Program-made: the position numbers and the translations under genes
IMG/VR virus record: IMGVR_UViG_3300022072_000020
Coordinates: 1 to 46,775 of that record
Length of the DNA: 46,775 nucleotides
Origin: a virus
Direction: 5' to 3' (one strand)
The notes under the pieces: generated by a model
Database searches by the model: none
The model's input: the letters and a program-made list of their open reading frames with translations, nothing else
What the model was told of the DNA's origin: nothing
Shown here: in pieces, positions 1 through 46,775 of the stretch
How the letters are laid out: each line of letters opens with the position of its first letter
Position numbering within the stretch: position 1 is the stretch's first letter

Positions 1-2
1 TT

Positions 3-665
3 AAGTTCCCAGGGAATGATCATATTGGCGCGTTTGGGTGTGATAGTTACGATATTAGCGGTACTGTCGATGGCAAAGGGTCCAAAGGATCGCTCCACGG
101 ATTAACTAAGTTTTCTATGGAAGATGCGCCACCAAGTGCTTTTTTCCTAGAATATATAGCGAGACCACAAACCGCGGAGATGTTTTTTGAAGATGTATTA
201 ATGGCATTAGTGTTTTATGGCATGCCTTTACTTGCAGAGAATAATAAACCTAGATTACTATACTATTTACGCCGAAGAGGTTACAGAGGGTATAGTATGA
301 ATAGACCAGATAAAACCTGGAATAAACTATCAACAGCTGAAAAAGAAGTTGGTGGTATACCAAACTCAAGTGAAGATATCAAACAAGCTCATGCTGCCGC
401 TATCGAGATGTACATACAGAGTCATGTAGGTCATCTTGGCGATGGTAATTATGGTACAGTTTATTTTAACGAATTACTGAACGATTGGGCTAAGTTTGAT
501 ATAAATAAAAGAACAAAGCACGATGCTTCTATAAGTTCTGGTTTAGCTATTATGGCTTGTAATAGACATTTATACGCTCCGAACGCTACAGTAGAAAGAC
601 AACCACTAAACCTAAATATATCAAAATACAACAACAAAGGATTTAATTCCCAAATAATAAAGTAA
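3..665 (+). CDS. terL: Terminase large subunit, C-terminal part (5' end cut by window edge)
   Basis: The reading frame is already open at the first bases of the window, so the ATG at 117 is an internal methionine and only the last 220 residues are present. The visible part fits the C-terminal nuclease half of a large terminase. It opens with a GAFGCDSYDISG segment carrying aspartates expected in an RNase H-like nuclease core, followed by FFEDVLMALVFYG and a conserved YYLRRRGYRGYSMNRPDK segment seen in TerL of Bacteroidetes and marine phages. TerL with its small subunit cuts concatemeric DNA and drives it into the prohead through the portal. The ATPase half is outside the window. The portal gene follows three bases after the stop, the usual order. 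The call depends on context and remembered family resemblance, because no Walker motif is in view. Confidence 0.82.
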   Translation, partial: KFPGNDHIGAFGCDSYDISGTVDGKGSKGSLHGLTKFSMEDAPPSAFFLEYIARPQTAEMFFEDVLMALVFYGMPLLAENNKPRLLYYLRRRGYRGYSMNRPDKTWNKLSTAEKEVGGIPNSSEDIKQAHAAAIEMYIQSHVGHLGDGNYGTVYFNELLNDWAKFDINKRTKHDASISSGLAIMACNRHLYAPNATVERQPLNLNISKYNNKGFNSQIIK

Positions 666-667
666 AT

Positions 668-3082
668 ATGGCTGAGTCAGTACATGTTAATTTCCCAAAG
701 CAAAACGTTAGCGATGACGAGAAGAACTCTATTGAGTACGGAGAGAAAATCGCTAAAGCTATAAGTGCTGAGTGGTTTAGTAAAGAAACTAGCGCTAGTA
801 GATATACTACTAACGTAAATAATTTTCATAAACTTAGACTATATGCTAGAGGCGAGCAGTCTATTCAAAAGTATAAAGATGAGTTGTCTATCAATGGTGA
901 TTTGTCTTACCTTAACTTAGATTGGACGCCTGTGCCTATTATATCTAAATTTGTAGATATAGTTGTTAATGGTATAGCTGAAAGAACATACGATATAAAA
1001 GCATTTTCCATAGATGCTAGCGGATCAGAAAAGAGGAACAACTTCATGGATAGCGTCGCGGGCGATATGCAGATGCAAGGTTTTGATGGAACGATGATGC
1101 AGGAATTAGGCGTTGACACTACTCAAAGTGGTATGCCATCTTTACCTGAGTCAAACGAAGAGTTACAGCTGTATATGCAATTGCAGTATAAGCAGGCTAT
1201 TGAAATAGCGGAAGAGCAAGCTATTAGCGTTTTATTGGAAGGAAATAATTACGAGTTAATTAAAAAAAGGTTTTTTCAAGATTTAACTGTTTTAGGTATT
1301 GGAGCAGTTAAGACAGGGTTTAACAAATCAGAAGGAGTCATAGTTGACTATGTTGATCCTGCTAATATTGTTTACTCGCATACTGAATCGCCTTATTTTG
1401 AAGACATATACTACGTAGGTGAAGTAAAAGCCATACCGATAAACGAGTTGGTTAGAGAGTTTCCTGATCTGTTAGACAGCGAAATTGACGAGATAATTAG
1501 CAAGAATAATAAAAATAACACATACTCGTATAGTTCACGTGACAGTCTTAGAGATGACAACATTGTACACGTACTTTATTTTAACTATAAGACTTACAAT
1601 AGTGAGGTTTATAAAATTAAAAAGACTGGTAGTGGCGGTGATAAAGCTATAAGAAAAACCGACAAGTTTAATCCACCAGAAAATATGGATGGTAACTTCA
1701 CTAGAGAGGCTAAGAAACTAGAGGTTCTGTACGATGGAGTTATGGCTTTAGGTTGCAATAAAATGCTTAAGTGGGAATTGTCTAAAAACATGATACGTTC
1801 TAAGAGCGATTTTAACAAAGTTAAAATGAACTACAGTATAGTTGCTCCTAGGATGTATAAAGGTAGAATTAAAAGTTTAGTTAGCAGGATAACGGGATTT
1901 GCCGATATGATACAGCTTACGCACCTCAAGCTTCAACAGGTTATGTCTAAGATGGTTCCAGATGGTGTTTATCTAGACGCAGATGGATTAGCTGAGGTTG
2001 ATTTAGGTAATGGTACTAATTATAACCCTCAGGAAGCTCTAAACATGTTCTTCCAAACGGGTAGCGTTATAGGTAGAAGTTTCACTTCTGAAGGTGATAT
2101 AAATCCTGGTAAAGTGCCTATCCAAGAAATACAATCAAGTAGCAAAGGTGCTAAGTTGCAATCTTTGATACAGACATATAATTACTATCTGCAGATGATC
2201 CGTGATGTAACGGGTTTAAATGAAGCTAGAGATGGTAGCACACCAGATAAAAATGCTTTAGTTGGAATACAAAAAATAGCTGCGGCTAACTCTAATACAG
2301 CTACGAGGCATATACTACAAGCTGGATTGCTTCTTACAGCTGAAACAGCTGAAAAACTGTCATTAAGAATATCTGACGTTATAGAGTACTCACCTACTAA
2401 AAAAGCTTTTATCGAGTCAATAGGTCATCGCAATGTGGCTAAGCTAGAGGAAGTATCAGAGTTACACTTGCATGACTTCGGTATTTTCATAGAGCTATCT
2501 CCTGACGAAGAAGAAAAGCAGTTGTTAGAAAACAATGTTCAAATGGCTCTTCAGCAAGGAGGTATTGAGTTAGAGGACGCTATAGATATTAGAGAAGTAA
2601 AAAACCTAAAACTCGCCAACCAATTACTAAAAATAAGGCGTAATAAGAAAATAGAGCGTGACAGGCAGCAACAACTAGAAAACATCCAAGCTCAAACACA
2701 GTCTAATCAAGCGGCTGCTCAAGCTTCAGCTCAAGCGGAGGTTCAAAAGCAATCAGCTATAACGCAAAGCAAAGTTCAACTACTTCAAGCTCAATCACAA
2801 GCTGACGCCCAAAAGCTACAGTTAGAAATGGCTGCTAAAAAAGAACTTATGGGACTTGAGTTTCAGTACAACATGCAATTAAAAGGTATCGAGGTTGGAG
2901 GGCTTAGGGATAGAGAAAAACAAAAAGAAGATAGAAAAGACGAAAGAACCAAGATACAGGCTTCACAACAAAGTGAACTTATAGATCAAAGAAAAAGCGG
3001 AAAACCGCCTAAAAAGTTTGAATCCGCAGGTAATGATACTATAGGTGGTGGGTTTGGCTTAGAAGCCTTTGGAGCACAGTAG
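668..3082 (+). CDS. Portal protein
   Basis: At 804 aa this is the size of the large portals of crAss-like and related podoviruses. The N-terminal part contains the block FHKLRLYARGEQSIQKYKDE followed by a tryptophan-proline segment and PIISKFVDIVVNGI, which I recall as strongly conserved in portals of Bacteroidetes phages. Portals form the dodecameric ring at the capsid vertex through which DNA is packaged and ejected and on which the tail assembles. Residues about 650 to 770 are extremely rich in Q, A, K and E and should form a long helix or coiled coil, matching the helical barrel of large podoviral portals. It starts two bases after the terL stop and is followed by an acidic scaffold gene and the capsid gene. 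No Shine-Dalgarno sequence precedes the ATG. Confidence 0.88.
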   Translation: MAESVHVNFPKQNVSDDEKNSIEYGEKIAKAISAEWFSKETSASRYTTNVNNFHKLRLYARGEQSIQKYKDELSINGDLSYLNLDWTPVPIISKFVDIVVNGIAERTYDIKAFSIDASGSEKRNNFMDSVAGDMQMQGFDGTMMQELGVDTTQSGMPSLPESNEELQLYMQLQYKQAIEIAEEQAISVLLEGNNYELIKKRFFQDLTVLGIGAVKTGFNKSEGVIVDYVDPANIVYSHTESPYFEDIYYVGEVKAIPINELVREFPDLLDSEIDEIISKNNKNNTYSYSSRDSLRDDNIVHVLYFNYKTYNSEVYKIKKTGSGGDKAIRKTDKFNPPENMDGNFTREAKKLEVLYDGVMALGCNKMLKWELSKNMIRSKSDFNKVKMNYSIVAPRMYKGRIKSLVSRITGFADMIQLTHLKLQQVMSKMVPDGVYLDADGLAEVDLGNGTNYNPQEALNMFFQTGSVIGRSFTSEGDINPGKVPIQEIQSSSKGAKLQSLIQTYNYYLQMIRDVTGLNEARDGSTPDKNALVGIQKIAAANSNTATRHILQAGLLLTAETAEKLSLRISDVIEYSPTKKAFIESIGHRNVAKLEEVSELHLHDFGIFIELSPDEEEKQLLENNVQMALQQGGIELEDAIDIREVKNLKLANQLLKIRRNKKIERDRQQQLENIQAQTQSNQAAAQASAQAEVQKQSAITQSKVQLLQAQSQADAQKLQLEMAAKKELMGLEFQYNMQLKGIEVGGLRDREKQKEDRKDERTKIQASQQSELIDQRKSGKPPKKFESAGNDTIGGGFGLEAFGAQ

Positions 3083-3111
3083 ATTATTGAATAACTATTA
3101 TATTATATATT

Positions 3112-4281
3112 ATGGAAGAAGTTGAAAACAAAGAAGTGATTGAAGAAGTCACCCAAGAAACACCTCAAGAAGAGGTTGCTGAGGAGCAAAAACCTGAAGT
3201 AGATTTAAGTAAATTTGAAAGTAAAGATGACCCAGATGTCATTAAAGTAGATTTAAGTAAACCGCTAGAAACAGAATCAGAACTAGAAACAGCAGATGAG
3301 ATCGAAACTCAATCCGAAGAGATCGTCACAGAAGTTACACAAGAAGAAGTCGATAATACAGAGGTACCAACCCTTGAGGAAGTTACCGATGAGGAAGCTG
3401 TCACAGAAGAAGACGTAATAGAAGCTGTCGTAGCTCAAGAAGAGCTAGGTAAAGAAATACCTGAGAACGTTCAGAAGTTATTAGACTTCATGGATGAAAC
3501 AGGTGGAGATTTAGAGGATTATGTCAAACTTAACAGAGATACTAGCGGTTTAAACGATCAACAAGCGTTACGCGAGTATTACGAACGAACTAAACCGCAT
3601 CTAGCTTCAGATGAAATCGATTTTCTTATAGAAGATAGGTTTTCATATGATGAAGATATAGATGACGAAAGAGATATTAAACGTAAAAAATTGGCCCTCA
3701 AAGAGCAAGTTGCCGAGGCCAAGACCTACTTAGACGGGCAAAAGTCTAAATACTACGAAGAGATTAAAGCTGGAAGCAAGCTCACAGGTGAGCAGCAGAA
3801 AGCAATTGATTTCTTCAACCGATACAATAAAGAGTCAGAGCAGACTAATCAAGCTGTCAAACGTAGTAGTGATGTTTTTGAACAAAAGACTAATAATCTT
3901 TTTAACGACAAATTCAAAGGTTTTGAATACAACGTCGGAGAAAAAAAATATCGATTCAATGTTAAGGATGTCGATGGTGTAAAAGCTAAACAAAGTGATA
4001 TAAACAATTTTATGGCAAAGTTTGTCGATGAAAATAAATCGCTTTCAGATGCTAAAGGATACCACAAGGCATTATATACAGCTATGAATTCCGATGCAGT
4101 TGCTCAACACTTCTATGAACAGGGAAAAGCCGATGCACTGAAAGACAGTGTTCGGAAGTCGAAGAATATTGATATGGACCCTAGAGGTTCACATAAAGAC
4201 ACGACTACCGGCGGCATGAAAGTTCGAGTGTTAGGTGATGATTCTGCCTCTTTTAAGTTCAAAATGAAAAATAAAAAATAA
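3112..4281 (+). CDS. Acidic scaffold-like head assembly protein
   Basis: The first 110 residues are almost entirely E, V, T, D and Q in low-complexity repeats. The middle and C-terminal parts are charged and predicted helical (many K, E, D and Q), and the last 30 residues are basic, ending FKFKMKNKK. Acidic N terminus, coiled middle and basic capsid-binding tail is the usual build of phage scaffolding proteins, which fill the prohead and leave before or during packaging. The position between portal and major capsid genes supports the role. The upstream leader (TATTATATTATATATT before the ATG) is pure A/T with no Shine-Dalgarno sequence. I see no protease motif in it, so a fused maturation protease is not supported. 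The function is inferred from composition and position. Confidence 0.68.
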   Translation: MEEVENKEVIEEVTQETPQEEVAEEQKPEVDLSKFESKDDPDVIKVDLSKPLETESELETADEIETQSEEIVTEVTQEEVDNTEVPTLEEVTDEEAVTEEDVIEAVVAQEELGKEIPENVQKLLDFMDETGGDLEDYVKLNRDTSGLNDQQALREYYERTKPHLASDEIDFLIEDRFSYDEDIDDERDIKRKKLALKEQVAEAKTYLDGQKSKYYEEIKAGSKLTGEQQKAIDFFNRYNKESEQTNQAVKRSSDVFEQKTNNLFNDKFKGFEYNVGEKKYRFNVKDVDGVKAKQSDINNFMAKFVDENKSLSDAKGYHKALYTAMNSDAVAQHFYEQGKADALKDSVRKSKNIDMDPRGSHKDTTTGGMKVRVLGDDSASFKFKMKNKK

Positions 4282-4301
4282 CAATTTAAAAACAATTTAA
4301 A
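4280..4301 (+). repeat. Tandem 11-bp leader repeat directly before the capsid start codon
   Basis: Two perfect copies of AACAATTTAAA lie head to tail at 4280-4290 and 4291-4301 and abut the ATG of the capsid gene. The first copy overlaps the scaffold stop codon. Bacteroidetes genes usually lack Shine-Dalgarno sites and depend on unstructured A-rich leaders, so this may raise translation of the most abundant virion protein. The repeat is seen directly; the role is inferred. Confidence 0.5.
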
Positions 4302-5810
4302 ATGGCAATTACAAATGGAGCGTTGTTAAATAAAGTACCTTCTGCACAGCAGCAGACTTTATCAAGCAACTACATTGACTTCGCAGGCGGTTCTACCGGT
4401 TGGGAGCAACAATATTTACCAGATCTTATGGAAAAAGAAGCTGAGGTGTTCGGACAAAGAACAATCTCGGGATTCCTTTCACAAGTAGGAGCTGAAGAGA
4501 GCATGACCGCTGATCAAGTGGTATGGTCTGAGCAATCTCGTCTACACTTATCTTACGTAGGTACAGTAGCTACTGCTGGTGATACTAACGGTACATTCAC
4601 AGTTGTGACTGATATCGATGGTTCCGCTGACACTGAAAACGGTTTCTTAGTAGCTAATCACGGTGTTCGTGTAAACGATATCGTACTTATCGCTACTGCA
4701 GGTATCGTAACTAAATGTTTAGTTGTAGAGACTCCAGCAACAGCTGTGATCACAGTTGAACCTTATGATAAAGCTGATCTTACTGGACACGCTACTACTG
4801 CTAGTGGTTCTGTGTTATTAGTTGTAGGTTCTGAGTACGGTAAAGGAGCGAAGTACGCTGGTATTACTGGTGCTACTGAAGCTGATAAGCGTACTGCTCT
4901 AACACCGACTTTCAAATCATACAGCAACAAGCCAATCATTATGAAGGATTACTACGAGATCTCTGGATCTGATGCTTCACAAATCGGTTGGGTTGAGGTT
5001 ACTGGTGAAGAAGGTCAGAACGGTTATCTATGGTATCTAAAAGCTGAAGGAGACACTCGTGCTCGTTTCACTGATTACTTAGAGATGGCTATGCTTGAGT
5101 CTGAAAAGACAGTGGCTGGTTCTATTATTGGATTTGGTGCTGACAGTCAAGTTAGAGGCGCTGCTGATGCTGGTGCAAACGGTGCTGGTACTGAAGGTTT
5201 ATTCGCGGCTATCGAGTCTCGTGGAAACGTAACATCTGGTGTAACTGGAGTTAACGCCGCTACTGACTTAGCTGAGTTTGACGCTATCCTAGCAGAATTT
5301 GATAAGCAAGGTGCTATTGAGGAGAACATGATGTTTGTAAACCGTGCGACTAGCCTAGCTATCGATGACATGCTTGCATCTATGAATTCTTACGGTGCTG
5401 GTGGTACTTCTTACGGAGTATTTGATAACTCTGAAGATATGGCTTTAAACCTAGGATTCTCTGGATTCCGTCGTGGATCTTACGATTTCTATAAGTCAGA
5501 CATGCGTTACTTGAACGATAAAGCTACTCGTGGTGAGATTAACCGTATTGCTGGATCAGCCGCTATTCGTGGGGTTATAATTCCAGCTGGTGTATCTACT
5601 GTGTATGATCAAGCGTTAGGCAAGAACCTTAAGCGTCCTTTCTTACATGTCCGTTACAGAGCTTCTGCTACTGATAATCGTAAGTTAAAAACTTGGGTTA
5701 CCGGTTCTGTTGGAGCTACTACGTCAGCGCTTGACGCAATGCAAATTCACTACTTGTCTGAAAGATGTCTAGTGACTCAAGGTGCAAACAACTTTATGTT
5801 AATGAAGTAA
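4302..5810 (+). CDS. Major capsid protein
   Basis: The 502-aa product has the size, position and sequence character of the HK97-fold capsid proteins of crAss-like phages. I recall the segment around residues 225 to 265 (EISGSDASQIGWVEVTGEEG, then YLWYLKAEGDTRARFTDYLE) as a conserved capsid block in that group. Residues about 85 to 175 form a T, V, A and D-rich beta region that may be an inserted surface domain. The C-terminal part ends in a short hydrophobic strand. The gene stands alone between an 11-bp tandem leader repeat and a strong hairpin terminator. Its arginine codons are mostly CGT, unlike the AGA-rich neighbours, which suggests selection for high expression. No cleavage site or delta domain could be assigned by eye. 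Confidence 0.88.
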   Translation: MAITNGALLNKVPSAQQQTLSSNYIDFAGGSTGWEQQYLPDLMEKEAEVFGQRTISGFLSQVGAEESMTADQVVWSEQSRLHLSYVGTVATAGDTNGTFTVVTDIDGSADTENGFLVANHGVRVNDIVLIATAGIVTKCLVVETPATAVITVEPYDKADLTGHATTASGSVLLVVGSEYGKGAKYAGITGATEADKRTALTPTFKSYSNKPIIMKDYYEISGSDASQIGWVEVTGEEGQNGYLWYLKAEGDTRARFTDYLEMAMLESEKTVAGSIIGFGADSQVRGAADAGANGAGTEGLFAAIESRGNVTSGVTGVNAATDLAEFDAILAEFDKQGAIEENMMFVNRATSLAIDDMLASMNSYGAGGTSYGVFDNSEDMALNLGFSGFRRGSYDFYKSDMRYLNDKATRGEINRIAGSAAIRGVIIPAGVSTVYDQALGKNLKRPFLHVRYRASATDNRKLKTWVTGSVGATTSALDAMQIHYLSERCLVTQGANNFMLMK

Positions 5811-5824
5811 GATTATATTTGGTG

Positions 5825-5854
5825 AAACTACCCTGCCTTCGGGTGGGGTAGTTT
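5825..5854 (+). terminator. Hairpin terminator after the capsid gene (cUUCGg tetraloop)
   Basis: The arms 5825-5837 and 5842-5854 pair over 13 positions, with two G-U wobbles, around a TTCG loop closed by a C-G pair. This is the very stable cUUCGg tetraloop. A T-rich run follows (TTTTATATTAATTTTTT). It looks like a strong intrinsic terminator or 3' stabilising hairpin for the capsid mRNA. Confidence 0.85.
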
Positions 5855-5881
5855 TATATTAATTTTTTATTATATTATATT

Positions 5882-6736
5882 ATGGCTAAAAAGCAAACAA
5901 AAAAAGTAGAGGTTCAAGAGCCCTACGTAGAAGAAACAATTGTAGTTGAAGCTCCAAAACCGGAGCCAAAATTAAAACCAAAAAGAGCTAGTGATCAAGA
6001 AAAGCTTTTAACAGATGGTTGGGAGTTTAAAAACAGAGTTTATAGACTTAAAGGAAATAAAAAACCTTTATCAAGATCAATTAAAGGAGCTAATATACAC
6101 TGGTTTGACGAAGAGCAGGGCTACGAAAGAGAGTTGAAATACTGCTCTAACCAAAGAACAGTCTTTGTAGATGAGATGAAAGGTGATCAGCGATTAGAGC
6201 ATATTGTGTTTAGAAACGGCATGCTTATAGTAGAAAAAGAAAAAACAGTATTACAAAAGCTTCTTTCTTTGTATCACCCAGACAGAGACACTATGTTTTA
6301 CGAAGAGAAGCCAGCCGCGAAAGCAGCTAGTCAAATTGAGTGGTTAGAAATGGAAATCGAAGCGCTTAACGCTGCTAAAAACCTAGACATCGACATGGCT
6401 GAGGCTGTTATGAGAGTTGAGATTGGTTCTAAGGTATCAGAGATGAGTTCTAAGGAGCTTAAGCGTGATTTATTATTATACGCTAAGAAAAACCCAGCTT
6501 TGTTCCTAGAACTTGTTAATGACGACAATGTGGTACTTAGAAATTTTGGTATTAAAGCTACGGAGATGGGGATTATCAAACTATCCTCTGATCAAAGAAC
6601 GTTCTCATGGGGAAGTAACGACAGAAAGTTAATGACAGTTCCTTTTGATGAACACCCGTATTCAGCCTTAGCCGCTTGGTTTAAGACTGATGAGGGAATG
6701 GAGATATACTCCAATATAGAAAAACGATTAAACTAA
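5882..6736 (+). CDS. Conserved head-region protein, function unknown
   Basis: The product has 284 aa. It begins with a lysine- and glutamate-rich, probably disordered stretch (residues 1 to 45), continues with a beta-rich part containing an NIHWFDEEQGYERELKYCSN segment, and ends with a helical half. Near the C terminus is KLMTVPFDEHPYSALAAWFK, which I recall from other marine phage genomes as a conserved tail of this protein. No signal peptide, membrane segment or enzyme motif is visible. It sits between the capsid gene and the ring protein and is flanked by hairpin terminators on both sides, so it may be transcribed as its own unit. A minor head component or assembly factor is plausible, but nothing in the sequence proves it. 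Confidence 0.55.
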   Translation: MAKKQTKKVEVQEPYVEETIVVEAPKPEPKLKPKRASDQEKLLTDGWEFKNRVYRLKGNKKPLSRSIKGANIHWFDEEQGYERELKYCSNQRTVFVDEMKGDQRLEHIVFRNGMLIVEKEKTVLQKLLSLYHPDRDTMFYEEKPAAKAASQIEWLEMEIEALNAAKNLDIDMAEAVMRVEIGSKVSEMSSKELKRDLLLYAKKNPALFLELVNDDNVVLRNFGIKATEMGIIKLSSDQRTFSWGSNDRKLMTVPFDEHPYSALAAWFKTDEGMEIYSNIEKRLN

Positions 6737-6751
6737 TAATCATTTGTAGTG

Positions 6752-6778
6752 GAAAGGCCACCAACTAGGTGGTCTTTC
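6752..6778 (+). terminator. Hairpin terminator between head and neck genes
   Basis: The arms 6752-6762 and 6768-6778 form an 11-bp stem with one wobble pair around an AACTA loop, in the 66-bp gap between two genes. The ascending arm is GAAAGGCCACC. No long T run follows, so it could be a weak terminator, an attenuator or an RNA-processing hairpin. Confidence 0.65.
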
Positions 6779-6802
6779 ATACTATGAAACATAAAAAGAA
6801 TT

Positions 6803-7546
6803 ATGGCGATAAGTGTAGATAGAGTGTATCAAACAGTGTTAGCGTTAGCTAATAAAGAACAACGAGGTTACATAACTCCGCAAGAGTTTAATTTATTTGC
6901 CACACACGCTCAGAATTCAATATTTGAGCAGTACTTTTACGACCTCAATCAATTCCGCAGAGTTCCTGGTAATAACACGGTAACGGCGGATCCTAGGGAT
7001 ATCATAGAAGAAAAGATAGCTTTATTTAGAATGTGGGTGGGTGAGTCTAACACGGCCGTGCTAGCCAATGGCGATGTCAACACAGCAAACTTATTTCCTG
7101 AATTATATAGGATAGAGGAAGTTGGTGTTCATTATAAAAGTCAAGGTGCATATAACATAGCGGAAGAGCTAAGTGGCAAAGAGTTGTCTCTACGTGGTGA
7201 ATCAAAACTAGCTAAATGGAGCAAAAGGAGACCAGTATTTATTAAACATGGCGTCACGTCAAGTAAAATCAAAGTATTTCCTTATCCAGACCCCGCAAAC
7301 GACAAGGTAAAAATTGACTATATAAGAAAACCAAATGCTCCTAGGTGGACTTACATAATTGTGAATGATCAAGCTTTATGGAATCCAACCGCTGTTGATA
7401 AAAGAGATTTTGAATTACACGCCTCTGAAGAGAAGAATTTAGTTATTCAAATACTTAAACTAGCGGGTGTTTCAATGAAAGATTACAACGTGGCTCAGTT
7501 AGCCACACAAGAAGAGGTTAAGAGTATTCAACAAGAAAAATCATAG
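6803..7546 (+). CDS. Ring/connector (head-tail joining) protein
   Basis: The 247-aa protein starts MAISVDRVYQTVLALANKEQ followed by RGYITPQEFNLFA and FEQYFYDLNQF. This N-terminal signature recurs, in my memory, in the neck genes of crAss-like and marine Bacteroidetes phages, where the protein forms one of the rings between portal and tail. The rest is mixed alpha and beta with a KVKIDYIRKP strand and a helical C terminus. There is no signal peptide or membrane segment. Its position directly before the tail adaptor gene (three bases between stop and start) agrees with a neck role. The exact ring assignment (first, second or third) cannot be decided here. Confidence 0.72.
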   Translation: MAISVDRVYQTVLALANKEQRGYITPQEFNLFATHAQNSIFEQYFYDLNQFRRVPGNNTVTADPRDIIEEKIALFRMWVGESNTAVLANGDVNTANLFPELYRIEEVGVHYKSQGAYNIAEELSGKELSLRGESKLAKWSKRRPVFIKHGVTSSKIKVFPYPDPANDKVKIDYIRKPNAPRWTYIIVNDQALWNPTAVDKRDFELHASEEKNLVIQILKLAGVSMKDYNVAQLATQEEVKSIQQEKS

Positions 7547-7549
7547 TAA

Positions 7550-9034
7550 ATGGGACTATTAGATGACAAAACTCAAAGAGAGTATTATCAAGGTGAAAAC
7601 TATGGCGGATATCAGTTTGTTTCACTAGACGATATTATAGCTCAGTTCCAAATAATGTATGTTGGAGAAGATAAAGTTATACCCAAAGCTAGTAGAACAG
7701 ATATAGCGTTTCATGCGCAAAGAGCTTTAGCTGAATTGTCTTTTGATACGTTTAAATCTTTTAAATCACAGCAGATAGATCTACCTCCAAGTTTAACCAT
7801 GATACTACCTCATGATTACGTTAACTATACTAAGATTGCTTGGGTTGACGCGGCTGGTATTAAAAGACCTTTATACCCAACTAAGCACACGTCTAATCCT
7901 TTTCATGTAAAACAAGAGACAAGTGGAGAATATTCTTTCAAGAGTCTTAGCGAATTTGTAACAAATCCAGGTTTTGATGATGGTTTAAATAACTGGGAGA
8001 TTGTACCTACAGATCGTGAGATGCGCACTACGTTAGAGGCTACGTCAAATATACTTAGCTTCAACCACGCTTCTCATCAGAGAGGTAGACCTAAGATAAC
8101 TTTTGGGCATGCTCTTGCTGTTTGGCAGAAAATCGATGTTACTGGCATAGACTATTTAGATATAGAAGCGGATGGTGCGGCTGTCGCGGCTGCTGGTTTG
8201 AGCACTAGAGCTACCCCTGCTGGAGTCTTGAGGTTTGGTTTAAGCACTCAATCTGGAGATATGAACACTTTACCGTATGATGGTATATCAAATCCAGAAG
8301 GTCCATCAGCTAACGTGAGTCACGAAATATTCGACATACCCCACGAAGATGGTGGTAGTTATATAGAGTGGAACGGTACATCAAGTGACGACGAAGCTAA
8401 ATACAGTATAAACGTAAGTGCATATGATCACGTGTATGCTTTAGTGACATCTTATGTCCCTCATACAAATTACGACGTAGATGCTTCTATTCATTTAGTT
8501 TCAAACACAATAGACAACATATCAGTGACAGGTTATAGGGTTAACGAAGGTTTAACATCTCCTCGAGGTAATGAAATAAATAGTTCGACTTGGAATGCTT
8601 TTAAGTCTACAACTCCAGCTGAAAACTCTATTGAGGATTATAGATATGAGCAACATTGGTTAAATCCAAATGAGCGCTACGGTCTTGAGCCAAGTCATGC
8701 GCAAATCAATGGATCTTTTTTCATAGATCAAAGATTAGGTAAAATACATTTTTCATCTAATATATCTGGAAAAACTGTGATATTAGATTATATAAGCGAT
8801 AGTCTTGGTAGTGATTCTGAGATGCAAGTTCCTAAATTAGCTGAAGAAGCTATGTATAAACATATACTATGCGACGTTATGAGCGCTAGAGCAAACGTAG
8901 GTCGAGGTCAATTAGCCTACTACAAGAAAGATAAATTTGCAGCAGTTAGAAAAGCAAAACTAAGACTTTCCAATATAAAATTAGAAGAGTTAACACAAAC
9001 TCTTAGAGGTCAATCTAAGCATATAAAACACTAA
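7550..9034 (+). CDS. Tail adaptor / neck protein with inserted beta domain
   Basis: The N-terminal 125 residues contain KTQREYYQGENYGGYQFVSL and the helical segment AFHAQRALAELSFDTFKSFK followed by LPHDYVNYTKIAW. These fit the adaptor family (P22 gp4 or T7 gp11-like tail tubular A) as found in Bacteroidetes podoviruses. The last 120 residues (helices with AEEAMYKHILCDVMSARANV) should complete that fold. Between them, residues about 130 to 340 form a separate beta-rich stretch that begins NPGFDDGLNNWEIVP, the way carbohydrate-binding jelly-roll modules often start. The adaptor would join the portal to the nozzle encoded next. The inserted domain would sit on the outside of the neck and might bind sugars; that part is inference. 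Confidence 0.68.
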   Translation: MGLLDDKTQREYYQGENYGGYQFVSLDDIIAQFQIMYVGEDKVIPKASRTDIAFHAQRALAELSFDTFKSFKSQQIDLPPSLTMILPHDYVNYTKIAWVDAAGIKRPLYPTKHTSNPFHVKQETSGEYSFKSLSEFVTNPGFDDGLNNWEIVPTDREMRTTLEATSNILSFNHASHQRGRPKITFGHALAVWQKIDVTGIDYLDIEADGAAVAAAGLSTRATPAGVLRFGLSTQSGDMNTLPYDGISNPEGPSANVSHEIFDIPHEDGGSYIEWNGTSSDDEAKYSINVSAYDHVYALVTSYVPHTNYDVDASIHLVSNTIDNISVTGYRVNEGLTSPRGNEINSSTWNAFKSTTPAENSIEDYRYEQHWLNPNERYGLEPSHAQINGSFFIDQRLGKIHFSSNISGKTVILDYISDSLGSDSEMQVPKLAEEAMYKHILCDVMSARANVGRGQLAYYKKDKFAAVRKAKLRLSNIKLEELTQTLRGQSKHIKH

Positions 9035-9037
9035 TTC

Positions 9038-12000
9038 ATGCCTGAAATTAAAAATACTTTCAATCAAGGTAAAATGAATAAAGACCTTGATGAAAGATTA
9101 ATTCCAAAAGGACAGTATAGAGACGCTTTAAATATCAGCGTTGCAACTTCTGAGGGATCTGACGTTGGTACTGTTCAAAATATCATGGGTAACTCTAGGG
9201 TAGACTCTTTAAGTTCAGGTGGAACTTGCGTTGGAAGTATTTCTAATGAATTAACGAATAAACTCTACACGTTTGTTAAAATGCTTGACAGAGATGTTAT
9301 TGTAGAGTATGATAAATCTGATGCACCTTACTCAGCTAGTTCATTTATAGCTGTAGACTTAGGTGGTGAAAATGCATTTCTAAAATTTACAGGTAAGCAA
9401 GTTACAGGTGTAAATATTATTGATGATTTTCTATTTTGGACAGACGGAGATTCTGAACCAAAAAAGATAAATATCGAGGAGACACGTCATAAAGAAAATC
9501 CTACTAATATAAATTTACACTCTAGATTATATATAGATGGTGAAGATAAAGGGTTTTTAACAGAAGATTACGTTACTGTTATAAAAAAGAAGCCTAGTAT
9601 AGCTCCTACGTATAAAATGAATTCCGCTATTGAAGATGTGAATTCCGCTATTTTTGAAAAAATATTTCCAAGATTTTGTTTTAGATATAAGTACAGAGAC
9701 GGGGAGTATTCCGCTATGGGTCCGTTTACAGATGTAGTATTCAATTCCGAATATGATGATGGGATTAGTTCGCTAAACTCTTATAGTACAGACGAACCGT
9801 ACAACAAGACTATGACAAACGTTATAAAGTCTATAGATCTGTATGATTTTGTACCCTCCGATATACCTAAAGATGTAGTTCAAGTAGATCTTCTTTACAA
9901 GCAAGAAAACTCTAATGTAGTTTATTCTATAGATAATATAAAGTATACAGATTCAGAATGGAGTAAAGCGGGTTCTGGTCAACTAGCTACAAACATATTA
10001 CCAGCAGGTACGCCTAGTGAGCTTGTAACGTTTGGAGAAGTGTCAGCGCATAAGGGAAAGTATAATATATCGACAGAGAGTATACACGCGGCTTTACCTG
10101 AAAACCAACTGCTTAGACCATGGGATAATGTGCCTAGATCCGCTTTAGCTCAAGAAATTGTTGGTAATAGAATAGTGTATGGCAATTACACTCAAGGTTA
10201 CAACTTCGGTAAAGACATCGATGGCAACTTCTTAAAACCAAACGTGTGGTCTGGTTTTGAACTTAGAGAGACTCAAGATTTCAGTGAAGGAGGATTAAGA
10301 TCTTTAAAGTCAAAGAGAGATTATCAAGTTGGAGTTGTATTCGGTGATAAATATGGTAGAGAAACACCTGTTTTCACTTCTAAAAAAGGTGTGAAAATTG
10401 ACTGGAGAAATCCTGAGTTAGGGTTAAACGCTAGCAACTCTAACATGTTCAAGGCATATATAGATTTAGAGCCCGCTGATTGGATTGATTACTATAAGTT
10501 TTATATAAAAGAAACTTCTGGGGAGTACTACAATCTTATCATGGATAAAGCTTATACCCCGCCTAGACACGTGGACTTTCACGATGATAACAATCACTTG
10601 TGGTTATCATTCGCCTCTTCAGATAGAAATAAAATCGTAAAAGAGGATTTTATAACAGTAAAAAAGATATTTAATAATAGTTTATCTACACAGCCTTTAT
10701 TTGATAACAAATACAAAGTTTTAGATATAAGTAATGAAGCTCCAGAGGCTATTAAGTATACGTTCTCTCCTTTAGGTAGAGTAGTAAATAATTTCGATAA
10801 ATTAGCCGGGTACGGCTATAACGATTCTGGAACTTTGGATAATGAGGGCGTGGAAGATCAATCTATATTCTTAAACCCTGACGCTAGAATAGATAAAGAG
10901 GACACGCAAGATATAGAAATAAACGCAACAGGTTGGTTAATATCAGGAGTATTTGGATCTGATCTTTCTCAAGATTTCCTGGCATCAGGCAGTAACAAAG
11001 TATTTATATCATGGGAAAAACACGGTACTCATTCTAAAAGATATAGGATTTCTAGTGTTACGAGAGCGCAAAGCGCAGTTAATACTGCCGGTATTTATCA
11101 CATAAAACTATCTAGTAAAATATCCGCTATAGACGCTAACATAGCTAAAGACCCTAATGGTGACGACTGGTTGTTACATGAAAATTTAACGTTTAAAACT
11201 GAAAGGAGAGATGAAATACCTGGTGAAGATTTTAGTGGTAAATTTTTTGTAAAAATAAAAACAGCTGTAAACTTATTAATAAACGAAGACTCTTCTTTAG
11301 AAAGTCAAAATTACGCGGTCACTTCACAACAGATGTATTGGCTATATAGTGCATATAATACATCTGATAATGATGAAACGTCAGGTCTAATTAACACTAT
11401 TGATCCTGGGGAGCCAGATGGTACTCAATATCCAACAGACATAACACCAGGGTGTGAACCTATACACTGGAGTAATTTATTTGATGTTCTTGACGAGTCT
11501 GACAAAAAGTCTTTCTTTATAGATAACTTGCCTTTCATAGCGTCTAATCCATCTGCGAGTTCTTACGCTAAAGAGTCTGGCGAAGGATGGTTTGGGGCTC
11601 AGACTTATTATCGTAAGTTAGAGTGGAAAAAGCACATAGGCCCATGGAAAGGTGTCTCATATGACGACAATAACAGTTTGCTTAATTTAGCGTTATCAAT
11701 ACACGGTAAAGAATGGCAAGGGCCTTTATTCGGTATGTCTGACGATCTTTTCAACGATGGTGATAATGTAGTTGACGGTTTTGAAAACTTAGAATTACAA
11801 GGTGGTGGAGCTAATTTAGGAGACTGGGAGAACTCTCAGACTAGTGATATGGATTACTACACTTGGCGTGTGAGTAGAAGCGCAGGCGGAAGAGGTGTTA
11901 CCCCGACTGTTTACTTAGCGCAGGGTGACGGTGCGGGACATAGAATTATAAACGGTTTAGAGGGGATCATGACTTCCACGGTTGAGCATACATCATTGTG

Positions 12001-15000
12001 GAGACGATGGAACGTCAATACTATATACCATGCAGACATTGATGTAGACAATACTTACGGTACTTCAAATAGTGATATAGGTAAACATTATATGCATCTT
12101 TCATTCTTAGGTCCTGGTGAAGATCTTATTGATTTGGGTAATGCCACTAGTATAATAAACGACTTAGGGGTAACTAGTCTCGTTGGTAAAGATAGTATAG
12201 CCAGCAAATTACAAGGTATATGGGGTGGAGGTATATTCAATTTACTTCCTACCGCGTCTCAAGGAACAGGGCAAGATACTGCTTTTCCACCTAGTCTTTC
12301 AACAACAGGTGAAAACGCTATTAGTCCAGTTATCGCAGCTTCGGAAGCTGATGGGATACGTATAATGGAGTTTGAAGGGAATTACGATGAAGTAACTGGA
12401 ATAGGTAGAGCGCTTACCCCTAGCGAACTCCAAGGGCAAGGGTATGATGATAGTTATCAGAATTTACATTTAAACCAGTGGAGACCTGAGATCAGCCCGT
12501 CTGGATTAGACACTGATATTCAGTTTTTTGTAAGTCAACTCGAGGAAGGTAACAGGTTTATATTCAAAGATGATCCTGGTAAAATTGTATATACTATACA
12601 AAAGGTTCGTACTAAACACATATACAACCATACGTCATGGAGAATGAGGTGGATATACGACGGAGATGATTATAAAAACGCTGACACCGTTGATTATCCC
12701 CTTAGCGTAGAGGAAGCGGCTAGCGCGTGGGCGAATTCCGTAGCGGTTGATGCAAACCAAACAATTACAGGTGAAGATACTACCGCAACCCAAAATCTTA
12801 TTGAAGCGTTAGAAAACTTTGGGGCAAGACATAATAGGAGAACGTGTTACATAATTGAGCTTGATAAAAACCCTACAGAACAAGGTTACAATCCTGGCGC
12901 TCCGACATTCTCGGTTGATGATGATACTTTTACAAACATTGAATTCTTACACCCAGAGACAAATGTTGAAAACGTTCTTACCACTTTACAGAGTTACCCT
13001 GCTATTTGGGAGACAGAGCCTCAACAACTAACCGATTTAAACATATATTACGAAGCTAGTAGCAATATACCAGTTAGATTAACAAGTGAAAACGCAGAGA
13101 TTTTTGCACCTGTAGGATGCAGAGTGGTTTTAGTAGACGATTTAGGGTTAGAGGTCCCAACTTTAGATGAAGGTAGGATTCCTGGAGAAGCAGGTATATT
13201 TGATTACAACGCCAATAGGCGTATTACAAACTGGATCATTGATGCCGGTGATTTTAATAGCAATCAGTATAACTCATCCGCTGCAAATACAATTTTTAGT
13301 GGTGATGAGTTTGCTGCATTTGAATTAAATTATAACTTTCCACACGATGGTGCCGAAGAAGAAAACAGCACAACAGCAGCAGCTTTAGCTGATGAAGTAG
13401 GCGACCCAGTCGCTGTTAAGTTTATACGAGAAAACGGTAGTTATACTACAGCTAAAATAAAATGGTTTAAGCAATTCTCTGAGCCTGGGGTATTCGATAA
13501 AAGAATTTGGCTTATAAATAAAGATCTAGATCTTTCTCTTGACACGGGATTAAGTTGGTACAATTGTTTTTCTTTTGGAGACGGTATAGAATCTAATAGA
13601 ATTAGAGACACTTTTAACGAGATGCAGATCACAAATGGTGCTCGAGCGTCTTCAACATTAGAAGAGCCATATGCAGAAGAGCACCGCAAACATGGGTTAA
13701 TTTATTCTGGTATATATAATTCTAACAGTGGTATAAACAACCTTAATCAGTTTATCCAAGCAGAAAAGATAACCAAAGATTTAAACCCTACATACGGAAG
13801 TATTCAAAAGCTATTCACAAGAAGCACTGATTTAGTTGCTATGTGCGAAGATAGGGTTTTAAAGATATTAGCAAATAAAGACGCTGTCTTTAACGCGGAT
13901 GGAAACCCTCAACTTGTAGCCACTGAAAACGTCCTTGGACAAGCTGTGCCTTTTGTAGGGGATTATGGTATATCTAAGAACCCTGAGTCTTTTGCTTCTG
14001 AATCATATAGAGCTTATTTTACAGATAAACAAAGAGGTTCAGTCCTTAGACTTTCTATGGACGGATTAACACCTATCTCAGACGCAGGTATGCGTGATTG
14101 GTTTAGAGATAATTTAAGTGAATACAATATAGCGCTTGGTAGTTATGATGACTATAGCAAGCATTATAATCTTACGCTAGACAACTATCCCGTAGATACT
14201 TCGAATTTACTAACTAGCTCTAATGTTGATCAAGGCACAGAGTTAGTAACATATCAAAACGATGTTAATCATTTTCAAGACAGCTTCCCTTTAACAGGCG
14301 TGGATTTAATTCCATCTCCTCATAATATCAATGAAACTTGGCAGAGCCACTACAATCACTGGGGTATCCCGGATATACCGGTTAACCATTCGTTTATCCC
14401 GTTAAAAAACATGTCGTTAAACTCATCGACAGCTATTACTCATCATCCAGCTATACCCAAAGGGCATTTTGTTGAGGCTGTAGAGGGTCAAGATTTTGTG
14501 GGTGAAGCGTTTGGTGAATTTCTGCAAGCGCCTATCATAGATACACCATATGATTCTTTTAACGCTCCGTATTCTGCTAGGTTTAATCTTAACGCTCAAG
14601 AAGTGGTTGCAGACATAGGCGCTTTTAGTTTGGGAAATAATATATTTATAGAGAATCACGGTAGTGGAACTCCTCTTATGTACGCTAGTAGATTTTTTAC
14701 TAGCGCGGATGGAGTTGAAACCACTTACGATGGGCCTCCGGACGCACCAGCGTCTAATACGTTACCCGCATTTGTAGGTTCTATATGGAGACTAGAAAAT
14801 CAAGACAACGACGAACCGGGTGGAATTGTTTTTTCACCAGAAGGTAGTAGTTTTCTGAGTGGGGCTGGTGTAGGAACAGCTATCGATGGTGGATTAAAGT
14901 ATTCTGTAAATATACTAGATAGCTACGTTGACTCACCTATTACTGATTTAACGCACCAGGTGTCTGACGACATTATAGCAAGTTTTCCCGAAGCGACATC

Positions 15001-18000
15001 TAAAACTATATTTAACGGAGAGGAAATAGCTATATATTTCACAACCGGCGTTTTTAATATAACTGACCCGTTTTTTCAGCTAGCTGATGGGTTTAACATG
15101 TTAATAGAGCTATTTGATGGTGAAGAGCCAGTTGACCCAGAGATAATAGCGCCTTTAGGGGACACGCAGTTTGGAAATGCTAACTATATACTTAATAACT
15201 TAACAGATAGCCCTTATGAAGCTCATCACATGCTATTTACGGATTGGACTGGTTACAGCAACGGTAATCCAGACATAGCTTTTGCAGGTGATTACGTTAT
15301 GGGGTGGCAGAGTAATAACGAAGTGCTTTTTCCAGCAATTTGGGCTTTCGTGCCTGGTGTTTATGAAGCAAACGATGAAAACCCTGTACATGGTTCACCT
15401 ACGATGAACTCTGCCGCTTGGAAGTTTTCAGATGGCACTACTCAGGATAGCGTTTTAATAGAAAACCTAGTCGTTAAATTGAGTCTTGTAACTAAACCTA
15501 GCGCCGTTTCGACAAAGTACAGTATATATGTAAACGAGTTTAAACTAGTAAAACCGCATAGCCTTATAAACCCCACGGGTATAGAGGGTCAAGATTTTAT
15601 ACAAGAAGTGAATCCTATCCCATATCGTGATATTCCCGCTTGGGCAGAGGTTAAACATGGGGACGGTAGTGGAGGTATTTTAGGTTGGACCGGTGACGTT
15701 GAAAATAACGGCACTAATCTAATCGATTTTGTTTGGACTAATCAAATTATATATGGAAGACAAAATCTAGGCCAATCGAACACAGAATACGAAGCAGGTG
15801 GGTTAGGTGAATTTGGTGCTCAACATACATATTACTCCCCTACGATTAATGAAGAAACTGGTGAGTATAATGCTGTAAACGAACCGCTACAAGACGGAGG
15901 CGCAATAACTAATTTTGGTGATCACATCGATTTAAGCGATCAACCAGTACCACCTATACCGGGAGAGCAACCCGATCCGTTTGTTAGCATACATGAGGTC
16001 TCTGGTGACAACACGGGAGGTGCAACAGACTCTGCGACACGGATAGAAGTTGATGCAGATAGTACAGCTATCATCTCTCAAGATATTTCCGATAATCCTC
16101 TTGAAAACGGTAATTGGTACTTATTAGATATATCGTATCAACCAGTAGTTGACGATATAGACGCTAATTCTGATGTTAGTTTATTAAATTGTATACCTAC
16201 TGGTTTAATACCCGAGTCTCCTATAGATCAGGATAGTGGTGATCCATCATATCCTTATGGGTATTTTGGAGAAATAAAACCTAATGGTAATTTAAGATTA
16301 CTATCAACAACAAGAACCGAATACGATACCACCGCAGTAGTGAGTAACGTTATTAGATGCATATTCCAATATCCATTTGGATTCCCACCCCTCGAAGAAA
16401 TTAAAATTGCGATAACTAAGCACGATTATGCTAAAGCTATAGACAGTATACGGTTAATAAATATAACAAATCTTACCACTGGCGGAAAAGCAGACAGTTG
16501 GATTACTCCACCAAGTAATTACTTAGGAAGTTCAGATGTTCAAATACCTCCAATCACTTATAATTTATTTGATCAACCAGAGGTATACTTTAAAAATGGA
16601 GCTATTGAGTGGAACACAACGCAAGGCCCTGGTCACGAAAAGTTTATATACCAGAATATTTCACCTAACTTCCCAATGGATAACCCAAACCCAACCCAGC
16701 CATATGAGTTTTCATTTACTATAATCCCAGTTTCAAGTCTTGATATTCAAGGGTCTTTAGCAGGTTATGTTACAGGTAATACGGAGGACGTTGAAGTTGA
16801 TGGTGTTACATCTATCTTGACGCATGGGTTTGGTTTTAATAATTTAACGCAACCTGGAGATTATGTAATCAAAGGTAACATGCTCTCTTATTCTGGAAAT
16901 CCCATATCTGTATTTCTTAATGGTGAAGAAGTAAGCGCCGCAGATGTATTGGCTGGTGATATAAATGGTTTTATTTACAGCGCGTCCACGTTCGCTGAAG
17001 ATGAAAGCTCACCTCTTGGAAATCCTAGAAAAGTGTTTTTTGAACCTGAAGAAAATGGTTTTACGGGCGCCATTAAAGATATTGCTTTACGTGACACAAC
17101 AAACTACTTTACAGGAGGTACAGTGGATTCTTGGAATATAGTGTTTAGTACATCTTTCCAAAATCTCTTGTTCTGGGAAGAAGATCCCGCTGGTGGTGGC
17201 CGTATACGTTTCGAGGGACTCAGAGCTGTATGGGGTAATATCAACCAAAATATAGGTCACATACACACAAATCAAGAGGTTAGACTTTCTTTTGACTGCG
17301 CTCTTGATAACGGTTTTATAGCTGGATATTATTATAATGAAGACGGTAAGGGTTTTGTATTCCAAACCGATATAGAAGCTAACGTATCTTTTGAGCAAGA
17401 CTTCTTTATAGGTACTTCTACTAACGACGATCCAGATAACCTAATAAATACGGTGGTTATAACTTCAGGTTCAAATGATAAAGCTCTTGAGTTGAGAGGT
17501 ACTTTAGATAATATAACTCTAAATAAGATTTTTAGATTAGAAAATTCTACAACAGTTAGTTTTAATGAAGACGTAAGAGGTTGGGAAAGTTTTAAATCTT
17601 TCGTACCAGAAAGTGGTGTTAGTTTATCAAATCAATACTTCACTGTTAAAAACGGTGAACTGTGGCAACATTACACTAACGAAACTAGAGGTTCGTTTTA
17701 CGGAGAGCAATATGAAGCGTCTGTTACGGCTATATTGAATGAAACCCCTTCATCTATAAAGAGTTTTAACACTATAAATTACGAGGGTTCACAAGCTATG
17801 GTTAAAGCTTTCGCTAAAGCTGAAAATTCAACAGCTACGACGCTATCTACCTATAACGCTTTTACCAACGACCGCTTAGGCTGGGAGATGGAGTCTTTTG
17901 AAACAGATCTTCAAAAAGGTTTTATAAGTGAATTTATAGAGAAAGAAGGTAAATGGTTTAATTATATAAAAGGATCAAGGCTTTCCACTGAAAATATTGA

Positions 18001-18052
18001 TACAGCTAATTTCAATTTTCAAGGTTTAGGTATAGTTTCATCAACGCATTAA
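9038..18052 (+). CDS. Giant tail nozzle/stabilisation-type virion protein
   Basis: At 3004 aa this is the longest gene in the window, about 19 percent of it. Residues 1 to 35 (KNTFNQGKMNKDLDERLIP, then GQYRDALNISV) resemble the first strand of the beta-propeller in P22 gp10 / T7 gp12-type nozzle proteins, and about the first 650 residues plus residues about 1480 to 1720 look like this structural core. The rest is beta-rich with many aromatic and acidic residues. Two segments with the pattern TGGxxDSW at about residues 2480 and 2690 and two EGQDF segments at about 1816 and 2183 point to duplicated, possibly carbohydrate-binding modules. No enzyme motif was recognised. The protein probably closes the tail and carries receptor-facing domains. 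The reading frame is intact throughout. Confidence 0.62.
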   Translation: MPEIKNTFNQGKMNKDLDERLIPKGQYRDALNISVATSEGSDVGTVQNIMGNSRVDSLSSGGTCVGSISNELTNKLYTFVKMLDRDVIVEYDKSDAPYSASSFIAVDLGGENAFLKFTGKQVTGVNIIDDFLFWTDGDSEPKKINIEETRHKENPTNINLHSRLYIDGEDKGFLTEDYVTVIKKKPSIAPTYKMNSAIEDVNSAIFEKIFPRFCFRYKYRDGEYSAMGPFTDVVFNSEYDDGISSLNSYSTDEPYNKTMTNVIKSIDLYDFVPSDIPKDVVQVDLLYKQENSNVVYSIDNIKYTDSEWSKAGSGQLATNILPAGTPSELVTFGEVSAHKGKYNISTESIHAALPENQLLRPWDNVPRSALAQEIVGNRIVYGNYTQGYNFGKDIDGNFLKPNVWSGFELRETQDFSEGGLRSLKSKRDYQVGVVFGDKYGRETPVFTSKKGVKIDWRNPELGLNASNSNMFKAYIDLEPADWIDYYKFYIKETSGEYYNLIMDKAYTPPRHVDFHDDNNHLWLSFASSDRNKIVKEDFITVKKIFNNSLSTQPLFDNKYKVLDISNEAPEAIKYTFSPLGRVVNNFDKLAGYGYNDSGTLDNEGVEDQSIFLNPDARIDKEDTQDIEINATGWLISGVFGSDLSQDFLASGSNKVFISWEKHGTHSKRYRISSVTRAQSAVNTAGIYHIKLSSKISAIDANIAKDPNGDDWLLHENLTFKTERRDEIPGEDFSGKFFVKIKTAVNLLINEDSSLESQNYAVTSQQMYWLYSAYNTSDNDETSGLINTIDPGEPDGTQYPTDITPGCEPIHWSNLFDVLDESDKKSFFIDNLPFIASNPSASSYAKESGEGWFGAQTYYRKLEWKKHIGPWKGVSYDDNNSLLNLALSIHGKEWQGPLFGMSDDLFNDGDNVVDGFENLELQGGGANLGDWENSQTSDMDYYTWRVSRSAGGRGVTPTVYLAQGDGAGHRIINGLEGIMTSTVEHTSLWRRWNVNTIYHADIDVDNTYGTSNSDIGKHYMHLSFLGPGEDLIDLGNATSIINDLGVTSLVGKDSIASKLQGIWGGGIFNLLPTASQGTGQDTAFPPSLSTTGENAISPVIAASEADGIRIMEFEGNYDEVTGIGRALTPSELQGQGYDDSYQNLHLNQWRPEISPSGLDTDIQFFVSQLEEGNRFIFKDDPGKIVYTIQKVRTKHIYNHTSWRMRWIYDGDDYKNADTVDYPLSVEEAASAWANSVAVDANQTITGEDTTATQNLIEALENFGARHNRRTCYIIELDKNPTEQGYNPGAPTFSVDDDTFTNIEFLHPETNVENVLTTLQSYPAIWETEPQQLTDLNIYYEASSNIPVRLTSENAEIFAPVGCRVVLVDDLGLEVPTLDEGRIPGEAGIFDYNANRRITNWIIDAGDFNSNQYNSSAANTIFSGDEFAAFELNYNFPHDGAEEENSTTAAALADEVGDPVAVKFIRENGSYTTAKIKWFKQFSEPGVFDKRIWLINKDLDLSLDTGLSWYNCFSFGDGIESNRIRDTFNEMQITNGARASSTLEEPYAEEHRKHGLIYSGIYNSNSGINNLNQFIQAEKITKDLNPTYGSIQKLFTRSTDLVAMCEDRVLKILANKDAVFNADGNPQLVATENVLGQAVPFVGDYGISKNPESFASESYRAYFTDKQRGSVLRLSMDGLTPISDAGMRDWFRDNLSEYNIALGSYDDYSKHYNLTLDNYPVDTSNLLTSSNVDQGTELVTYQNDVNHFQDSFPLTGVDLIPSPHNINETWQSHYNHWGIPDIPVNHSFIPLKNMSLNSSTAITHHPAIPKGHFVEAVEGQDFVGEAFGEFLQAPIIDTPYDSFNAPYSARFNLNAQEVVADIGAFSLGNNIFIENHGSGTPLMYASRFFTSADGVETTYDGPPDAPASNTLPAFVGSIWRLENQDNDEPGGIVFSPEGSSFLSGAGVGTAIDGGLKYSVNILDSYVDSPITDLTHQVSDDIIASFPEATSKTIFNGEEIAIYFTTGVFNITDPFFQLADGFNMLIELFDGEEPVDPEIIAPLGDTQFGNANYILNNLTDSPYEAHHMLFTDWTGYSNGNPDIAFAGDYVMGWQSNNEVLFPAIWAFVPGVYEANDENPVHGSPTMNSAAWKFSDGTTQDSVLIENLVVKLSLVTKPSAVSTKYSIYVNEFKLVKPHSLINPTGIEGQDFIQEVNPIPYRDIPAWAEVKHGDGSGGILGWTGDVENNGTNLIDFVWTNQIIYGRQNLGQSNTEYEAGGLGEFGAQHTYYSPTINEETGEYNAVNEPLQDGGAITNFGDHIDLSDQPVPPIPGEQPDPFVSIHEVSGDNTGGATDSATRIEVDADSTAIISQDISDNPLENGNWYLLDISYQPVVDDIDANSDVSLLNCIPTGLIPESPIDQDSGDPSYPYGYFGEIKPNGNLRLLSTTRTEYDTTAVVSNVIRCIFQYPFGFPPLEEIKIAITKHDYAKAIDSIRLINITNLTTGGKADSWITPPSNYLGSSDVQIPPITYNLFDQPEVYFKNGAIEWNTTQGPGHEKFIYQNISPNFPMDNPNPTQPYEFSFTIIPVSSLDIQGSLAGYVTGNTEDVEVDGVTSILTHGFGFNNLTQPGDYVIKGNMLSYSGNPISVFLNGEEVSAADVLAGDINGFIYSASTFAEDESSPLGNPRKVFFEPEENGFTGAIKDIALRDTTNYFTGGTVDSWNIVFSTSFQNLLFWEEDPAGGGRIRFEGLRAVWGNINQNIGHIHTNQEVRLSFDCALDNGFIAGYYYNEDGKGFVFQTDIEANVSFEQDFFIGTSTNDDPDNLINTVVITSGSNDKALELRGTLDNITLNKIFRLENSTTVSFNEDVRGWESFKSFVPESGVSLSNQYFTVKNGELWQHYTNETRGSFYGEQYEASVTAILNETPSSIKSFNTINYEGSQAMVKAFAKAENSTATTLSTYNAFTNDRLGWEMESFETDLQKGFISEFIEKEGKWFNYIKGSRLSTENIDTANFNFQGLGIVSSTH

Positions 18053-18062
18053 GTGCAGAATC

Positions 18063-19484
18063 ATGAGTTATCATAATACAAACACAAGTGGCTCTACGCA
18101 ATCAACGCAACGGTCTACTAGGCAATCGCAACAGAATATACTAACGTATATCGATAATGAACCTTTGTTTAAAACTATACAGCAAGCGCTAGACTACGGT
18201 CAAAGCGTGGGTTTACAAGGTTACCATACGCATACTTTTAGGGGCGATGTTGGTTATATGGCTGGCATTAATCATTCGCGAGCTGATTCAAGCGTTACTC
18301 AAAAAGAAGTATTAAAAAAAATACAATCACTATTTATACCCTTAAACACACTACCTTATCTAGCTTCTACGCGAAGCTTCGCGATTAAAGGTGACGAGGG
18401 AGCTAGTTTTATTTTACAAGTTGTAACATCTAATAACTTATTTTACAATTTTAAAACCAAAACTTTTGCAGCTGGTTTTAGTTCTAAAAACGCTTTAAAA
18501 GCCAAGGTAAGTGGTGGTGAGTATAACGGGGTTATAAATTTCCCGACTAATGGAGACGGCCTTACGTACACTATGATACTTATGGCTGATCCTTCAACTG
18601 ACACTGTGTTAAACAAAAACGTTATACATAGAAATATATCTCAAGTTGCGAATGTTACCGTTACATTTTCCGGTCTTACCGCCAACGGTAGCAGCTATGC
18701 TGCCACAGGTGAGGACGCGGTATACACTGCCTCTCCAGCGCTTTCGCATTCAACCAATGTTGATATTGATACTTTTGTTACAAATTCAAAAAATGATACA
18801 AACGGTTTTGGTTTAAGGTTAATAAGGCAACCAAGAGACACCGACTGGGTGTTTCAAAAAACGCAGACTGTAGATGGAGCTATAAGTGGTTCTACCACCG
18901 TAGTGCTTGATGATGTATCAGATTTAGCTGTTGGGACTATTCTAAAGGGTGTTAGCGCTGGTAGCCTTTCTGGCTCGCCGAAAATACAAAGCATAAACAC
19001 TAATACTAAAACGTTAACTTTATCTTCTGCACAAACTTTCGCAGACGGTATAACTTTGACTTTTCACGCTATAGGGTTTAAAGCTATTAAAAAAGCTATT
19101 GGGTTAAGTATGAGTTTCATATCTTCCAGCGCTACGGCTGATGCTTTAACTAAAACAGTTAGAGTAACGTCATCAAGTAGTACTAATGTTGATTTATTAG
19201 GTACATACGGGATTGCTGGTGGAAATAATTTAACTATACTAGGTGAAGGCGTTGATAACGCTACGGCTACTACCGTAGCATCTATAAGCAGTCCATCTGC
19301 AACGGCTGGCACTATGGTGGTATCTAGAGCGCAAACTTTAAAAGCTGGAACAAAACTATATCTTTCAGGTAGCACACAAAAGGTGAGAACTAGTAATCGC
19401 TTTAAAATAAATAAATACCCAAGTTCTAATAGAACGATACACTTTTTGTTAGATAACTTTATAACGGTAGGCACACAGACATGA
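18063..19484 (+). CDS. Virion protein with repeated beta segments, probable tail/fibre component
   Basis: The 473-aa product starts with a serine-, threonine- and glutamine-rich disordered tail, then residues 25 to 75 contain an ALDYGQSVGLQGYHTHTFRG block followed by GYMAGINH. I recall such a YHTH segment from many marine phage virion proteins. The remaining 370 residues are rich in T, S, V and A and read as successive beta strands of the kind found in fibres or baseplate-associated proteins. No signal peptide or catalytic motif is visible. It follows the giant nozzle gene by 10 bases and its stop overlaps the next start (ATGA). A role in the adsorption apparatus is inferred from position and composition. 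Confidence 0.5.
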   Translation: MSYHNTNTSGSTQSTQRSTRQSQQNILTYIDNEPLFKTIQQALDYGQSVGLQGYHTHTFRGDVGYMAGINHSRADSSVTQKEVLKKIQSLFIPLNTLPYLASTRSFAIKGDEGASFILQVVTSNNLFYNFKTKTFAAGFSSKNALKAKVSGGEYNGVINFPTNGDGLTYTMILMADPSTDTVLNKNVIHRNISQVANVTVTFSGLTANGSSYAATGEDAVYTASPALSHSTNVDIDTFVTNSKNDTNGFGLRLIRQPRDTDWVFQKTQTVDGAISGSTTVVLDDVSDLAVGTILKGVSAGSLSGSPKIQSINTNTKTLTLSSAQTFADGITLTFHAIGFKAIKKAIGLSMSFISSSATADALTKTVRVTSSSSTNVDLLGTYGIAGGNNLTILGEGVDNATATTVASISSPSATAGTMVVSRAQTLKAGTKLYLSGSTQKVRTSNRFKINKYPSSNRTIHFLLDNFITVGTQT

Positions 19485-19819
19485 TAATACAATTAACTAG
19501 TAAAATAGATAACGCATCTTTGCAGGTAGGGGACTTTGCGTACTATATCTCATCTACTTCGCTAACTGATTTCGATGGACAAGCTGTTGGTAGTGAGCCA
19601 TTGCTTATAGGCAAGATAACGGACATGAGTAATAAAACTATAACTGTAGATGCTACTAAGTATATACCAATTGGATCGTACATAATGTTTGCGAAAGATA
19701 ATAGAGCTAATAGTGGTAGTTTAAAAGGGTATTACGCAAGCGTTAAAATGAAAAATACTGACTCTAAGCAGGCTGAATTATTTGCTATAAGTTCTGAGGT
19801 AACTGAAAGTAGTAAATAA
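19481..19819 (+). CDS. Small beta-rich virion-region protein
   Basis: The 112-aa protein is predicted to be mostly beta strand (ASLQVGDFAYYIS, EPLLIGKITDM, KTITVDATKYIPIGSYIMFA) with a short lysine-containing C terminus. It looks like a compact beta barrel. It overlaps the preceding virion gene by four bases, so the two are likely translationally coupled and may form a complex. I do not recognise a family. It is followed by about 75 bp without a gene, which holds only a weak 7-bp inverted repeat (ACACTAA at 19820-19826 and TTAGTGT at 19841-19847). Confidence 0.5.
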   Translation: MIIQLTSKIDNASLQVGDFAYYISSTSLTDFDGQAVGSEPLLIGKITDMSNKTITVDATKYIPIGSYIMFAKDNRANSGSLKGYYASVKMKNTDSKQAELFAISSEVTESSK

Positions 19820-19894
19820 ACACTAAAAAATGTAACTATATTAGTGTAATTGAATTAAAGATATTATGAAAAGTATATTAAAAATAAATAGATT

Positions 19895-20707
19895 ATGTCA
19901 TTTCTACTAGGTGCAGCCATAATAGGCGGCGTAGCTCAATTAGGAGGTGCTTTAATATCTGGTAGCGCAGCTAGAAGTGCAGCGAGTGACGCTAACGATC
20001 AAGTTACAGCACAGCTCGAGCGCCAGCAAAAGCAAGACGCTTTACTAGAGGCTCAAAGACAAAGATATAGAGAGTTTGAGTTTACAAATCCGTACGCAAA
20101 TCTTCAAAACCCATTTGAGGGTATGGAGAATGTGTATGAGGATTTAACCGTAAATCAAGAGGCGGCTAGATTCCAAATGGAACAAGGCACTCAACAGAGA
20201 GCTAACGTAATGCAGGGTCTGCGTGGTTCAGCTGGATCATCAGGTGTTGCTGGGTTAGCGCAAGCTTTAGCAAATCAAGGTCGATTACAAGCTAGACAGG
20301 TTTCAGCTGATATATCTAAACAAGAGACTGCTAATCAGCGCTTAGCTGCTCAAGGAGCTATGCAGAACCAACAAATGGAAAGACAAGGTCTTAGCGCTAT
20401 TCAAATGGCTCAGGCTGGTGGGGAGATGGCGACGCAGGAAGCCGAGATGCAAAGACAAGCTACGTTATTGGGCGTTGCTTATCAAGGAGCTGCAGGTGCT
20501 TCTGCTGGTTTACAACAAGCTTATGGAAATCAAATGAATATGAATATGGCTGGTGCGCAGATGCAGATGCAAAACGCTCAAGCATTTGGAGATATGATGG
20601 GTAATGTGCCTTGGGATGAGATGAATTTTGGTAACAACACGACTAACAGCACAGTTGCTAACCAAGGTTACAATCAATCGCAACTACCAGGTATGGTTTC
20701 ACCTTGA
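19895..20707 (+). CDS. Internal virion protein with N-terminal glycine-zipper membrane segment
   Basis: Residues 1 to 30 form a hydrophobic glycine-spaced helix (FLLGAAIIGGVAQLGGALI) suited to inserting into a membrane. The rest is helical and extremely rich in Q, A, M and G, with a central FTNPYANLQNPFEGMENVY and a glycine/serine-rich GLRGSAGSSGVAGLAQALAN stretch. Small alpha-helical proteins with a membrane-active N terminus next to large internal proteins are typical of the ejected proteins of podoviruses (functionally like T7 gp14 or P22 gp20), which help DNA cross the envelope. It precedes two larger genes of the same presumed set. The exact equivalent cannot be named. Confidence 0.58.
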   Translation: MSFLLGAAIIGGVAQLGGALISGSAARSAASDANDQVTAQLERQQKQDALLEAQRQRYREFEFTNPYANLQNPFEGMENVYEDLTVNQEAARFQMEQGTQQRANVMQGLRGSAGSSGVAGLAQALANQGRLQARQVSADISKQETANQRLAAQGAMQNQQMERQGLSAIQMAQAGGEMATQEAEMQRQATLLGVAYQGAAGASAGLQQAYGNQMNMNMAGAQMQMQNAQAFGDMMGNVPWDEMNFGNNTTNSTVANQGYNQSQLPGMVSP

Positions 20708-20737
20708 TTTTATTAATAGCATTAAAATAACATAGAC

Positions 20738-22687
20738 GTGAACATAAAAGCAGATTCAACAATAGTAGCCTCAGCAGGCGCTTTAGCAAGAGCTAAGGTA
20801 CCGTTCTCCATGAGAGGCATGACCGCTGGTTTGTTACAGCAAAGAGGCGAGTTATTGGATAGTATATCCACTAACTTTGAAAAAAGCATGCAAGAGATCG
20901 AGGGTATAAACGCTGAGGCGAAGGAAGCTATGGGGAAGCTTGCTAAAAACATGAATGACGGCACTGTGAAAAACAGCGACGAAAGAGCTGAGATGCAAGA
21001 CCAATTAGATACGTATAGAGAAGAGTTAAAAAATATACCACTATTTGGTAAAGAAAATAAAAGAAAGAGGGCGGACTTACTTTATGAAATAAATAAATAC
21101 ACTAAAGCTAGACAAACAGAGGGTCAAATAGGTAACGATATAATCACGTCTTACAACACAAACGCTTACGACGTTGGACTAACTAAAGCACCAGCTATAG
21201 CTTTTATTAAAAACGTTGCTGATCATTATAACGGTGACGCTACAGATACTTCTTTTAAAATAGAAACCGTAGATGGAAAACGTGTGTTTTCTTTTACTTA
21301 CACAGATGGAGATAATAAAACTACTTCTTTTGAAAGACAGTCTATAGAAGATATATCTAAATTACTTAGAAAAAGAGATACAGGTACTATAACTTCTGCT
21401 AACGAAGTATTAAACAACTGGCGAGAAACCGCTAAAAAGAATCCTAAGCTTGAAAAACAAGATGTTCTCCAGGAGATACAAAACAGTCTTGAAGAACTGT
21501 TTAAAAACAAACCAGACGGGTTTGCTAGTGTTGCTATGACCAAAATGTTTGGTCAATCTATGAGTTATTATGACGCTTTACATAATCCAGATAGCAAAGA
21601 GTCAAAACAGATACTTGATGTTCTGCTCAGCATGAAACCAGAGCTTGATAAAAACGGCAACGACGGTAGCGGAGATGGCCAGATTACAGTAGATGATTTT
21701 GCCACTACAGAAAACTACGAAGAATTTATAAAGTCACTAGTAGATCCTAATCCACAGGAAAGAACCTTAGCTCACTCTCTTGCGGCTAAGTTTTATGCTG
21801 AAGAAGAAGGTGGTAAAGCTATTGATTTAGGCATAAAGTATAGAGCTGACGAAGAAAAAACTGGTAGTGGTGGTGGTGGTGGTGGTAACAACTGGGGTGG
21901 ATGGGGTAGAGACAGTTGGAATACTGGTGGAGGTTTTGTAGGTGGGCAAGAGAGAGCTGGTAGATATCAAACACACGCTGACGCCTCTATAAAGCGAAAT
22001 CAATTAGACAATTTACAAACTGTGCGTGGCGCACATGGTATATTTACCTGGAATCCTGAAGCTGGAATGTACGAAGCAGAAGGCGATCAATTTACCGTGG
22101 GTCAAGTTGCGGGTATAGAGGGTGTACTAAGAGACGGCGAAACGGAAGATTCAGCGATATTTAAGCCTACGTCTACGCAGGTGCAGCAGGCGACCGTAGA
22201 CCAAGCTGCTTTACAGGGTATTGTAACAGGTGATAGACTGACTGACAGCGGGAAGATAAGTGTTAGCAAAGCGGTTGACAACTTAAATTCTTTTTATTTT
22301 CCAGCGCCAAATTCTCCAATTAAGTTTTCTAAGCCAAAAGGATTATTTGGCATAGCCGAGAGTTTTGCCTGGGATCTCCCTAAAAATACAGCAACACTAA
22401 AAGATCCAAACGGTAAAAATATAACACCAGGGAATCTTGGTATGACGGTTGAACAAATTGTAGAACTTGCTGAAAAACAAGGGTTAATAGCTAGAAGCAC
22501 TGGGGAAGTAAGTGGCACCAACGTTTATGCAACTGAAGGAGATTTATGGTTTAACTTCAACACCGATTTTGATGAGCAAGCTAAATTTATAAGCGAGCTG
22601 TTCAAAGCGTCTCCTACACTAAATAAGTACAGAGAAGATAAAATTACTAGAGAACAAAGAAATGCGGAAGGAGCTGAGTTTGATTAA
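20738..22687 (+). CDS. Internal virion protein with EF-hand-like calcium loop (GTG start)
   Basis: The start is GTG at 20738. The residues that follow, NIKADSTIV, match the N terminus I recall for this type of marine phage protein, whereas the first ATG at 20810 would remove it. The first 370 residues are charged and helical. Residues 309 to 320 read DGSGDGQITVDD, which fits the EF-hand loop pattern with acidic residues at positions 1, 5 and 12 and glycine at 6. Residues about 378 to 410 are a glycine- and tryptophan-rich linker. The C-terminal 240 residues look globular and end in a helical tail. It lies between a glycine-zipper protein and the 2260-aa polyvalent protein, so an ejected or inner-capsid role is likely. 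Confidence 0.55.
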   Translation: MNIKADSTIVASAGALARAKVPFSMRGMTAGLLQQRGELLDSISTNFEKSMQEIEGINAEAKEAMGKLAKNMNDGTVKNSDERAEMQDQLDTYREELKNIPLFGKENKRKRADLLYEINKYTKARQTEGQIGNDIITSYNTNAYDVGLTKAPAIAFIKNVADHYNGDATDTSFKIETVDGKRVFSFTYTDGDNKTTSFERQSIEDISKLLRKRDTGTITSANEVLNNWRETAKKNPKLEKQDVLQEIQNSLEELFKNKPDGFASVAMTKMFGQSMSYYDALHNPDSKESKQILDVLLSMKPELDKNGNDGSGDGQITVDDFATTENYEEFIKSLVDPNPQERTLAHSLAAKFYAEEEGGKAIDLGIKYRADEEKTGSGGGGGGNNWGGWGRDSWNTGGGFVGGQERAGRYQTHADASIKRNQLDNLQTVRGAHGIFTWNPEAGMYEAEGDQFTVGQVAGIEGVLRDGETEDSAIFKPTSTQVQQATVDQAALQGIVTGDRLTDSGKISVSKAVDNLNSFYFPAPNSPIKFSKPKGLFGIAESFAWDLPKNTATLKDPNGKNITPGNLGMTVEQIVELAEKQGLIARSTGEVSGTNVYATEGDLWFNFNTDFDEQAKFISELFKASPTLNKYREDKITREQRNAEGAEFD

Positions 22688-22708
22688 ATCTTTAAAGTGA
22701 AATCCTAA

Positions 22709-25700
22709 ATGGAAGAATTATGGAAAGGACTCGTTGAAAAAGGTTTATACACTAAATCTTTTAGCAAGTTCCAAGAGCAATATAATAATCAAGAGGGTGT
22801 AAAGAAATTACACACTGGTTTAGTAAACAAAAACTTATACACGAAAAGTGAGGAGGATTTTGCTAATCAGTATGGGTTTGTTTCTACACCTAACGTTATC
22901 GCAGCGTCTCAAAGCGCGAGTGAATCTAGTATGGGTTCAACTGATGAAGATGAGCTACCTGAAGATAAAGGATGGTTTGAAGACATGTTCACCGCGATAT
23001 CTGGAGGGGCTAAAGCTGGTTCGGGTGTTGGTGAAGCTTTTGACGTGTACAGGCAAGGGCGTAATATATCAGAGGAAGATTTAAAGGGTTTTGTGAAAGC
23101 GGCAAACGCTATGACAGAAAATCCAGAAACAAACGAAGCTGCTTCTTGGAGGAAAGACACAGAAAAATATGGAGGTGGTTTCTTGGGAGGTTTTATGGGT
23201 TTATTAGAAAACCCAGGTTACGCACCTCAATTTATAGCATCTTCATTTGCAACAATGGTCTCTTCTTTAGTTGACTCAGAGGAGGTTGCAGCAGCTACCG
23301 CAGTTGGAGCAGGTGGTGGAGCAGCTGTTGGAGGTGGTATTGGAGCTGCCGCAGCCTCTATAGGAGGTCCAATAGGAGCGGCTTTAGGTTATGTTGGCGG
23401 AGCTGGTGCTGGAGCTATAGGTGGAGGTATGGCAGGTTTAGTTGGTGCTATGGAAACTGGTTTGACTTTGACGGATCTATTGAGAGATGAGCTAGGGGAT
23501 AAAGACTTTAATGAGAAAAACATAAGAGCTCTACTGAATGATAAAGACGTTATGGATAGGGTTAAATCAAGATCTTTAGCTAGAGGTTTAACTATTGGAG
23601 CTGTGGAGGGTTTAACATTTGGTCTTTCTAGAGGTGTTGCAGGTACAATACTTGGTTCAGCTACAAAACGAGGGGCTGTAGGTTTATCAAAAGCAGGTTT
23701 AAAAACAGGCGCTAAAGTAGCCGCGGCAACCACAGCGGTAGAGATGGTTGGAGGTGGTGGTGGAGAAGCTTTAGGTATGCTAGCCGCTGGACAAGAATTA
23801 AAAGGAGAGGAGATATTCCTAGAGGCTATAGGTGAGGCAAAAGGTGCTGTTAATACTTCAGATATAGTTAAATCAGCTCTGACAAATACCTCGTATAAGT
23901 TGAACGGTGAAGATGTTACCACTGATAAGATAAAAGAAATAATAGATAACCCTAACACTTCTAAAGCTGATTTAGCTAAGATGAATATAGAGGTTACCGG
24001 TGATAAGGCGTTTGATAATTTCGTAAAGTCTAAGCAGAATGAAGCTGTTGTATATTCTCAGATTGACGAAAGTATCACAGACGAAAAAGATAGAAATGAG
24101 TTAGTAGAATTAGCGTTTAAAAGAGACAATGCTATAGCTAATACCAAAAAAGAAGGTGTTAATCAAGTTCCTGGGGCGCAGCAGGCTTTAGAAGATATAG
24201 AGTCTAGTATTAGCGATATCATAAATAAATATGAAGGAGCTGTAGATGTGGCTGCTACACAAGAGGCAGCCGATGTTCGTAAAGCTAGACGTGATATAAG
24301 TTTAGCAAAGACAATAAACTTTCTTGAGACAAACAAAAATTACACAGGTAAAGAAGTTGTTATAGCTGATGACGATGCCTCTGCTCAAATAGCTCACGAT
24401 AAAGCTGTTGAAGAATACAACGCTAAGCAGACTGATCCTGAGAAAATGCTAGGAGATGAAAACGTTTCTGGTGCAGACGGTTTTATAGTTGGAGATGTTA
24501 TTGTTATAAATAAAGACGTAGCTGGCAGAACAGGTCAGATAAATGTTGGTGCACATGAGTTACTACACGGAATTGTAGCTAAACACATGAAAAGTTTAAG
24601 CGTAAAAGAACAAAACAATCTTATGGGTAGTTTTGTAGATGTTTTAACTAAAGATCAAAAAAAGTATGTCGAAACAGAGTTTAACCGTAGAAAAGATACC
24701 GGTGAATCTTTAGACCCTTCAGAGTGGTTAACTATATTCTCTGATGGTATAACTAAAGGTAAGATTAAATTTGACGAAGGAGTTTTTGATAAGTTAAAAA
24801 ACATTATTCAGGAAATACTAAGAAAGATAGGTTATCCTAAAGAGTTTAAAAACGGTAGACAAGTTTACAACTTTATGAAAGACTATCAGAAAAGCGTTGC
24901 TGCTGGTGGTCAGATTAGCGCAAGAGCTATAGCTCTAGCTGGTGGAGGTGTAACAGCTGGTGAAACTTCGTTTTCTAGATCTGCTTCAGATAAAGTTCAA
25001 AGCATATACAACGAACAAGGAGAAGCAGGTGCTTTTGATATCATAAATGAATTTAAACCTATAGTAAACAGAATAGCTGAGTCTAGAAGAGGTGCGCCGA
25101 ATTTTGATAAGCAATTATTAATAGACGAAATCGAAACTGGTAAGCGCGGTATATATGATTTAATCCGTGAATATAATCCAGACTCAGGTGTACCACTAGC
25201 AGCTTGGATTAATAAATATCTTCCAGCTAGAGCTATCGAAGCTTCAAAAAGAGTTTTAGGTGAAGAGTTTACAGATGACGTAACTGAAAAAGTTGACATA
25301 GCAGCTGAAGAAGCACCTACTCCAGAAGTTAAAGCAAAGCCTAGAAAAAGAAAGATAGTTTTAGCTGAGCGATTGGGCATTAGTGAAGACGTGTCAAAAG
25401 CTATAAGTAAGTTAGTTCCTACTTTAGATTTAGAAGCGTTAACGTTTAAAAGTTTAAAAAACAAGATACCTAATATAACAGGTGAATTATTTGGTATATC
25501 ACCGAAAAAGATAATTAGTGGAGCTAATATAACAAAAAAAGAGTTACAGTCAGCTCAAATGTTTATTAGTAAAAACGTAGATTTATTAATAGCTATGCTA
25601 CCTGAAGGCGCCACAACTGGTGGTACCGCTACAGGTATGCCTAATACTTTATTAAAGGCTTTTTACACTAAAACCGATAGAGCTAAAATGGCTGGAACGG

Positions 25701-28700
25701 GTAGCAAAGCTGGTCTAGCTATTCAAGTTAAAAACCCTAACATAACTAGAGCGGATTTCTTAGAGACATTCGGTATCATAGATGGTAAACCAGATCGTAC
25801 AGATAGGAACACATCGGCTAGAGTGTTAGCGTTAGCGAACCTAACTGGTAAAATGATAACCAATCAAGCGGTTAGACAACAAGTTAGATCAGAAAACTTA
25901 AGAAGCTTAGAAGATGGTAAAAGCAGCATTATGTTTAGTAAGGCAGATGCTGATATAGCTAAACTATTTAATCAAGAAAAATCGTATTATGAGATAAACG
26001 ATCTAAATAGCGTTGAAAGATATATAGATGTAGACGTGCCGAGACTTATTAAGGTTTTTGAAAAGTACCCAGGCTTGTTAACTGGTAATGAACTTGTAAA
26101 CGGTTTAAATGCTATAAGAAATCAAAGCTTGAAACAACCTCTTAGAGACGGTGTAAAAAAATATGACGAATTAAAAGTTAGAGGTAAATACCCAAAAAGA
26201 GACTTTGCTAAATATGTTGGTAACAAAGTTGAACAGATGGATACTGCTAAAATAAATGAATTTAACAGGCAAGCGGGTATTAATTTTGATGCGCATTGGA
26301 AAGCTATAGATAAGGCGTTGTATAATGACCCTACTTTGTTAGGGCCTATACTTATATATTTAAGTAATGCTATTAATTCTAAAACGCATATTCATAGATC
26401 TGGAGCAGAGTTTATATCTTATGACAAGACTACTAAAGGTCGACTTTACTTAGAACATGCCTTGCAAAACGTTAAAGCTTACAGGACTTTGATAAAAGCT
26501 TCTATGAACGACAAAACAGCAGGTCGTTCTGAGTTTAAGAAAACTATAAAAGCTTTAAAGAATAACTATAAGCTTATTGGAGTAAGTGTTACCGATAACA
26601 CTAAATTAGACAAAGGTAGCTATGTAGATGAAAACGGCAAAACTGTATCATTTAAAAATGAAATGGGTTTAGGTTGGGATATTTTTAATAACAAGTGGCA
26701 TGAAAGATATTTTAACAAAATAATAAACGATTTAGGTGGTATAAACCCTGAGAATTTCACTGTAGTTAATTCAAATAAATCACTAGCGGAAGAGTTAAAT
26801 ATAAATTCAGAAGGTGGAATTAGGTTTAGCAAAACTGGAATCGATAATTTTAAAATATTAAATACTGCTATAGCTAACGCTAGAATTAGTAAAGCTTCTA
26901 AACCGACAAAAGGTATCACCGTTCTCGACTTTGATGACACGTTAGCCACAACTAAATCTAAAGTCCTTATAACAGCTCCTGATGGTGTTAAAAGCAAGTT
27001 AAACGCGGAAGAGTTTGCGAAACAAGGCGCTGATCTTTTAGCTGAAGGTTATAAATTTGATTTCTCAGAATTCAATAAAGTTGTTAAAGGTAAGACTGCG
27101 CCGTTGTTCAACAAAGCAATGAAGCTCTCAGGTAAGTTTGGGACAGACAACATGTTTGTTTTAACTGCTAGATCTCCTGAGTCTGCTAAAGCTATTAAGC
27201 AGTTTTTAGATGCTCAAGGGTTAGATATACCCCTTAAGAATATAACAGGTTTAGGAAAGTCGGAAGCTGAGGCTAAAGCTTTATGGATAGCTGAAAAAGT
27301 TGGAGAAGGTTACAACGACTTTTACTTTGCGGATGATGCTATTCAAAATGTTAAGGCTGTTAAGAATATGCTAGATCAATTTGACGTTAAGTCTAAAGTT
27401 CAGCAAGCCAGAGTGAAGTTCAGTCAAAGCATGGATAGTGAGTTTAACAAAATCCTTGAAGATATATTAGGTATAGAAGCTGCTAAAAGGTTTTCTAGTA
27501 TGAAAGCTCGTAAGAGAGGTGAAAGTAAAGGTAAGTTTAGATTCTTTATACCTCCATCTCATGAGGACTTCGTTGGGTTGCTTTACAACTTCATGGGCGC
27601 AGGTAAGAAAGGTGACGCGCATAGAGACTTTTTAGAGCAAGCTTTAATTAGACCTTTAAATAGAGCTAACAAAGAACTTGATACAGCTAGACAAAGTATA
27701 GCTAACGACTTTAAATCTTTAAACAAAAGATTTCCTGATGTTAAAAGTAAACTCAAAAAGAAAACACCAGAGGGTGATTTTACCAATGAAGACGCTATAA
27801 GAGTTTATCTATGGGATACAAACGGTTATGATATACCTGGTATAACTAAAACAGATCAAAAGAATTTAGTTGACTATATCAACTCTAATCCAGAGCTGAG
27901 AGCTTACGCGGATACCTTAAGCGTTATATCCAAACAAGAAGCCTACGTAAGTCCTACAGAAGGGTGGGAGTCTGGTGATATTAGAATGGATCTAAACGAC
28001 GCAACTGGTAGAGTTGGTAGAGAAGAGTATTTTGCAGAGTTTTTACAAAACACGGATATAATATTTTCTAAAGAAAACCTCAACAAGATCGAAGCTGGGT
28101 ACGGTAAAGGTGTTAGAGAAGCTTTAGAGGATATGTTGTACCGAATTAAAAATGGTAGAAACAGACCTAGTGGAAGTAACGCTTTAGTAAATAGATTTGT
28201 TAACTATATAAATGGGGCTGTTGGTAGTGTTATGTTCTTTAACATAAGATCAGCTGTTCTTCAGCAGATGTCTATAGTGAACTACATAAACTTTGCTGAC
28301 AACAACATGTTTAACGCGGCTAAGGCTTTTGCTGACCAAAAGCAATACTGGAGCGATTGGTCTTATATATTTAACTCTGACATGCTAAAGCAGAGAAGAG
28401 GTGGTATACAGACTGACGTTAACGGATCTGAGCTAGCTGAAACTATCAGTAAGTCTAAATTCCCTATGAGAACTTTAATAAGGGAGCTCTTGAAGATTGG
28501 TTTCACACCTACACAAATCGGTGATAATATAGCTATTGCAACCGGTGGCGCTACATATTATAGAAATAGAATTAAAACATATTTAAAGCAAGGTTTATCT
28601 AAGACTGAAGCTGAGGCAAAAGCTTGGACGGATTTCCAAGATATAACACAGTCTACTCAGCAGTCTGCTAGACCAGACATGGTGTCTCAACAGCAAGCTT

Positions 28701-29491
28701 CACCTCTTGGTAAGTTTATACTAGCGTTTCAAAACGTAACATCTCAGTTTAACAGGTTAGGTAAAAAAGCGTTTTTGGATATAAAAAACAGAAGAATAAC
28801 AAAGCCTAATACTTCGCAGTTCCAAAGCGATGTGTCTAACGCGTCTAGAATCATGTATTACTTTGCTATGCAAAACATGATATTCTATGGACTACAGACG
28901 GCTTTATTCGCCGCTCTGTTTGACGATAACGAAGATGATGAAAAGTTTCTTAAAAAGAAAGAGAGAATGATAAACGGTAGTATTGACTCTGTTTTAAGAG
29001 GAAGCGGAGTTATGGGAGCTGTTGTAGCTACAGTTAAAAATATGGCTATGAAGTTTGCGGAGCAAAGGGAAGCTGGTTATAATAAAGATGAAAGTGCTGT
29101 TTTAATGGAGATGTTAAACGTGTCTCCTCCTCTAGGTATTAAAGCTAGAAAAGTAGTTAACGCTGAAAAAACATTAAACTACAACAAGAAAGCTATAGAA
29201 GAAATGGAGACCCTTGATATTGACAATCCTCAATGGTCTGCAGCCACTAGTTACATTGAAGGTATTACTAATATTCCATTAAACAGACTATATAACAAAA
29301 CGCAAAACATGAGAGAAGCCTTGAACAACCAGCACTCAGCTTGGCAAAGAGCTTTAATGTTTATGGGTTGGAGTAAATATAATCTAGGAGTAAATGAAGA
29401 AGAGAAAGACTCTACTTCGTCTAAACGAAAAAGTACATCACGAGGCACCTCATCGCGAGGTGGATCATCAAGAGGTGGTAGTAAAAGATAA
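22709..29491 (+). CDS. Giant polyvalent internal virion protein (protease-, sigma- and HAD-like modules)
   Basis: This 2260-aa protein is a string of modules. Residues 4 to 60 hold two copies of a short repeat (LVEKGLYTKSF and LVNKNLYTKSE). Residues about 190 to 255 are a glycine/alanine-rich membrane-type segment. HELLHGIVAKH at 616-626 fits the HExxHxxxxxH zinc-protease pattern. Residues about 785 to 865 resemble sigma-70 region 2. DFDDT at 1407-1411, the LTAR threonine at 1486 and FADD with D1542 and D1543 fit motifs I, II and IV of HAD phosphatases. The last 600 residues are mostly helical, and the final 22 are S, R, G and K. Short F-S-K/R/Q motifs sit between modules. This is the build of large polyvalent proteins injected with phage DNA. 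The frame is intact. Confidence 0.7.
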   Translation: MEELWKGLVEKGLYTKSFSKFQEQYNNQEGVKKLHTGLVNKNLYTKSEEDFANQYGFVSTPNVIAASQSASESSMGSTDEDELPEDKGWFEDMFTAISGGAKAGSGVGEAFDVYRQGRNISEEDLKGFVKAANAMTENPETNEAASWRKDTEKYGGGFLGGFMGLLENPGYAPQFIASSFATMVSSLVDSEEVAAATAVGAGGGAAVGGGIGAAAASIGGPIGAALGYVGGAGAGAIGGGMAGLVGAMETGLTLTDLLRDELGDKDFNEKNIRALLNDKDVMDRVKSRSLARGLTIGAVEGLTFGLSRGVAGTILGSATKRGAVGLSKAGLKTGAKVAAATTAVEMVGGGGGEALGMLAAGQELKGEEIFLEAIGEAKGAVNTSDIVKSALTNTSYKLNGEDVTTDKIKEIIDNPNTSKADLAKMNIEVTGDKAFDNFVKSKQNEAVVYSQIDESITDEKDRNELVELAFKRDNAIANTKKEGVNQVPGAQQALEDIESSISDIINKYEGAVDVAATQEAADVRKARRDISLAKTINFLETNKNYTGKEVVIADDDASAQIAHDKAVEEYNAKQTDPEKMLGDENVSGADGFIVGDVIVINKDVAGRTGQINVGAHELLHGIVAKHMKSLSVKEQNNLMGSFVDVLTKDQKKYVETEFNRRKDTGESLDPSEWLTIFSDGITKGKIKFDEGVFDKLKNIIQEILRKIGYPKEFKNGRQVYNFMKDYQKSVAAGGQISARAIALAGGGVTAGETSFSRSASDKVQSIYNEQGEAGAFDIINEFKPIVNRIAESRRGAPNFDKQLLIDEIETGKRGIYDLIREYNPDSGVPLAAWINKYLPARAIEASKRVLGEEFTDDVTEKVDIAAEEAPTPEVKAKPRKRKIVLAERLGISEDVSKAISKLVPTLDLEALTFKSLKNKIPNITGELFGISPKKIISGANITKKELQSAQMFISKNVDLLIAMLPEGATTGGTATGMPNTLLKAFYTKTDRAKMAGTGSKAGLAIQVKNPNITRADFLETFGIIDGKPDRTDRNTSARVLALANLTGKMITNQAVRQQVRSENLRSLEDGKSSIMFSKADADIAKLFNQEKSYYEINDLNSVERYIDVDVPRLIKVFEKYPGLLTGNELVNGLNAIRNQSLKQPLRDGVKKYDELKVRGKYPKRDFAKYVGNKVEQMDTAKINEFNRQAGINFDAHWKAIDKALYNDPTLLGPILIYLSNAINSKTHIHRSGAEFISYDKTTKGRLYLEHALQNVKAYRTLIKASMNDKTAGRSEFKKTIKALKNNYKLIGVSVTDNTKLDKGSYVDENGKTVSFKNEMGLGWDIFNNKWHERYFNKIINDLGGINPENFTVVNSNKSLAEELNINSEGGIRFSKTGIDNFKILNTAIANARISKASKPTKGITVLDFDDTLATTKSKVLITAPDGVKSKLNAEEFAKQGADLLAEGYKFDFSEFNKVVKGKTAPLFNKAMKLSGKFGTDNMFVLTARSPESAKAIKQFLDAQGLDIPLKNITGLGKSEAEAKALWIAEKVGEGYNDFYFADDAIQNVKAVKNMLDQFDVKSKVQQARVKFSQSMDSEFNKILEDILGIEAAKRFSSMKARKRGESKGKFRFFIPPSHEDFVGLLYNFMGAGKKGDAHRDFLEQALIRPLNRANKELDTARQSIANDFKSLNKRFPDVKSKLKKKTPEGDFTNEDAIRVYLWDTNGYDIPGITKTDQKNLVDYINSNPELRAYADTLSVISKQEAYVSPTEGWESGDIRMDLNDATGRVGREEYFAEFLQNTDIIFSKENLNKIEAGYGKGVREALEDMLYRIKNGRNRPSGSNALVNRFVNYINGAVGSVMFFNIRSAVLQQMSIVNYINFADNNMFNAAKAFADQKQYWSDWSYIFNSDMLKQRRGGIQTDVNGSELAETISKSKFPMRTLIRELLKIGFTPTQIGDNIAIATGGATYYRNRIKTYLKQGLSKTEAEAKAWTDFQDITQSTQQSARPDMVSQQQASPLGKFILAFQNVTSQFNRLGKKAFLDIKNRRITKPNTSQFQSDVSNASRIMYYFAMQNMIFYGLQTALFAALFDDNEDDEKFLKKKERMINGSIDSVLRGSGVMGAVVATVKNMAMKFAEQREAGYNKDESAVLMEMLNVSPPLGIKARKVVNAEKTLNYNKKAIEEMETLDIDNPQWSAATSYIEGITNIPLNRLYNKTQNMREALNNQHSAWQRALMFMGWSKYNLGVNEEEKDSTSSKRKSTSRGTSSRGGSSRGGSKR

Positions 29492-29498
29492 ATTATAA

Positions 29499-30536
29499 AT
29501 GAAAAAAGTAATTGCATTATTAGCGTTTTTGCTGTGTATAGCAAATGTAAATGCTCAACAATTAAAAAAAGCTTTTAAGTTCGCTACGTTCTACACAGCT
29601 GTAAATGGTGGAAACTCTATATCAGATCAAACTATATACTCTGTGGCTAACGGCTTAGGTTCTACTGAAGTTGAGACACCATACGATTATAGCTTAACTA
29701 TGGGTTTGCGTAAGATTGCTAGATTTGGTTATGAAAATAGAGCTAATGTTTTTTATGACGGAACTGAAGAGTCTTGGTCAGACGGTGCTAACATAGGCAA
29801 GCGTAACGGCTTAGAGTTTTTAGCTGAGGTTAAATACAAAAGGCAGATGGGTCAAGAGTTTCTTGATCAAAACCATTTCTTAAGATATGTAGGAGATAAT
29901 TACATTGTTAAAGGAGAGTATCTACAAGATGGCTTTGCAGACATCTCCTATTTTGAAGCGTCAGAAAGATATAGATTAAAATTAGGGAAAAAGTTTTCTT
30001 TTAATATAGGTGTAGCTCAAAGATTATCTGAACCATATGGTTTTAATCCTTTAGAAGAGTGGTTACTAGACAACAACAATATACACTACACATATCTAGC
30101 CTTGCAAGAAGGATACACTGTTGATGTGTCTAACGAAGAGTATTTTAGTCCTAATGGCGAATCAGTAGCGTTAAGCTCAGAGGTTTGGGAAGCGGTGGTA
30201 ATACCAAATGTTATATCAGATTATGTAGGTAGAAAGAGAGACGAATTGAACAACCTACTTCAGCTGTCCGTAGTGGCTGGATTTGATTTTTACCATTATA
30301 CGGATGAGTTTTGGTTGCACGCGTGGGGTAACGTTATGCCGTACCATTATGATAACGGAAACGAATTCATGTACCACAACTCAGTTGGTGGTCAATGGCT
30401 TGATTATTCTGGTGGTCTTATATTAGGTTATAGGATAAACAAACACCTAGGATTATTCACTGAAGGCAAGTATAACAAGTACTGGAACAGGGAGTGGTAC
30501 AACTTTAAGTGTGGTATAAACTATGTAATCTTCTAA
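29499..30536 (+). CDS. Exported outer-membrane-barrel-like protein
   Basis: Residues 1 to 20 are a clear Sec signal peptide (two lysines, a hydrophobic core, and an NAQ cleavage site typical of Bacteroidetes). The mature 325 residues alternate polar and aromatic residues in strand-like stretches, have many Y, F, W and N, and end in YVIF. A terminal aromatic residue on a final amphipathic strand is the mark recognised by the BAM machinery, so an outer-membrane beta barrel is likely. It begins seven bases after the giant virion gene. I recall relatives in uncultured marine phages but no known function. Options are a barrel that blocks the receptor or otherwise excludes a second phage, or help in release. 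A virion role is less likely given the signal peptide. Confidence 0.62.
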   Translation: MKKVIALLAFLLCIANVNAQQLKKAFKFATFYTAVNGGNSISDQTIYSVANGLGSTEVETPYDYSLTMGLRKIARFGYENRANVFYDGTEESWSDGANIGKRNGLEFLAEVKYKRQMGQEFLDQNHFLRYVGDNYIVKGEYLQDGFADISYFEASERYRLKLGKKFSFNIGVAQRLSEPYGFNPLEEWLLDNNNIHYTYLALQEGYTVDVSNEEYFSPNGESVALSSEVWEAVVIPNVISDYVGRKRDELNNLLQLSVVAGFDFYHYTDEFWLHAWGNVMPYHYDNGNEFMYHNSVGGQWLDYSGGLILGYRINKHLGLFTEGKYNKYWNREWYNFKCGINYVIF

Positions 30537-30539
30537 GAT

Positions 30540-30902
30540 ATGGCTTATAAGCAAAAAAATAATCCTTTTCCAGTAACATCTTGTGGTAGGCGTAGAGCTG
30601 GCGGTATAGGCAGCGCTTTTAAAAAAGCTGATCCGCGCAAGACTATAGGTCCGGGTAAAAACTTTAACAAAGCTAACCCAACTGGAACAGGTGGTGCAGC
30701 AGGAGGTGGCATGACTCAAAAAGGTGTTAATGAATACAAAAGAAATAACCCAGGCAGTAAGTTAAAAACAGCTGTAACTACACCTCCTTCAGAACTTAAG
30801 AAGGGTAGTAAAGCGGCTGGTCGCAGAAAATCATTTTGCGCAAGATCAAAAAGTTGGAAAGGTAAAAGAGGTTTAGCCGCTAGACGTAGGTGGAACTGTT
30901 AA
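30540..30902 (+). CDS. Small very basic protein, DUF6321-like
   Basis: The 120-aa product is highly basic (K, R and G rich). Its C-terminal half has the pattern MTQKGVNEYKRNNPGSKLK, then SKAAGRRKSFCARS and a terminal RRRWNC. I associate this arrangement with a widespread phage domain of unknown function, DUF6321, but could not check it. The conserved cysteines (in SFCAR and at the last residue) could bind metal or form a disulfide. The charge suggests nucleic-acid binding or packing inside the capsid. It starts three bases after the barrel gene and belongs to the same late transcript. The glycine-rich middle is probably flexible. Function unknown. Confidence 0.6.
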   Translation: MAYKQKNNPFPVTSCGRRRAGGIGSAFKKADPRKTIGPGKNFNKANPTGTGGAAGGGMTQKGVNEYKRNNPGSKLKTAVTTPPSELKKGSKAAGRRKSFCARSKSWKGKRGLAARRRWNC

Positions 30903-30912
30903 ATAAATAGCT

Positions 30913-31173
30913 ATGGCATTCAAAATGAAATATAAAAACCTCAAAGAGGTTGTGAAACAGCTTAATTCAGCTGTCGTTGCTCACGGTAAGCAAGCTAAAA
31001 CAATAAACAAACACATCGATGAGATGGAAGGTGGTCCTATGAAAAAGCGTGGGCTTTGGGATAACATACATGCTAAAAGAAAAAGAATTAAAGCTGGCTC
31101 AGGAGAAAAAATGAGAAAACCAGGCAGCAAAGGAGCTCCTTCAAAAAAAGATTTACAAGACTCTCAAACATAA
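30913..31173 (+). CDS. Small basic phage protein with GLWDNIHAKRKR motif
   Basis: The 86-aa protein has a helical N-terminal half (KYKNLKEVVKQLNSAVVAHG) and a basic tail with KRGLWDNIHAKRKRIKAGSG, then EKMRKPGSKGAP. I recall the tail motif (GLWDNI, then K/R-rich, then MRKPG) as very common at the ends of small proteins in marine phages. Its function is unknown to me. The charge again suggests contact with DNA or RNA. It follows the DUF6321-like gene by ten bases. The leader is A/T-rich (AAATAAATAGCT) without a Shine-Dalgarno sequence. Confidence 0.55.
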   Translation: MAFKMKYKNLKEVVKQLNSAVVAHGKQAKTINKHIDEMEGGPMKKRGLWDNIHAKRKRIKAGSGEKMRKPGSKGAPSKKDLQDSQT

Positions 31174-31182
31174 TAAAAAAAA

Positions 31183-31467
31183 ATGGCTAAAGAATTAAAC
31201 GAGGACACGGGGTTTCAGATAAGTGTAAAAACACTCATCGGTATAGGTTTTGGAATGGCCACTATTATTAGTATGTGGTTTATGTTACAGGCTGATATAG
31301 CTGAGGCAAAAGAACTACCAGAGCCACTACCTCCTGAGATATCACGCATGGAGTTTGATATGAAAGATCAACTTGTGCGTCAGACTATTATGAGCACTCA
31401 GGAAGACGTTAAGGAGATAAAAGAGGATCTGGATAATATAGAAAGAAAGATAGATGATTTAAAATAA
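31183..31467 (+). CDS. Single-pass membrane protein with C-terminal coiled coil (holin- or spanin-like?)
   Basis: Of the 94 residues, about 17 to 36 form one hydrophobic transmembrane helix (LIGIGFGMATIISMWFMLQA). It is followed by a proline-rich bend (ELPEPLPPEI) and a strongly charged heptad-type coiled coil to the C terminus (EDVKEIKEDLDNIERKIDDL). It lacks a signal-peptidase site. One membrane anchor with a long coiled coil close to the endolysin gene would fit an inner-membrane spanin or a class III-type holin, but similar proteins of unknown function occur in many phages. It lies in the envelope-directed segment, 12 bp before the exported thioredoxin-like gene. Confidence 0.5.
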   Translation: MAKELNEDTGFQISVKTLIGIGFGMATIISMWFMLQADIAEAKELPEPLPPEISRMEFDMKDQLVRQTIMSTQEDVKEIKEDLDNIERKIDDLK

Positions 31468-31478
31468 AATATAATATA

Positions 31479-31847
31479 ATGGAGAATTCAATGAATTTTA
31501 AAACAGTAGTAGTTTATGCTTTAATTATGCTAGGGGCATTATTGAGCGGGACTGCTTTTGGACAAAACCTATGTGGCAGCGATATTTGCGTTGTACAGTT
31601 TAACGCCAGTTGGAATACCAGCAACAACGTTGACTATCTTGGAGAATTAACCGACTGCGAGGTTATGAATGTGAGTATAGATCAAGGTACATACCAATCT
31701 GATTACGGAATAGTAGTTGTACCTACTATTATAGTCTTCAATGGGAAAGAGGTGGAGAGGTTTCAAGCTAACATTATGATGCAGCTGGAAGCTACTAGAA
31801 AGCAAGTTCAGTCGGTTATTGATGAAGTAATTTATAGCGATTTTTAA
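31479..31847 (+). CDS. Exported thioredoxin-like protein without catalytic CXXC
   Basis: After a signal peptide (hydrophobic core, ending AFGQ) the protein has the thioredoxin strand VVQFNASWNTSN and the strand and cis-proline VVVPTIIVFNGKEV, with spacing as in a thioredoxin fold. The tryptophan of the WCxxC site is present (W45), but both catalytic positions are asparagine (N46 and N49), so it should not catalyse disulfide exchange by the usual route. A separate cysteine pair (C32 and C37) lies just before the first strand. An internal ATG at 31491 has a GGAG six bases upstream and begins the signal peptide more typically (MNFK), so it may be the true start. I recall relatives in marine phages. 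The next gene encodes a cysteine-rich exported protein, a possible client. Confidence 0.62.
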   Translation: MENSMNFKTVVVYALIMLGALLSGTAFGQNLCGSDICVVQFNASWNTSNNVDYLGELTDCEVMNVSIDQGTYQSDYGIVVVPTIIVFNGKEVERFQANIMMQLEATRKQVQSVIDEVIYSDF

Positions 31848-31848
31848 C

Positions 31849-34002
31849 ATGAAGAATAAAGCTTATTTATTAGTAGTAGCTTTTTGGCTCATTATTGGGT
31901 CTGTACTAGGTCAAGATAGTTGGGTTAAAGTATCCGTACAGACAGATGATTACGGAGGAGAAACATCTTGGGAGATATATCAAGCATCAGAGGTTGTTGC
32001 GGTTAGCCCTCCTTATGTTAGTAACTCTTTACAAGAAGTTGTAGTACCTCTTGACCCAGGAGATTATAACTTTGTTATATACGACTCTTTTGGAGATGGT
32101 ATTTGCTGCGACTTTGGGCCTGGGTGGTACTCTTTAACCAACTCTTGTGGGTTAGAGATATACGATTACGAGTTTGCTGGTCCTTCGACTACAACGGTTT
32201 TTGAAGTTTCGGATTGCGAGGCGCCTGTAGCTGGATGTATGGATATAGGTGCTTTAAACTTCAACCCGTGGGCTAACGATCAAGCGCCATGTGTATTTCC
32301 ACCTATGCCTTGTGGACCTGACCAAACAAACATTATAGCTTTAATTACACCTGATAGCTATCCATCTGAAACAAGCTGGGATATAACCGCTAATGGTGAG
32401 ATTATAGCTTTTGGAGGAAACGAGGGTAATACGGGGGTAACATTACCCTCGTACGTGTGTACAGGTGTAGGAGACACCCTTGTTGCAAGCGTGTATGACA
32501 CATACGGGGATGGGTTATGCGGAACTTGTTGGGGTGGGGTAGACGGGTACTTCAACGTCACAACTTTATGCGGTGATAGTATTTTTGCCATAGGTGGAGT
32601 TGAGCAGTTTGACACCGCGTCTTCGGGGCCTTACATAGTCCCACCTTGTATACCAGTGATACCCCAAGGTTGCACAGACTCAAATTACCTAGAGTATAAT
32701 TCAGAGGCTATAATAGATGACAATAGCTGCTTAACCGAGGTTGTTTTAGGGTGTACGCAAGAGGAAGCGTTGAATTATGATCCTGTCGCTAATACTATAG
32801 AGACTGAACCGTCATGTGATTACTCATTAGTGATTACAGACGGTGGAGCAGATGGTTGGTTTGGTAGTTGGTTAGGCCTAAAACAAGGTGATAACTTGTA
32901 TGGACCATATCAAATGGGTCCTAATGATGGACATGAAGAGGAGTTTAACTTAACCTTAAACTCCAATGAAGATGTAAGTGTTTATTTTTTCACAAGTGGT
33001 AACGCTGAAACAACAGCTGCTCAGTGTGGGTTTAGAATTGAAGGTCCTAGTGGAATAGTGCTCGAGAGTGGAACTAACCCTTGGACTGATCCATTAAAAA
33101 AGTTTCCTTATATATATACCGGTACACCTGTTTGTTCTGACTATTGCATACTACCTGTCGTAGGTTGTATGGATAATTTAGCTTGTAATTATAATAATGA
33201 AGCTAACATAGACGAAGGTTGTTTTTATTCCGTTCAATACTATGATTGTGACAACGCTTGTGATAATGACGTGGATAATGATGGTGTTTGTGATGAACTC
33301 GAAGTGGTTGGATGTATGGATCCAACAGCATTTAATTATAATATTCTAGCAACTGATGTAGGTGATTGCGAACCGTTTATATTTGGTTGTACAGACCCAA
33401 CACAATATAACTATGATCCAGAAGCTAACACAGAAAATGGTGGCTGTATTCCTTACGTTTACGGTTGTACTGATAGTAATGCCTTTAATTATGATCCGCT
33501 GGCTAACTCTGACAACGGTTCTTGCATTGAAATCTTGGAGGGTTGTGCAGACCCCGAAGCTTATAACTATGACACAGCGGTTAATATACCTGATCCGGAA
33601 GTCTGTCTCTACGAAGCGGTAGGATGTGTCACTGGACTAGGTGAGCCATATGGCGATGGTTATTGGCTCAACAACATGTGCTTCGCGTGGGTTATACAAG
33701 TTGACCCATATTGCTGCGAAGAGGATTGGGACGCTGTATGTCAAGAGACATTTGATTATTGTTCAACAACTAGTATAGAAGTTGCATTAACTGAACACGA
33801 CTTAGTGGTATACCCTAACCCAGTTAAAAATATATTAAGCATAAACAAAAACGTCGACATAGACGTATTTAATTCATCTGGAGGTATGATAATATCTCTT
33901 AAAAATGTTAACACGTTAGACGCGTCTCTATGGGTTTCAGGGGTATATATAATGCATATAACACACAACAACTTTAGGGTAACTAGAAGGGTTGTTAAAT
34001 AA
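31849..34002 (+). CDS. Secreted cysteine-rich repeat protein with T9SS C-terminal sorting domain
   Basis: The 717-aa protein has a signal peptide (MKNKAYLLVVAFWLIIGSVL, then GQ). Two related beta domains follow, at about residues 24 to 120 and 160 to 250, each with a YDSFGDGICC-type or YDTYGDGLCG-type turn. Then come about eight Cys repeats of the form GCTDPxAxNYDPxANxDNGSC (for example GCTDSNAFNYDPLANSDNGS, then C) and a DVDNDGVCDELE calcium-type loop. Residues 653 to 717 have the features of a type A T9SS sorting domain: VYPNPVKN, a strand DVFNSSGGMI, LWVSGVYIMHI, and a basic end VTRRVVK. Such domains direct Bacteroidetes proteins through the outer membrane to the cell surface. All elements are known from flavobacterial surface proteins; finding them in a phage late gene is unusual. 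Its role is unknown. Confidence 0.78.
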   Translation: MKNKAYLLVVAFWLIIGSVLGQDSWVKVSVQTDDYGGETSWEIYQASEVVAVSPPYVSNSLQEVVVPLDPGDYNFVIYDSFGDGICCDFGPGWYSLTNSCGLEIYDYEFAGPSTTTVFEVSDCEAPVAGCMDIGALNFNPWANDQAPCVFPPMPCGPDQTNIIALITPDSYPSETSWDITANGEIIAFGGNEGNTGVTLPSYVCTGVGDTLVASVYDTYGDGLCGTCWGGVDGYFNVTTLCGDSIFAIGGVEQFDTASSGPYIVPPCIPVIPQGCTDSNYLEYNSEAIIDDNSCLTEVVLGCTQEEALNYDPVANTIETEPSCDYSLVITDGGADGWFGSWLGLKQGDNLYGPYQMGPNDGHEEEFNLTLNSNEDVSVYFFTSGNAETTAAQCGFRIEGPSGIVLESGTNPWTDPLKKFPYIYTGTPVCSDYCILPVVGCMDNLACNYNNEANIDEGCFYSVQYYDCDNACDNDVDNDGVCDELEVVGCMDPTAFNYNILATDVGDCEPFIFGCTDPTQYNYDPEANTENGGCIPYVYGCTDSNAFNYDPLANSDNGSCIEILEGCADPEAYNYDTAVNIPDPEVCLYEAVGCVTGLGEPYGDGYWLNNMCFAWVIQVDPYCCEEDWDAVCQETFDYCSTTSIEVALTEHDLVVYPNPVKNILSINKNVDIDVFNSSGGMIISLKNVNTLDASLWVSGVYIMHITHNNFRVTRRVVK

Positions 34003-34008
34003 TAAATC

Positions 34009-34479
34009 ATGGATAAAATAAGTGATCATATAAGTTATACAGAAGCCACTCGTAGCAATACGGCTTTACGTAGAGGTATAGATAATATACCAGATGTAGA
34101 CGAGTTAGAAAATATGAAGCTTATAGCTGAAAAAGTGTTTGAACCGCTAAGAAAATGGGTTGGAGGTCCGGTTAAAATAAATAGTTTCTATAGATCGCCA
34201 GAGTTAAACATGGCGATTGGAGGTAGTAAAAAATCCCAACATTGCCACGGTCAAGCTATAGATATAGATGACACTTTTGGAGGTAAGTTTACAAACTTAA
34301 ACGCAGAAATGTTTAAGTATATAAGATATCACCTTAATTACGATCAAATAATATGGGAGTTTGGTGATGACGATAATCCAGCTTGGATTCACATTAGCTA
34401 CGTTAACGAAGATGATAACAGGCAAAGATGCTTAAAAGCATATAAAGAAAAAGGTAAAACAAAATATAAAGTAATATAA
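34009..34479 (+). CDS. Endolysin, M15-family peptidase (D-Ala-D-Ala carboxypeptidase type)
   Basis: The 156-aa enzyme has the M15 zinc site: SQHCHGQAID (S76 to D85, with H78 and D85 as ligands) and the later WIHIS with H128 as the third ligand. The upstream segment VKINSFYRSPELNMAIGG is the usual strand and arginine leading to the site. M15 peptidases cut peptide cross-links or D-Ala ends in peptidoglycan, and single-domain versions serve as phage endolysins. It has no signal peptide, so release would need a holin or another membrane-damaging partner, perhaps the membrane protein at 31183-31467. It starts six bases after the T9SS-sorted gene and ends one base before the first of three tandem paralogues. 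Length and motifs are normal for the family. Confidence 0.85.
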   Translation: MDKISDHISYTEATRSNTALRRGIDNIPDVDELENMKLIAEKVFEPLRKWVGGPVKINSFYRSPELNMAIGGSKKSQHCHGQAIDIDDTFGGKFTNLNAEMFKYIRYHLNYDQIIWEFGDDDNPAWIHISYVNEDDNRQRCLKAYKEKGKTKYKVI

Positions 34480-34480
34480 C

Positions 34481-34900
34481 ATGGCAACAACAACAGCTAC
34501 AATTACGCTATCAAGTACTGACTTGTTGTCAGACGAGTTAGCTTTAACAACCACATCCACATTAACAAAAACCGGTACTGCAACAGGTGTAGAACACACG
34601 TCTGGCTTAGCAAGTAAAACAATTACATCAACCGCTAAGGGAACAGCTTCGGGGCAAGTTACTTTGTACACAGCGGATGATTTCGCGGCTATTCCGTATC
34701 TATATGTTAAAAACTCAGCTACTACAGCTGGGCATAAAATATTTATATATGACGATAGCACAAGCGGTGATCCTCTTCAGTTTCAGCTAGACGCAGGTGA
34801 TTGGGGTTTCATACCTATGCATGGAGATAAAACATATAAAGCTTACGCTACAAACAATCCTACTAAAATGGAGTTTATGGTAATAGGTCAAGATCAATAA
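34481..34900 (+). CDS. Small virion-type protein, paralogue 1 of 3
   Basis: The 139-aa product begins MATTTATITLSSTDLLSDEL and has a YLYVKN strand and a DAGDWGFIP segment. The same landmarks (MATT start, K/Y-V/I-Y-V/I-K/R-N strand, GGDW or AGDW followed by a proline) appear in the next two genes, so the three are divergent tandem duplicates. Composition is T, S, A and K rich and almost all beta. No enzyme motif or signal peptide is present. Proteins of this type are common in marine phage structural regions, and a decoration or fibre-associated role is likely but not shown. The start is the second base after the endolysin stop. Confidence 0.55.
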   Translation: MATTTATITLSSTDLLSDELALTTTSTLTKTGTATGVEHTSGLASKTITSTAKGTASGQVTLYTADDFAAIPYLYVKNSATTAGHKIFIYDDSTSGDPLQFQLDAGDWGFIPMHGDKTYKAYATNNPTKMEFMVIGQDQ

Positions 34901-34925
34901 ACAATAAACAACTAAATAAATAATT

Positions 34926-35339
34926 ATGGCAACAACAACAGCAGCGGTAACGCTAACAAGTGATTTGCTATCAGATGCAATGTCAGTAACTGCAAGTACA
35001 ACTTGTATGAAAGCGGGTACTACAGCTGATGGTTTGGATCAAGTAGAATATGCAGTAGTAGAGATAGCTACTGGAGATGAATATGATTTAATTTGCACTA
35101 CTCCAACAGCAAGTAAAGCAAGTAAACTTTACGTAAAAAATCATTCAATAGATGAAACTTACTACGTAGCGGTCACACAAAACGCGCAAGCTATAGGTAG
35201 GTTATACGGTGGAGACTGGATGTTTATTCCAGCTGATTTTCATGACGCGGCTGCAGATATAGCAGTAACATCAAATGGTGGAACAAATAAAATAGAATAT
35301 GCTCTTTTTCACGAAGGAACAGCTTTAACTACTACTTAA
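34926..35339 (+). CDS. Small virion-type protein, paralogue 2 of 3
   Basis: The 137-aa protein begins MATTTAAVTLTSDLLSDAMS, which is close to paralogue 1. It has KLYVKN in the middle and IGRLYGGDWMFIP near the C terminus, the latter shared closely with paralogue 3. The sequence just upstream and across the start (AAATAATTATGGCAACAACA) is nearly identical to that before paralogue 3, so leader and start were duplicated along with the gene. The beta-rich, low-charge composition fits a surface or fibre-bound virion protein. No function can be assigned from motifs. Confidence 0.55.
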   Translation: MATTTAAVTLTSDLLSDAMSVTASTTCMKAGTTADGLDQVEYAVVEIATGDEYDLICTTPTASKASKLYVKNHSIDETYYVAVTQNAQAIGRLYGGDWMFIPADFHDAAADIAVTSNGGTNKIEYALFHEGTALTTT

Positions 35340-35362
35340 TAACGATTTAAAAAGAAATAATT

Positions 35363-35788
35363 ATGGCAACAACATGCACAATAAATATATCTTCCGATGC
35401 AGCCCCAGGTTTTGGCGGCGTTAGCGAATCAATGACATTGACTCAAGCTGGCACAATTATAGATATAGATAGCACAACGGGTTTTCAAAGGAGAAAACTA
35501 TCAGCTACAGGAGCTGTAGATTTAATTACTATGGCTAGCGAAAACATAGAACCTAAAGACAGTGTAGCTTCAAAAGTGTACATTAGAAATATAGGAGATG
35601 GTAAAGGTAATATCGACAAAACCGTAGGTGTTACGATAGGGGTTAACGCTGAGCCTATTGGTAAACTCTACGGAGGCGATTGGATGATGATGCCTTTAAC
35701 ATGCATCGACGCTGATGATGTCACAGCAAATCCAGCTACAGATGATACTGTGGTTTTAGAGTTTGTGATGTTCTACGAAGAAGCTTAA
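35363..35788 (+). CDS. Small virion-type protein, paralogue 3 of 3
   Basis: The 141-aa protein begins MATTCTINISSD and contains KVYIRN and IGKLYGGDWMMMP, the two blocks shared with paralogue 2. The middle differs more (an insertion around NIGDGKGNIDKTVGVTIGVN) and the C terminus is acidic (FYEEA). It lies 23 bp after paralogue 2 and 7 bp before the next small gene. As with the other copies, there is no signal peptide and no catalytic motif. Three diverged copies in a row suggest subunits of a hetero-oligomer or stepwise adaptation of a surface-exposed protein. Confidence 0.55.
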   Translation: MATTCTINISSDAAPGFGGVSESMTLTQAGTIIDIDSTTGFQRRKLSATGAVDLITMASENIEPKDSVASKVYIRNIGDGKGNIDKTVGVTIGVNAEPIGKLYGGDWMMMPLTCIDADDVTANPATDDTVVLEFVMFYEEA

Positions 35789-35795
35789 CACTTCA

Positions 35796-36119
35796 ATGCG
35801 TAGTTATTATAATATAGATGGCTCAAGTGGCGTGAATACTGAGTTAATAGCCCCAAGAAACGCGGTTGCAGCCGTGAACTCTTTAGCTATAACAAATACT
35901 CACGCCGCGAACGCCGCTACGTTAAGTTTGTTTATTCAAACTTCGCCTAGCGCTTCTGCGTCAAGTACTTTCTATATTATTAAAAACGTTTCTATTCCAT
36001 CTGGAGTTACTTTACTTCTTGATAACCCTAATTTATTGTCTTTTAATAATAAAACCAATGGATATGGTTTATACGCTACAGTTGGTAGCTCTGATACAGT
36101 AGATGTCTTAATAAGCTAA
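35796..36119 (+). CDS. Small beta-rich virion-region protein
   Basis: The 107-aa product is a compact beta protein (VNSLAITNTHAANAATLSLF, FYIIKNVSIPSGVTLLLDNP) with an early YYNIDGSSG. The NxHxxxAATLSLFI pattern resembles a small jelly-roll or Ig-like fold that I recall from marine phage tail regions, but I cannot name a family. Its stop overlaps the start of the following fibre-like gene (TAATG), so translation is probably coupled. It has no membrane or signal segments. Confidence 0.5.
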   Translation: MRSYYNIDGSSGVNTELIAPRNAVAAVNSLAITNTHAANAATLSLFIQTSPSASASSTFYIIKNVSIPSGVTLLLDNPNLLSFNNKTNGYGLYATVGSSDTVDVLIS

Positions 36120-37120
36120 TGAAGTGGATAGGTCAACATATATGGGATTTTATATCTAGATTCCGTAATCACGTTTACTTTGAGGATAATATAACCTTAA
36201 GTACAGGTAAATCCATAACAATGGATGAGTATACATCTGGTACTATTAGTATAACTAAAATACAAGATTCAGGCACATCGTTTAATGATAATGATACTTC
36301 TATAATGACTGCTGCGGCTATAGCAGACAAAATAGAAGGTTATGGTTACAGCACAACATCGGGTGATATAACTGGAGTTACTATTACCACTGACAGTGGT
36401 GGTGGCTCTACAGCCTCAGATACAGCGGGTAGTGCTGACTTTAGCATACTAGGAGCCACAGGTGTTGGTGTCACGAATAGTGGCACTACTATAACCGCTA
36501 CTGCTGTACCTGGTGAGATAGACCACGACTCGTTGCAGAACTTTGAGGATGACGAACACTACACTCAGGCTAATATCGTTGCTACGGGTACTATAGCTAG
36601 TGGAGTGTGGCAGGGCACTGCTATAGCCAGTGCTTATTTAGACGCTGACACGGTGCACTTAAGCGTTGATCAAGAAATTACGAGTAAGACACAGATAAAC
36701 AAAAGAAAATTTTCCAATGTAACCGGTTCAACTGGAGACTGTGAAGGAGATATAATTTATCTTGGTACCGACGCAGCTTCTCATGTAGCCGGAAACATAT
36801 ATACTTTGAATTCAAGTAGTCAATGGGTTATAACAGACGCAGACGCTACGGCAACTAGTACTGGTTTATTAGCCGTAGCTATGGGCACGGATGCTAATAG
36901 TGGTATGTGTATAAGAGGTATGGTTAACTTAAACACAACGTTTTCTGGGAGCCCTAGCACTGGGGATGTTTTATATTTAGATAACGCCACTGCGGGGGCG
37001 GCTACTGGAACCGCGCCGACTGGTAATGGAGATATCGTTAGGGTTCTTGGTTATAAAATAGGTAGCGGAACTAGGATGTGGTTTAACCCAGACAACACAT
37101 TTGTTGAAGTAACAGCGTAA
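36119..37120 (+). CDS. Tail-fibre-like protein
   Basis: The 333-aa protein opens with MKWIGQHIWDFISRFRNHVY and a FEDN-ITLSTGKSITMD segment. I recall such an N terminus, a conserved anchor followed by beta-repeat sequence, from fibre-like proteins of uncultured marine phages. Residues 75 to 170 are T, S, G and D rich repeats (ITGVTITTDSGGGSTASDTA), and the C-terminal third is a globular beta domain (GDVLYLDNA, RVLGYKIGSGTRMWFNPDNT). The arrangement of anchor, shaft and head fits a receptor-binding fibre. It overlaps neighbouring starts by one base on both sides (TAATG), which suggests coupled production with the next gene. Receptor type is unknown. Confidence 0.58.
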   Translation: MKWIGQHIWDFISRFRNHVYFEDNITLSTGKSITMDEYTSGTISITKIQDSGTSFNDNDTSIMTAAAIADKIEGYGYSTTSGDITGVTITTDSGGGSTASDTAGSADFSILGATGVGVTNSGTTITATAVPGEIDHDSLQNFEDDEHYTQANIVATGTIASGVWQGTAIASAYLDADTVHLSVDQEITSKTQINKRKFSNVTGSTGDCEGDIIYLGTDAASHVAGNIYTLNSSSQWVITDADATATSTGLLAVAMGTDANSGMCIRGMVNLNTTFSGSPSTGDVLYLDNATAGAATGTAPTGNGDIVRVLGYKIGSGTRMWFNPDNTFVEVTA

Positions 37121-37779
37121 TGCCAACGATAAACGTAAATAGGACAGGCCATGGCCGAAGCCCAGCTAGTTCAAGTTTTAACACTGCTAGAACAAGCGCC
37201 GCAGCTTCCGCTACAGATAGTTTGTCTGGAGATCACAACGTGCAGTTTTTTACAGGTAGGAGCAAGAGGTTTGATAGGATTTTTTTACACTTTGATACAA
37301 GCGGTATAACGGGTACAGTAAGCGCCGCACACATAGATATCGACGGAGGAGGATCTTCATTAGACCCTAATGATACTATTATGATAAAAAGCACCGCCTT
37401 TGGTGGGGATGGTGGTACAGCTTTAGCTACCTCAGATATGTTTTCTTCATTGGATTATAGCACTGCTTATTCTACTGAATTAACATCCTGGAACGCTTCA
37501 ACTAACAACGAATATACTCTTACGGCTGCGGCTTTAGCTGATATAAAAAATAACGATAATTTTATATTAGCTATAGTAGATCATGATAATGATTACTCTA
37601 ACTCTAACTCTACAGCAACGTCTGATGTTAGAATAGACTTTGATACAACAATAACTTTAGATTACACTTTAGCAGCTACAGGTTATACGCATGACGTAAT
37701 AGGGGTAGCTGCCGCGAGCATAGGGAAGGTTAATACCGTTGCCACAGCTAATATAGGAAAAATTAACAGTGTAGACTAG
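37120..37779 (+). CDS. Fibre-associated virion protein with C-terminal IGKVN repeats
   Basis: The 219-aa protein has a beta-sandwich-like body. It includes FDRIFLHFDTSGITGTVSAA, the style of DNRLR-type or jelly-roll modules with a F-D-T-S-G-I turn, followed by a strand-rich half. The last 30 residues contain a short repeat, SIGKVNTVATANIGKINSVD, which I recall as a frequent C-terminal tag on marine phage virion proteins and which may be an attachment or oligomerisation element. It is the last gene of the rightward transcript and is followed by a hairpin terminator. No enzymatic residues are apparent. Confidence 0.52.
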   Translation: MPTINVNRTGHGRSPASSSFNTARTSAAASATDSLSGDHNVQFFTGRSKRFDRIFLHFDTSGITGTVSAAHIDIDGGGSSLDPNDTIMIKSTAFGGDGGTALATSDMFSSLDYSTAYSTELTSWNASTNNEYTLTAAALADIKNNDNFILAIVDHDNDYSNSNSTATSDVRIDFDTTITLDYTLAATGYTHDVIGVAAASIGKVNTVATANIGKINSVD

Positions 37780-37802
37780 AGCGTGTATAGCATAAATAAA
37801 AA

Positions 37803-37831
37803 AAGGGGATAGCCACAACGGTTATCCCCTT
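37803..37831. terminator. Bidirectional hairpin terminator between converging units
   Basis: The arms 37803-37814 (AAGGGGATAGCC) and 37820-37831 (GGTTATCCCCTT) form a 12-bp stem with one wobble around a five-base ACAAC loop. A-rich sequence lies on the left side and T-rich on the right, so each strand sees a U-run after the stem. It sits in the 74-bp gap between the last rightward gene and the last leftward gene, and it should end transcription from both sides. Confidence 0.88.
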
Positions 37832-37853
37832 CTTTGTCTTAAGTTGTTACGGT

Positions 37854-39719
37854 TTATGTAACCTCACATGACCCACCTGAGCAAGCTAGCTCACCAGATA
37901 AATCTGTGTTATCGTCCAGCTCTATAACTTTAGTCAGATCTATCTCATTTAGAGATTTCAATAACTCATCGTATTTAGCTTTTGTGATATCCTCAAACGG
38001 GGCTTGTTTATAAGTACCTCCATTATGAGGTAAAACAGACAGACCATTATAATGATCTTTGTTTTTCCACATCCACTCACCTACTTCATCCCACATGTCA
38101 TCTTTAATAGATATTGTGGCTGAAACATTGTGAGAGTTAGAACCTTTCCTGTGGCCATTGCTAACCCATTCTGTAGCAACCTTTTTAACTCTCTCAAGTA
38201 AGTCCATGGGAGATTCAGTTCTTAATATAGAACCTTTTGGAGCTTGTTGTGGGATACTTATCACAGCTGTATCATGTGCTCTGAAGTAATCATCCTCAAC
38301 GATCTCAGGATGGTTAGCTTTTAGATAACTATATATAGCCTCGTTTTTTCCTACGCGTAATCTACGGATGTATTGTTTATGATGCCAAGCATGAATACCC
38401 GAAGATGTTCCCAGTACCAGAGATGTCGTCCCCGCAGGCTTAACACATGTTGTACGTGCGGCTTTTTTAACACCTATAATTTTAGCTACTCTAGCATTTT
38501 CGGTTTTAACAATCTCAGCTCCAGCAGACATATCGTAATTTAAAACAGTTCCACTACCTATACCTGTCATAGACACACCTATCAAAGCATCTCGCTCTGT
38601 TGTTTCTTTCCATATCTCTCTTAAGTAATGGAAGTCAGTATATCCAGCTTGTAACGTACCTATAAAAGATGCTACTCTAACTCTATCCTCGTAATCACCC
38701 TGTGATTCTATGTCTGATACATTAACCTCACATAGGTTACAGAATTGATACGGGCGAAGAGCTATCTCGCAACAAGGGTTAGTTCCCCAGTCTTTGTCGT
38801 TATTAAAGTATATACCTGGTTCACCAGCGCCTGAAGCTTCAACACGTTTCCATAGATCCATAAAAAACTTTTTAGTTATCTTATGTCTCATAAGAACAGC
38901 TGAGTTGTTAGCTCTACCACGTTGAGGGTTTAACTCCCACCAGTTGCCAGCTTTACAGGAAATCATCTCTTCATCATACGCACTAAATAAAGATATAAGC
39001 GCTGCGCGTCTGATACCCCCAGCAAGGACAGCATCAGCAATATGACAAACGATATCATGTACGTTAAGGGACGTAAGATCATCTCCATCATTTTTATCAT
39101 CTAATATACCTTGAACTTTGATTAAACATTCTTTAAGAGGTTGAGGACCAGGTGCTTTACCACCTGAAGTTACAAGCCTAGCACCCTTAGGTCGTATGTC
39201 TGAGTAATCAAACTTTACAGCTGACTTCTTCCTACCACCAAGATAAGACTCCATAAGAACCTTAACCGCATCAGCCCAACCTTCTATAGAGTCACCTATT
39301 ACAAATCTCCTATATCTTTTTTCAAAGGGCTTAGTGACGTGAGGTAATTTTCTAACGTGATGCTGTTGGACAGAATAACCCACCCCGCAGCCTGAAAGCA
39401 GTAGAAACATAGTTTCACTGAAGCTGTCAATATGATCAATGGGTAGATAACTACAATTGTACAAACGGTTCGGAGAGATCTCAATAGGTTTACCACTAAA
39501 CTGGAGAGATCGCATTGATGGTAAAACCTTTTTACTATATACAAGTTCATATGCTTTATTTATTTCGTCTTTTAATTGAGGATACTTTTTTACATGCATC
39601 TCCTCATTCCGCATAACTAATTCTCTCCACGTCTCTCGTCTATTTAACTCAGGTACGTACTTGGCGTACTTCATATGTACCGTAATATCGGAGAGTATAT
39701 CTTTATCAATCTGACTCAT
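37854..39719 (-). CDS. nrdJ: Adenosylcobalamin-dependent (class II) ribonucleoside-triphosphate reductase
   Basis: The 621-aa enzyme reduces ribonucleotides to deoxyribonucleotides for phage DNA synthesis. Visible signatures are the first redox cysteine in YNCSYLP (C89), the active-site NPCCE (N314, C316 as thiyl-radical site, E318), the partner cysteine in FCNLCEV (about C327), and a C-terminal swinging cysteine pair CSGGSC (C613 and C618). A separate radical-generating subunit gene is absent, and no glycyl-radical motif is seen, so the class II, B12-dependent form is the best fit. At 621 aa it is shorter than the 739-aa Lactobacillus leichmannii enzyme. Its start overlaps the end of a 50-aa gene by 14 bases. 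The host must supply or import cobalamin. Confidence 0.9.
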   Translation of the reverse strand: MSQIDKDILSDITVHMKYAKYVPELNRRETWRELVMRNEEMHVKKYPQLKDEINKAYELVYSKKVLPSMRSLQFSGKPIEISPNRLYNCSYLPIDHIDSFSETMFLLLSGCGVGYSVQQHHVRKLPHVTKPFEKRYRRFVIGDSIEGWADAVKVLMESYLGGRKKSAVKFDYSDIRPKGARLVTSGGKAPGPQPLKECLIKVQGILDDKNDGDDLTSLNVHDIVCHIADAVLAGGIRRAALISLFSAYDEEMISCKAGNWWELNPQRGRANNSAVLMRHKITKKFFMDLWKRVEASGAGEPGIYFNNDKDWGTNPCCEIALRPYQFCNLCEVNVSDIESQGDYEDRVRVASFIGTLQAGYTDFHYLREIWKETTERDALIGVSMTGIGSGTVLNYDMSAGAEIVKTENARVAKIIGVKKAARTTCVKPAGTTSLVLGTSSGIHAWHHKQYIRRLRVGKNEAIYSYLKANHPEIVEDDYFRAHDTAVISIPQQAPKGSILRTESPMDLLERVKKVATEWVSNGHRKGSNSHNVSATISIKDDMWDEVGEWMWKNKDHYNGLSVLPHNGGTYKQAPFEDITKAKYDELLKSLNEIDLTKVIELDDNTDLSGELACSGGSCEVT

Positions 39720-39858
39720 TTGTATCTTTTAAAACTGTTAAACACACATCCGCAAAAGGTAGGTAAAACACATGACTGTTTCTATCCTCCTGCTCATAGG
39801 TCCTGAAACCTATTAATATACCTGGGTAAAACCCAAAACTTAATTCCCACTTTGGCAT
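39706..39858 (-). CDS. Small conserved phage protein (50 aa)
   Basis: A 50-codon frame lies between the resolvase and reductase genes, overlapping the first by 19 bases and the second by 14. It reads MPKWELSFGFYPGILIGFRT, then YEQEDRNSHVFYLPFADVCL and a short charged end. I recall small proteins of this design (a start like KFEL, then FPG, L.GIR.Y and FY..F) in many marine phages at such positions, which supports it being a real gene. It contains no cysteine cluster or clear membrane helix. The function is unknown. Without it there would be a 120-bp gap in an otherwise tightly packed operon. Confidence 0.68.
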   Translation of the reverse strand: MPKWELSFGFYPGILIGFRTYEQEDRNSHVFYLPFADVCLTVLKDTNESD

Positions 39859-40319
39859 TGTTTTCTTTTATTTAATATTAATTCAACTACTTTATCGCAC
39901 TCCTTCTGATTTTGTGGTTTATATAAAGTCACATGCGGTCTTTCAAAGTTAATGAGTTTTTTAAACATTTTCCATCTCATAGGAAAACTCTCGTTAGCTC
40001 GACCTTTTGTTTCTATTATAAAACCATCACCAAAAAAATCAGGAGTGTATTTTATAGGTAGTATTTTCTTTTGTCCTCGGTTTACCATATCTCCCTTACC
40101 GTTACCTTGACGTTCATAACAAAGTAAGTCACACATAAACCCTTCTTGTAGTATAAAGCTTTCGCTTTCGTATGTAGCTTTGATCTTAGATTTCTTAAGA
40201 GCTTGCCACATATATCTCTCAAGGCCAGAGGCGAAGGTGATGCCATCATACACCACCTTCTTAGACCTCACTGGACCTCGTTTTCTACTTTTGTTTTTTT
40301 GAGTTGTTTTACGACCCAT
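39840..40319 (-). CDS. Endonuclease I-like Holliday-junction resolvase (PD-(D/E)XK)
   Basis: The 159-aa protein follows the T7 endonuclease I layout. It has a basic N terminus (residues 1 to 25), a helix starting FASGLERYMWQALKKSKIKA with the first catalytic glutamate, a strand ending YTPDF with the catalytic aspartate, and GFIIETKGR with the glutamate and lysine of the E-x-K motif. T7 endonuclease I resolves branched DNA before packaging and helps degrade host DNA. A DUF1064-type nuclease is the main alternative because the core is similar. It lies in the replication operon with helicase, SSB and recombination genes, and its start overlaps the end of the 89-aa gene by 11 bases. Confidence 0.78.
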   Translation of the reverse strand: MGRKTTQKNKSRKRGPVRSKKVVYDGITFASGLERYMWQALKKSKIKATYESESFILQEGFMCDLLCYERQGNGKGDMVNRGQKKILPIKYTPDFFGDGFIIETKGRANESFPMRWKMFKKLINFERPHVTLYKPQNQKECDKVVELILNKRKQCQSGN

Positions 40320-40578
40320 TATCTTCTAGTTCTTCGCGTGCTGCTTGGATATACAGTATTGCATCCATAAGCTCTTCTTGTATATCGTTTAGATAACCAG
40401 CTAAGTCTTTATGACCTCCTGTTCTCTCTGTATGTAATGTACGTCCATACTTTTTAAAACCTATATCAGATCGTTGTATAAACTTATCACATACATTCTC
40501 AACTACTGGATCTCGAAATGTTACTAATTTCCTAGTCCAATCAGCTGTTTTAGCATTCATTATTTCTCTATCGCTCAT
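40309..40578 (-). CDS. Small helical phage protein, possibly MazG-like
   Basis: The 89-aa protein contains KFIQRSDIGFKKYGRTLHTE and then YLNDIQEELMDAILYIQAAR. The E-E-x-x-D arrangement on a long helix resembles the metal-binding helix of all-alpha NTP pyrophosphatases (the MazG and dUTPase-like group). I recall this pattern (RS..G..KYG, then D.QEELMDA.LY) in many marine phages under unknown-function labels. It overlaps the upstream gene by four bases (ATGA). That upstream gene itself ends in a MazG-like domain, so the two may act on the same nucleotide pool. Catalysis is not shown. Confidence 0.55.
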   Translation of the reverse strand: MSDREIMNAKTADWTRKLVTFRDPVVENVCDKFIQRSDIGFKKYGRTLHTERTGGHKDLAGYLNDIQEELMDAILYIQAAREELEDNGS

Positions 40579-41408
40579 AGTGTGTCTTTTACAAATGTTC
40601 CATTAACCATTTTACCTGTGCGTTTGCTTATAACATCATAAGCTTCGTCAATGCAGTTTTCGATATGCGTTCCACCTAGTTCAGCTAGGTTTGTAAGTAC
40701 TACAACCATATCTCCGATAGCATCTATGAACTCAATGGTGTCTTGTTTTAGTATAGCTCTACCAAGTTCCCCAGCTTCTTCCATAAGCTTTAAATACTGA
40801 GTTTTAGTATCACCAGCCTCGTATAAACCTCTTTCAATAGCCCAAGTTCTAATTAAATCGAAGCGGTTTAAAGATCCAACATTGAGATTTAGACCTTTAC
40901 CATGACCACTCATATTTAACGCACCGGTATTTGTTCTACAGCAATTATTATTGTCAAAGTACCTAGCAAATGCCTTGTTATATACGTAACACCTATCGCT
41001 ATTGTACATTGACGGTTTAACGTTTTTCATGATCCACTTCACTGAGTCAGGGTCAAGACAGCATCTACCATGCTCCGTCTCCCAACTCATACCTAGCTCA
41101 TCCATTAACCTGCCTTTAAGCTTATTAACTGGGCATGGGAAAGTTGTTGTTTGTTCTGTTATGTTTATTTTCATATGGTTTAATTTTTCATTTTTGGGTT
41201 TTAAATCTTTATACAGCTTGTGATCTACTCTATAACCAAATAGCTTTTGTAATTCAATCTCTCTGTTAGAGATATAGCTAATGTCGTCAGACATATCCAG
41301 TATTTCATATTCATCTTCTGTATAACCTTGTTGTCGTGTAACTCTTTCTTCCAGGTTGTTTGTTACACCGATTTTTTTACCTGGTATATGGTATATGCAG
41401 TATGTCAT
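40575..41408 (-). CDS. GIY-YIG-like / MazG-like nucleotide pyrophosphohydrolase fusion
   Basis: The 277-aa protein has three parts. Residues 1 to 70 resemble a small GIY-YIG nuclease core: CIYHIPGKKIGVTNNLEERV, with the invariant-type arginine, and later a REIELQKLFGY helix. The second tyrosine of the usual signature is a lysine, so activity is uncertain. Residues 75 to 190 are a linker domain with several cysteines and no family I can name. Residues about 195 to 277 resemble MazG: LKLMEEAGELGRAI (ExxE), then DTIEFIDAIGDMVVVL with the second acidic pair. MazG-type enzymes hydrolyse NTPs or dNTPs to monophosphates. It sits between a hydroxymethylase-like gene and an 89-aa possible MazG-like gene and overlaps both by four bases. 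Confidence 0.68.
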   Translation of the reverse strand: MTYCIYHIPGKKIGVTNNLEERVTRQQGYTEDEYEILDMSDDISYISNREIELQKLFGYRVDHKLYKDLKPKNEKLNHMKINITEQTTTFPCPVNKLKGRLMDELGMSWETEHGRCCLDPDSVKWIMKNVKPSMYNSDRCYVYNKAFARYFDNNNCCRTNTGALNMSGHGKGLNLNVGSLNRFDLIRTWAIERGLYEAGDTKTQYLKLMEEAGELGRAILKQDTIEFIDAIGDMVVVLTNLAELGGTHIENCIDEAYDVISKRTGKMVNGTFVKDTL

Positions 41409-42064
41409 AGTTTGTTATTATATAAGTGTAAGTTGTGTGCGTAATGGTAATACTCGCCACATTCAATACCGAGTTCATACGCTACTAACATCTGCAGACT
41501 AGCAAAACAATACTGATCATTACAGAAGCCAAACCACAAATCATTTGACCTCATAACCACAGCCATGTTAAGCTTGTTGTTTAGTATTGTGAATTGTACG
41601 GCATAAGTACACGGTGTGTCATTTTGGTAATGCCCATCGTTTATTTCTTTCGCATCGTATATACTAATGGCAGCCTGTCGAGTATCAGGGTTTGATTCAA
41701 GCATTGCTACAACATTGTCTAGCTGCTTATTTCTATTCCACTGATACCCGTAATTAGAGTTAACCTCTCGGTTGACATCCGCCATACGTTCCCAGATAGG
41801 AGGTATTGAGCCAAATAATGCACCTAATCGGTCTATACTTGGGTCACCCGATAAATACCATCGCCATTCAGCGTCAGCATATTCTCTATTCCAGTTACGT
41901 TCACTATTTAGTATTACCATATCATTAGGATGCTCCATAGTAAAACCTACGTTAAACAAAGCTTTGGTATCACCAAACTCTACACCGTTACATCTTATCT
42001 CATTTAGAAAATAACTAAAAGCTGAGTCTGCGTTGTAAAATCTAGTCTTCATTGTATTTGTCAT
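41405..42064 (-). CDS. Thymidylate synthase family; probable dNMP (dCMP) hydroxymethylase
   Basis: The 219-aa protein carries the fold signatures of the family: EWRWYLSG near residue 66, VNSNYGYQWN (101-110), the NPDTRQ block, DTPCTYAVQF with catalytic C152, and VMRSNDLWFGFCND (170-183). In true thymidylate synthases the last block reads RSxDxxxGxPFN, and its asparagine selects dUMP. Here that position is D183, and the block resembles what I recall of T4 gp42 (MRSNDVVFGFRND), the dCMP hydroxymethylase. I therefore favour a hydroxymethylase on dCMP, giving modified cytosine, over a plain thymidylate synthase. An internal ATG at 42052 is an alternative start and would reduce the 23-base overlap with the upstream gene. 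Confidence 0.75.
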   Translation of the reverse strand: MTNTMKTRFYNADSAFSYFLNEIRCNGVEFGDTKALFNVGFTMEHPNDMVILNSERNWNREYADAEWRWYLSGDPSIDRLGALFGSIPPIWERMADVNREVNSNYGYQWNRNKQLDNVVAMLESNPDTRQAAISIYDAKEINDGHYQNDTPCTYAVQFTILNNKLNMAVVMRSNDLWFGFCNDQYCFASLQMLVAYELGIECGEYYHYAHNLHLYNNKL

Positions 42065-42338
42065 AATAGTATTTATAATATTCGTACATCTTAATTAAAG
42101 CTTGTTCATCCGTGTAATCCACAGGGTCAGTTCTAACAGTTCCTTTTATAGATATTTGAACCATCCACTTATTAGCTGTATCCCAGTTAGGTATAACGCT
42201 TATACCTATCTTGTTATCTAAACACCAACCAACACGCTTCATATCATCATGTGTATATGGTATTCTACCGGGGTTTCTAGCACCTTTAGATGGCTTACCC
42301 GGTTGATGAAAAGCTAAAAGCTTGTTTAACTTTCCCAT
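42042..42338 (-). CDS. Small conserved phage protein of unknown function
   Basis: The 98-aa protein has a basic, glycine- and proline-rich first third (FHQPGKPSKGARNPGRIP), a central beta part (GISVIPNWDTANKWMVQISI), and a tyrosine-rich C-terminal helix (ALIKMYEYYKYYYDKYNED). It overlaps the helicase stop by 13 bases and the hydroxymethylase-like start by 23. I recall similar small proteins in marine phage replication operons but no function. The basic start and the beta core allow a nucleic-acid-binding role; this is only a guess. Confidence 0.5.
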   Translation of the reverse strand: MGKLNKLLAFHQPGKPSKGARNPGRIPYTHDDMKRVGWCLDNKIGISVIPNWDTANKWMVQISIKGTVRTDPVDYTDEQALIKMYEYYKYYYDKYNED

Positions 42339-44038
42339 GGCATAGCTTCATCTTCAACTCCTTCAGTTATCTCTGGCATAAAGCTACCTGATCGAGGTTC
42401 CCATTTAAAATGAGCCTCAGCACCGTTTTCACCTAGGTTTTGAAACTTTACTTTAAGGACTTTCGCTTTAACCGTTTTTGCCTCGTAGTCGCGATGTACA
42501 AGTAAACCGTGGTAGCTAGCGTCGTACCATTCACCACCACCTTTAATATTGTACATTGTAGGTTCTTCAATCTTTCCATCTTGACCTTTGTACATTTTAG
42601 TAGGGTGAGCTACGATAAACACTAACACGTCGTACTTCTTAGCAAAGATTTCTATCTTTGTTAAATACTCCATGGTATAACGATTAACATCTTCTGTCTT
42701 ACAGTCGACATCTCTAACCTTATTAAACGGATCAATAACTAAACATTTAATACCTTTACGTTTTACAAGCTCAGCGCCTTTACGTAACACAGACTCAAGG
42801 GTATAACGATCCATGTCTATGAAAAAATAATTATCATTGACGTGATCAGCTACGCTGTTCCATTTGTTACCACCAATATCGCTAGGCAATGGCATATCTT
42901 GCCATGTCTTACGCATCAGCTTATGAGCGTGGAGATACGTTGGGTGGTTCTCTGGAGACGCAAATGCAGTTTTCCATCCATAGTTATTATTGTAGCCAAC
43001 CACCATCTGGTCGACAAAATCCGATTTTCCAGAAGACGGAATGCCAGTAACAGTAATAAACTGACCGGTATATGTACTAAATATTTTATCAAAATTAGGT
43101 AAACCAACTTGAAACCCTGGTTTAAAACCGTTTTGCACGAAATCTTTAAGTTCATCTTCTATATCGTATAATGTTGAAACCCCTTCTAGTGGTACTTGCT
43201 TTGACGTGTGTATAGCATTTTTTAATGCTTCGTTACCATGTTTTAGCAGGTATTCATTAGCATCTTTGCAGTCATCAAAATCAACTAAATAACAACTCTC
43301 AGCTCCGAGACGTCGGATAAACTCTTGTTTAAGAGCTTGACCGGCTTCGTCGGTGTCTACAGCTAAGATAATTTTAGTCTTATCTTCTAGGTAGTCTATA
43401 CAGTTGTCTAAATAGTCTAGGTTGTTTGAGTTTAACGTAGCTCCGTTAGGTACAGAGATAACATTTTTAATACCTGCTTCATGTAACGCAAGCACATCCA
43501 TCTCACCTTCAGTTATAATACAGGAATCATAACCAACTACAGAGTTTATATTATAAAAGATCTTTTCAGCTCCTTTGAAAAGCTTAAAGTTCTTCCTACC
43601 ATCTCTATATTTAACGTTGATCAACTGATCACCCATATAGTAGTTGAACTGAATTGTATTTTCGTTCTTCCCTGTCTGAGGCATCCATTCAGAGCCCTCG
43701 CCAACTTGTAAGTCTCGTAGAGTTTGACTAGATATACCTCGTGATTTAAACCATTGCTCAACTTTAGTGTTAACAACATGTTCAGTCATTGATGAAGGTC
43801 TTACATAAACCTTTTCACTAGCGCCTTTACGCTGATAAGTATGTAGTTGAAAACTGGTGTCACAGTTATGACAGGTACCAAGACCACGTTCCCAATCATA
43901 AGACGCACATCCCGCCTTTTGATTTTTAGGTTGCCTAGAAGACGAGCACAGGGGACAAATCCCCTGCGCAGCGCCTTCCTTTAGGCTATGTTGATTGAAC
44001 TTGTCAATCAAGAATCCATTGATCTCTTCCGTACTCAT
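42326..44038 (-). CDS. Bifunctional primase-helicase (T7 gp4 type)
   Basis: The 570-aa protein has the full T7 gp4 order. A zinc-binding site (C28, C31, C56, C59) recognises priming sites. A Toprim domain is marked by TEGEMD with E177 and by AVDTDEAG with D228, the metal-binding catalytic core of primase. The helicase domain carries a Walker A motif GIPSSGKS (332-339), a Walker B motif CLVIDPF (D436), and a later VAHPTK segment. It unwinds DNA at the fork as a hexamer and makes primers. It is encoded directly after the SSB-like gene and its start is the base next to the SSB stop. Length is normal for the family. A DNA polymerase partner is not in the window. Confidence 0.92.
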   Translation of the reverse strand: MSTEEINGFLIDKFNQHSLKEGAAQGICPLCSSSRQPKNQKAGCASYDWERGLGTCHNCDTSFQLHTYQRKGASEKVYVRPSSMTEHVVNTKVEQWFKSRGISSQTLRDLQVGEGSEWMPQTGKNENTIQFNYYMGDQLINVKYRDGRKNFKLFKGAEKIFYNINSVVGYDSCIITEGEMDVLALHEAGIKNVISVPNGATLNSNNLDYLDNCIDYLEDKTKIILAVDTDEAGQALKQEFIRRLGAESCYLVDFDDCKDANEYLLKHGNEALKNAIHTSKQVPLEGVSTLYDIEDELKDFVQNGFKPGFQVGLPNFDKIFSTYTGQFITVTGIPSSGKSDFVDQMVVGYNNNYGWKTAFASPENHPTYLHAHKLMRKTWQDMPLPSDIGGNKWNSVADHVNDNYFFIDMDRYTLESVLRKGAELVKRKGIKCLVIDPFNKVRDVDCKTEDVNRYTMEYLTKIEIFAKKYDVLVFIVAHPTKMYKGQDGKIEEPTMYNIKGGGEWYDASYHGLLVHRDYEAKTVKAKVLKVKFQNLGENGAEAHFKWEPRSGSFMPEITEGVEDEAMPWES

Positions 44039-44353
44039 TTAGAATGGCAGGTCTACCTCTTCGGTTTTAGCTTGTGCTTGAGGAGGGGGTGCCGTAGCCG
44101 CGTCTCGAGGAGCAGCATCCACGTTTTCACCATTTGTCCATACAACCTTGACGTTACCTAAGTAAGTCTTAGCTTCCTTAGAGTCTCGTTCCTCTTTACT
44201 TTGATCAACGCAGATAGGACCTTGGTTACCAAACTGATCTAGATCATCGTTTACAGTGATCGTGATAGGTAGGTATTTGCCTTTCTTACCAGTTATGATT
44301 TTGTCCTTAGGCACATTGCTTAGGTTGATACTTGCTTTTATAATACTAGCCAT
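44039..44353 (-). CDS. ssb: Single-stranded DNA-binding protein-like
   Basis: The 104-aa protein has a beta-strand-rich first 75 residues (IIKASINLSNVPKDKIITGK, YLPITITVNDDLDQFGNQGP, TYLGNVKVVWTNG). A flexible A-, P-, Q- and T-rich linker follows, then an acidic tip ending EEVDLPF. A disordered linker with an acidic D-x-P-F tip is the hallmark of bacterial-type SSB, which uses it to recruit replication and repair proteins. The OB-fold is inferred from length and strand content. It stands directly before the primase-helicase, and its ATG overlaps the stop of the 56-aa gene (TAATG). This supports the replication role. Confidence 0.78.
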   Translation of the reverse strand: MASIIKASINLSNVPKDKIITGKKGKYLPITITVNDDLDQFGNQGPICVDQSKEERDSKEAKTYLGNVKVVWTNGENVDAAPRDAATAPPPQAQAKTEEVDLPF

Positions 44354-44523
44354 TATTTTACTGTACTTAGTTGATTAAACATATGTCTCATTTGCTCTTT
44401 AGTAGCTCCGGTGCTACGCCTTAAGTTATCGACTGGCTTAAGGTGAGACTGATTTGAATAAAAGTTCCTAGAACTTGTTGTAATGCCTGTTACGTCACAG
44501 GTCTTTTTTGTTACTCTTCCCAT
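44353..44523 (-). CDS. Small conserved phage protein (56 aa)
   Basis: The 180-bp space between the nuclease and SSB genes holds a 56-codon frame ending in the TAATG overlap with ssb. It reads MGRVTKKTCDVTGITTSSRN, then FYSNQSHLKPVDNLRRST and a helical end GATKEQMRHMFNQL. The compact sequence, basic charge, coupling to ssb, and my memory of SSRNFYSNQSHLKPVD-type segments in marine phages all support a real gene. Function is unknown; DNA binding is possible from the charge. The start lies ten bases downstream of the nuclease stop, so there is no room for a separate promoter. Confidence 0.68.
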   Translation of the reverse strand: MGRVTKKTCDVTGITTSSRNFYSNQSHLKPVDNLRRSTGATKEQMRHMFNQLSTVK

Positions 44524-44533
44524 GGTTTTTGGT

Positions 44534-45271
44534 TTATAGGGTTGTTGTAGTTAAATGTTGCTTGTGATCAAAATTCTCATCCTTGTAGAATAAGTCGTAC
44601 AGCTCACTAGCTTTCTGTACTTTTTCCTTACCTGACTTATAGAAGTTAGGTGAACAGTCAAACAGACCGATCTGATGGGTGTTTTTATCGATAGCTATAA
44701 ATAGCATATCGTAACCAAACAGGTGTCTGTAAATATAGGCTTGGCTGTCATAGTTAAACTTTGACGCAGACCAGCGAAATTTATCTATATCGCCTGTAGT
44801 CTTTAAATCAATAACGAGTTTTTCATCGTGATTAATTATATCAGCCTTACCTTTCCACATATTGTCGTATAACCTGACAAGACCTGGTTCCTCATATTGA
44901 ACGTTACCCAAAGCTGGTTGGATAAGGTCCCTGCATATATCGTTAGCCATCATCTTGTCTACCATTTTTTCGATCATGTCAACTTCGTGTTGCAATAAGC
45001 AAACCTCTCCACCAGATATTTCTTTATATTTTTTAGTGTTGCGAGTTGTTGCTTCTATAATCTTGAATGATTTAAGTTTTTCAGGTTCTAATATAGCTGT
45101 GTGAAAATATCCACCGACTTTAAAGTTTGGATTATCTGGCGTTTTATCGAATAACGCCATAGGGTTTTTCAGTAGTTTACTTATATGCGAATTGCTTAAG
45201 TATTGGTTACCGAAATCACCGTAGTAATCCTCATCAACTCTTAGCCGATCGATTATCTCTTGTTTATTCAT
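44534..45271 (-). CDS. RecB/Cas4-like PD-(D/E)XK exonuclease
   Basis: The 245-aa protein has the motif order of phage RecB-like or exonuclease VIII-like nucleases: YLSNSHISKLLKNP near the N terminus, GGYFHTAILEPEKL with a conserved histidine, KGKADIIN with the catalytic aspartate, VIDLKTTGDI with the D-x-K pair, and YDSQAYIYRH (the Q-x-x-x-Y helix). It has no Cas4-type four-cysteine cluster, so a simple exonuclease is favoured over Cas4. Next to ERF it should resect DNA ends to give single strands for annealing. The pair forms a Red-like recombination module. Its start overlaps the end of the ERF gene by eight bases. Confidence 0.82.
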   Translation of the reverse strand: MNKQEIIDRLRVDEDYYGDFGNQYLSNSHISKLLKNPMALFDKTPDNPNFKVGGYFHTAILEPEKLKSFKIIEATTRNTKKYKEISGGEVCLLQHEVDMIEKMVDKMMANDICRDLIQPALGNVQYEEPGLVRLYDNMWKGKADIINHDEKLVIDLKTTGDIDKFRWSASKFNYDSQAYIYRHLFGYDMLFIAIDKNTHQIGLFDCSPNFYKSGKEKVQKASELYDLFYKDENFDHKQHLTTTTL

Positions 45272-45833
45272 GACCTTCTAATGCTTCTTCTTGTGCTTTA
45301 GTAAGAGCATACTTTGTTTTAATCGCTGTGAGTTTCCCTCCATTTTGTAAATATTCTTTTGCCTTGTCAAATTGATCAGCAGTAATCTTTGGCTTCTTAG
45401 GCATAGAAGCTTTTAGTTTATCTAATACTGTTGAGTCTTTCCCGTGCTTGTTAGATGCGTCTGCGTCTTCTGTGTCATCTATTAATAATAGATTACCTAA
45501 CGCGTACTTCTTTCCGTAAGTACTTGCAGCACCAAACTGCTGGGACGTTTGCATTCCTTTTTGATTTAAGTCTACTCCTACTATAGCCGTAGCTTGAATA
45601 ATACTCTCACCATCCGTGAAATTTGCTGTTGTTTCGAGCATTGGTACTGGCTGTAATTCTACTATTCTCTCTGAGATAGTTACTGTTACGCCGAGCTCGA
45701 GGAGAAACGGTTTTATCGCTTCTAGTATATCCTCGCTTTTGCGAAAATAATATTTTCCAAACGAATTGTAGCTAGATTTTTTAGCTTTTAGCTCTGTTTG
45801 GACTTGAGCTAATTTATTGTTTAATTCCTTCAT
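45264..45833 (-). CDS. erf: ERF-family single-strand annealing recombinase
   Basis: The 189-aa protein shows the ERF pattern. An N-terminal helix (LNNKLAQVQTELKAKK) is followed by YYFRKSEDILEAIKPFLLEL and VTVTISERIV. A beta sheet comes next, and then the signature GAASTYGKKYALGNLLLIDD followed by TEDADA. ERF proteins (P22 type) form rings on single-stranded DNA and anneal complementary strands, giving recombination without RecA. The C-terminal 60 residues are a lysine-rich linker and a small helical end. The neighbouring RecB-like nuclease supplies the ends. The gene lies 60 bp from the sigma-factor gene stop, the largest gap within this operon, so a promoter could be present there, though none is recognised. 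Confidence 0.83.
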   Translation of the reverse strand: MKELNNKLAQVQTELKAKKSSYNSFGKYYFRKSEDILEAIKPFLLELGVTVTISERIVELQPVPMLETTANFTDGESIIQATAIVGVDLNQKGMQTSQQFGAASTYGKKYALGNLLLIDDTEDADASNKHGKDSTVLDKLKASMPKKPKITADQFDKAKEYLQNGGKLTAIKTKYALTKAQEEALEGHE

Positions 45834-45893
45834 ATGGTATGTGGTTTTGTATATATATAATTACATGTTATTTTCATTATTTACACGAGTAAA

Positions 45894-46649
45894 CTACAGG
45901 AAATCAATCACTTGCGAGTAATCTACGTTCTCTGTAAGTTTGTCAATTGCTTGCTTTTTTAACTGCGAAACACGTACGTAAGCACTGTCACCTTTTATAC
46001 CTAATCTATCAGCTATTTCTTTAGCGGATAGTTTATCACAATGCAAACCATAGCTAAACCTTACAACATCAACTTCTCGATCCGTGAGATGCACATGAAG
46101 TAAGCTTAGTAAATAAGAGGTTAGCATATCCGGATTATAACTACTTATTTTCTCAGGTATCTCAAATGATATATTAGCATCGTCTAACATAGCGTCTAAA
46201 CTAGCAAACACAGAATTAAAAAACAATTCTATTTGATCTCTATTTTGATCGTCTTTACGTATCTCATTAATCTTATGCTCTGGTATACGCATAGTACCTC
46301 GTTTGATATCTATAGCTCTACGTATACCACCTTTAATCCGCTTTGAAAGAAAAGACTTTAGTCGTTTCTCAGGATCTTCGGCTTCATATATAGTTTTCCA
46401 TACTATTTTATCAACAGCTATAATAAGGTTTAGATTACCCTCTTGTATTAGATCGTTGATAGTCATTACTCCGCTTGCTTGCTGAGTAGTTGAGAATTTA
46501 CGAGCTAAGTTTTCTGCTAAAGGTAGAAACAAAACAACTAACTCATCGCGAGTCATCTCATCCCATGGTCTACAGTAATCAACCCGTTTACTCCATTGTT
46601 TTATATCTTTTTTATATCGAATATAGTTTTGCACGTTATAACACTTCAT
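45894..46649 (-). CDS. Sigma-70 family RNA polymerase sigma factor
   Basis: The 251-aa protein has region 2 at about residues 40 to 130: LAENLARKFSTTQQ, then INDLIQEGNLNLIIAVDKIV (the core-binding helix) and FLSKRIKGGIRRAIDIKRG. Region 4 lies at about residues 186 to 245: LTDREVDVVRFSYGLHCDKL, then SAKEIADRLGIKGDSAYVRV with a helix-turn-helix. The middle is a 50-residue acidic spacer without a clear region 3. Phage sigma factors of this size redirect host RNA polymerase to middle or late promoters. The gene is near the start of the leftward transcript, which fits early expression. Its start overlaps the stop of an upstream, truncated gene (ATGA). Confidence 0.87.
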   Translation of the reverse strand: MKCYNVQNYIRYKKDIKQWSKRVDYCRPWDEMTRDELVVLFLPLAENLARKFSTTQQASGVMTINDLIQEGNLNLIIAVDKIVWKTIYEAEDPEKRLKSFLSKRIKGGIRRAIDIKRGTMRIPEHKINEIRKDDQNRDQIELFFNSVFASLDAMLDDANISFEIPEKISSYNPDMLTSYLLSLLHVHLTDREVDVVRFSYGLHCDKLSAKEIADRLGIKGDSAYVRVSQLKKQAIDKLTENVDYSQVIDFL

Positions 46650-46774
46650 CTAGTTGTTTTTAATTGGTTTCTAAGTATACTCCTGCGGTGCATTAGTTTA
46701 CTTAGTTCTTCCTCGCTTTTTTTTCGTTTTAACTTTCTATCTATAACGTTAATCTCATCGAGTTTTGCAACCCC
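46646..46774 (-). CDS. C-terminal end of a gene cut by the window edge
   Basis: A frame open at the right edge gives 42 residues before its stop. It reads VAKLDEINVIDRKLKRKKSE, then EELSKLMHRRSILRNQLKTT and a final arginine. It is helical and strongly basic and acidic in alternation, typical of a coiled coil. The stop overlaps the sigma-factor start (ATGA), showing that it belongs to the same operon. Too little is present to name a function. Confidence 0.55.
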   Translation of the reverse strand, partial: GVAKLDEINVIDRKLKRKKSEEELSKLMHRRSILRNQLKTTR

Positions 46775-46775
46775 C

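Follow-up and report, generated by a model that had tools for sequence, protein, structure and literature searches.

A lineage-specific motif marks module joints in a giant crAss-like phage protein and may be a recognition tag of its embedded zincin

Introduction

Polyvalent phage proteins are very large, combine several unrelated domains and are encoded in the virion gene block; the HExxH zincin is their commonest domain (Iyer et al. 2017, PMC5512222). The main text of that study infers zincin self-processing as a general theme and leaves open whether and when the zincins cut their own protein. The same study describes the large polyvalent protein DdrB of phage P1, which has a zincin, as undergoing processing ahead of packaging. 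The phiCrAss001 cargo proteins gp45, gp46, gp47, gp49 and gp50 are encoded downstream of muzzle and portal, and these large proteins must exit through a narrow tail (Bayfield et al. 2023, PMC10172136). Neither 'cleav' nor 'proteoly' appears as a word stem in the main text of the latter paper. In the Cellulophaga phages phi18:3 and phi38:1, gp123 (1935 aa) and gp101 (1691 aa) are encoded by the last gene of the virion block after portal and structural genes, and MS/MS data underlie the annotation of phi18:3 gp123 as a virion protein.

Here we describe a giant protein, P0001, with the general architecture of polyvalent proteins. Its family carries a lineage-specific motif at the joints between modules, of which the main text of Iyer et al. 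2017 (PMC5512222) makes no mention, and the spelling of this motif changes between lineages.

Results

A giant modular protein in a crassvirus virion gene block

The window is the whole analysed stretch of 46,775 nucleotides, IMG/VR record IMGVR_UViG_3300022072_000020; all features given below lie on its plus strand. It encodes a crassvirus muzzle protein (9038..18052; Pfam crAss_MUZ, E 7.7e-13, and crAss_MUZ_C, E 3.3e-9), which places the window among the crAss-like phages, and a portal protein (PHROG match, E 1.5e-151). The gene for P0001 (22709..29491), a 2260 aa ORF with 16 first relatives, sits downstream of both in the virion gene block, last in order like the genes for gp123 and gp101. 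P0001 is probably carried in the particle of a marine crAss-like phage, and its likeness to the phiCrAss001 cargo is one of gene position. The two Cellulophaga proteins differ from P0001 in that HExxH is absent and FS[KR] is not in excess, and neither matches the N-terminal, C-terminal or zincin models of the P0001 family. At 1e-5, tblastn with the whole protein found no match, named phages included, among 50,697 phage records. Pfam returned no domain above cut-off in P0001 itself, and phrog_311 and DUF826 matches near residues 1550-1600 were set aside as weak. For the family set, 106 of 186 relatives were left out, as was a contig filed under a Maricaulis MAG in the genome scan, which is probably misbinned.

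The structural models suggest that P0001 is polyvalent, with zincin-like, sigma70 region 2-like and HAD phosphatase-like folds in a single ORF; relatives also contain a Zeta toxin/AAA_33 kinase. The N-terminal part (residues 89-514; 22973..24250) matches phrog_32588, a phage family of unknown function (E 3.1e-52), and its HMM matches a giant protein of the Manatee Spring phage (E 5e-17). It is followed by a zincin-type metallopeptidase-like domain predicted by AF2 (residues 521-710; 24269..24838) with a putative zinc-binding active site, HELLH, at residues 616-620 (24554..24568). VIA-align relates this region to the lethal-factor catalytic fold (Z 6.1 over 160 residues, below the tool's safe level) and to PPEP-3 (Z 4.5). 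Foldseek on both AF2 models of P0001 returned nothing at E <= 0.001. H616, H620 and E672 are nearly invariant in the A2 set. A loose pattern for the Glu downstream of HExxH matches in 31 of 95 relatives, so this residue is established for the A2 set and not for all relatives.

The first module after the zincin opens with a sigma70 region 2-like fold (residues 754-851; 24968..25261) that aligns with 6ca0_F (VIA-align Z 8.3, rmsd 3.1, 93 aligned), and the top rows are all sigma factors. Further downstream, a HAD phosphatase-like domain (residues 1399-1568; 26903..27412) most resembles the 3' phosphatase fold of T4 Pnkp (VIA-align, 5uj0_A, Z 11.0, rmsd 2.7, 125 aligned). The protein ends in a helical C-terminal domain (residues 1574-2235; 27428..29413), defined by alignment and AF2, with a mean column identity of 77% across 15 sequences. 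AF2 confidence falls low in its last third.

Four F-S motifs lie at module joints of P0001

The dipeptide FS occurs at residues 18 (SFSK), 677 (IFSD), 755 (SFSR), 1076 (MFSK), 1373 (RFSK), 1452 (DFSE), 1571 (KFSQ), 1595 (RFSS) and 1786 (IFSK). FS alone is not in excess over shuffled sequences (9 vs 6.7 expected, P 0.23), whereas FS[KRQS] (7 vs 1.60 expected, P 0.0011) and FS[KR] (5 vs 0.92 expected, P 0.002) are. The first-pass annotation had listed six of these strings, at the right residues and with SFSK at 18 left out, and had read all six as module borders. That reading holds for four.

The motif at 755 (SFSRS; F-S-R at 24971..24979) ends an AF2 disordered segment (residues 745-755), and the sigma-like fold runs from residue 754. 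The motif at 1571 (VKFSQS; F-S-Q at 27419..27427) lies in the disordered residues 1568-1572 directly after the end of the HAD domain at 1568. At both sites, AF2 pLDDT is under 50 and folds start or stop alongside. The motif at 1076 (IMFSK; F-S-K at 25934..25942) coincides with low-pLDDT blocks, and that at 1373 (IRFSK; F-S-K at 26825..26833) lies upstream of the HAD domain, 26 residues ahead of the start of the fold. A disordered charged linker at residues 856-878 is without the motif.

Alignment and AF2 rule out the last two strings as joints, since both fall within the conserved C-terminal domain: RFSS at 1595 (27491..27499), and IFSK at 1786 (28064..28072) in a confidently folded helical region. 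FS[KR] occurs in 6 of 97 rows at 1595 and in 20 at 1786, compared with 63 at 1571. SFSK at 18 (22760..22768) lies inside an N-terminal repeat and shows no sign of a joint. The spacing of about 200 to 320 residues proposed earlier is close to the measured intervals of 321, 297, 198 and 191 and fails for the 24 residues between 1571 and 1595.

The motif tracks serial module borders across relatives

In about 95 relatives, a short linear motif approximating [VI]-K-F-S-[KR]-S occupies the joints. The F-S core of the earlier definition (hydrophobic or basic residue, F-S, then K, R, Q or S) is retained, with V or I at -2 and mostly K at -1 in place of its first position; K or R usually follows F-S, and E, N, Q, A and others are lineage spellings. 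The most conserved joint is that at 1571, with F in 87 of 98 and S in 96 of 98 sequences and FS[KR] in most relatives. Among tripeptides in the variable segments of 15 relatives, FSK shows the strongest over-representation (24 vs 6.3), and FSKS (9 vs 0.4) is exceeded among 4-mers by HELL and ELLH alone. Some relatives hold few copies, and in the distant L146-L152 lineage F is lost at the 1571 site and ASK is repeated weakly.

A check set beforehand was whether the motifs stay in place while the modules between them swap, and this is borne out by homology breakpoints in 83 relatives. Breakpoints lie within 10 residues of FS[KR] in 207 clusters, compared with 66.3 ± 8.1 expected, and, once the conserved 1571 site is removed, in 101 clusters compared with 48.9 ± 6.8. 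KFS and FSK rank first and second among 170 tripeptides at the breakpoints.

Breakpoints located at the motif could also mean that it is a by-product of DNA recombination, with short shared DNA at the joints letting modules swap. The codons largely refute recombination or gene conversion as the cause, and we consider it highly improbable. Of 48 genes with at least two FSK joints, 28 mix AGY and TCN serine codons, two families that cannot be interconverted by one synonymous change. Within a gene, FSK codons resemble each other no more than permuted ones do (0.797 vs 0.802 ± 0.014), and in DNA the ESK and FSE sites within a single gene differ as well. The motif marks the joints and, since these vary in serine codon family, is kept at the protein level.

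Extra modules placed serially between the HAD and C-terminal domains carry the FS motif at both ends in four of four proteins (L015, L056, L149 and L095), and none of 11 insertions nested inside the HAD domain carries it. Presence at serial and not at nested borders suits a cut site, because a pair of nested cut sites would split the HAD domain. By sequence counts, the motif is confined to the giant protein: giant proteins contain 232 FS[KR] in 208,422 aa, as against 57 in the 234,595 aa of the remaining ORFs at these loci. The IKFSK in the 649-aa neighbour of P0001 (20738-22687) was considered as a second substrate and rejected, as it is not kept in the neighbours at other loci. A search of named phages with modules L072 and L020 for the motif outside the family gave no match. 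DIRFS-like strings may occur at domain ends of other polyvalent proteins.

The motif could instead be a docking tag by which the portal, an inner core protein or the C-terminal domain, as common partner, holds or threads the uncut modules during packaging or ejection. This would fit the conservation at protein level, the disorder at the joints, the confinement to the giant protein and the changes in joint spelling. There is precedent in the N4 virion RNAP and plasmid TraC1, delivered uncut despite a peptidase domain according to the main text of Iyer et al. 2017 (PMC5512222). On its own, however, docking does not predict one motif at each serial border and zero at nested borders, and we regard it as unlikely.

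Lineages spell the motif differently

In some lineages the spelling changes at several joints of one protein. L086 and L092, with the active site HDGLH, have ESK at all three anchored joints (the equivalents of 755, 1076 and 1571). FSE is found at three joints in L025 (HDAFH), and at four in L037, from which FS[KR] is absent. Two joints each are spelled FSE in L141-L143 and FSA in L085 and L144. In L138, a close relative of L092, EAK replaces ESK at the 1076-type joint. ESK before the HAD domain of L086 and L092 was dropped as a fourth switched joint, because ESKGIT is common there in relatives.

Each protein's own 1571-site word recurs elsewhere in the protein more often than when words are permuted (119 vs 79.8 ± 6.8, 94 proteins), and the same is seen in the 30 proteins without FS[KR] at the 1571 site (28 vs 12.0 ± 3.4). 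At the AQxKAAFS joint, 10 of 11 proteins use their 1571-site word (permutation P 0.0001). Immediately upstream of the HAD domain, the joint shows no concordance and is SR-type regardless of the 1571-site spelling. Under a looser motif definition concordance is absent (202/420, P 0.13). In tree-aware tests, which are underpowered, the spelling link does not reach significance. They gave 3.9 independent pairs for a link in FSE, 0 against and 3.1 undecided (median p 0.125), and 3.2 for and 1.1 against for non-canonical spelling generally (median p 0.63). They gave no signal of a link for FSN or FSR.

In the P0001 family a strand-like VKFS ends the module in some copies, and the hydrophobic variants M, Y, L and V are tolerated at several joints. 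Both features would be expected if the motif were a structural habit at domain ends or in linkers, such as a last beta strand, and were read by no factor. The motif, however, follows unrelated modules alike (zincin region, sigma-like, HAD and unnamed), and several joints switch spelling together in some lineages, which makes a habit of this kind very unlikely in our view. Tags that change together within one protein suggest that one protein factor reads them.

Discussion

We give an even chance to the reading that the joint motif is a recognition tag, most likely a cleavage site, of the embedded zincin. The giant protein would be a delivery precursor of a crAss-like phage, in which the N-terminal part is followed by the embedded zincin, swappable effector modules (in the window, sigma-like, of unknown fold and HAD phosphatase) and the conserved C-terminal domain. 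A single protein factor would read the motif at every joint; this factor would be the protein's own zincin, cutting at or beside F-S. Cutting before or after injection would let modules travel or act apart. We infer that the reader is a protease, and specifically this zincin, and likewise the position of the bond and the timing of the cut.

The joints may also be cut by another phage or host protease. The homologous zincins of elemoF gp18 and the Manatee Spring phage occur without the motif, and the HDxxH lineages retain an altered motif though the changed catalytic Glu should weaken the enzyme. A general protease should, however, cut further virion proteins, yet the motif is missing from the other ORFs at these loci. 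Moreover, the zincin is never lost: H[ED]xxH is kept in 95 of 95 complete relatives, as HExxH in 91 and HDxxH in four. We therefore judge cutting by another protease to be quite unlikely.

Returning to the embedded zincin as reader, we tentatively suggest, at somewhat below an even chance, that every border bears the same tag, read by one embedded protease, that tag and reader change together by lineage (FSK, FSR, FSE, ESK, FSA) and that new effectors plug in serially with the local spelling. Self-processing of such proteins was predicted earlier (2017); a joint or cleavage motif with such dialects did not turn up in the literature searched, which lacked most subscription journals.

If the joint motif is the cut site, each injected effector could be delimited from sequence. 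The idea would then be directly open to test, and modules could be given their correct ends on cloning. Spelling changes within one protein are natural experiments on recognition. If tag and reader do change together, the family would be a phage counterpart of polyproteins with co-evolving protease and sites.

A giant modular protein in a crAss-like phage

The virus record (46,775 bases) encodes a giant modular protein of 2260 aa on the plus strand (22709-29491, by translation). We assign it to the crAss-like phages because crassvirus muzzle models match a 3004-aa ORF (9038-18052) and a portal is matched at 668-3082. The portal's relatives among named phages have Flavobacterium, Cellulophaga, Tenacibaculum and Maribacter as hosts. 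The giant protein has no match in named phage records at 1e-5, and its matches lie in uncultivated viral contigs (16 loci at first, more in later searches). For its C-terminal domain, 186 relatives were found and 80 kept in one set, with further ones added later. One contig with 70% identity in this domain (L100) is filed under a Maricaulis MAG and is probably a phage contig binned with it. Long minus-strand open frames lie inside plus-strand genes, e.g. at 19064-19492.

Two AF2 models were built from window and relative sequences. Residues 521-710 resemble a lethal-factor-type zincin in its catalytic domain (Z 6.1, under the tool's safe level, 160 aligned) and, more weakly, the peptidase PPEP-3 (Z 4.5). 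HELLH and E672 hardly vary across one alignment of relatives (A2), and all 95 complete relatives retain H[ED]xxH. Residues 754-851 resemble sigma70 region 2 (Z 8.3, 93 aligned, rmsd 3.1), with sigma factors filling the match list. Residues 1399-1568 form a HAD phosphatase fold, with T4 Pnkp 3' phosphatase as the nearest structure (Z 11.0; rmsd 2.7 over 125 aligned residues), and the top five structure matches are all polynucleotide kinase-phosphatases.

In two relatives (L013, L015), a Zeta toxin/AAA_33 P-loop kinase (Pfam) is nested within the HAD domain (window 26903-27412), and nine further relatives carry an insert, mostly of equal length, at the same place. HAD plus kinase resembles a kinase-phosphatase for end repair, with its two parts in an unusual, nested order. 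The close relative L001 has a different domain nested in its HAD (~1660-1780), which may be ADP-ribosyltransferase-like.

A short motif marks the module borders

The first-pass annotation had proposed six F-S strings as module borders, at residues 755 (SFSR), 1076 (MFSK), 1373 (RFSK), 1571 (KFSQ), 1595 (RFSS) and 1786 (IFSK). All are present there, together with a seventh, SFSK at residue 18. Against shuffles of the window protein, FS alone shows no excess (9, 6.7 expected); FS[KR] occurs 5 times (0.92 expected, P 0.002) and FS[KRQS] 7 times (1.60 expected, P 0.0011). FS[KR] is rare among the other listed ORFs of the window. Near the N terminus, a repeat LYTKS...F spans residues 13-55 (22709-22880) and is also found in L003, L004, L005, L007 and L015.

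Once duplicate contexts are removed, no tripeptide is more over-represented than FSK in the variable parts of 15 relatives (24 against 6.3), and FSKS ranks third among 4-mers behind HELL and ELLH (9 against 0.4). FS[KR] is 4.6 times denser in the giant proteins (232 in 208,422 aa) than in the remaining ORFs of these loci (57 in 234,595 aa). At the 1571 site, between the HAD and C-terminal domains, 98 proteins have F in 87 and S in 96, V/I at -2 in 79, K at -1 in 55, K/R after F-S in 75 and S as the next residue in 50. F and S are common at 1595 and 1786 too, yet FS[KR] stands in only 6/97 and 20/97 alignment rows there, against 63/97 at 1571. These two proposed joints are therefore part of the C-terminal domain rather than copies of the joint motif, and 1786 lies inside a confident AF2 region. 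Joint 755 ends a segment (745-755) with pLDDT <50, immediately before the sigma-like fold; joint 1571 lies within 1568-1572 (pLDDT <50), directly after the HAD fold, and joint 1076 inside blocks with a mean pLDDT of ~50.

The expectation that motifs stay while modules swap was borne out by the ends of local homology between relatives, compared with rotated motif positions. Clusters of such ends fell near FS[KR] in 32 of 231 cases among 15 proteins (7.6 expected) and in 207 of 2933 among 83 proteins (66.3 ± 8.1); with the 1571 site left out, the latter still gave 101 (48.9 ± 6.8). FS followed by other letters showed no excess without that site (119, 120.3 expected). Where extra modules stand serially between the HAD and C-terminal domains, an FS motif flanks them on either side in 4/4 proteins (L015, L056, L149 and L095; in L095 the two are VKFSLS, at 1849, and FSRS, at 2025). 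Insertions nested in HAD (11 proteins, not independent events, many sharing one kinase insert) show no motif from the HAD start to its second half, which was located in 9/11 and placed by length in L033 and L043.

Some lineages respell the motif at several joints

Some lineages use a different spelling at several joints of one protein. In L086 and L092 (zincin HDGLH), each of the three anchored joints reads ESK, and L138, the third member of their group, has ESK, EAK and ESK. FSE occurs at three joints in L025 (zincin HDAFH), at four in L037, which has no FS[KR], and repeatedly in L141-L143; FSA is repeated in L085 and L144. HDxxH replaces HExxH in only 4/95 complete relatives, L025 (1030), L086, L092 and L138 (868), which are also ones with unusual spellings.

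Across 94 proteins, the word at a protein's 1571 site was found again in the same protein 119 times (79.8 ± 6.8 with words permuted); for the 30 that lack FS[KR] at this site, the figures were 28 and 12.0 ± 3.4. These permutations ignore kinship. At the AQxKAAFS joint, the word equals the 1571-site word in 10/11 proteins. By independent pairs on a tree, the FSE link had 3.9 for, 0 against and 3.1 undecided (median p 0.125); for non-canonical spelling as a whole, the pairs were 3.2 for and 1.1 against (median p 0.63). The joint before HAD does not follow the 1571 spelling, and a loose motif definition gave no linkage between joints. In a distant lineage (L146, L147, L148, L150, L152), the 1571 site reads ALAS[KT] or ILAGK, and L147 carries ASK or AST at three other places, possible joints.

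Judged from codon usage, the motif is upheld by selection on the protein, since joints of one gene differ in serine codon family: AGY and TCN are both used in 28 of 48 genes with at least two FSK sites. AGY prevails at the 1571 site (58/60) and TCN at other joints (57/93). Shared DNA as the cause of the motif is largely ruled out by these mixed codons and by a within-gene likeness of FSK codons (0.797) at the permuted level (0.802 ± 0.014).

A candidate reader

We infer that the motif needs a reader, because it borders unrelated modules, lies in disorder, is kept at the protein level, is private to one protein and is rewritten jointly. The obvious candidate is the zincin that the protein itself contains, as it is never lost and such zincins have been argued, on other grounds, to process their own proteins (Iyer et al. 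2017, PMC5512222). The joint motif is absent from the main text of that paper, and no description of it for such proteins was found in the literature searched.

A docking role for the motif is the main rival. Zincin homologues without it in elemoF gp18 (E 9e-10) and a Manatee Spring phage (E 4e-8) count against the zincin as reader, as do zincins whose changed catalytic Glu still accompanies an altered motif. The presence of the motif at serial but not nested borders is the pattern that cutting requires.

Self-processing of polyvalent proteins is already a published proposal, to which the joint motif, not met in the searched literature, would add the sites: the embedded zincin would read the motif and cut there, and four cuts would release predicted pieces of 1-754, 755-1075, 1076-1372, 1373-1570 and 1571-2260, with ends uncertain by a few residues.

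Follow-up and report, generated by a model that had tools for sequence, protein, structure and literature searches.

The window, by which we mean the whole stretch of viral DNA that was analysed (46,775 nucleotides, IMG/VR record IMGVR_UViG_3300022072_000020), contains a cassette of + strand genes at positions 29499-34002, flanked by the last giant virion gene and by the gene for an M15 endolysin. The features of the locus are as follows.

22709-29491, + strand: gene for a giant internal virion protein (2260 aa), so called from its position and length; it lies directly 5' of the barrel gene and is given for context only
29499-30536, + strand: gene for an outer-membrane beta-barrel protein (345 aa), component 1 of the module, with a signal peptide that ends in NVNA before QQ
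30540-30902, + strand: gene for a small basic protein with DUF6321 (PF19846, E 5.2e-11), outside the conserved core
30913-31173, + strand: gene for a small Lys-rich basic protein (phrog_16028, E 3.1e-20), outside the conserved core
31183-31467, + strand: gene for a single-pass coiled-coil membrane protein (94 aa), here called TMcc, component 2
31479-31847, + strand: gene for an exported thioredoxin-fold protein (122 aa), component 3
31849-34002, + strand: gene for a type A cargo of the type IX secretion system (T9SS; 717 aa), component 4 (PF18962, E 1.4e-9; TIGR04183, E 8.6e-10)
34009-34479, + strand: gene for an M15-type endolysin without a signal peptide, a neighbour and not part of the core (Peptidase_M15_3, E 4e-14; phrog_894 endolysin, E 1.2e-26)
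37803-37831, + strand: terminator-like hairpin of 12 pairs that closes the run of + strand genes

The initial annotation had placed four envelope-directed products between the last virion gene and the endolysin, and all four are found there, on the + strand. It had overlooked the two small basic genes that lie among them, neither of whose products carries an export signal. Gaps between genes in the run are 1-11 bases. A promoter scan was uninformative (64 sigma-70-like patterns as against 47.6 expected), and a Flavobacteriia-type pattern gave four matches, all on the minus strand. The 2260-aa gene is the last of a run that starts at the portal gene, and the position of the four genes at the end of this run would be in keeping with virion components that make contact with the host envelope at entry. 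We judge this very improbable, because three of the four proteins have signal peptides and one of these a T9SS sorting domain, and because the portal or sheath gene is 18-74 kb away from the module in other records.

As judged by a custom regular expression rather than by SignalP, signal peptides of Bacteroidetes type, in which Gln follows the cleavage site, are present in 81 of 81 barrels, 60 of 68 thioredoxin-like proteins and 60 of 69 cargo proteins from the window and a first set of loci, and in none of 66 TMcc proteins; the three signal peptides that had been read from the window alone are thus borne out.

The barrel has no match in Pfam, PHROG or NCBIfam. Its AF2 model (pLDDT 74, pTM 0.67) is mostly beta, and the nearest folds, found with VIA, are the 12-strand barrels KdgM (Z 14.4), NanC (Z 14.1) and Tsx (Z 13.5). 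A profile of the family (A1) matched none of the PDB sequences at E 1, and so the likeness to 12-strand porins and to outer-membrane phospholipase (OMPLA) is one of fold and not of sequence homology. We rejected OMPLA itself (Z 12.4), as the H-x-S motif of the phospholipase was not seen among the invariant columns. Relatives of the barrel number 401 in the viral contigs of one collection; a search of 50,697 records of cultured phages found none, either at E 1e-3 or at E 10, and the barrel was found in none of the 295 other Flavobacteriales genomes searched. The resemblance to the KdgM, NanC and Tsx channels would suit a porin that feeds phage DNA synthesis by nutrient uptake, as would the position of the module in three loci (L043, L047 and L064) after a gene that resembles the ribonucleotide-reductase-like gene of the window. 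Likeness to these folds would be expected of many barrels, however, and a porin would leave TMcc, the thioredoxin-fold protein and the cargo unexplained; we regard this reading as quite improbable.

TMcc has one transmembrane helix at about residues 17-36 (by hydropathy, with the peak at residue 17), followed by a Pro-rich linker and a C-terminal coiled coil, whose heptad (V76/I79/L83/I86/I90/L93) was picked out by eye in an alignment (A2) of 54 sequences. This is the architecture of an i-spanin: one N-terminal transmembrane helix and a coiled-coil domain. From the distribution of charge, the coiled coil may lie in the periplasm (N-in, C-out). At least 589 relatives occur in one viral collection, and cultured-phage records gave no match at E 1. 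TMcc is the only small transmembrane protein inside the incomplete window. All five longer records have, besides TMcc, a holin-type gene with three transmembrane segments (from its likeness to a family matching holin phrog_3427), and TMcc therefore need not be a holin, an assignment that we consider weakened.

The profile of the third family (A3) matches thioredoxins (best, 2vim, E 2.5e-9), which indicates a thioredoxin fold, and the cis-Pro loop is kept. The description of this protein as thioredoxin-like thus holds for its fold and not for its active site, where WNxxN stands in place of CxxC. Among 193 relatives the position reads N..N in 176, S..Q in four and N..K in one, with the pattern unmatched in 12; C..C occurs in none, both catalytic cysteines being lost. 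Matches in cultured phages were limited to Streptomyces phage thioredoxins at E about 0.8-0.9.

The cargo is a Cys-rich, multi-domain protein with a Sec signal peptide and a C-terminal sorting domain (about residues 651-717), the two marks of a T9SS type A substrate. The model of the sorting domain matches the corresponding domains of Flavobacterium johnsoniae substrates (8glk, Z 8.5; 8glj, 8.3; 8gl6, 8.2), with a Foldseek TMt of 0.74 to 8glk. For its export, a type A cargo would rely on PorV of the host (PMC12618676). Among 131 full-length relatives, as sorted by regular expression, 119 have the signal, and the tails are YPNP-type in 81, of a shorter variant in 27 and of other kinds in 23; the Pfam sorting-domain model found no match in the five scanned proteins without a YPNP tail. 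Outside the sorting domain the model gave weak matches only, among them one domain to Ca-dependent carbohydrate-binding modules (vCBM60, Z 7.7), which may mean only a common arrangement. Cultured phages yielded only short repeat matches, in five records. A Cys-rich repeat protein whose sorting domain is like those of flavobacterial surface proteins might be a phage adhesin or armour, fixed to the cell by way of the barrel; the infected cell would thereby stay attached, aggregated or intact while virions are still being assembled. We think such upkeep of the envelope improbable, given the placement of the module near endolysins, and no phage system of this sort is known.

The four genes keep company far beyond the window. 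Of the TMcc loci, 94 distinct ones have 5 kb or more of flanking sequence on each side; among these, the thioredoxin-like gene is present in 93, the barrel in 91 and the cargo family in 90, whereas the next commonest family, that of the DUF6321 protein, is found in 41 and the Lys-rich (phrog_16028) cluster in 28. Thus, the grouping is not due to chance. The presence of the cargo family in so many of these loci also weakens the idea that the cargo gene is a chance neighbour derived from the host. Homologues scattered at unrelated places had been named as an outcome that would speak against a joint role; starting from three of the four genes, we found near-obligate co-occurrence each time. These results support the conclusion that the four genes form a real, conserved and ordered module aimed at the envelope, much as their clustering had suggested, and it appears to be a fixed means by which phages exploit the type IX secretion system of the host. 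The module is found in many uncultured marine phages of flavobacteria, among them contractile-tailed phages and phages with a P22-type portal. The cultured relatives that we checked (phi38:1, elemoF and Panino) lack the module, yet their hosts are lysed. Mirror-tree correlations between the module genes were 0.16-0.41 (0 of 199 permutations each), and the M15 gene correlated with the module genes too (0.25-0.56), shared descent being still included in these values; for the 2260-aa gene the comparison covered no more than 20 loci. We found no description of such a four-gene module in the literature searched.

The module also lies close to lysis genes. In 24 of 24 records with a lysin above the cut-off (M15 in 21, amidase in three), TMcc and the endolysin are close together on the same strand, though these records share ancestry and are not independent; 26 of the 50 records have neither M15 nor amidase above the cut-off. 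The mean distance between module and endolysin is 4.8 kb as against 25.7 kb expected (0 of 20,000 simulations in a whole-record test, which omits an M15 match in G009 that falls short of the family cut-off and belongs to a 996-aa frame some 70 kb away from TMcc). In contrast, the portal and sheath genes used as a control are not near (42 kb as against 37.5 kb expected, from 14 record-gene pairs, omitting a portal match in G021, which is outside the record set scanned). One record, G025, is a MAG. Permutation of gene order inside the loci was not significant for M15 (1892 of 2000) or for all lysins (509 of 2000), and closer placement than chance was confined to the amidase, c31 and two-TM families. 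The endolysins near the module are not homologous across carriers: the contractile-tailed L085, L097 and L101 have as their lysin an unrelated PG-binding amidase, and both it and a two-TM protein adjoin the module. In podophage-type records the holin-type gene is far from the module.

Nearness to lysis genes also fits the main rival reading, in which the barrel and the cargo, towards the end of infection, cover or jam surface receptors; new virions would then not be trapped on the dying cell or its debris, and sister phages would be kept out. The precedent is Llp of phage T5, which acts on FhuA (PMC9586334), and the cargo, surface-sorted and with its weak vCBM60-like domain, would suit such a role. 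We nonetheless consider masking of this kind somewhat unlikely and favour it less than a role in egress, because the barrel is 57-64% identical to that of the window in sheath-bearing phages, which differ in their tails, whereas a receptor-specific excluder should follow the receptor. Inner-membrane and periplasmic partners, moreover, would be unneeded.

Our own, tentative reading, possible though short of likely, is that the module is mobile among marine flavobacterial phages and serves as a late trans-envelope egress device with a spanin-like role, in which a barrel takes the place of the o-spanin lipoprotein. Each layer of the envelope would receive one protein: TMcc the inner membrane, with its coiled coil in the periplasm; the redox-dead thioredoxin-fold protein the periplasm; the barrel the outer membrane; and the Cys-rich cargo the cell surface, which it would reach through the host's type IX secretion system. 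The module would be made late and act at lysis. Once the endolysin had cut the wall, TMcc and the barrel might link both membranes, and the outer one would be broken; the thioredoxin-fold protein could join the two, binding peptide instead of carrying out redox chemistry, and the surface cargo might loosen or coat the cell exterior.

Several findings on spanins and lipoproteins favour this egress reading. According to Kongari et al. (2018; PMC6139136), 91 of 677 phages, Bacteroides and Croceibacter phages included, have no recognisable spanin, and an outer-membrane protein could serve as o-spanin. In the window we found no lipoprotein candidate (o-spanin or u-spanin) on a plausible gene. A clear lipobox is present in 40 of 145 barrels; the window's barrel has none and so is not an o-spanin in the sense of an outer-membrane lipoprotein. 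Four of five longer records have no lipobox call at all, or none apart from that on the barrel of the module itself, and in the fifth (G328) the one extra call reads as a plain signal peptide ending in NAQ. Against the reading, a lipoprotein adjoins the module in L064, the cultured relatives named above lyse their hosts although they lack the module, gene-order permutation showed no significant nearness to lysins as a whole, 26 of 50 records have no lysin above the cut-off, and the holin-type gene of podophage-type records is remote. How Bacteroidota phages pass the outer membrane is still unsettled, and a module that is common, strictly linked, phage-specific and common to differently tailed phages is a concrete candidate for the answer. 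More doubtful is the wider proposal that the module represents a new class of egress machine, a barrel-based, four-layer analogue of spanins that hijacks the T9SS, attacks the outer membrane from inside and outside at once, and passes as a whole from one tailed phage of marine Bacteroidota to another, unrelated one; it would explain how some of these phages, in which no spanin can be recognised, open that membrane.

Several known systems share features with the module. The module's third protein shares with the thioredoxin family its fold, as judged by profile, and the cis-Pro loop; it differs in that both catalytic cysteines are replaced (by Asn in 176 of 193) and in being exported and phage-encoded. 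PorP/SprF and PorV shuttle barrels also have genes beside T9SS cargo genes, but the module's barrel matches no family model (Pfam or NCBIfam at E 1) and these shuttles were not among the folds listed, so that a PorP/SprF-type shuttle is unsupported by these comparisons. Type A cargos of Flavobacteriia (NucA, FspA and RemA) resemble the module's cargo in their signal peptide with Gln and in the fold of the sorting domain, whereas that cargo is phage-encoded, belongs to a fixed four-gene module and in 27 of 131 cases has the shorter variant tail. T5 Llp is likewise made by the phage for the envelope and could affect the outer membrane while infection is under way, but its architecture differs, Llp being a single periplasmic lipoprotein (PMC9586334). 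There are also the two-component spanins (lambda Rz/Rz1 type), in which, as in the module, an inner-membrane protein with one N-terminal transmembrane helix and a coiled coil is encoded beside an outer-membrane protein, near the endolysin. The outer-membrane partner in the module, however, is a barrel and not a small lipoprotein, and the module has two extra components. Neither a thioredoxin-fold protein nor a T9SS cargo is known from any spanin.

The module lies in a run of plus-strand genes in the window, a virus record of 46,775 bases, where the gaps between genes measure 1–11 bases from the 2260-aa gene through the M15 endolysin. The features are:

22709–29491, +, 2260-aa gene, last of the virion gene run
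29499–30536, +, outer-membrane-barrel-like protein (barrel)
30540–30902, +, small basic gene
30913–31173, +, small basic gene
31183–31467, +, single-pass coiled-coil membrane protein (TMcc)
31479–31847, +, thioredoxin-fold gene
31849–34002, +, type IX secretion system (T9SS) cargo
34009–34479, +, M15 endolysin
37803–37831, +, terminator-like hairpin of 12 pairs, closing the gene run

HELLH (zinc-protease-like) and LDFDDT (HAD-like) motifs were spotted by eye in the 2260-aa virion protein, in which no Pfam domain scored over the cut-off. Three tandem, paralogue-like genes of about 140 aa each (one cluster, 165 members) occupy 34481–35788. The two small basic proteins at 30540–31173 are of DUF6321 and phrog_16028 types; proteins of these types sit in or around the module in 41 and 28 of 94 TMcc loci, respectively, frequently inserted among its genes. 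The window probably lacks part of the genome, since the portal is already encoded by gene 2 and the terminase is not represented by any complete gene. Cultured relatives of the portal (87 records, all below 60% identity) came from phages of Flavobacterium (68), Cellulophaga (15), Tenacibaculum (2) and Maribacter (1), plus one further record, and by portal sequence the host is therefore very likely a flavobacterium.

The initial annotation had read these genes as an envelope-directed cassette, a reading that scattered homologues would count against, and a comparison of neighborhoods found the genes kept together. Seed searches yielded 401 relatives of the barrel, at least 589 of TMcc and at least 525 of the thioredoxin-like protein (80 kept in each case), and the comparison was limited to loci with at least 6 kb on each side. 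TMcc and the thioredoxin-like gene were both present in 34 of 34 barrel-seeded loci, and barrel and TMcc in 31 of 31 thioredoxin-seeded loci; TMcc-seeded loci contained the thioredoxin-like gene in 39 of 39 cases and the barrel in 38. By a strict sorting-domain model, cargo was found in 18/34 barrel-seeded, 28/39 TMcc-seeded and 24/31 thioredoxin-seeded loci. Deduplication left 199 TMcc loci, 94 of them with at least 5 kb on each side. Among these 94, the thioredoxin-like gene was found in 93, the barrel in 91 and the cargo family in 90 (a count from single-linkage clustering that may take in a few repeat-bearing tail proteins), whereas the next family reached 41; clustering recovered the seed gene TMcc in 90 of them, a gauge of ORF-picking loss. 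The block occurred in the orders barrel–TMcc–thioredoxin–cargo, cargo–barrel–TMcc–thioredoxin and TMcc–thioredoxin–cargo–barrel.

An AlphaFold2 model of the barrel (70 relatives; pLDDT 74, pTM 0.67) had strands over most of the chain, and outer-membrane barrels topped both its Foldseek and VIA-align lists (best VIA Z: KdgM 14.4, NanC 14.1, Tsx 13.5, NalP 13.3, OMPLA 12.4). The family is strongly conserved (mean column identity 68%, more than 100 invariant positions) and had zero matches to Pfam, PHROG and NCBIfam models at E 1; the viral protein A0A516LKJ4 (24% identity, E 6e-22) is a likely relative by sequence. The 145 N-termini counted, which leave out 33 more relatives without anchor or start, comprised 40 that combine a clear lipobox with PKxCC, 83 with no lipobox, 19 ambiguous and 3 near-lipobox. 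The family has two export forms, those other than the 40 of 145 bearing mainly plain signal peptides with Gln; optional lipidation within one barrel family is odd, and lipidated barrel-type proteins are known in the phylum Bacteroidota (TamL; PMC12045153). TMcc combines a single hydrophobic helix with an invariant region near LQADI..A..LP and ME..MKD, after which comes a heptad repeat. The profile of the thioredoxin-fold protein matched a thioredoxin at E 2.5e-9, with N..N at the WCxxC site in 176 of 193 sequences (S..Q in 4, N..K in 1, pattern unmatched in 12); the most plausible reading of this cysteine-less fold is an adapter for binding peptides.

The cargo sorting domain was recognized by Pfam, by NCBIfam and by fold, its model resembling T9SS-bound substrates of F. 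johnsoniae (8glk; Z 8.5, rmsd 2.3, 67 aligned); sorting of type A cargo is by PorV (PMC12618676). A signal peptide with Gln (for the Q rule, see PMC5837995) was present in 119 of 131 full-length module cargos, at least 4 of which resemble tail proteins. Their tails were YPNP-type in 81, a shorter LGR...YxDG in 27 and neither by pattern in 23, most of the last resembling sorting tails by eye. The shorter tail is a putative sorting signal, as the Pfam sorting-domain model had no match in five proteins without YPNP. The middle domain showed a weak likeness to Ca-dependent carbohydrate-binding modules (Z 7.7).

Among 24 carrier records, a contractile sheath was found in 5, a P22-type portal in 10 others (E 0.001, with 6 of the 10 above the cut-off) and both in none; in sheath-bearing records the barrel was 57–64% and TMcc 65–76% identical to that of the window. 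Six cellular genome contigs matched the barrel, all of them MAGs or bins (one labeled Nitrosopelagicus, two Maricaulis). As the matches were confined to MAGs and bins with mixed taxon labels, these are probably virus contigs mis-binned with cellular genomes. The labels on these barrel contigs (L241–L246) include MAGs of Maricaulis, Nitrosopelagicus and Sphingobacteriales. One of 296 Flavobacteriales genomes had a match, the same MAG as in the genome-contig search. Barrel and TMcc had no protein match across 50,697 cultured-phage records, and the gene set was absent from the full annotation of the cultured relatives phi38:1, elemoF and Panino. These module-less relatives each encode a protein of about 200 aa (phi38:1 gp084, L276:4385–4984, after the endolysin; elemoF gp32, L274:10592–11137; Panino CDS0090, L273:901–1503). 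It begins with a TM helix, continues through a long periplasm-like region and finishes in strands that by eye resemble the end of an outer-membrane barrel. At E 0.01 none of the module-carrying loci matched this protein, nor did any informative family; a single chain of this kind could reach from the inner to the outer membrane and end there in a barrel-type part.

We also asked how near the module lies to endolysin-type genes (lysins). A whole-record test covered 50 records: TMcc could be located in every one, M15 exceeded its cut-off in 21 and amidase in 3. The lysin was on the TMcc strand in all 24 records, at a median of 4.9 kb and a maximum of 13 kb; the mean distance was 4.8 kb, against 25.7 kb under uniform placement (0 of 20000 simulations), but the 24 records count for fewer because of common descent. 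As a control, TMcc to portal or sheath (14 record–gene pairs) gave 42 kb, against 37.5 kb expected. Within the 94 loci M15 lay within 5 kb of TMcc in 19, and a gene-order test within loci gave no signal for M15 or for all lysins pooled. The three amidase records all bear a sheath and have the order two-TM gene, cargo, barrel, TMcc, thioredoxin, with the amidase adjoining this block on either side depending on the record; another endolysin-like family, c31 (phrog_33083, E 1.3e-17), is near the module in other loci. Of the 28 loci that have both the module and a two-TM protein of 75–100 aa (cluster c13; L085, L097, L101, L123), holin-like by topology alone, 23 place the two at most one gene apart, and in record G328 a protein of this type adjoins a 3-TM holin-type gene. 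Five longer records each had one holin-type gene, separate from TMcc, and their lipoprotein calls were only the barrel (four records) and one plain signal peptide. The window has no plausible lipoprotein gene, the sole match being antisense inside TMcc.

With one protein per envelope layer, an endolysin nearby and no visible spanin, the module's simplest single function is, we tentatively propose, to form a bridge to the outer membrane and rupture it during lysis. The module would link the membranes and breach the outer one, with the thioredoxin-fold protein as an adapter that binds peptide and the cargo, exported by the host T9SS, acting at the cell exterior. The chief rival is masking of receptors, as by T5 Llp (PMC9586334), which would account for most of the same facts as well and which we consider less likely. 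Searches of open-licence papers gave no description of the module as such, and passages of PMC7198788, PMC13288928, PMC8776804 and PMC5332604 gave none either. Two other flavophages have likely u-spanins according to Bartlau et al. (PMC8776804), so the module would not be needed by all phages of these hosts. According to Kongari et al. (PMC6139136), an outer-membrane protein could serve as o-spanin. We group the module with phage outer-membrane breach as the best explanation and not as an established member, for the window departs from o-spanins in the lipoprotein criterion.

Follow-up and report, generated by a model that had tools for sequence, protein, structure and literature searches.

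The type IX secretion system (T9SS) cargo protein analyzed here is encoded within a conserved four-gene cassette, which consists of an outer-membrane β-barrel, an inner-membrane coiled-coil protein, a periplasmic thioredoxin-fold protein, and the T9SS cargo. Whereas phage-encoded T9SS cargo is of a known kind, this conserved cassette is new. The sequence-only reading had described a lone cargo gene and missed the four-gene envelope cassette as the actual unit. The cargo is very likely exported to the host surface by the T9SS of the host. The full explanation that we propose, a T9SS-exported cargo of an envelope-wide cassette with surface masking or exclusion as its function, has in our estimate a probability of about 0.5. 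The window, the whole stretch of DNA that was analyzed, is an IMG/VR virus record of 46,775 bases with the following features:

29499..30536, plus strand: outer-membrane β-barrel of 345 aa with signal peptide and 12 predicted strands (model pLDDT 80.8)
31183..31467, plus strand: inner-membrane single-pass protein of 94 aa with a C-terminal coiled-coil-like tail (from the alignment; hydrophobic segment at residues 13-31)
31479..31847, plus strand: periplasmic thioredoxin-fold protein of 122 aa with NxxN in place of CxxC (profile match to thioredoxins)
31849..34002, plus strand: T9SS cargo protein of 717 aa with signal peptide, three β-domains, Cys-rich repeats, a small helical Cys domain, and a type A sorting domain
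31849..31911, plus strand: signal peptide of the cargo, residues ~1-21 (from the sequence, a model helix at 2-19, and a hydrophobic segment at 3-23)
33310..33606, plus strand: main GC-D-NYDP Cys-rich repeat block of the cargo, residues 488-586 (same repeats in Flavobacteriales proteins)
33808..33999, plus strand: T9SS type A sorting domain of the cargo, residues 654-717 (TIGR04183 and fold matches to 8glk_D, 7pq4, 8glj, and 8gl8)
34009..34479, plus strand: endolysin-like M15 peptidase, a neighbor and not a cassette member (phrog_894 endolysin, PF08291)

Origin of the Record

The record stems from an uncultured podovirus whose kin are phages of Flavobacterium, Maribacter, and Cellulophaga. Among the matches listed, its portal protein shows 42-52% identity to those of MW202828, Maribacter phage Panino, and the Flavobacterium phages elemo, with Cellulophaga and Tenacibaculum phages among the further matches. 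The record starts inside the large terminase gene, of which only the C-terminal quarter is present (117-665, covering positions 569-753 of phrog_6681), and is therefore incomplete. These portal and terminase relatives bear out the assignment to a phage made earlier. That the cargo gene belongs to a phage genome follows from the phage genes of the record, portal and terminase among them, and from synteny in independent records. It had also been called a late gene, and its position agrees with this: it lies on the same strand as its neighbors, with gaps of a few bases, between the structural genes and the M15 endolysin. Late timing would follow from this position.

Some other genes of the window and its relatives deserve mention. 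A 277-aa protein (40575-41408) appears by eye to join a GIY-YIG-type N-terminus to a MazG-like C-terminus. Three tandem paralogue-like genes (34481-35788) encode MATT...-type proteins of 139, 137, and 141 aa, and the cluster of such proteins reaches 94 copies across 47 related loci. The portal genes of two related records (G046:C1:9387-11780 and G050:C1:38976-41366) contain one in-frame TAA each.

The Cargo Protein Carries a T9SS Sorting Domain

The open reading frame of the cargo was confirmed exactly as first read. Its hydrophobic N-terminus ends in GSVLGQ, and sequence and hydropathy reveal such an N-terminus, consistent with a Sec signal peptide, in the window cargo and nearly all of its homologues, in support of the signal peptide already proposed. 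About eight repeats had been counted by eye, and we located eight GC-x-D...NY(D/N)...C repeats, which begin at residues 129, 274, 301, 439, 488, 513, 539, and 565. The number of β-domains needs correction: instead of two, the structural model contains three, and three DxxGDG-type motifs are found at residues 79, 217, and 331.

This AlphaFold model was built with 42 homologues and reaches a mean pLDDT of 75.7, while its pTM of 0.36 means that the arrangement of the domains is not predicted. It comprises three β-sandwich domains, the repeats, the small helical Cys domain, and the C-terminal domain (pLDDT mostly 80-91). With the exception of the C-terminal domain, Foldseek returned no convincing whole-domain match for the β-domains. 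The cargo matches none of the PHROG structural families, and no enzyme domain was recognized in it.

The C-terminus had been read as a type A sorting signal, and both sequence models and fold agree. TIGR04183 (Por_Secre_tail) matches residues 654-717 with an E-value of 8.6e-10 and 38.5 bits (cut-off 23), and PF18962 matches the C-terminus with 38.6 bits (cut-off 27). In a search of the whole record, the cargo is the single TIGR04183 match, at 33808..33999 with 45.1 bits. The concern that no sorting-domain model would recognize this protein is thereby removed. The predicted C-terminal domain superimposes on 8glk_D (NucA) with a Foldseek probability of 1.00, a TM-score of 0.72, and an rmsd of 2.6; further matches are 7pq4 (RgpB), 8glj (FspA), and 8gl8 (RemZ). 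The matched T9SS cargo domains (8glk_D) were solved inside the translocon (PMC10994853).

The repeats resemble those of large Flavobacteriales proteins, with about 45-62% identity over the repeats. Proteins of ~2,800 aa bearing cargo-type Cys-rich repeats are encoded at L020:3635-12076 and L021:3563-12025, the latter of which is related to the 3004-aa structural-region protein of the window (9038-18052). Apparently, the repeat is able to enter structural-region proteins of phages.

The Cargo Gene Is Part of a Four-Gene Cassette Found in Many Phages

A search for homologues in other phage genomes had been suggested earlier. Many were found in other phage contigs of IMG/VR, but no full-length relative is present in a set of 50,697 phage records, in which the cargo gave repeat matches only. 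In IMG/VR, cargo relatives adjoin relatives of three neighbors in the window, namely the barrel, the 94-aa protein, and the thioredoxin-like protein. All four genes, on one strand, are present in 50 of 50 loci found via the barrel that extend at least 5 kb to each side, and 32 of the 34 testable loci found via the 94-aa protein also contain the full set. The gene orders (loci L002-L188) are three rotations of one circle, always on a single strand: barrel-94-aa protein-thioredoxin-like protein-cargo, cargo-barrel-94-aa protein-thioredoxin-like protein, and 94-aa protein-thioredoxin-like protein-cargo-barrel.

The barrel is encoded by at least 576 stretches in IMG/VR and the 94-aa protein by at least 469, and none of the three partners has a match in the 50,697 phage records. 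Relatives of the window portal occur in 35 of the 50 cassette records, with identities from 71 down to 22%. The other 15 lack one; any single record may be a fragment, but contigs of 105-156 kb are among them, and complete cassettes include contigs above 100 kb without the window-type portal. One large portal-less cassette contig encodes DnaB-like and UvsX-like proteins as well as DNA polymerase. Because 15 records are portal-less and several of these are large, the cassette seems to be shared between phage lineages. TIGR04183 matched in none of the three portal relatives that were checked. No full-length relative was found among the cultured kin, so phages of this type can in general do without the cassette.

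Matches to the three partners are nearly absent from bacterial genomes. Among 84,980 genomes of bacteria and archaea, only six barrel loci turned up, almost all of them labeled as metagenome-assembled genomes (MAGs). Their bins are as different as Nitrosopelagicus and Maricaulis, in which contigs carrying the cassette or the barrel (L103 and L106) are very probably mis-binned phage. The cargo N-terminus of one MAG locus (L105) is nearly the same as that of a 158-kb viral contig (L133), so the cassette loci in MAGs are probably binned phage contigs. A host assignment via these MAGs is unreliable, since the bins named above cannot all be hosts.

Cargo and barrel distances between loci are correlated (Mantel r 0.69, reached by none of 999 permutations), as expected for partners, a pattern that shared descent also yields.

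The Partner Proteins

The model of the barrel resembles porin-like folds at Z-scores of 10-11.5. No Pfam or NCBIfam family matches the barrel, and neither PorV nor PorP/SprF was detected by Pfam in 71 barrel members or by NCBIfam in two. On sequence, we rejected an identity as PorV or PorP for lack of a match to these family models. As to fold, 12 strands are predicted here and FadL-like barrels have 14; FadL is among the weak Foldseek matches, and other porins fit best. PorV and PorP structures are absent from the fold matches listed, which is no proof of their absence. A sequence search of the PDB gave no match for either the barrel or the 94-aa protein.

The topology of the 94-aa protein, a transmembrane segment near the N-terminus followed by a coiled-coil-like tail, fits that of an i-spanin. 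PHROGs and Pfam contained no matching spanin family, only a weak lipoprotein PHROG (E 0.01). The sole PADLOC match, a weak similarity of its C-terminal stretch to PbeC (E 0.0024), was taken as chance.

The profile of the thioredoxin-like protein matches 2vim_A with an E-value of 5.1e-7, and Pfam Thioredoxin is found on nine of 11 members (E up to 0.1, best 7.4e-6). At the CxxC position, 156 of 166 members have NxxN, nine carry other non-cysteine pairs, and one falls outside the pattern. With both active-site cysteines lost, redox activity is not expected of this protein, which might serve in binding or as a chaperone.

Two Kinds of Sorting Tail

TIGR04183 scores above cut-off in 28 of 50 sampled cassette records. 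Among 119 cargo reading frames with both ends in the locus, 86 carry the long domain, three carry no tail of either kind, and 30 end in a short tail of about 40 residues with the motif DxLGRP...KNKLLFYIYDDGTVEKK. The consensus of this short tail has matches in 33 of the 79 genomes sampled from the order of one Flavobacteriales MAG, with up to 45 proteins per genome; according to their listed sizes, the genomes concerned (G067, G080, G092, G109, G125, and others) are each 2.0 Mb or smaller. SprA is encoded in all nine short-tail Flavobacteriales genomes tested, and in five of five the long TIGR04183 domain occurs alongside, with 42-64 copies per genome. The short tail thus sits on proteins of SprA-positive bacteria, so that the tails of the phage cargo match those of T9SS-positive bacteria. 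It is probably a signal related to known short C-terminal domains. Both cargo tails would then be addresses in the host's own code, which the short tail on phage cargo supports. Such a sorting-like tail in small-genome Flavobacteriales has apparently not been described so far. In Prevotella intermedia, said to be the sole species reported with both kinds, short C-terminal domains are predicted to bind PorV (PMC11969387). They likewise represent sorting signals, of ~45 residues, next to long ones in the same genome, but the motif found here differs, occurs in Flavobacteriales and phages, and has a putative sorting function.

Conservation and Variation of the Cargo Gene

Since the sorting domain and the repeats are typical of hosts, the gene could in principle be a chimera in which assembly joined phage with host DNA, as the earlier reading had cautioned. 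This possibility is practically nil. Five other IMG/VR records contain this gene at 82-85% identity, with the local gene order preserved, and the complete set of four was found in 144 of the 182 loci examined, many of these loci being partial. The dN/dS ratio of the cargo against close relatives is 0.12-0.16, indicating purifying selection; ratios are given for the cargo only, as dS was saturated in several comparisons of the partner genes. Independent assemblies contradict a chimera, and we rejected it.

Within the cassette, median identity is lowest for the cargo (0.43) and highest for the 94-aa protein (0.67), and the number of cargo repeats varies between phages, up to 26. The low identity and the variable repeat number fit an exposed protein.

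Proposed Role of the Cassette and Alternative Explanations

The M15 endolysin starts 6 bases 3′ of the window cargo gene. Endolysin-like or holin-like genes lie within 3 kb of the cassette in 52 of 83 testable loci, a raw count that may include chance proximity; the holin-like two-TM family was called by topology only, and another holin family scored just below the Pfam cut-off. Lysis-type neighbors are also seen in phages without the window portal type, in several of which a peptidoglycan-binding amidase is located 12-32 bases from the cassette.

According to our proposal, the products of the cassette would act together and occupy every envelope layer: inner membrane, periplasm, outer membrane, and surface. 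The cargo, whose gene lies close to those for lysis, would be produced late in infection and cross the inner membrane by means of its signal peptide. Its C-terminal domain would then guide it through SprA, after which PorV would leave it on the cell surface. This route corresponds to that of type A C-terminal domains, which carry their cargo across via SprA and exit together with PorV, followed by release or linkage to surface lipopolysaccharide (PMC10994853). Cargo and barrel would then most likely cover or replace surface structures, and a dying cell or fragments masked in this way would no longer be bound by other phages or by released progeny. Receptor masking around lysis is the role that we favor, and Llp of phage T5, a receptor-blocking protein of a lytic phage, provides a precedent (PMC9586334). 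Against it, simple receptor masking leaves the constant presence of an inner-membrane and a periplasmic protein unexplained, and the genes for Llp and other exclusion proteins of its kind have been described as early (PMC9586334), whereas the cargo gene looks late. The full explanation also has to accommodate a barrel that is not detectably kin to PorV or PorP/SprF by sequence and cultured relatives in which no full-length relative was found.

Because inner-membrane and periplasmic proteins are always included, the main rival is a role in lysis, in which the cassette acts as an outer-membrane lysis or exit stage, a stand-in for spanins that bridges or destabilizes the envelope after holin and endolysin have acted. 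One cassette member per envelope layer, the i-spanin topology of the 94-aa protein, and the frequent proximity to lysis genes agree with this idea. Spanins, however, can do without a T9SS cargo whose repeats are numerous and variable, no spanin family was matched in PHROGs or Pfam, the proximity count has the restriction given above, and replication and nucleotide genes among the cassette neighbors in some large phages indicate that the site is not purely one of lysis. We regard this role as rather unlikely. It is doubtful, but worth considering, that the four proteins form one envelope-spanning machine, the outermost part of which would be placed by the host T9SS, and which would perform or guard exit in a manner unlike known lysis or exclusion systems.

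The exported cargo might also be an adhesin by which infected cells stick to particles or uninfected cells, aiding transmission. Its Cys-rich repeats resemble those of large Flavobacteriales proteins and vary from phage to phage, and Bellas et al. have proposed a wider competition role for the cargo of Cryophage (PMC7468147), but three partner genes and the position in a lysis region would be left unexplained, which makes this option improbable. Still less credible is a virion component such as a tail or fiber, with the C-terminal domain merely a borrowed fold. The cargo gene does sit among structural genes, and its repeats recur in the two ~2,800-aa phage proteins mentioned above, one related to a structural-region protein of the window. 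Such a function is hard to reconcile with a signal peptide, a sorting-domain match that extends to the last residue, the occurrence of a second kind of tail that SprA-positive bacteria also have, genes for a barrel and an inner-membrane protein that are constantly linked to that of the cargo, and the lack of a match to PHROG structural families.

Comparison with Known Systems

The reading as a T9SS cargo, suggested for this DNA from sequence, is well backed by sequence models, by the fold, and by numerous homologues in other phage contigs; phage-encoded T9SS cargo as such has precedents (PMC7468147; PMC6949934). Cryophage (Bellas et al. 2020, PMC7468147) encodes three T9SS cargo proteins for which superinfection exclusion or competition between strains was suggested. 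As in our case, these phage genes carry type A sorting domains, are thought to use the host system, and vary between phages. They encode an endoglucanase, a GH39 hydrolase, and a PA14 protein, i.e. three variable genes of one phage, whereas here a single Cys-rich cargo without recognized enzyme domain belongs to a fixed four-gene cassette of many phages. In crAss-like phages, a BACON open reading frame also bears a T9SS sorting domain; it differs by its BACON repeats and its origin from gut phages, and the part of the report available to us describes no barrel, inner-membrane, or thioredoxin partners (PMC6949934). Type B cargo proteins and their PorP/SprF shuttles (PMC12618676, PMC9143113) share the linkage of a cargo gene to an outer-membrane barrel gene, but the cargo here has a type A domain or a short one, and its barrel is not PorP/SprF-like as far as sequence can detect. 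Llp of T5 is likewise a lytic phage protein sent to the envelope that stops further adsorption; it is a small lipoprotein of the periplasm that blocks FhuA, with no T9SS and no cassette (PMC9586334). Beyond the Cryophage and BACON reports, the cassette, its spread, and its linkage to lysis genes were not found in the libraries or in the accessible literature, outside of which lie most subscription papers and preprints. That the partners and full-length cargo are missing from the 50,697 phage records may explain why the cassette went unnoticed.

Taken together, the virus appears to rebuild the outer surface of its host around the time of cell exit. Carriage of T9SS cargo is a widespread, conserved feature of many uncultured marine Bacteroidota phages rather than the oddity of one glacier phage. 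Phage exit or exclusion would thereby be tied to a named host machine, by genes that can be cloned and tested.
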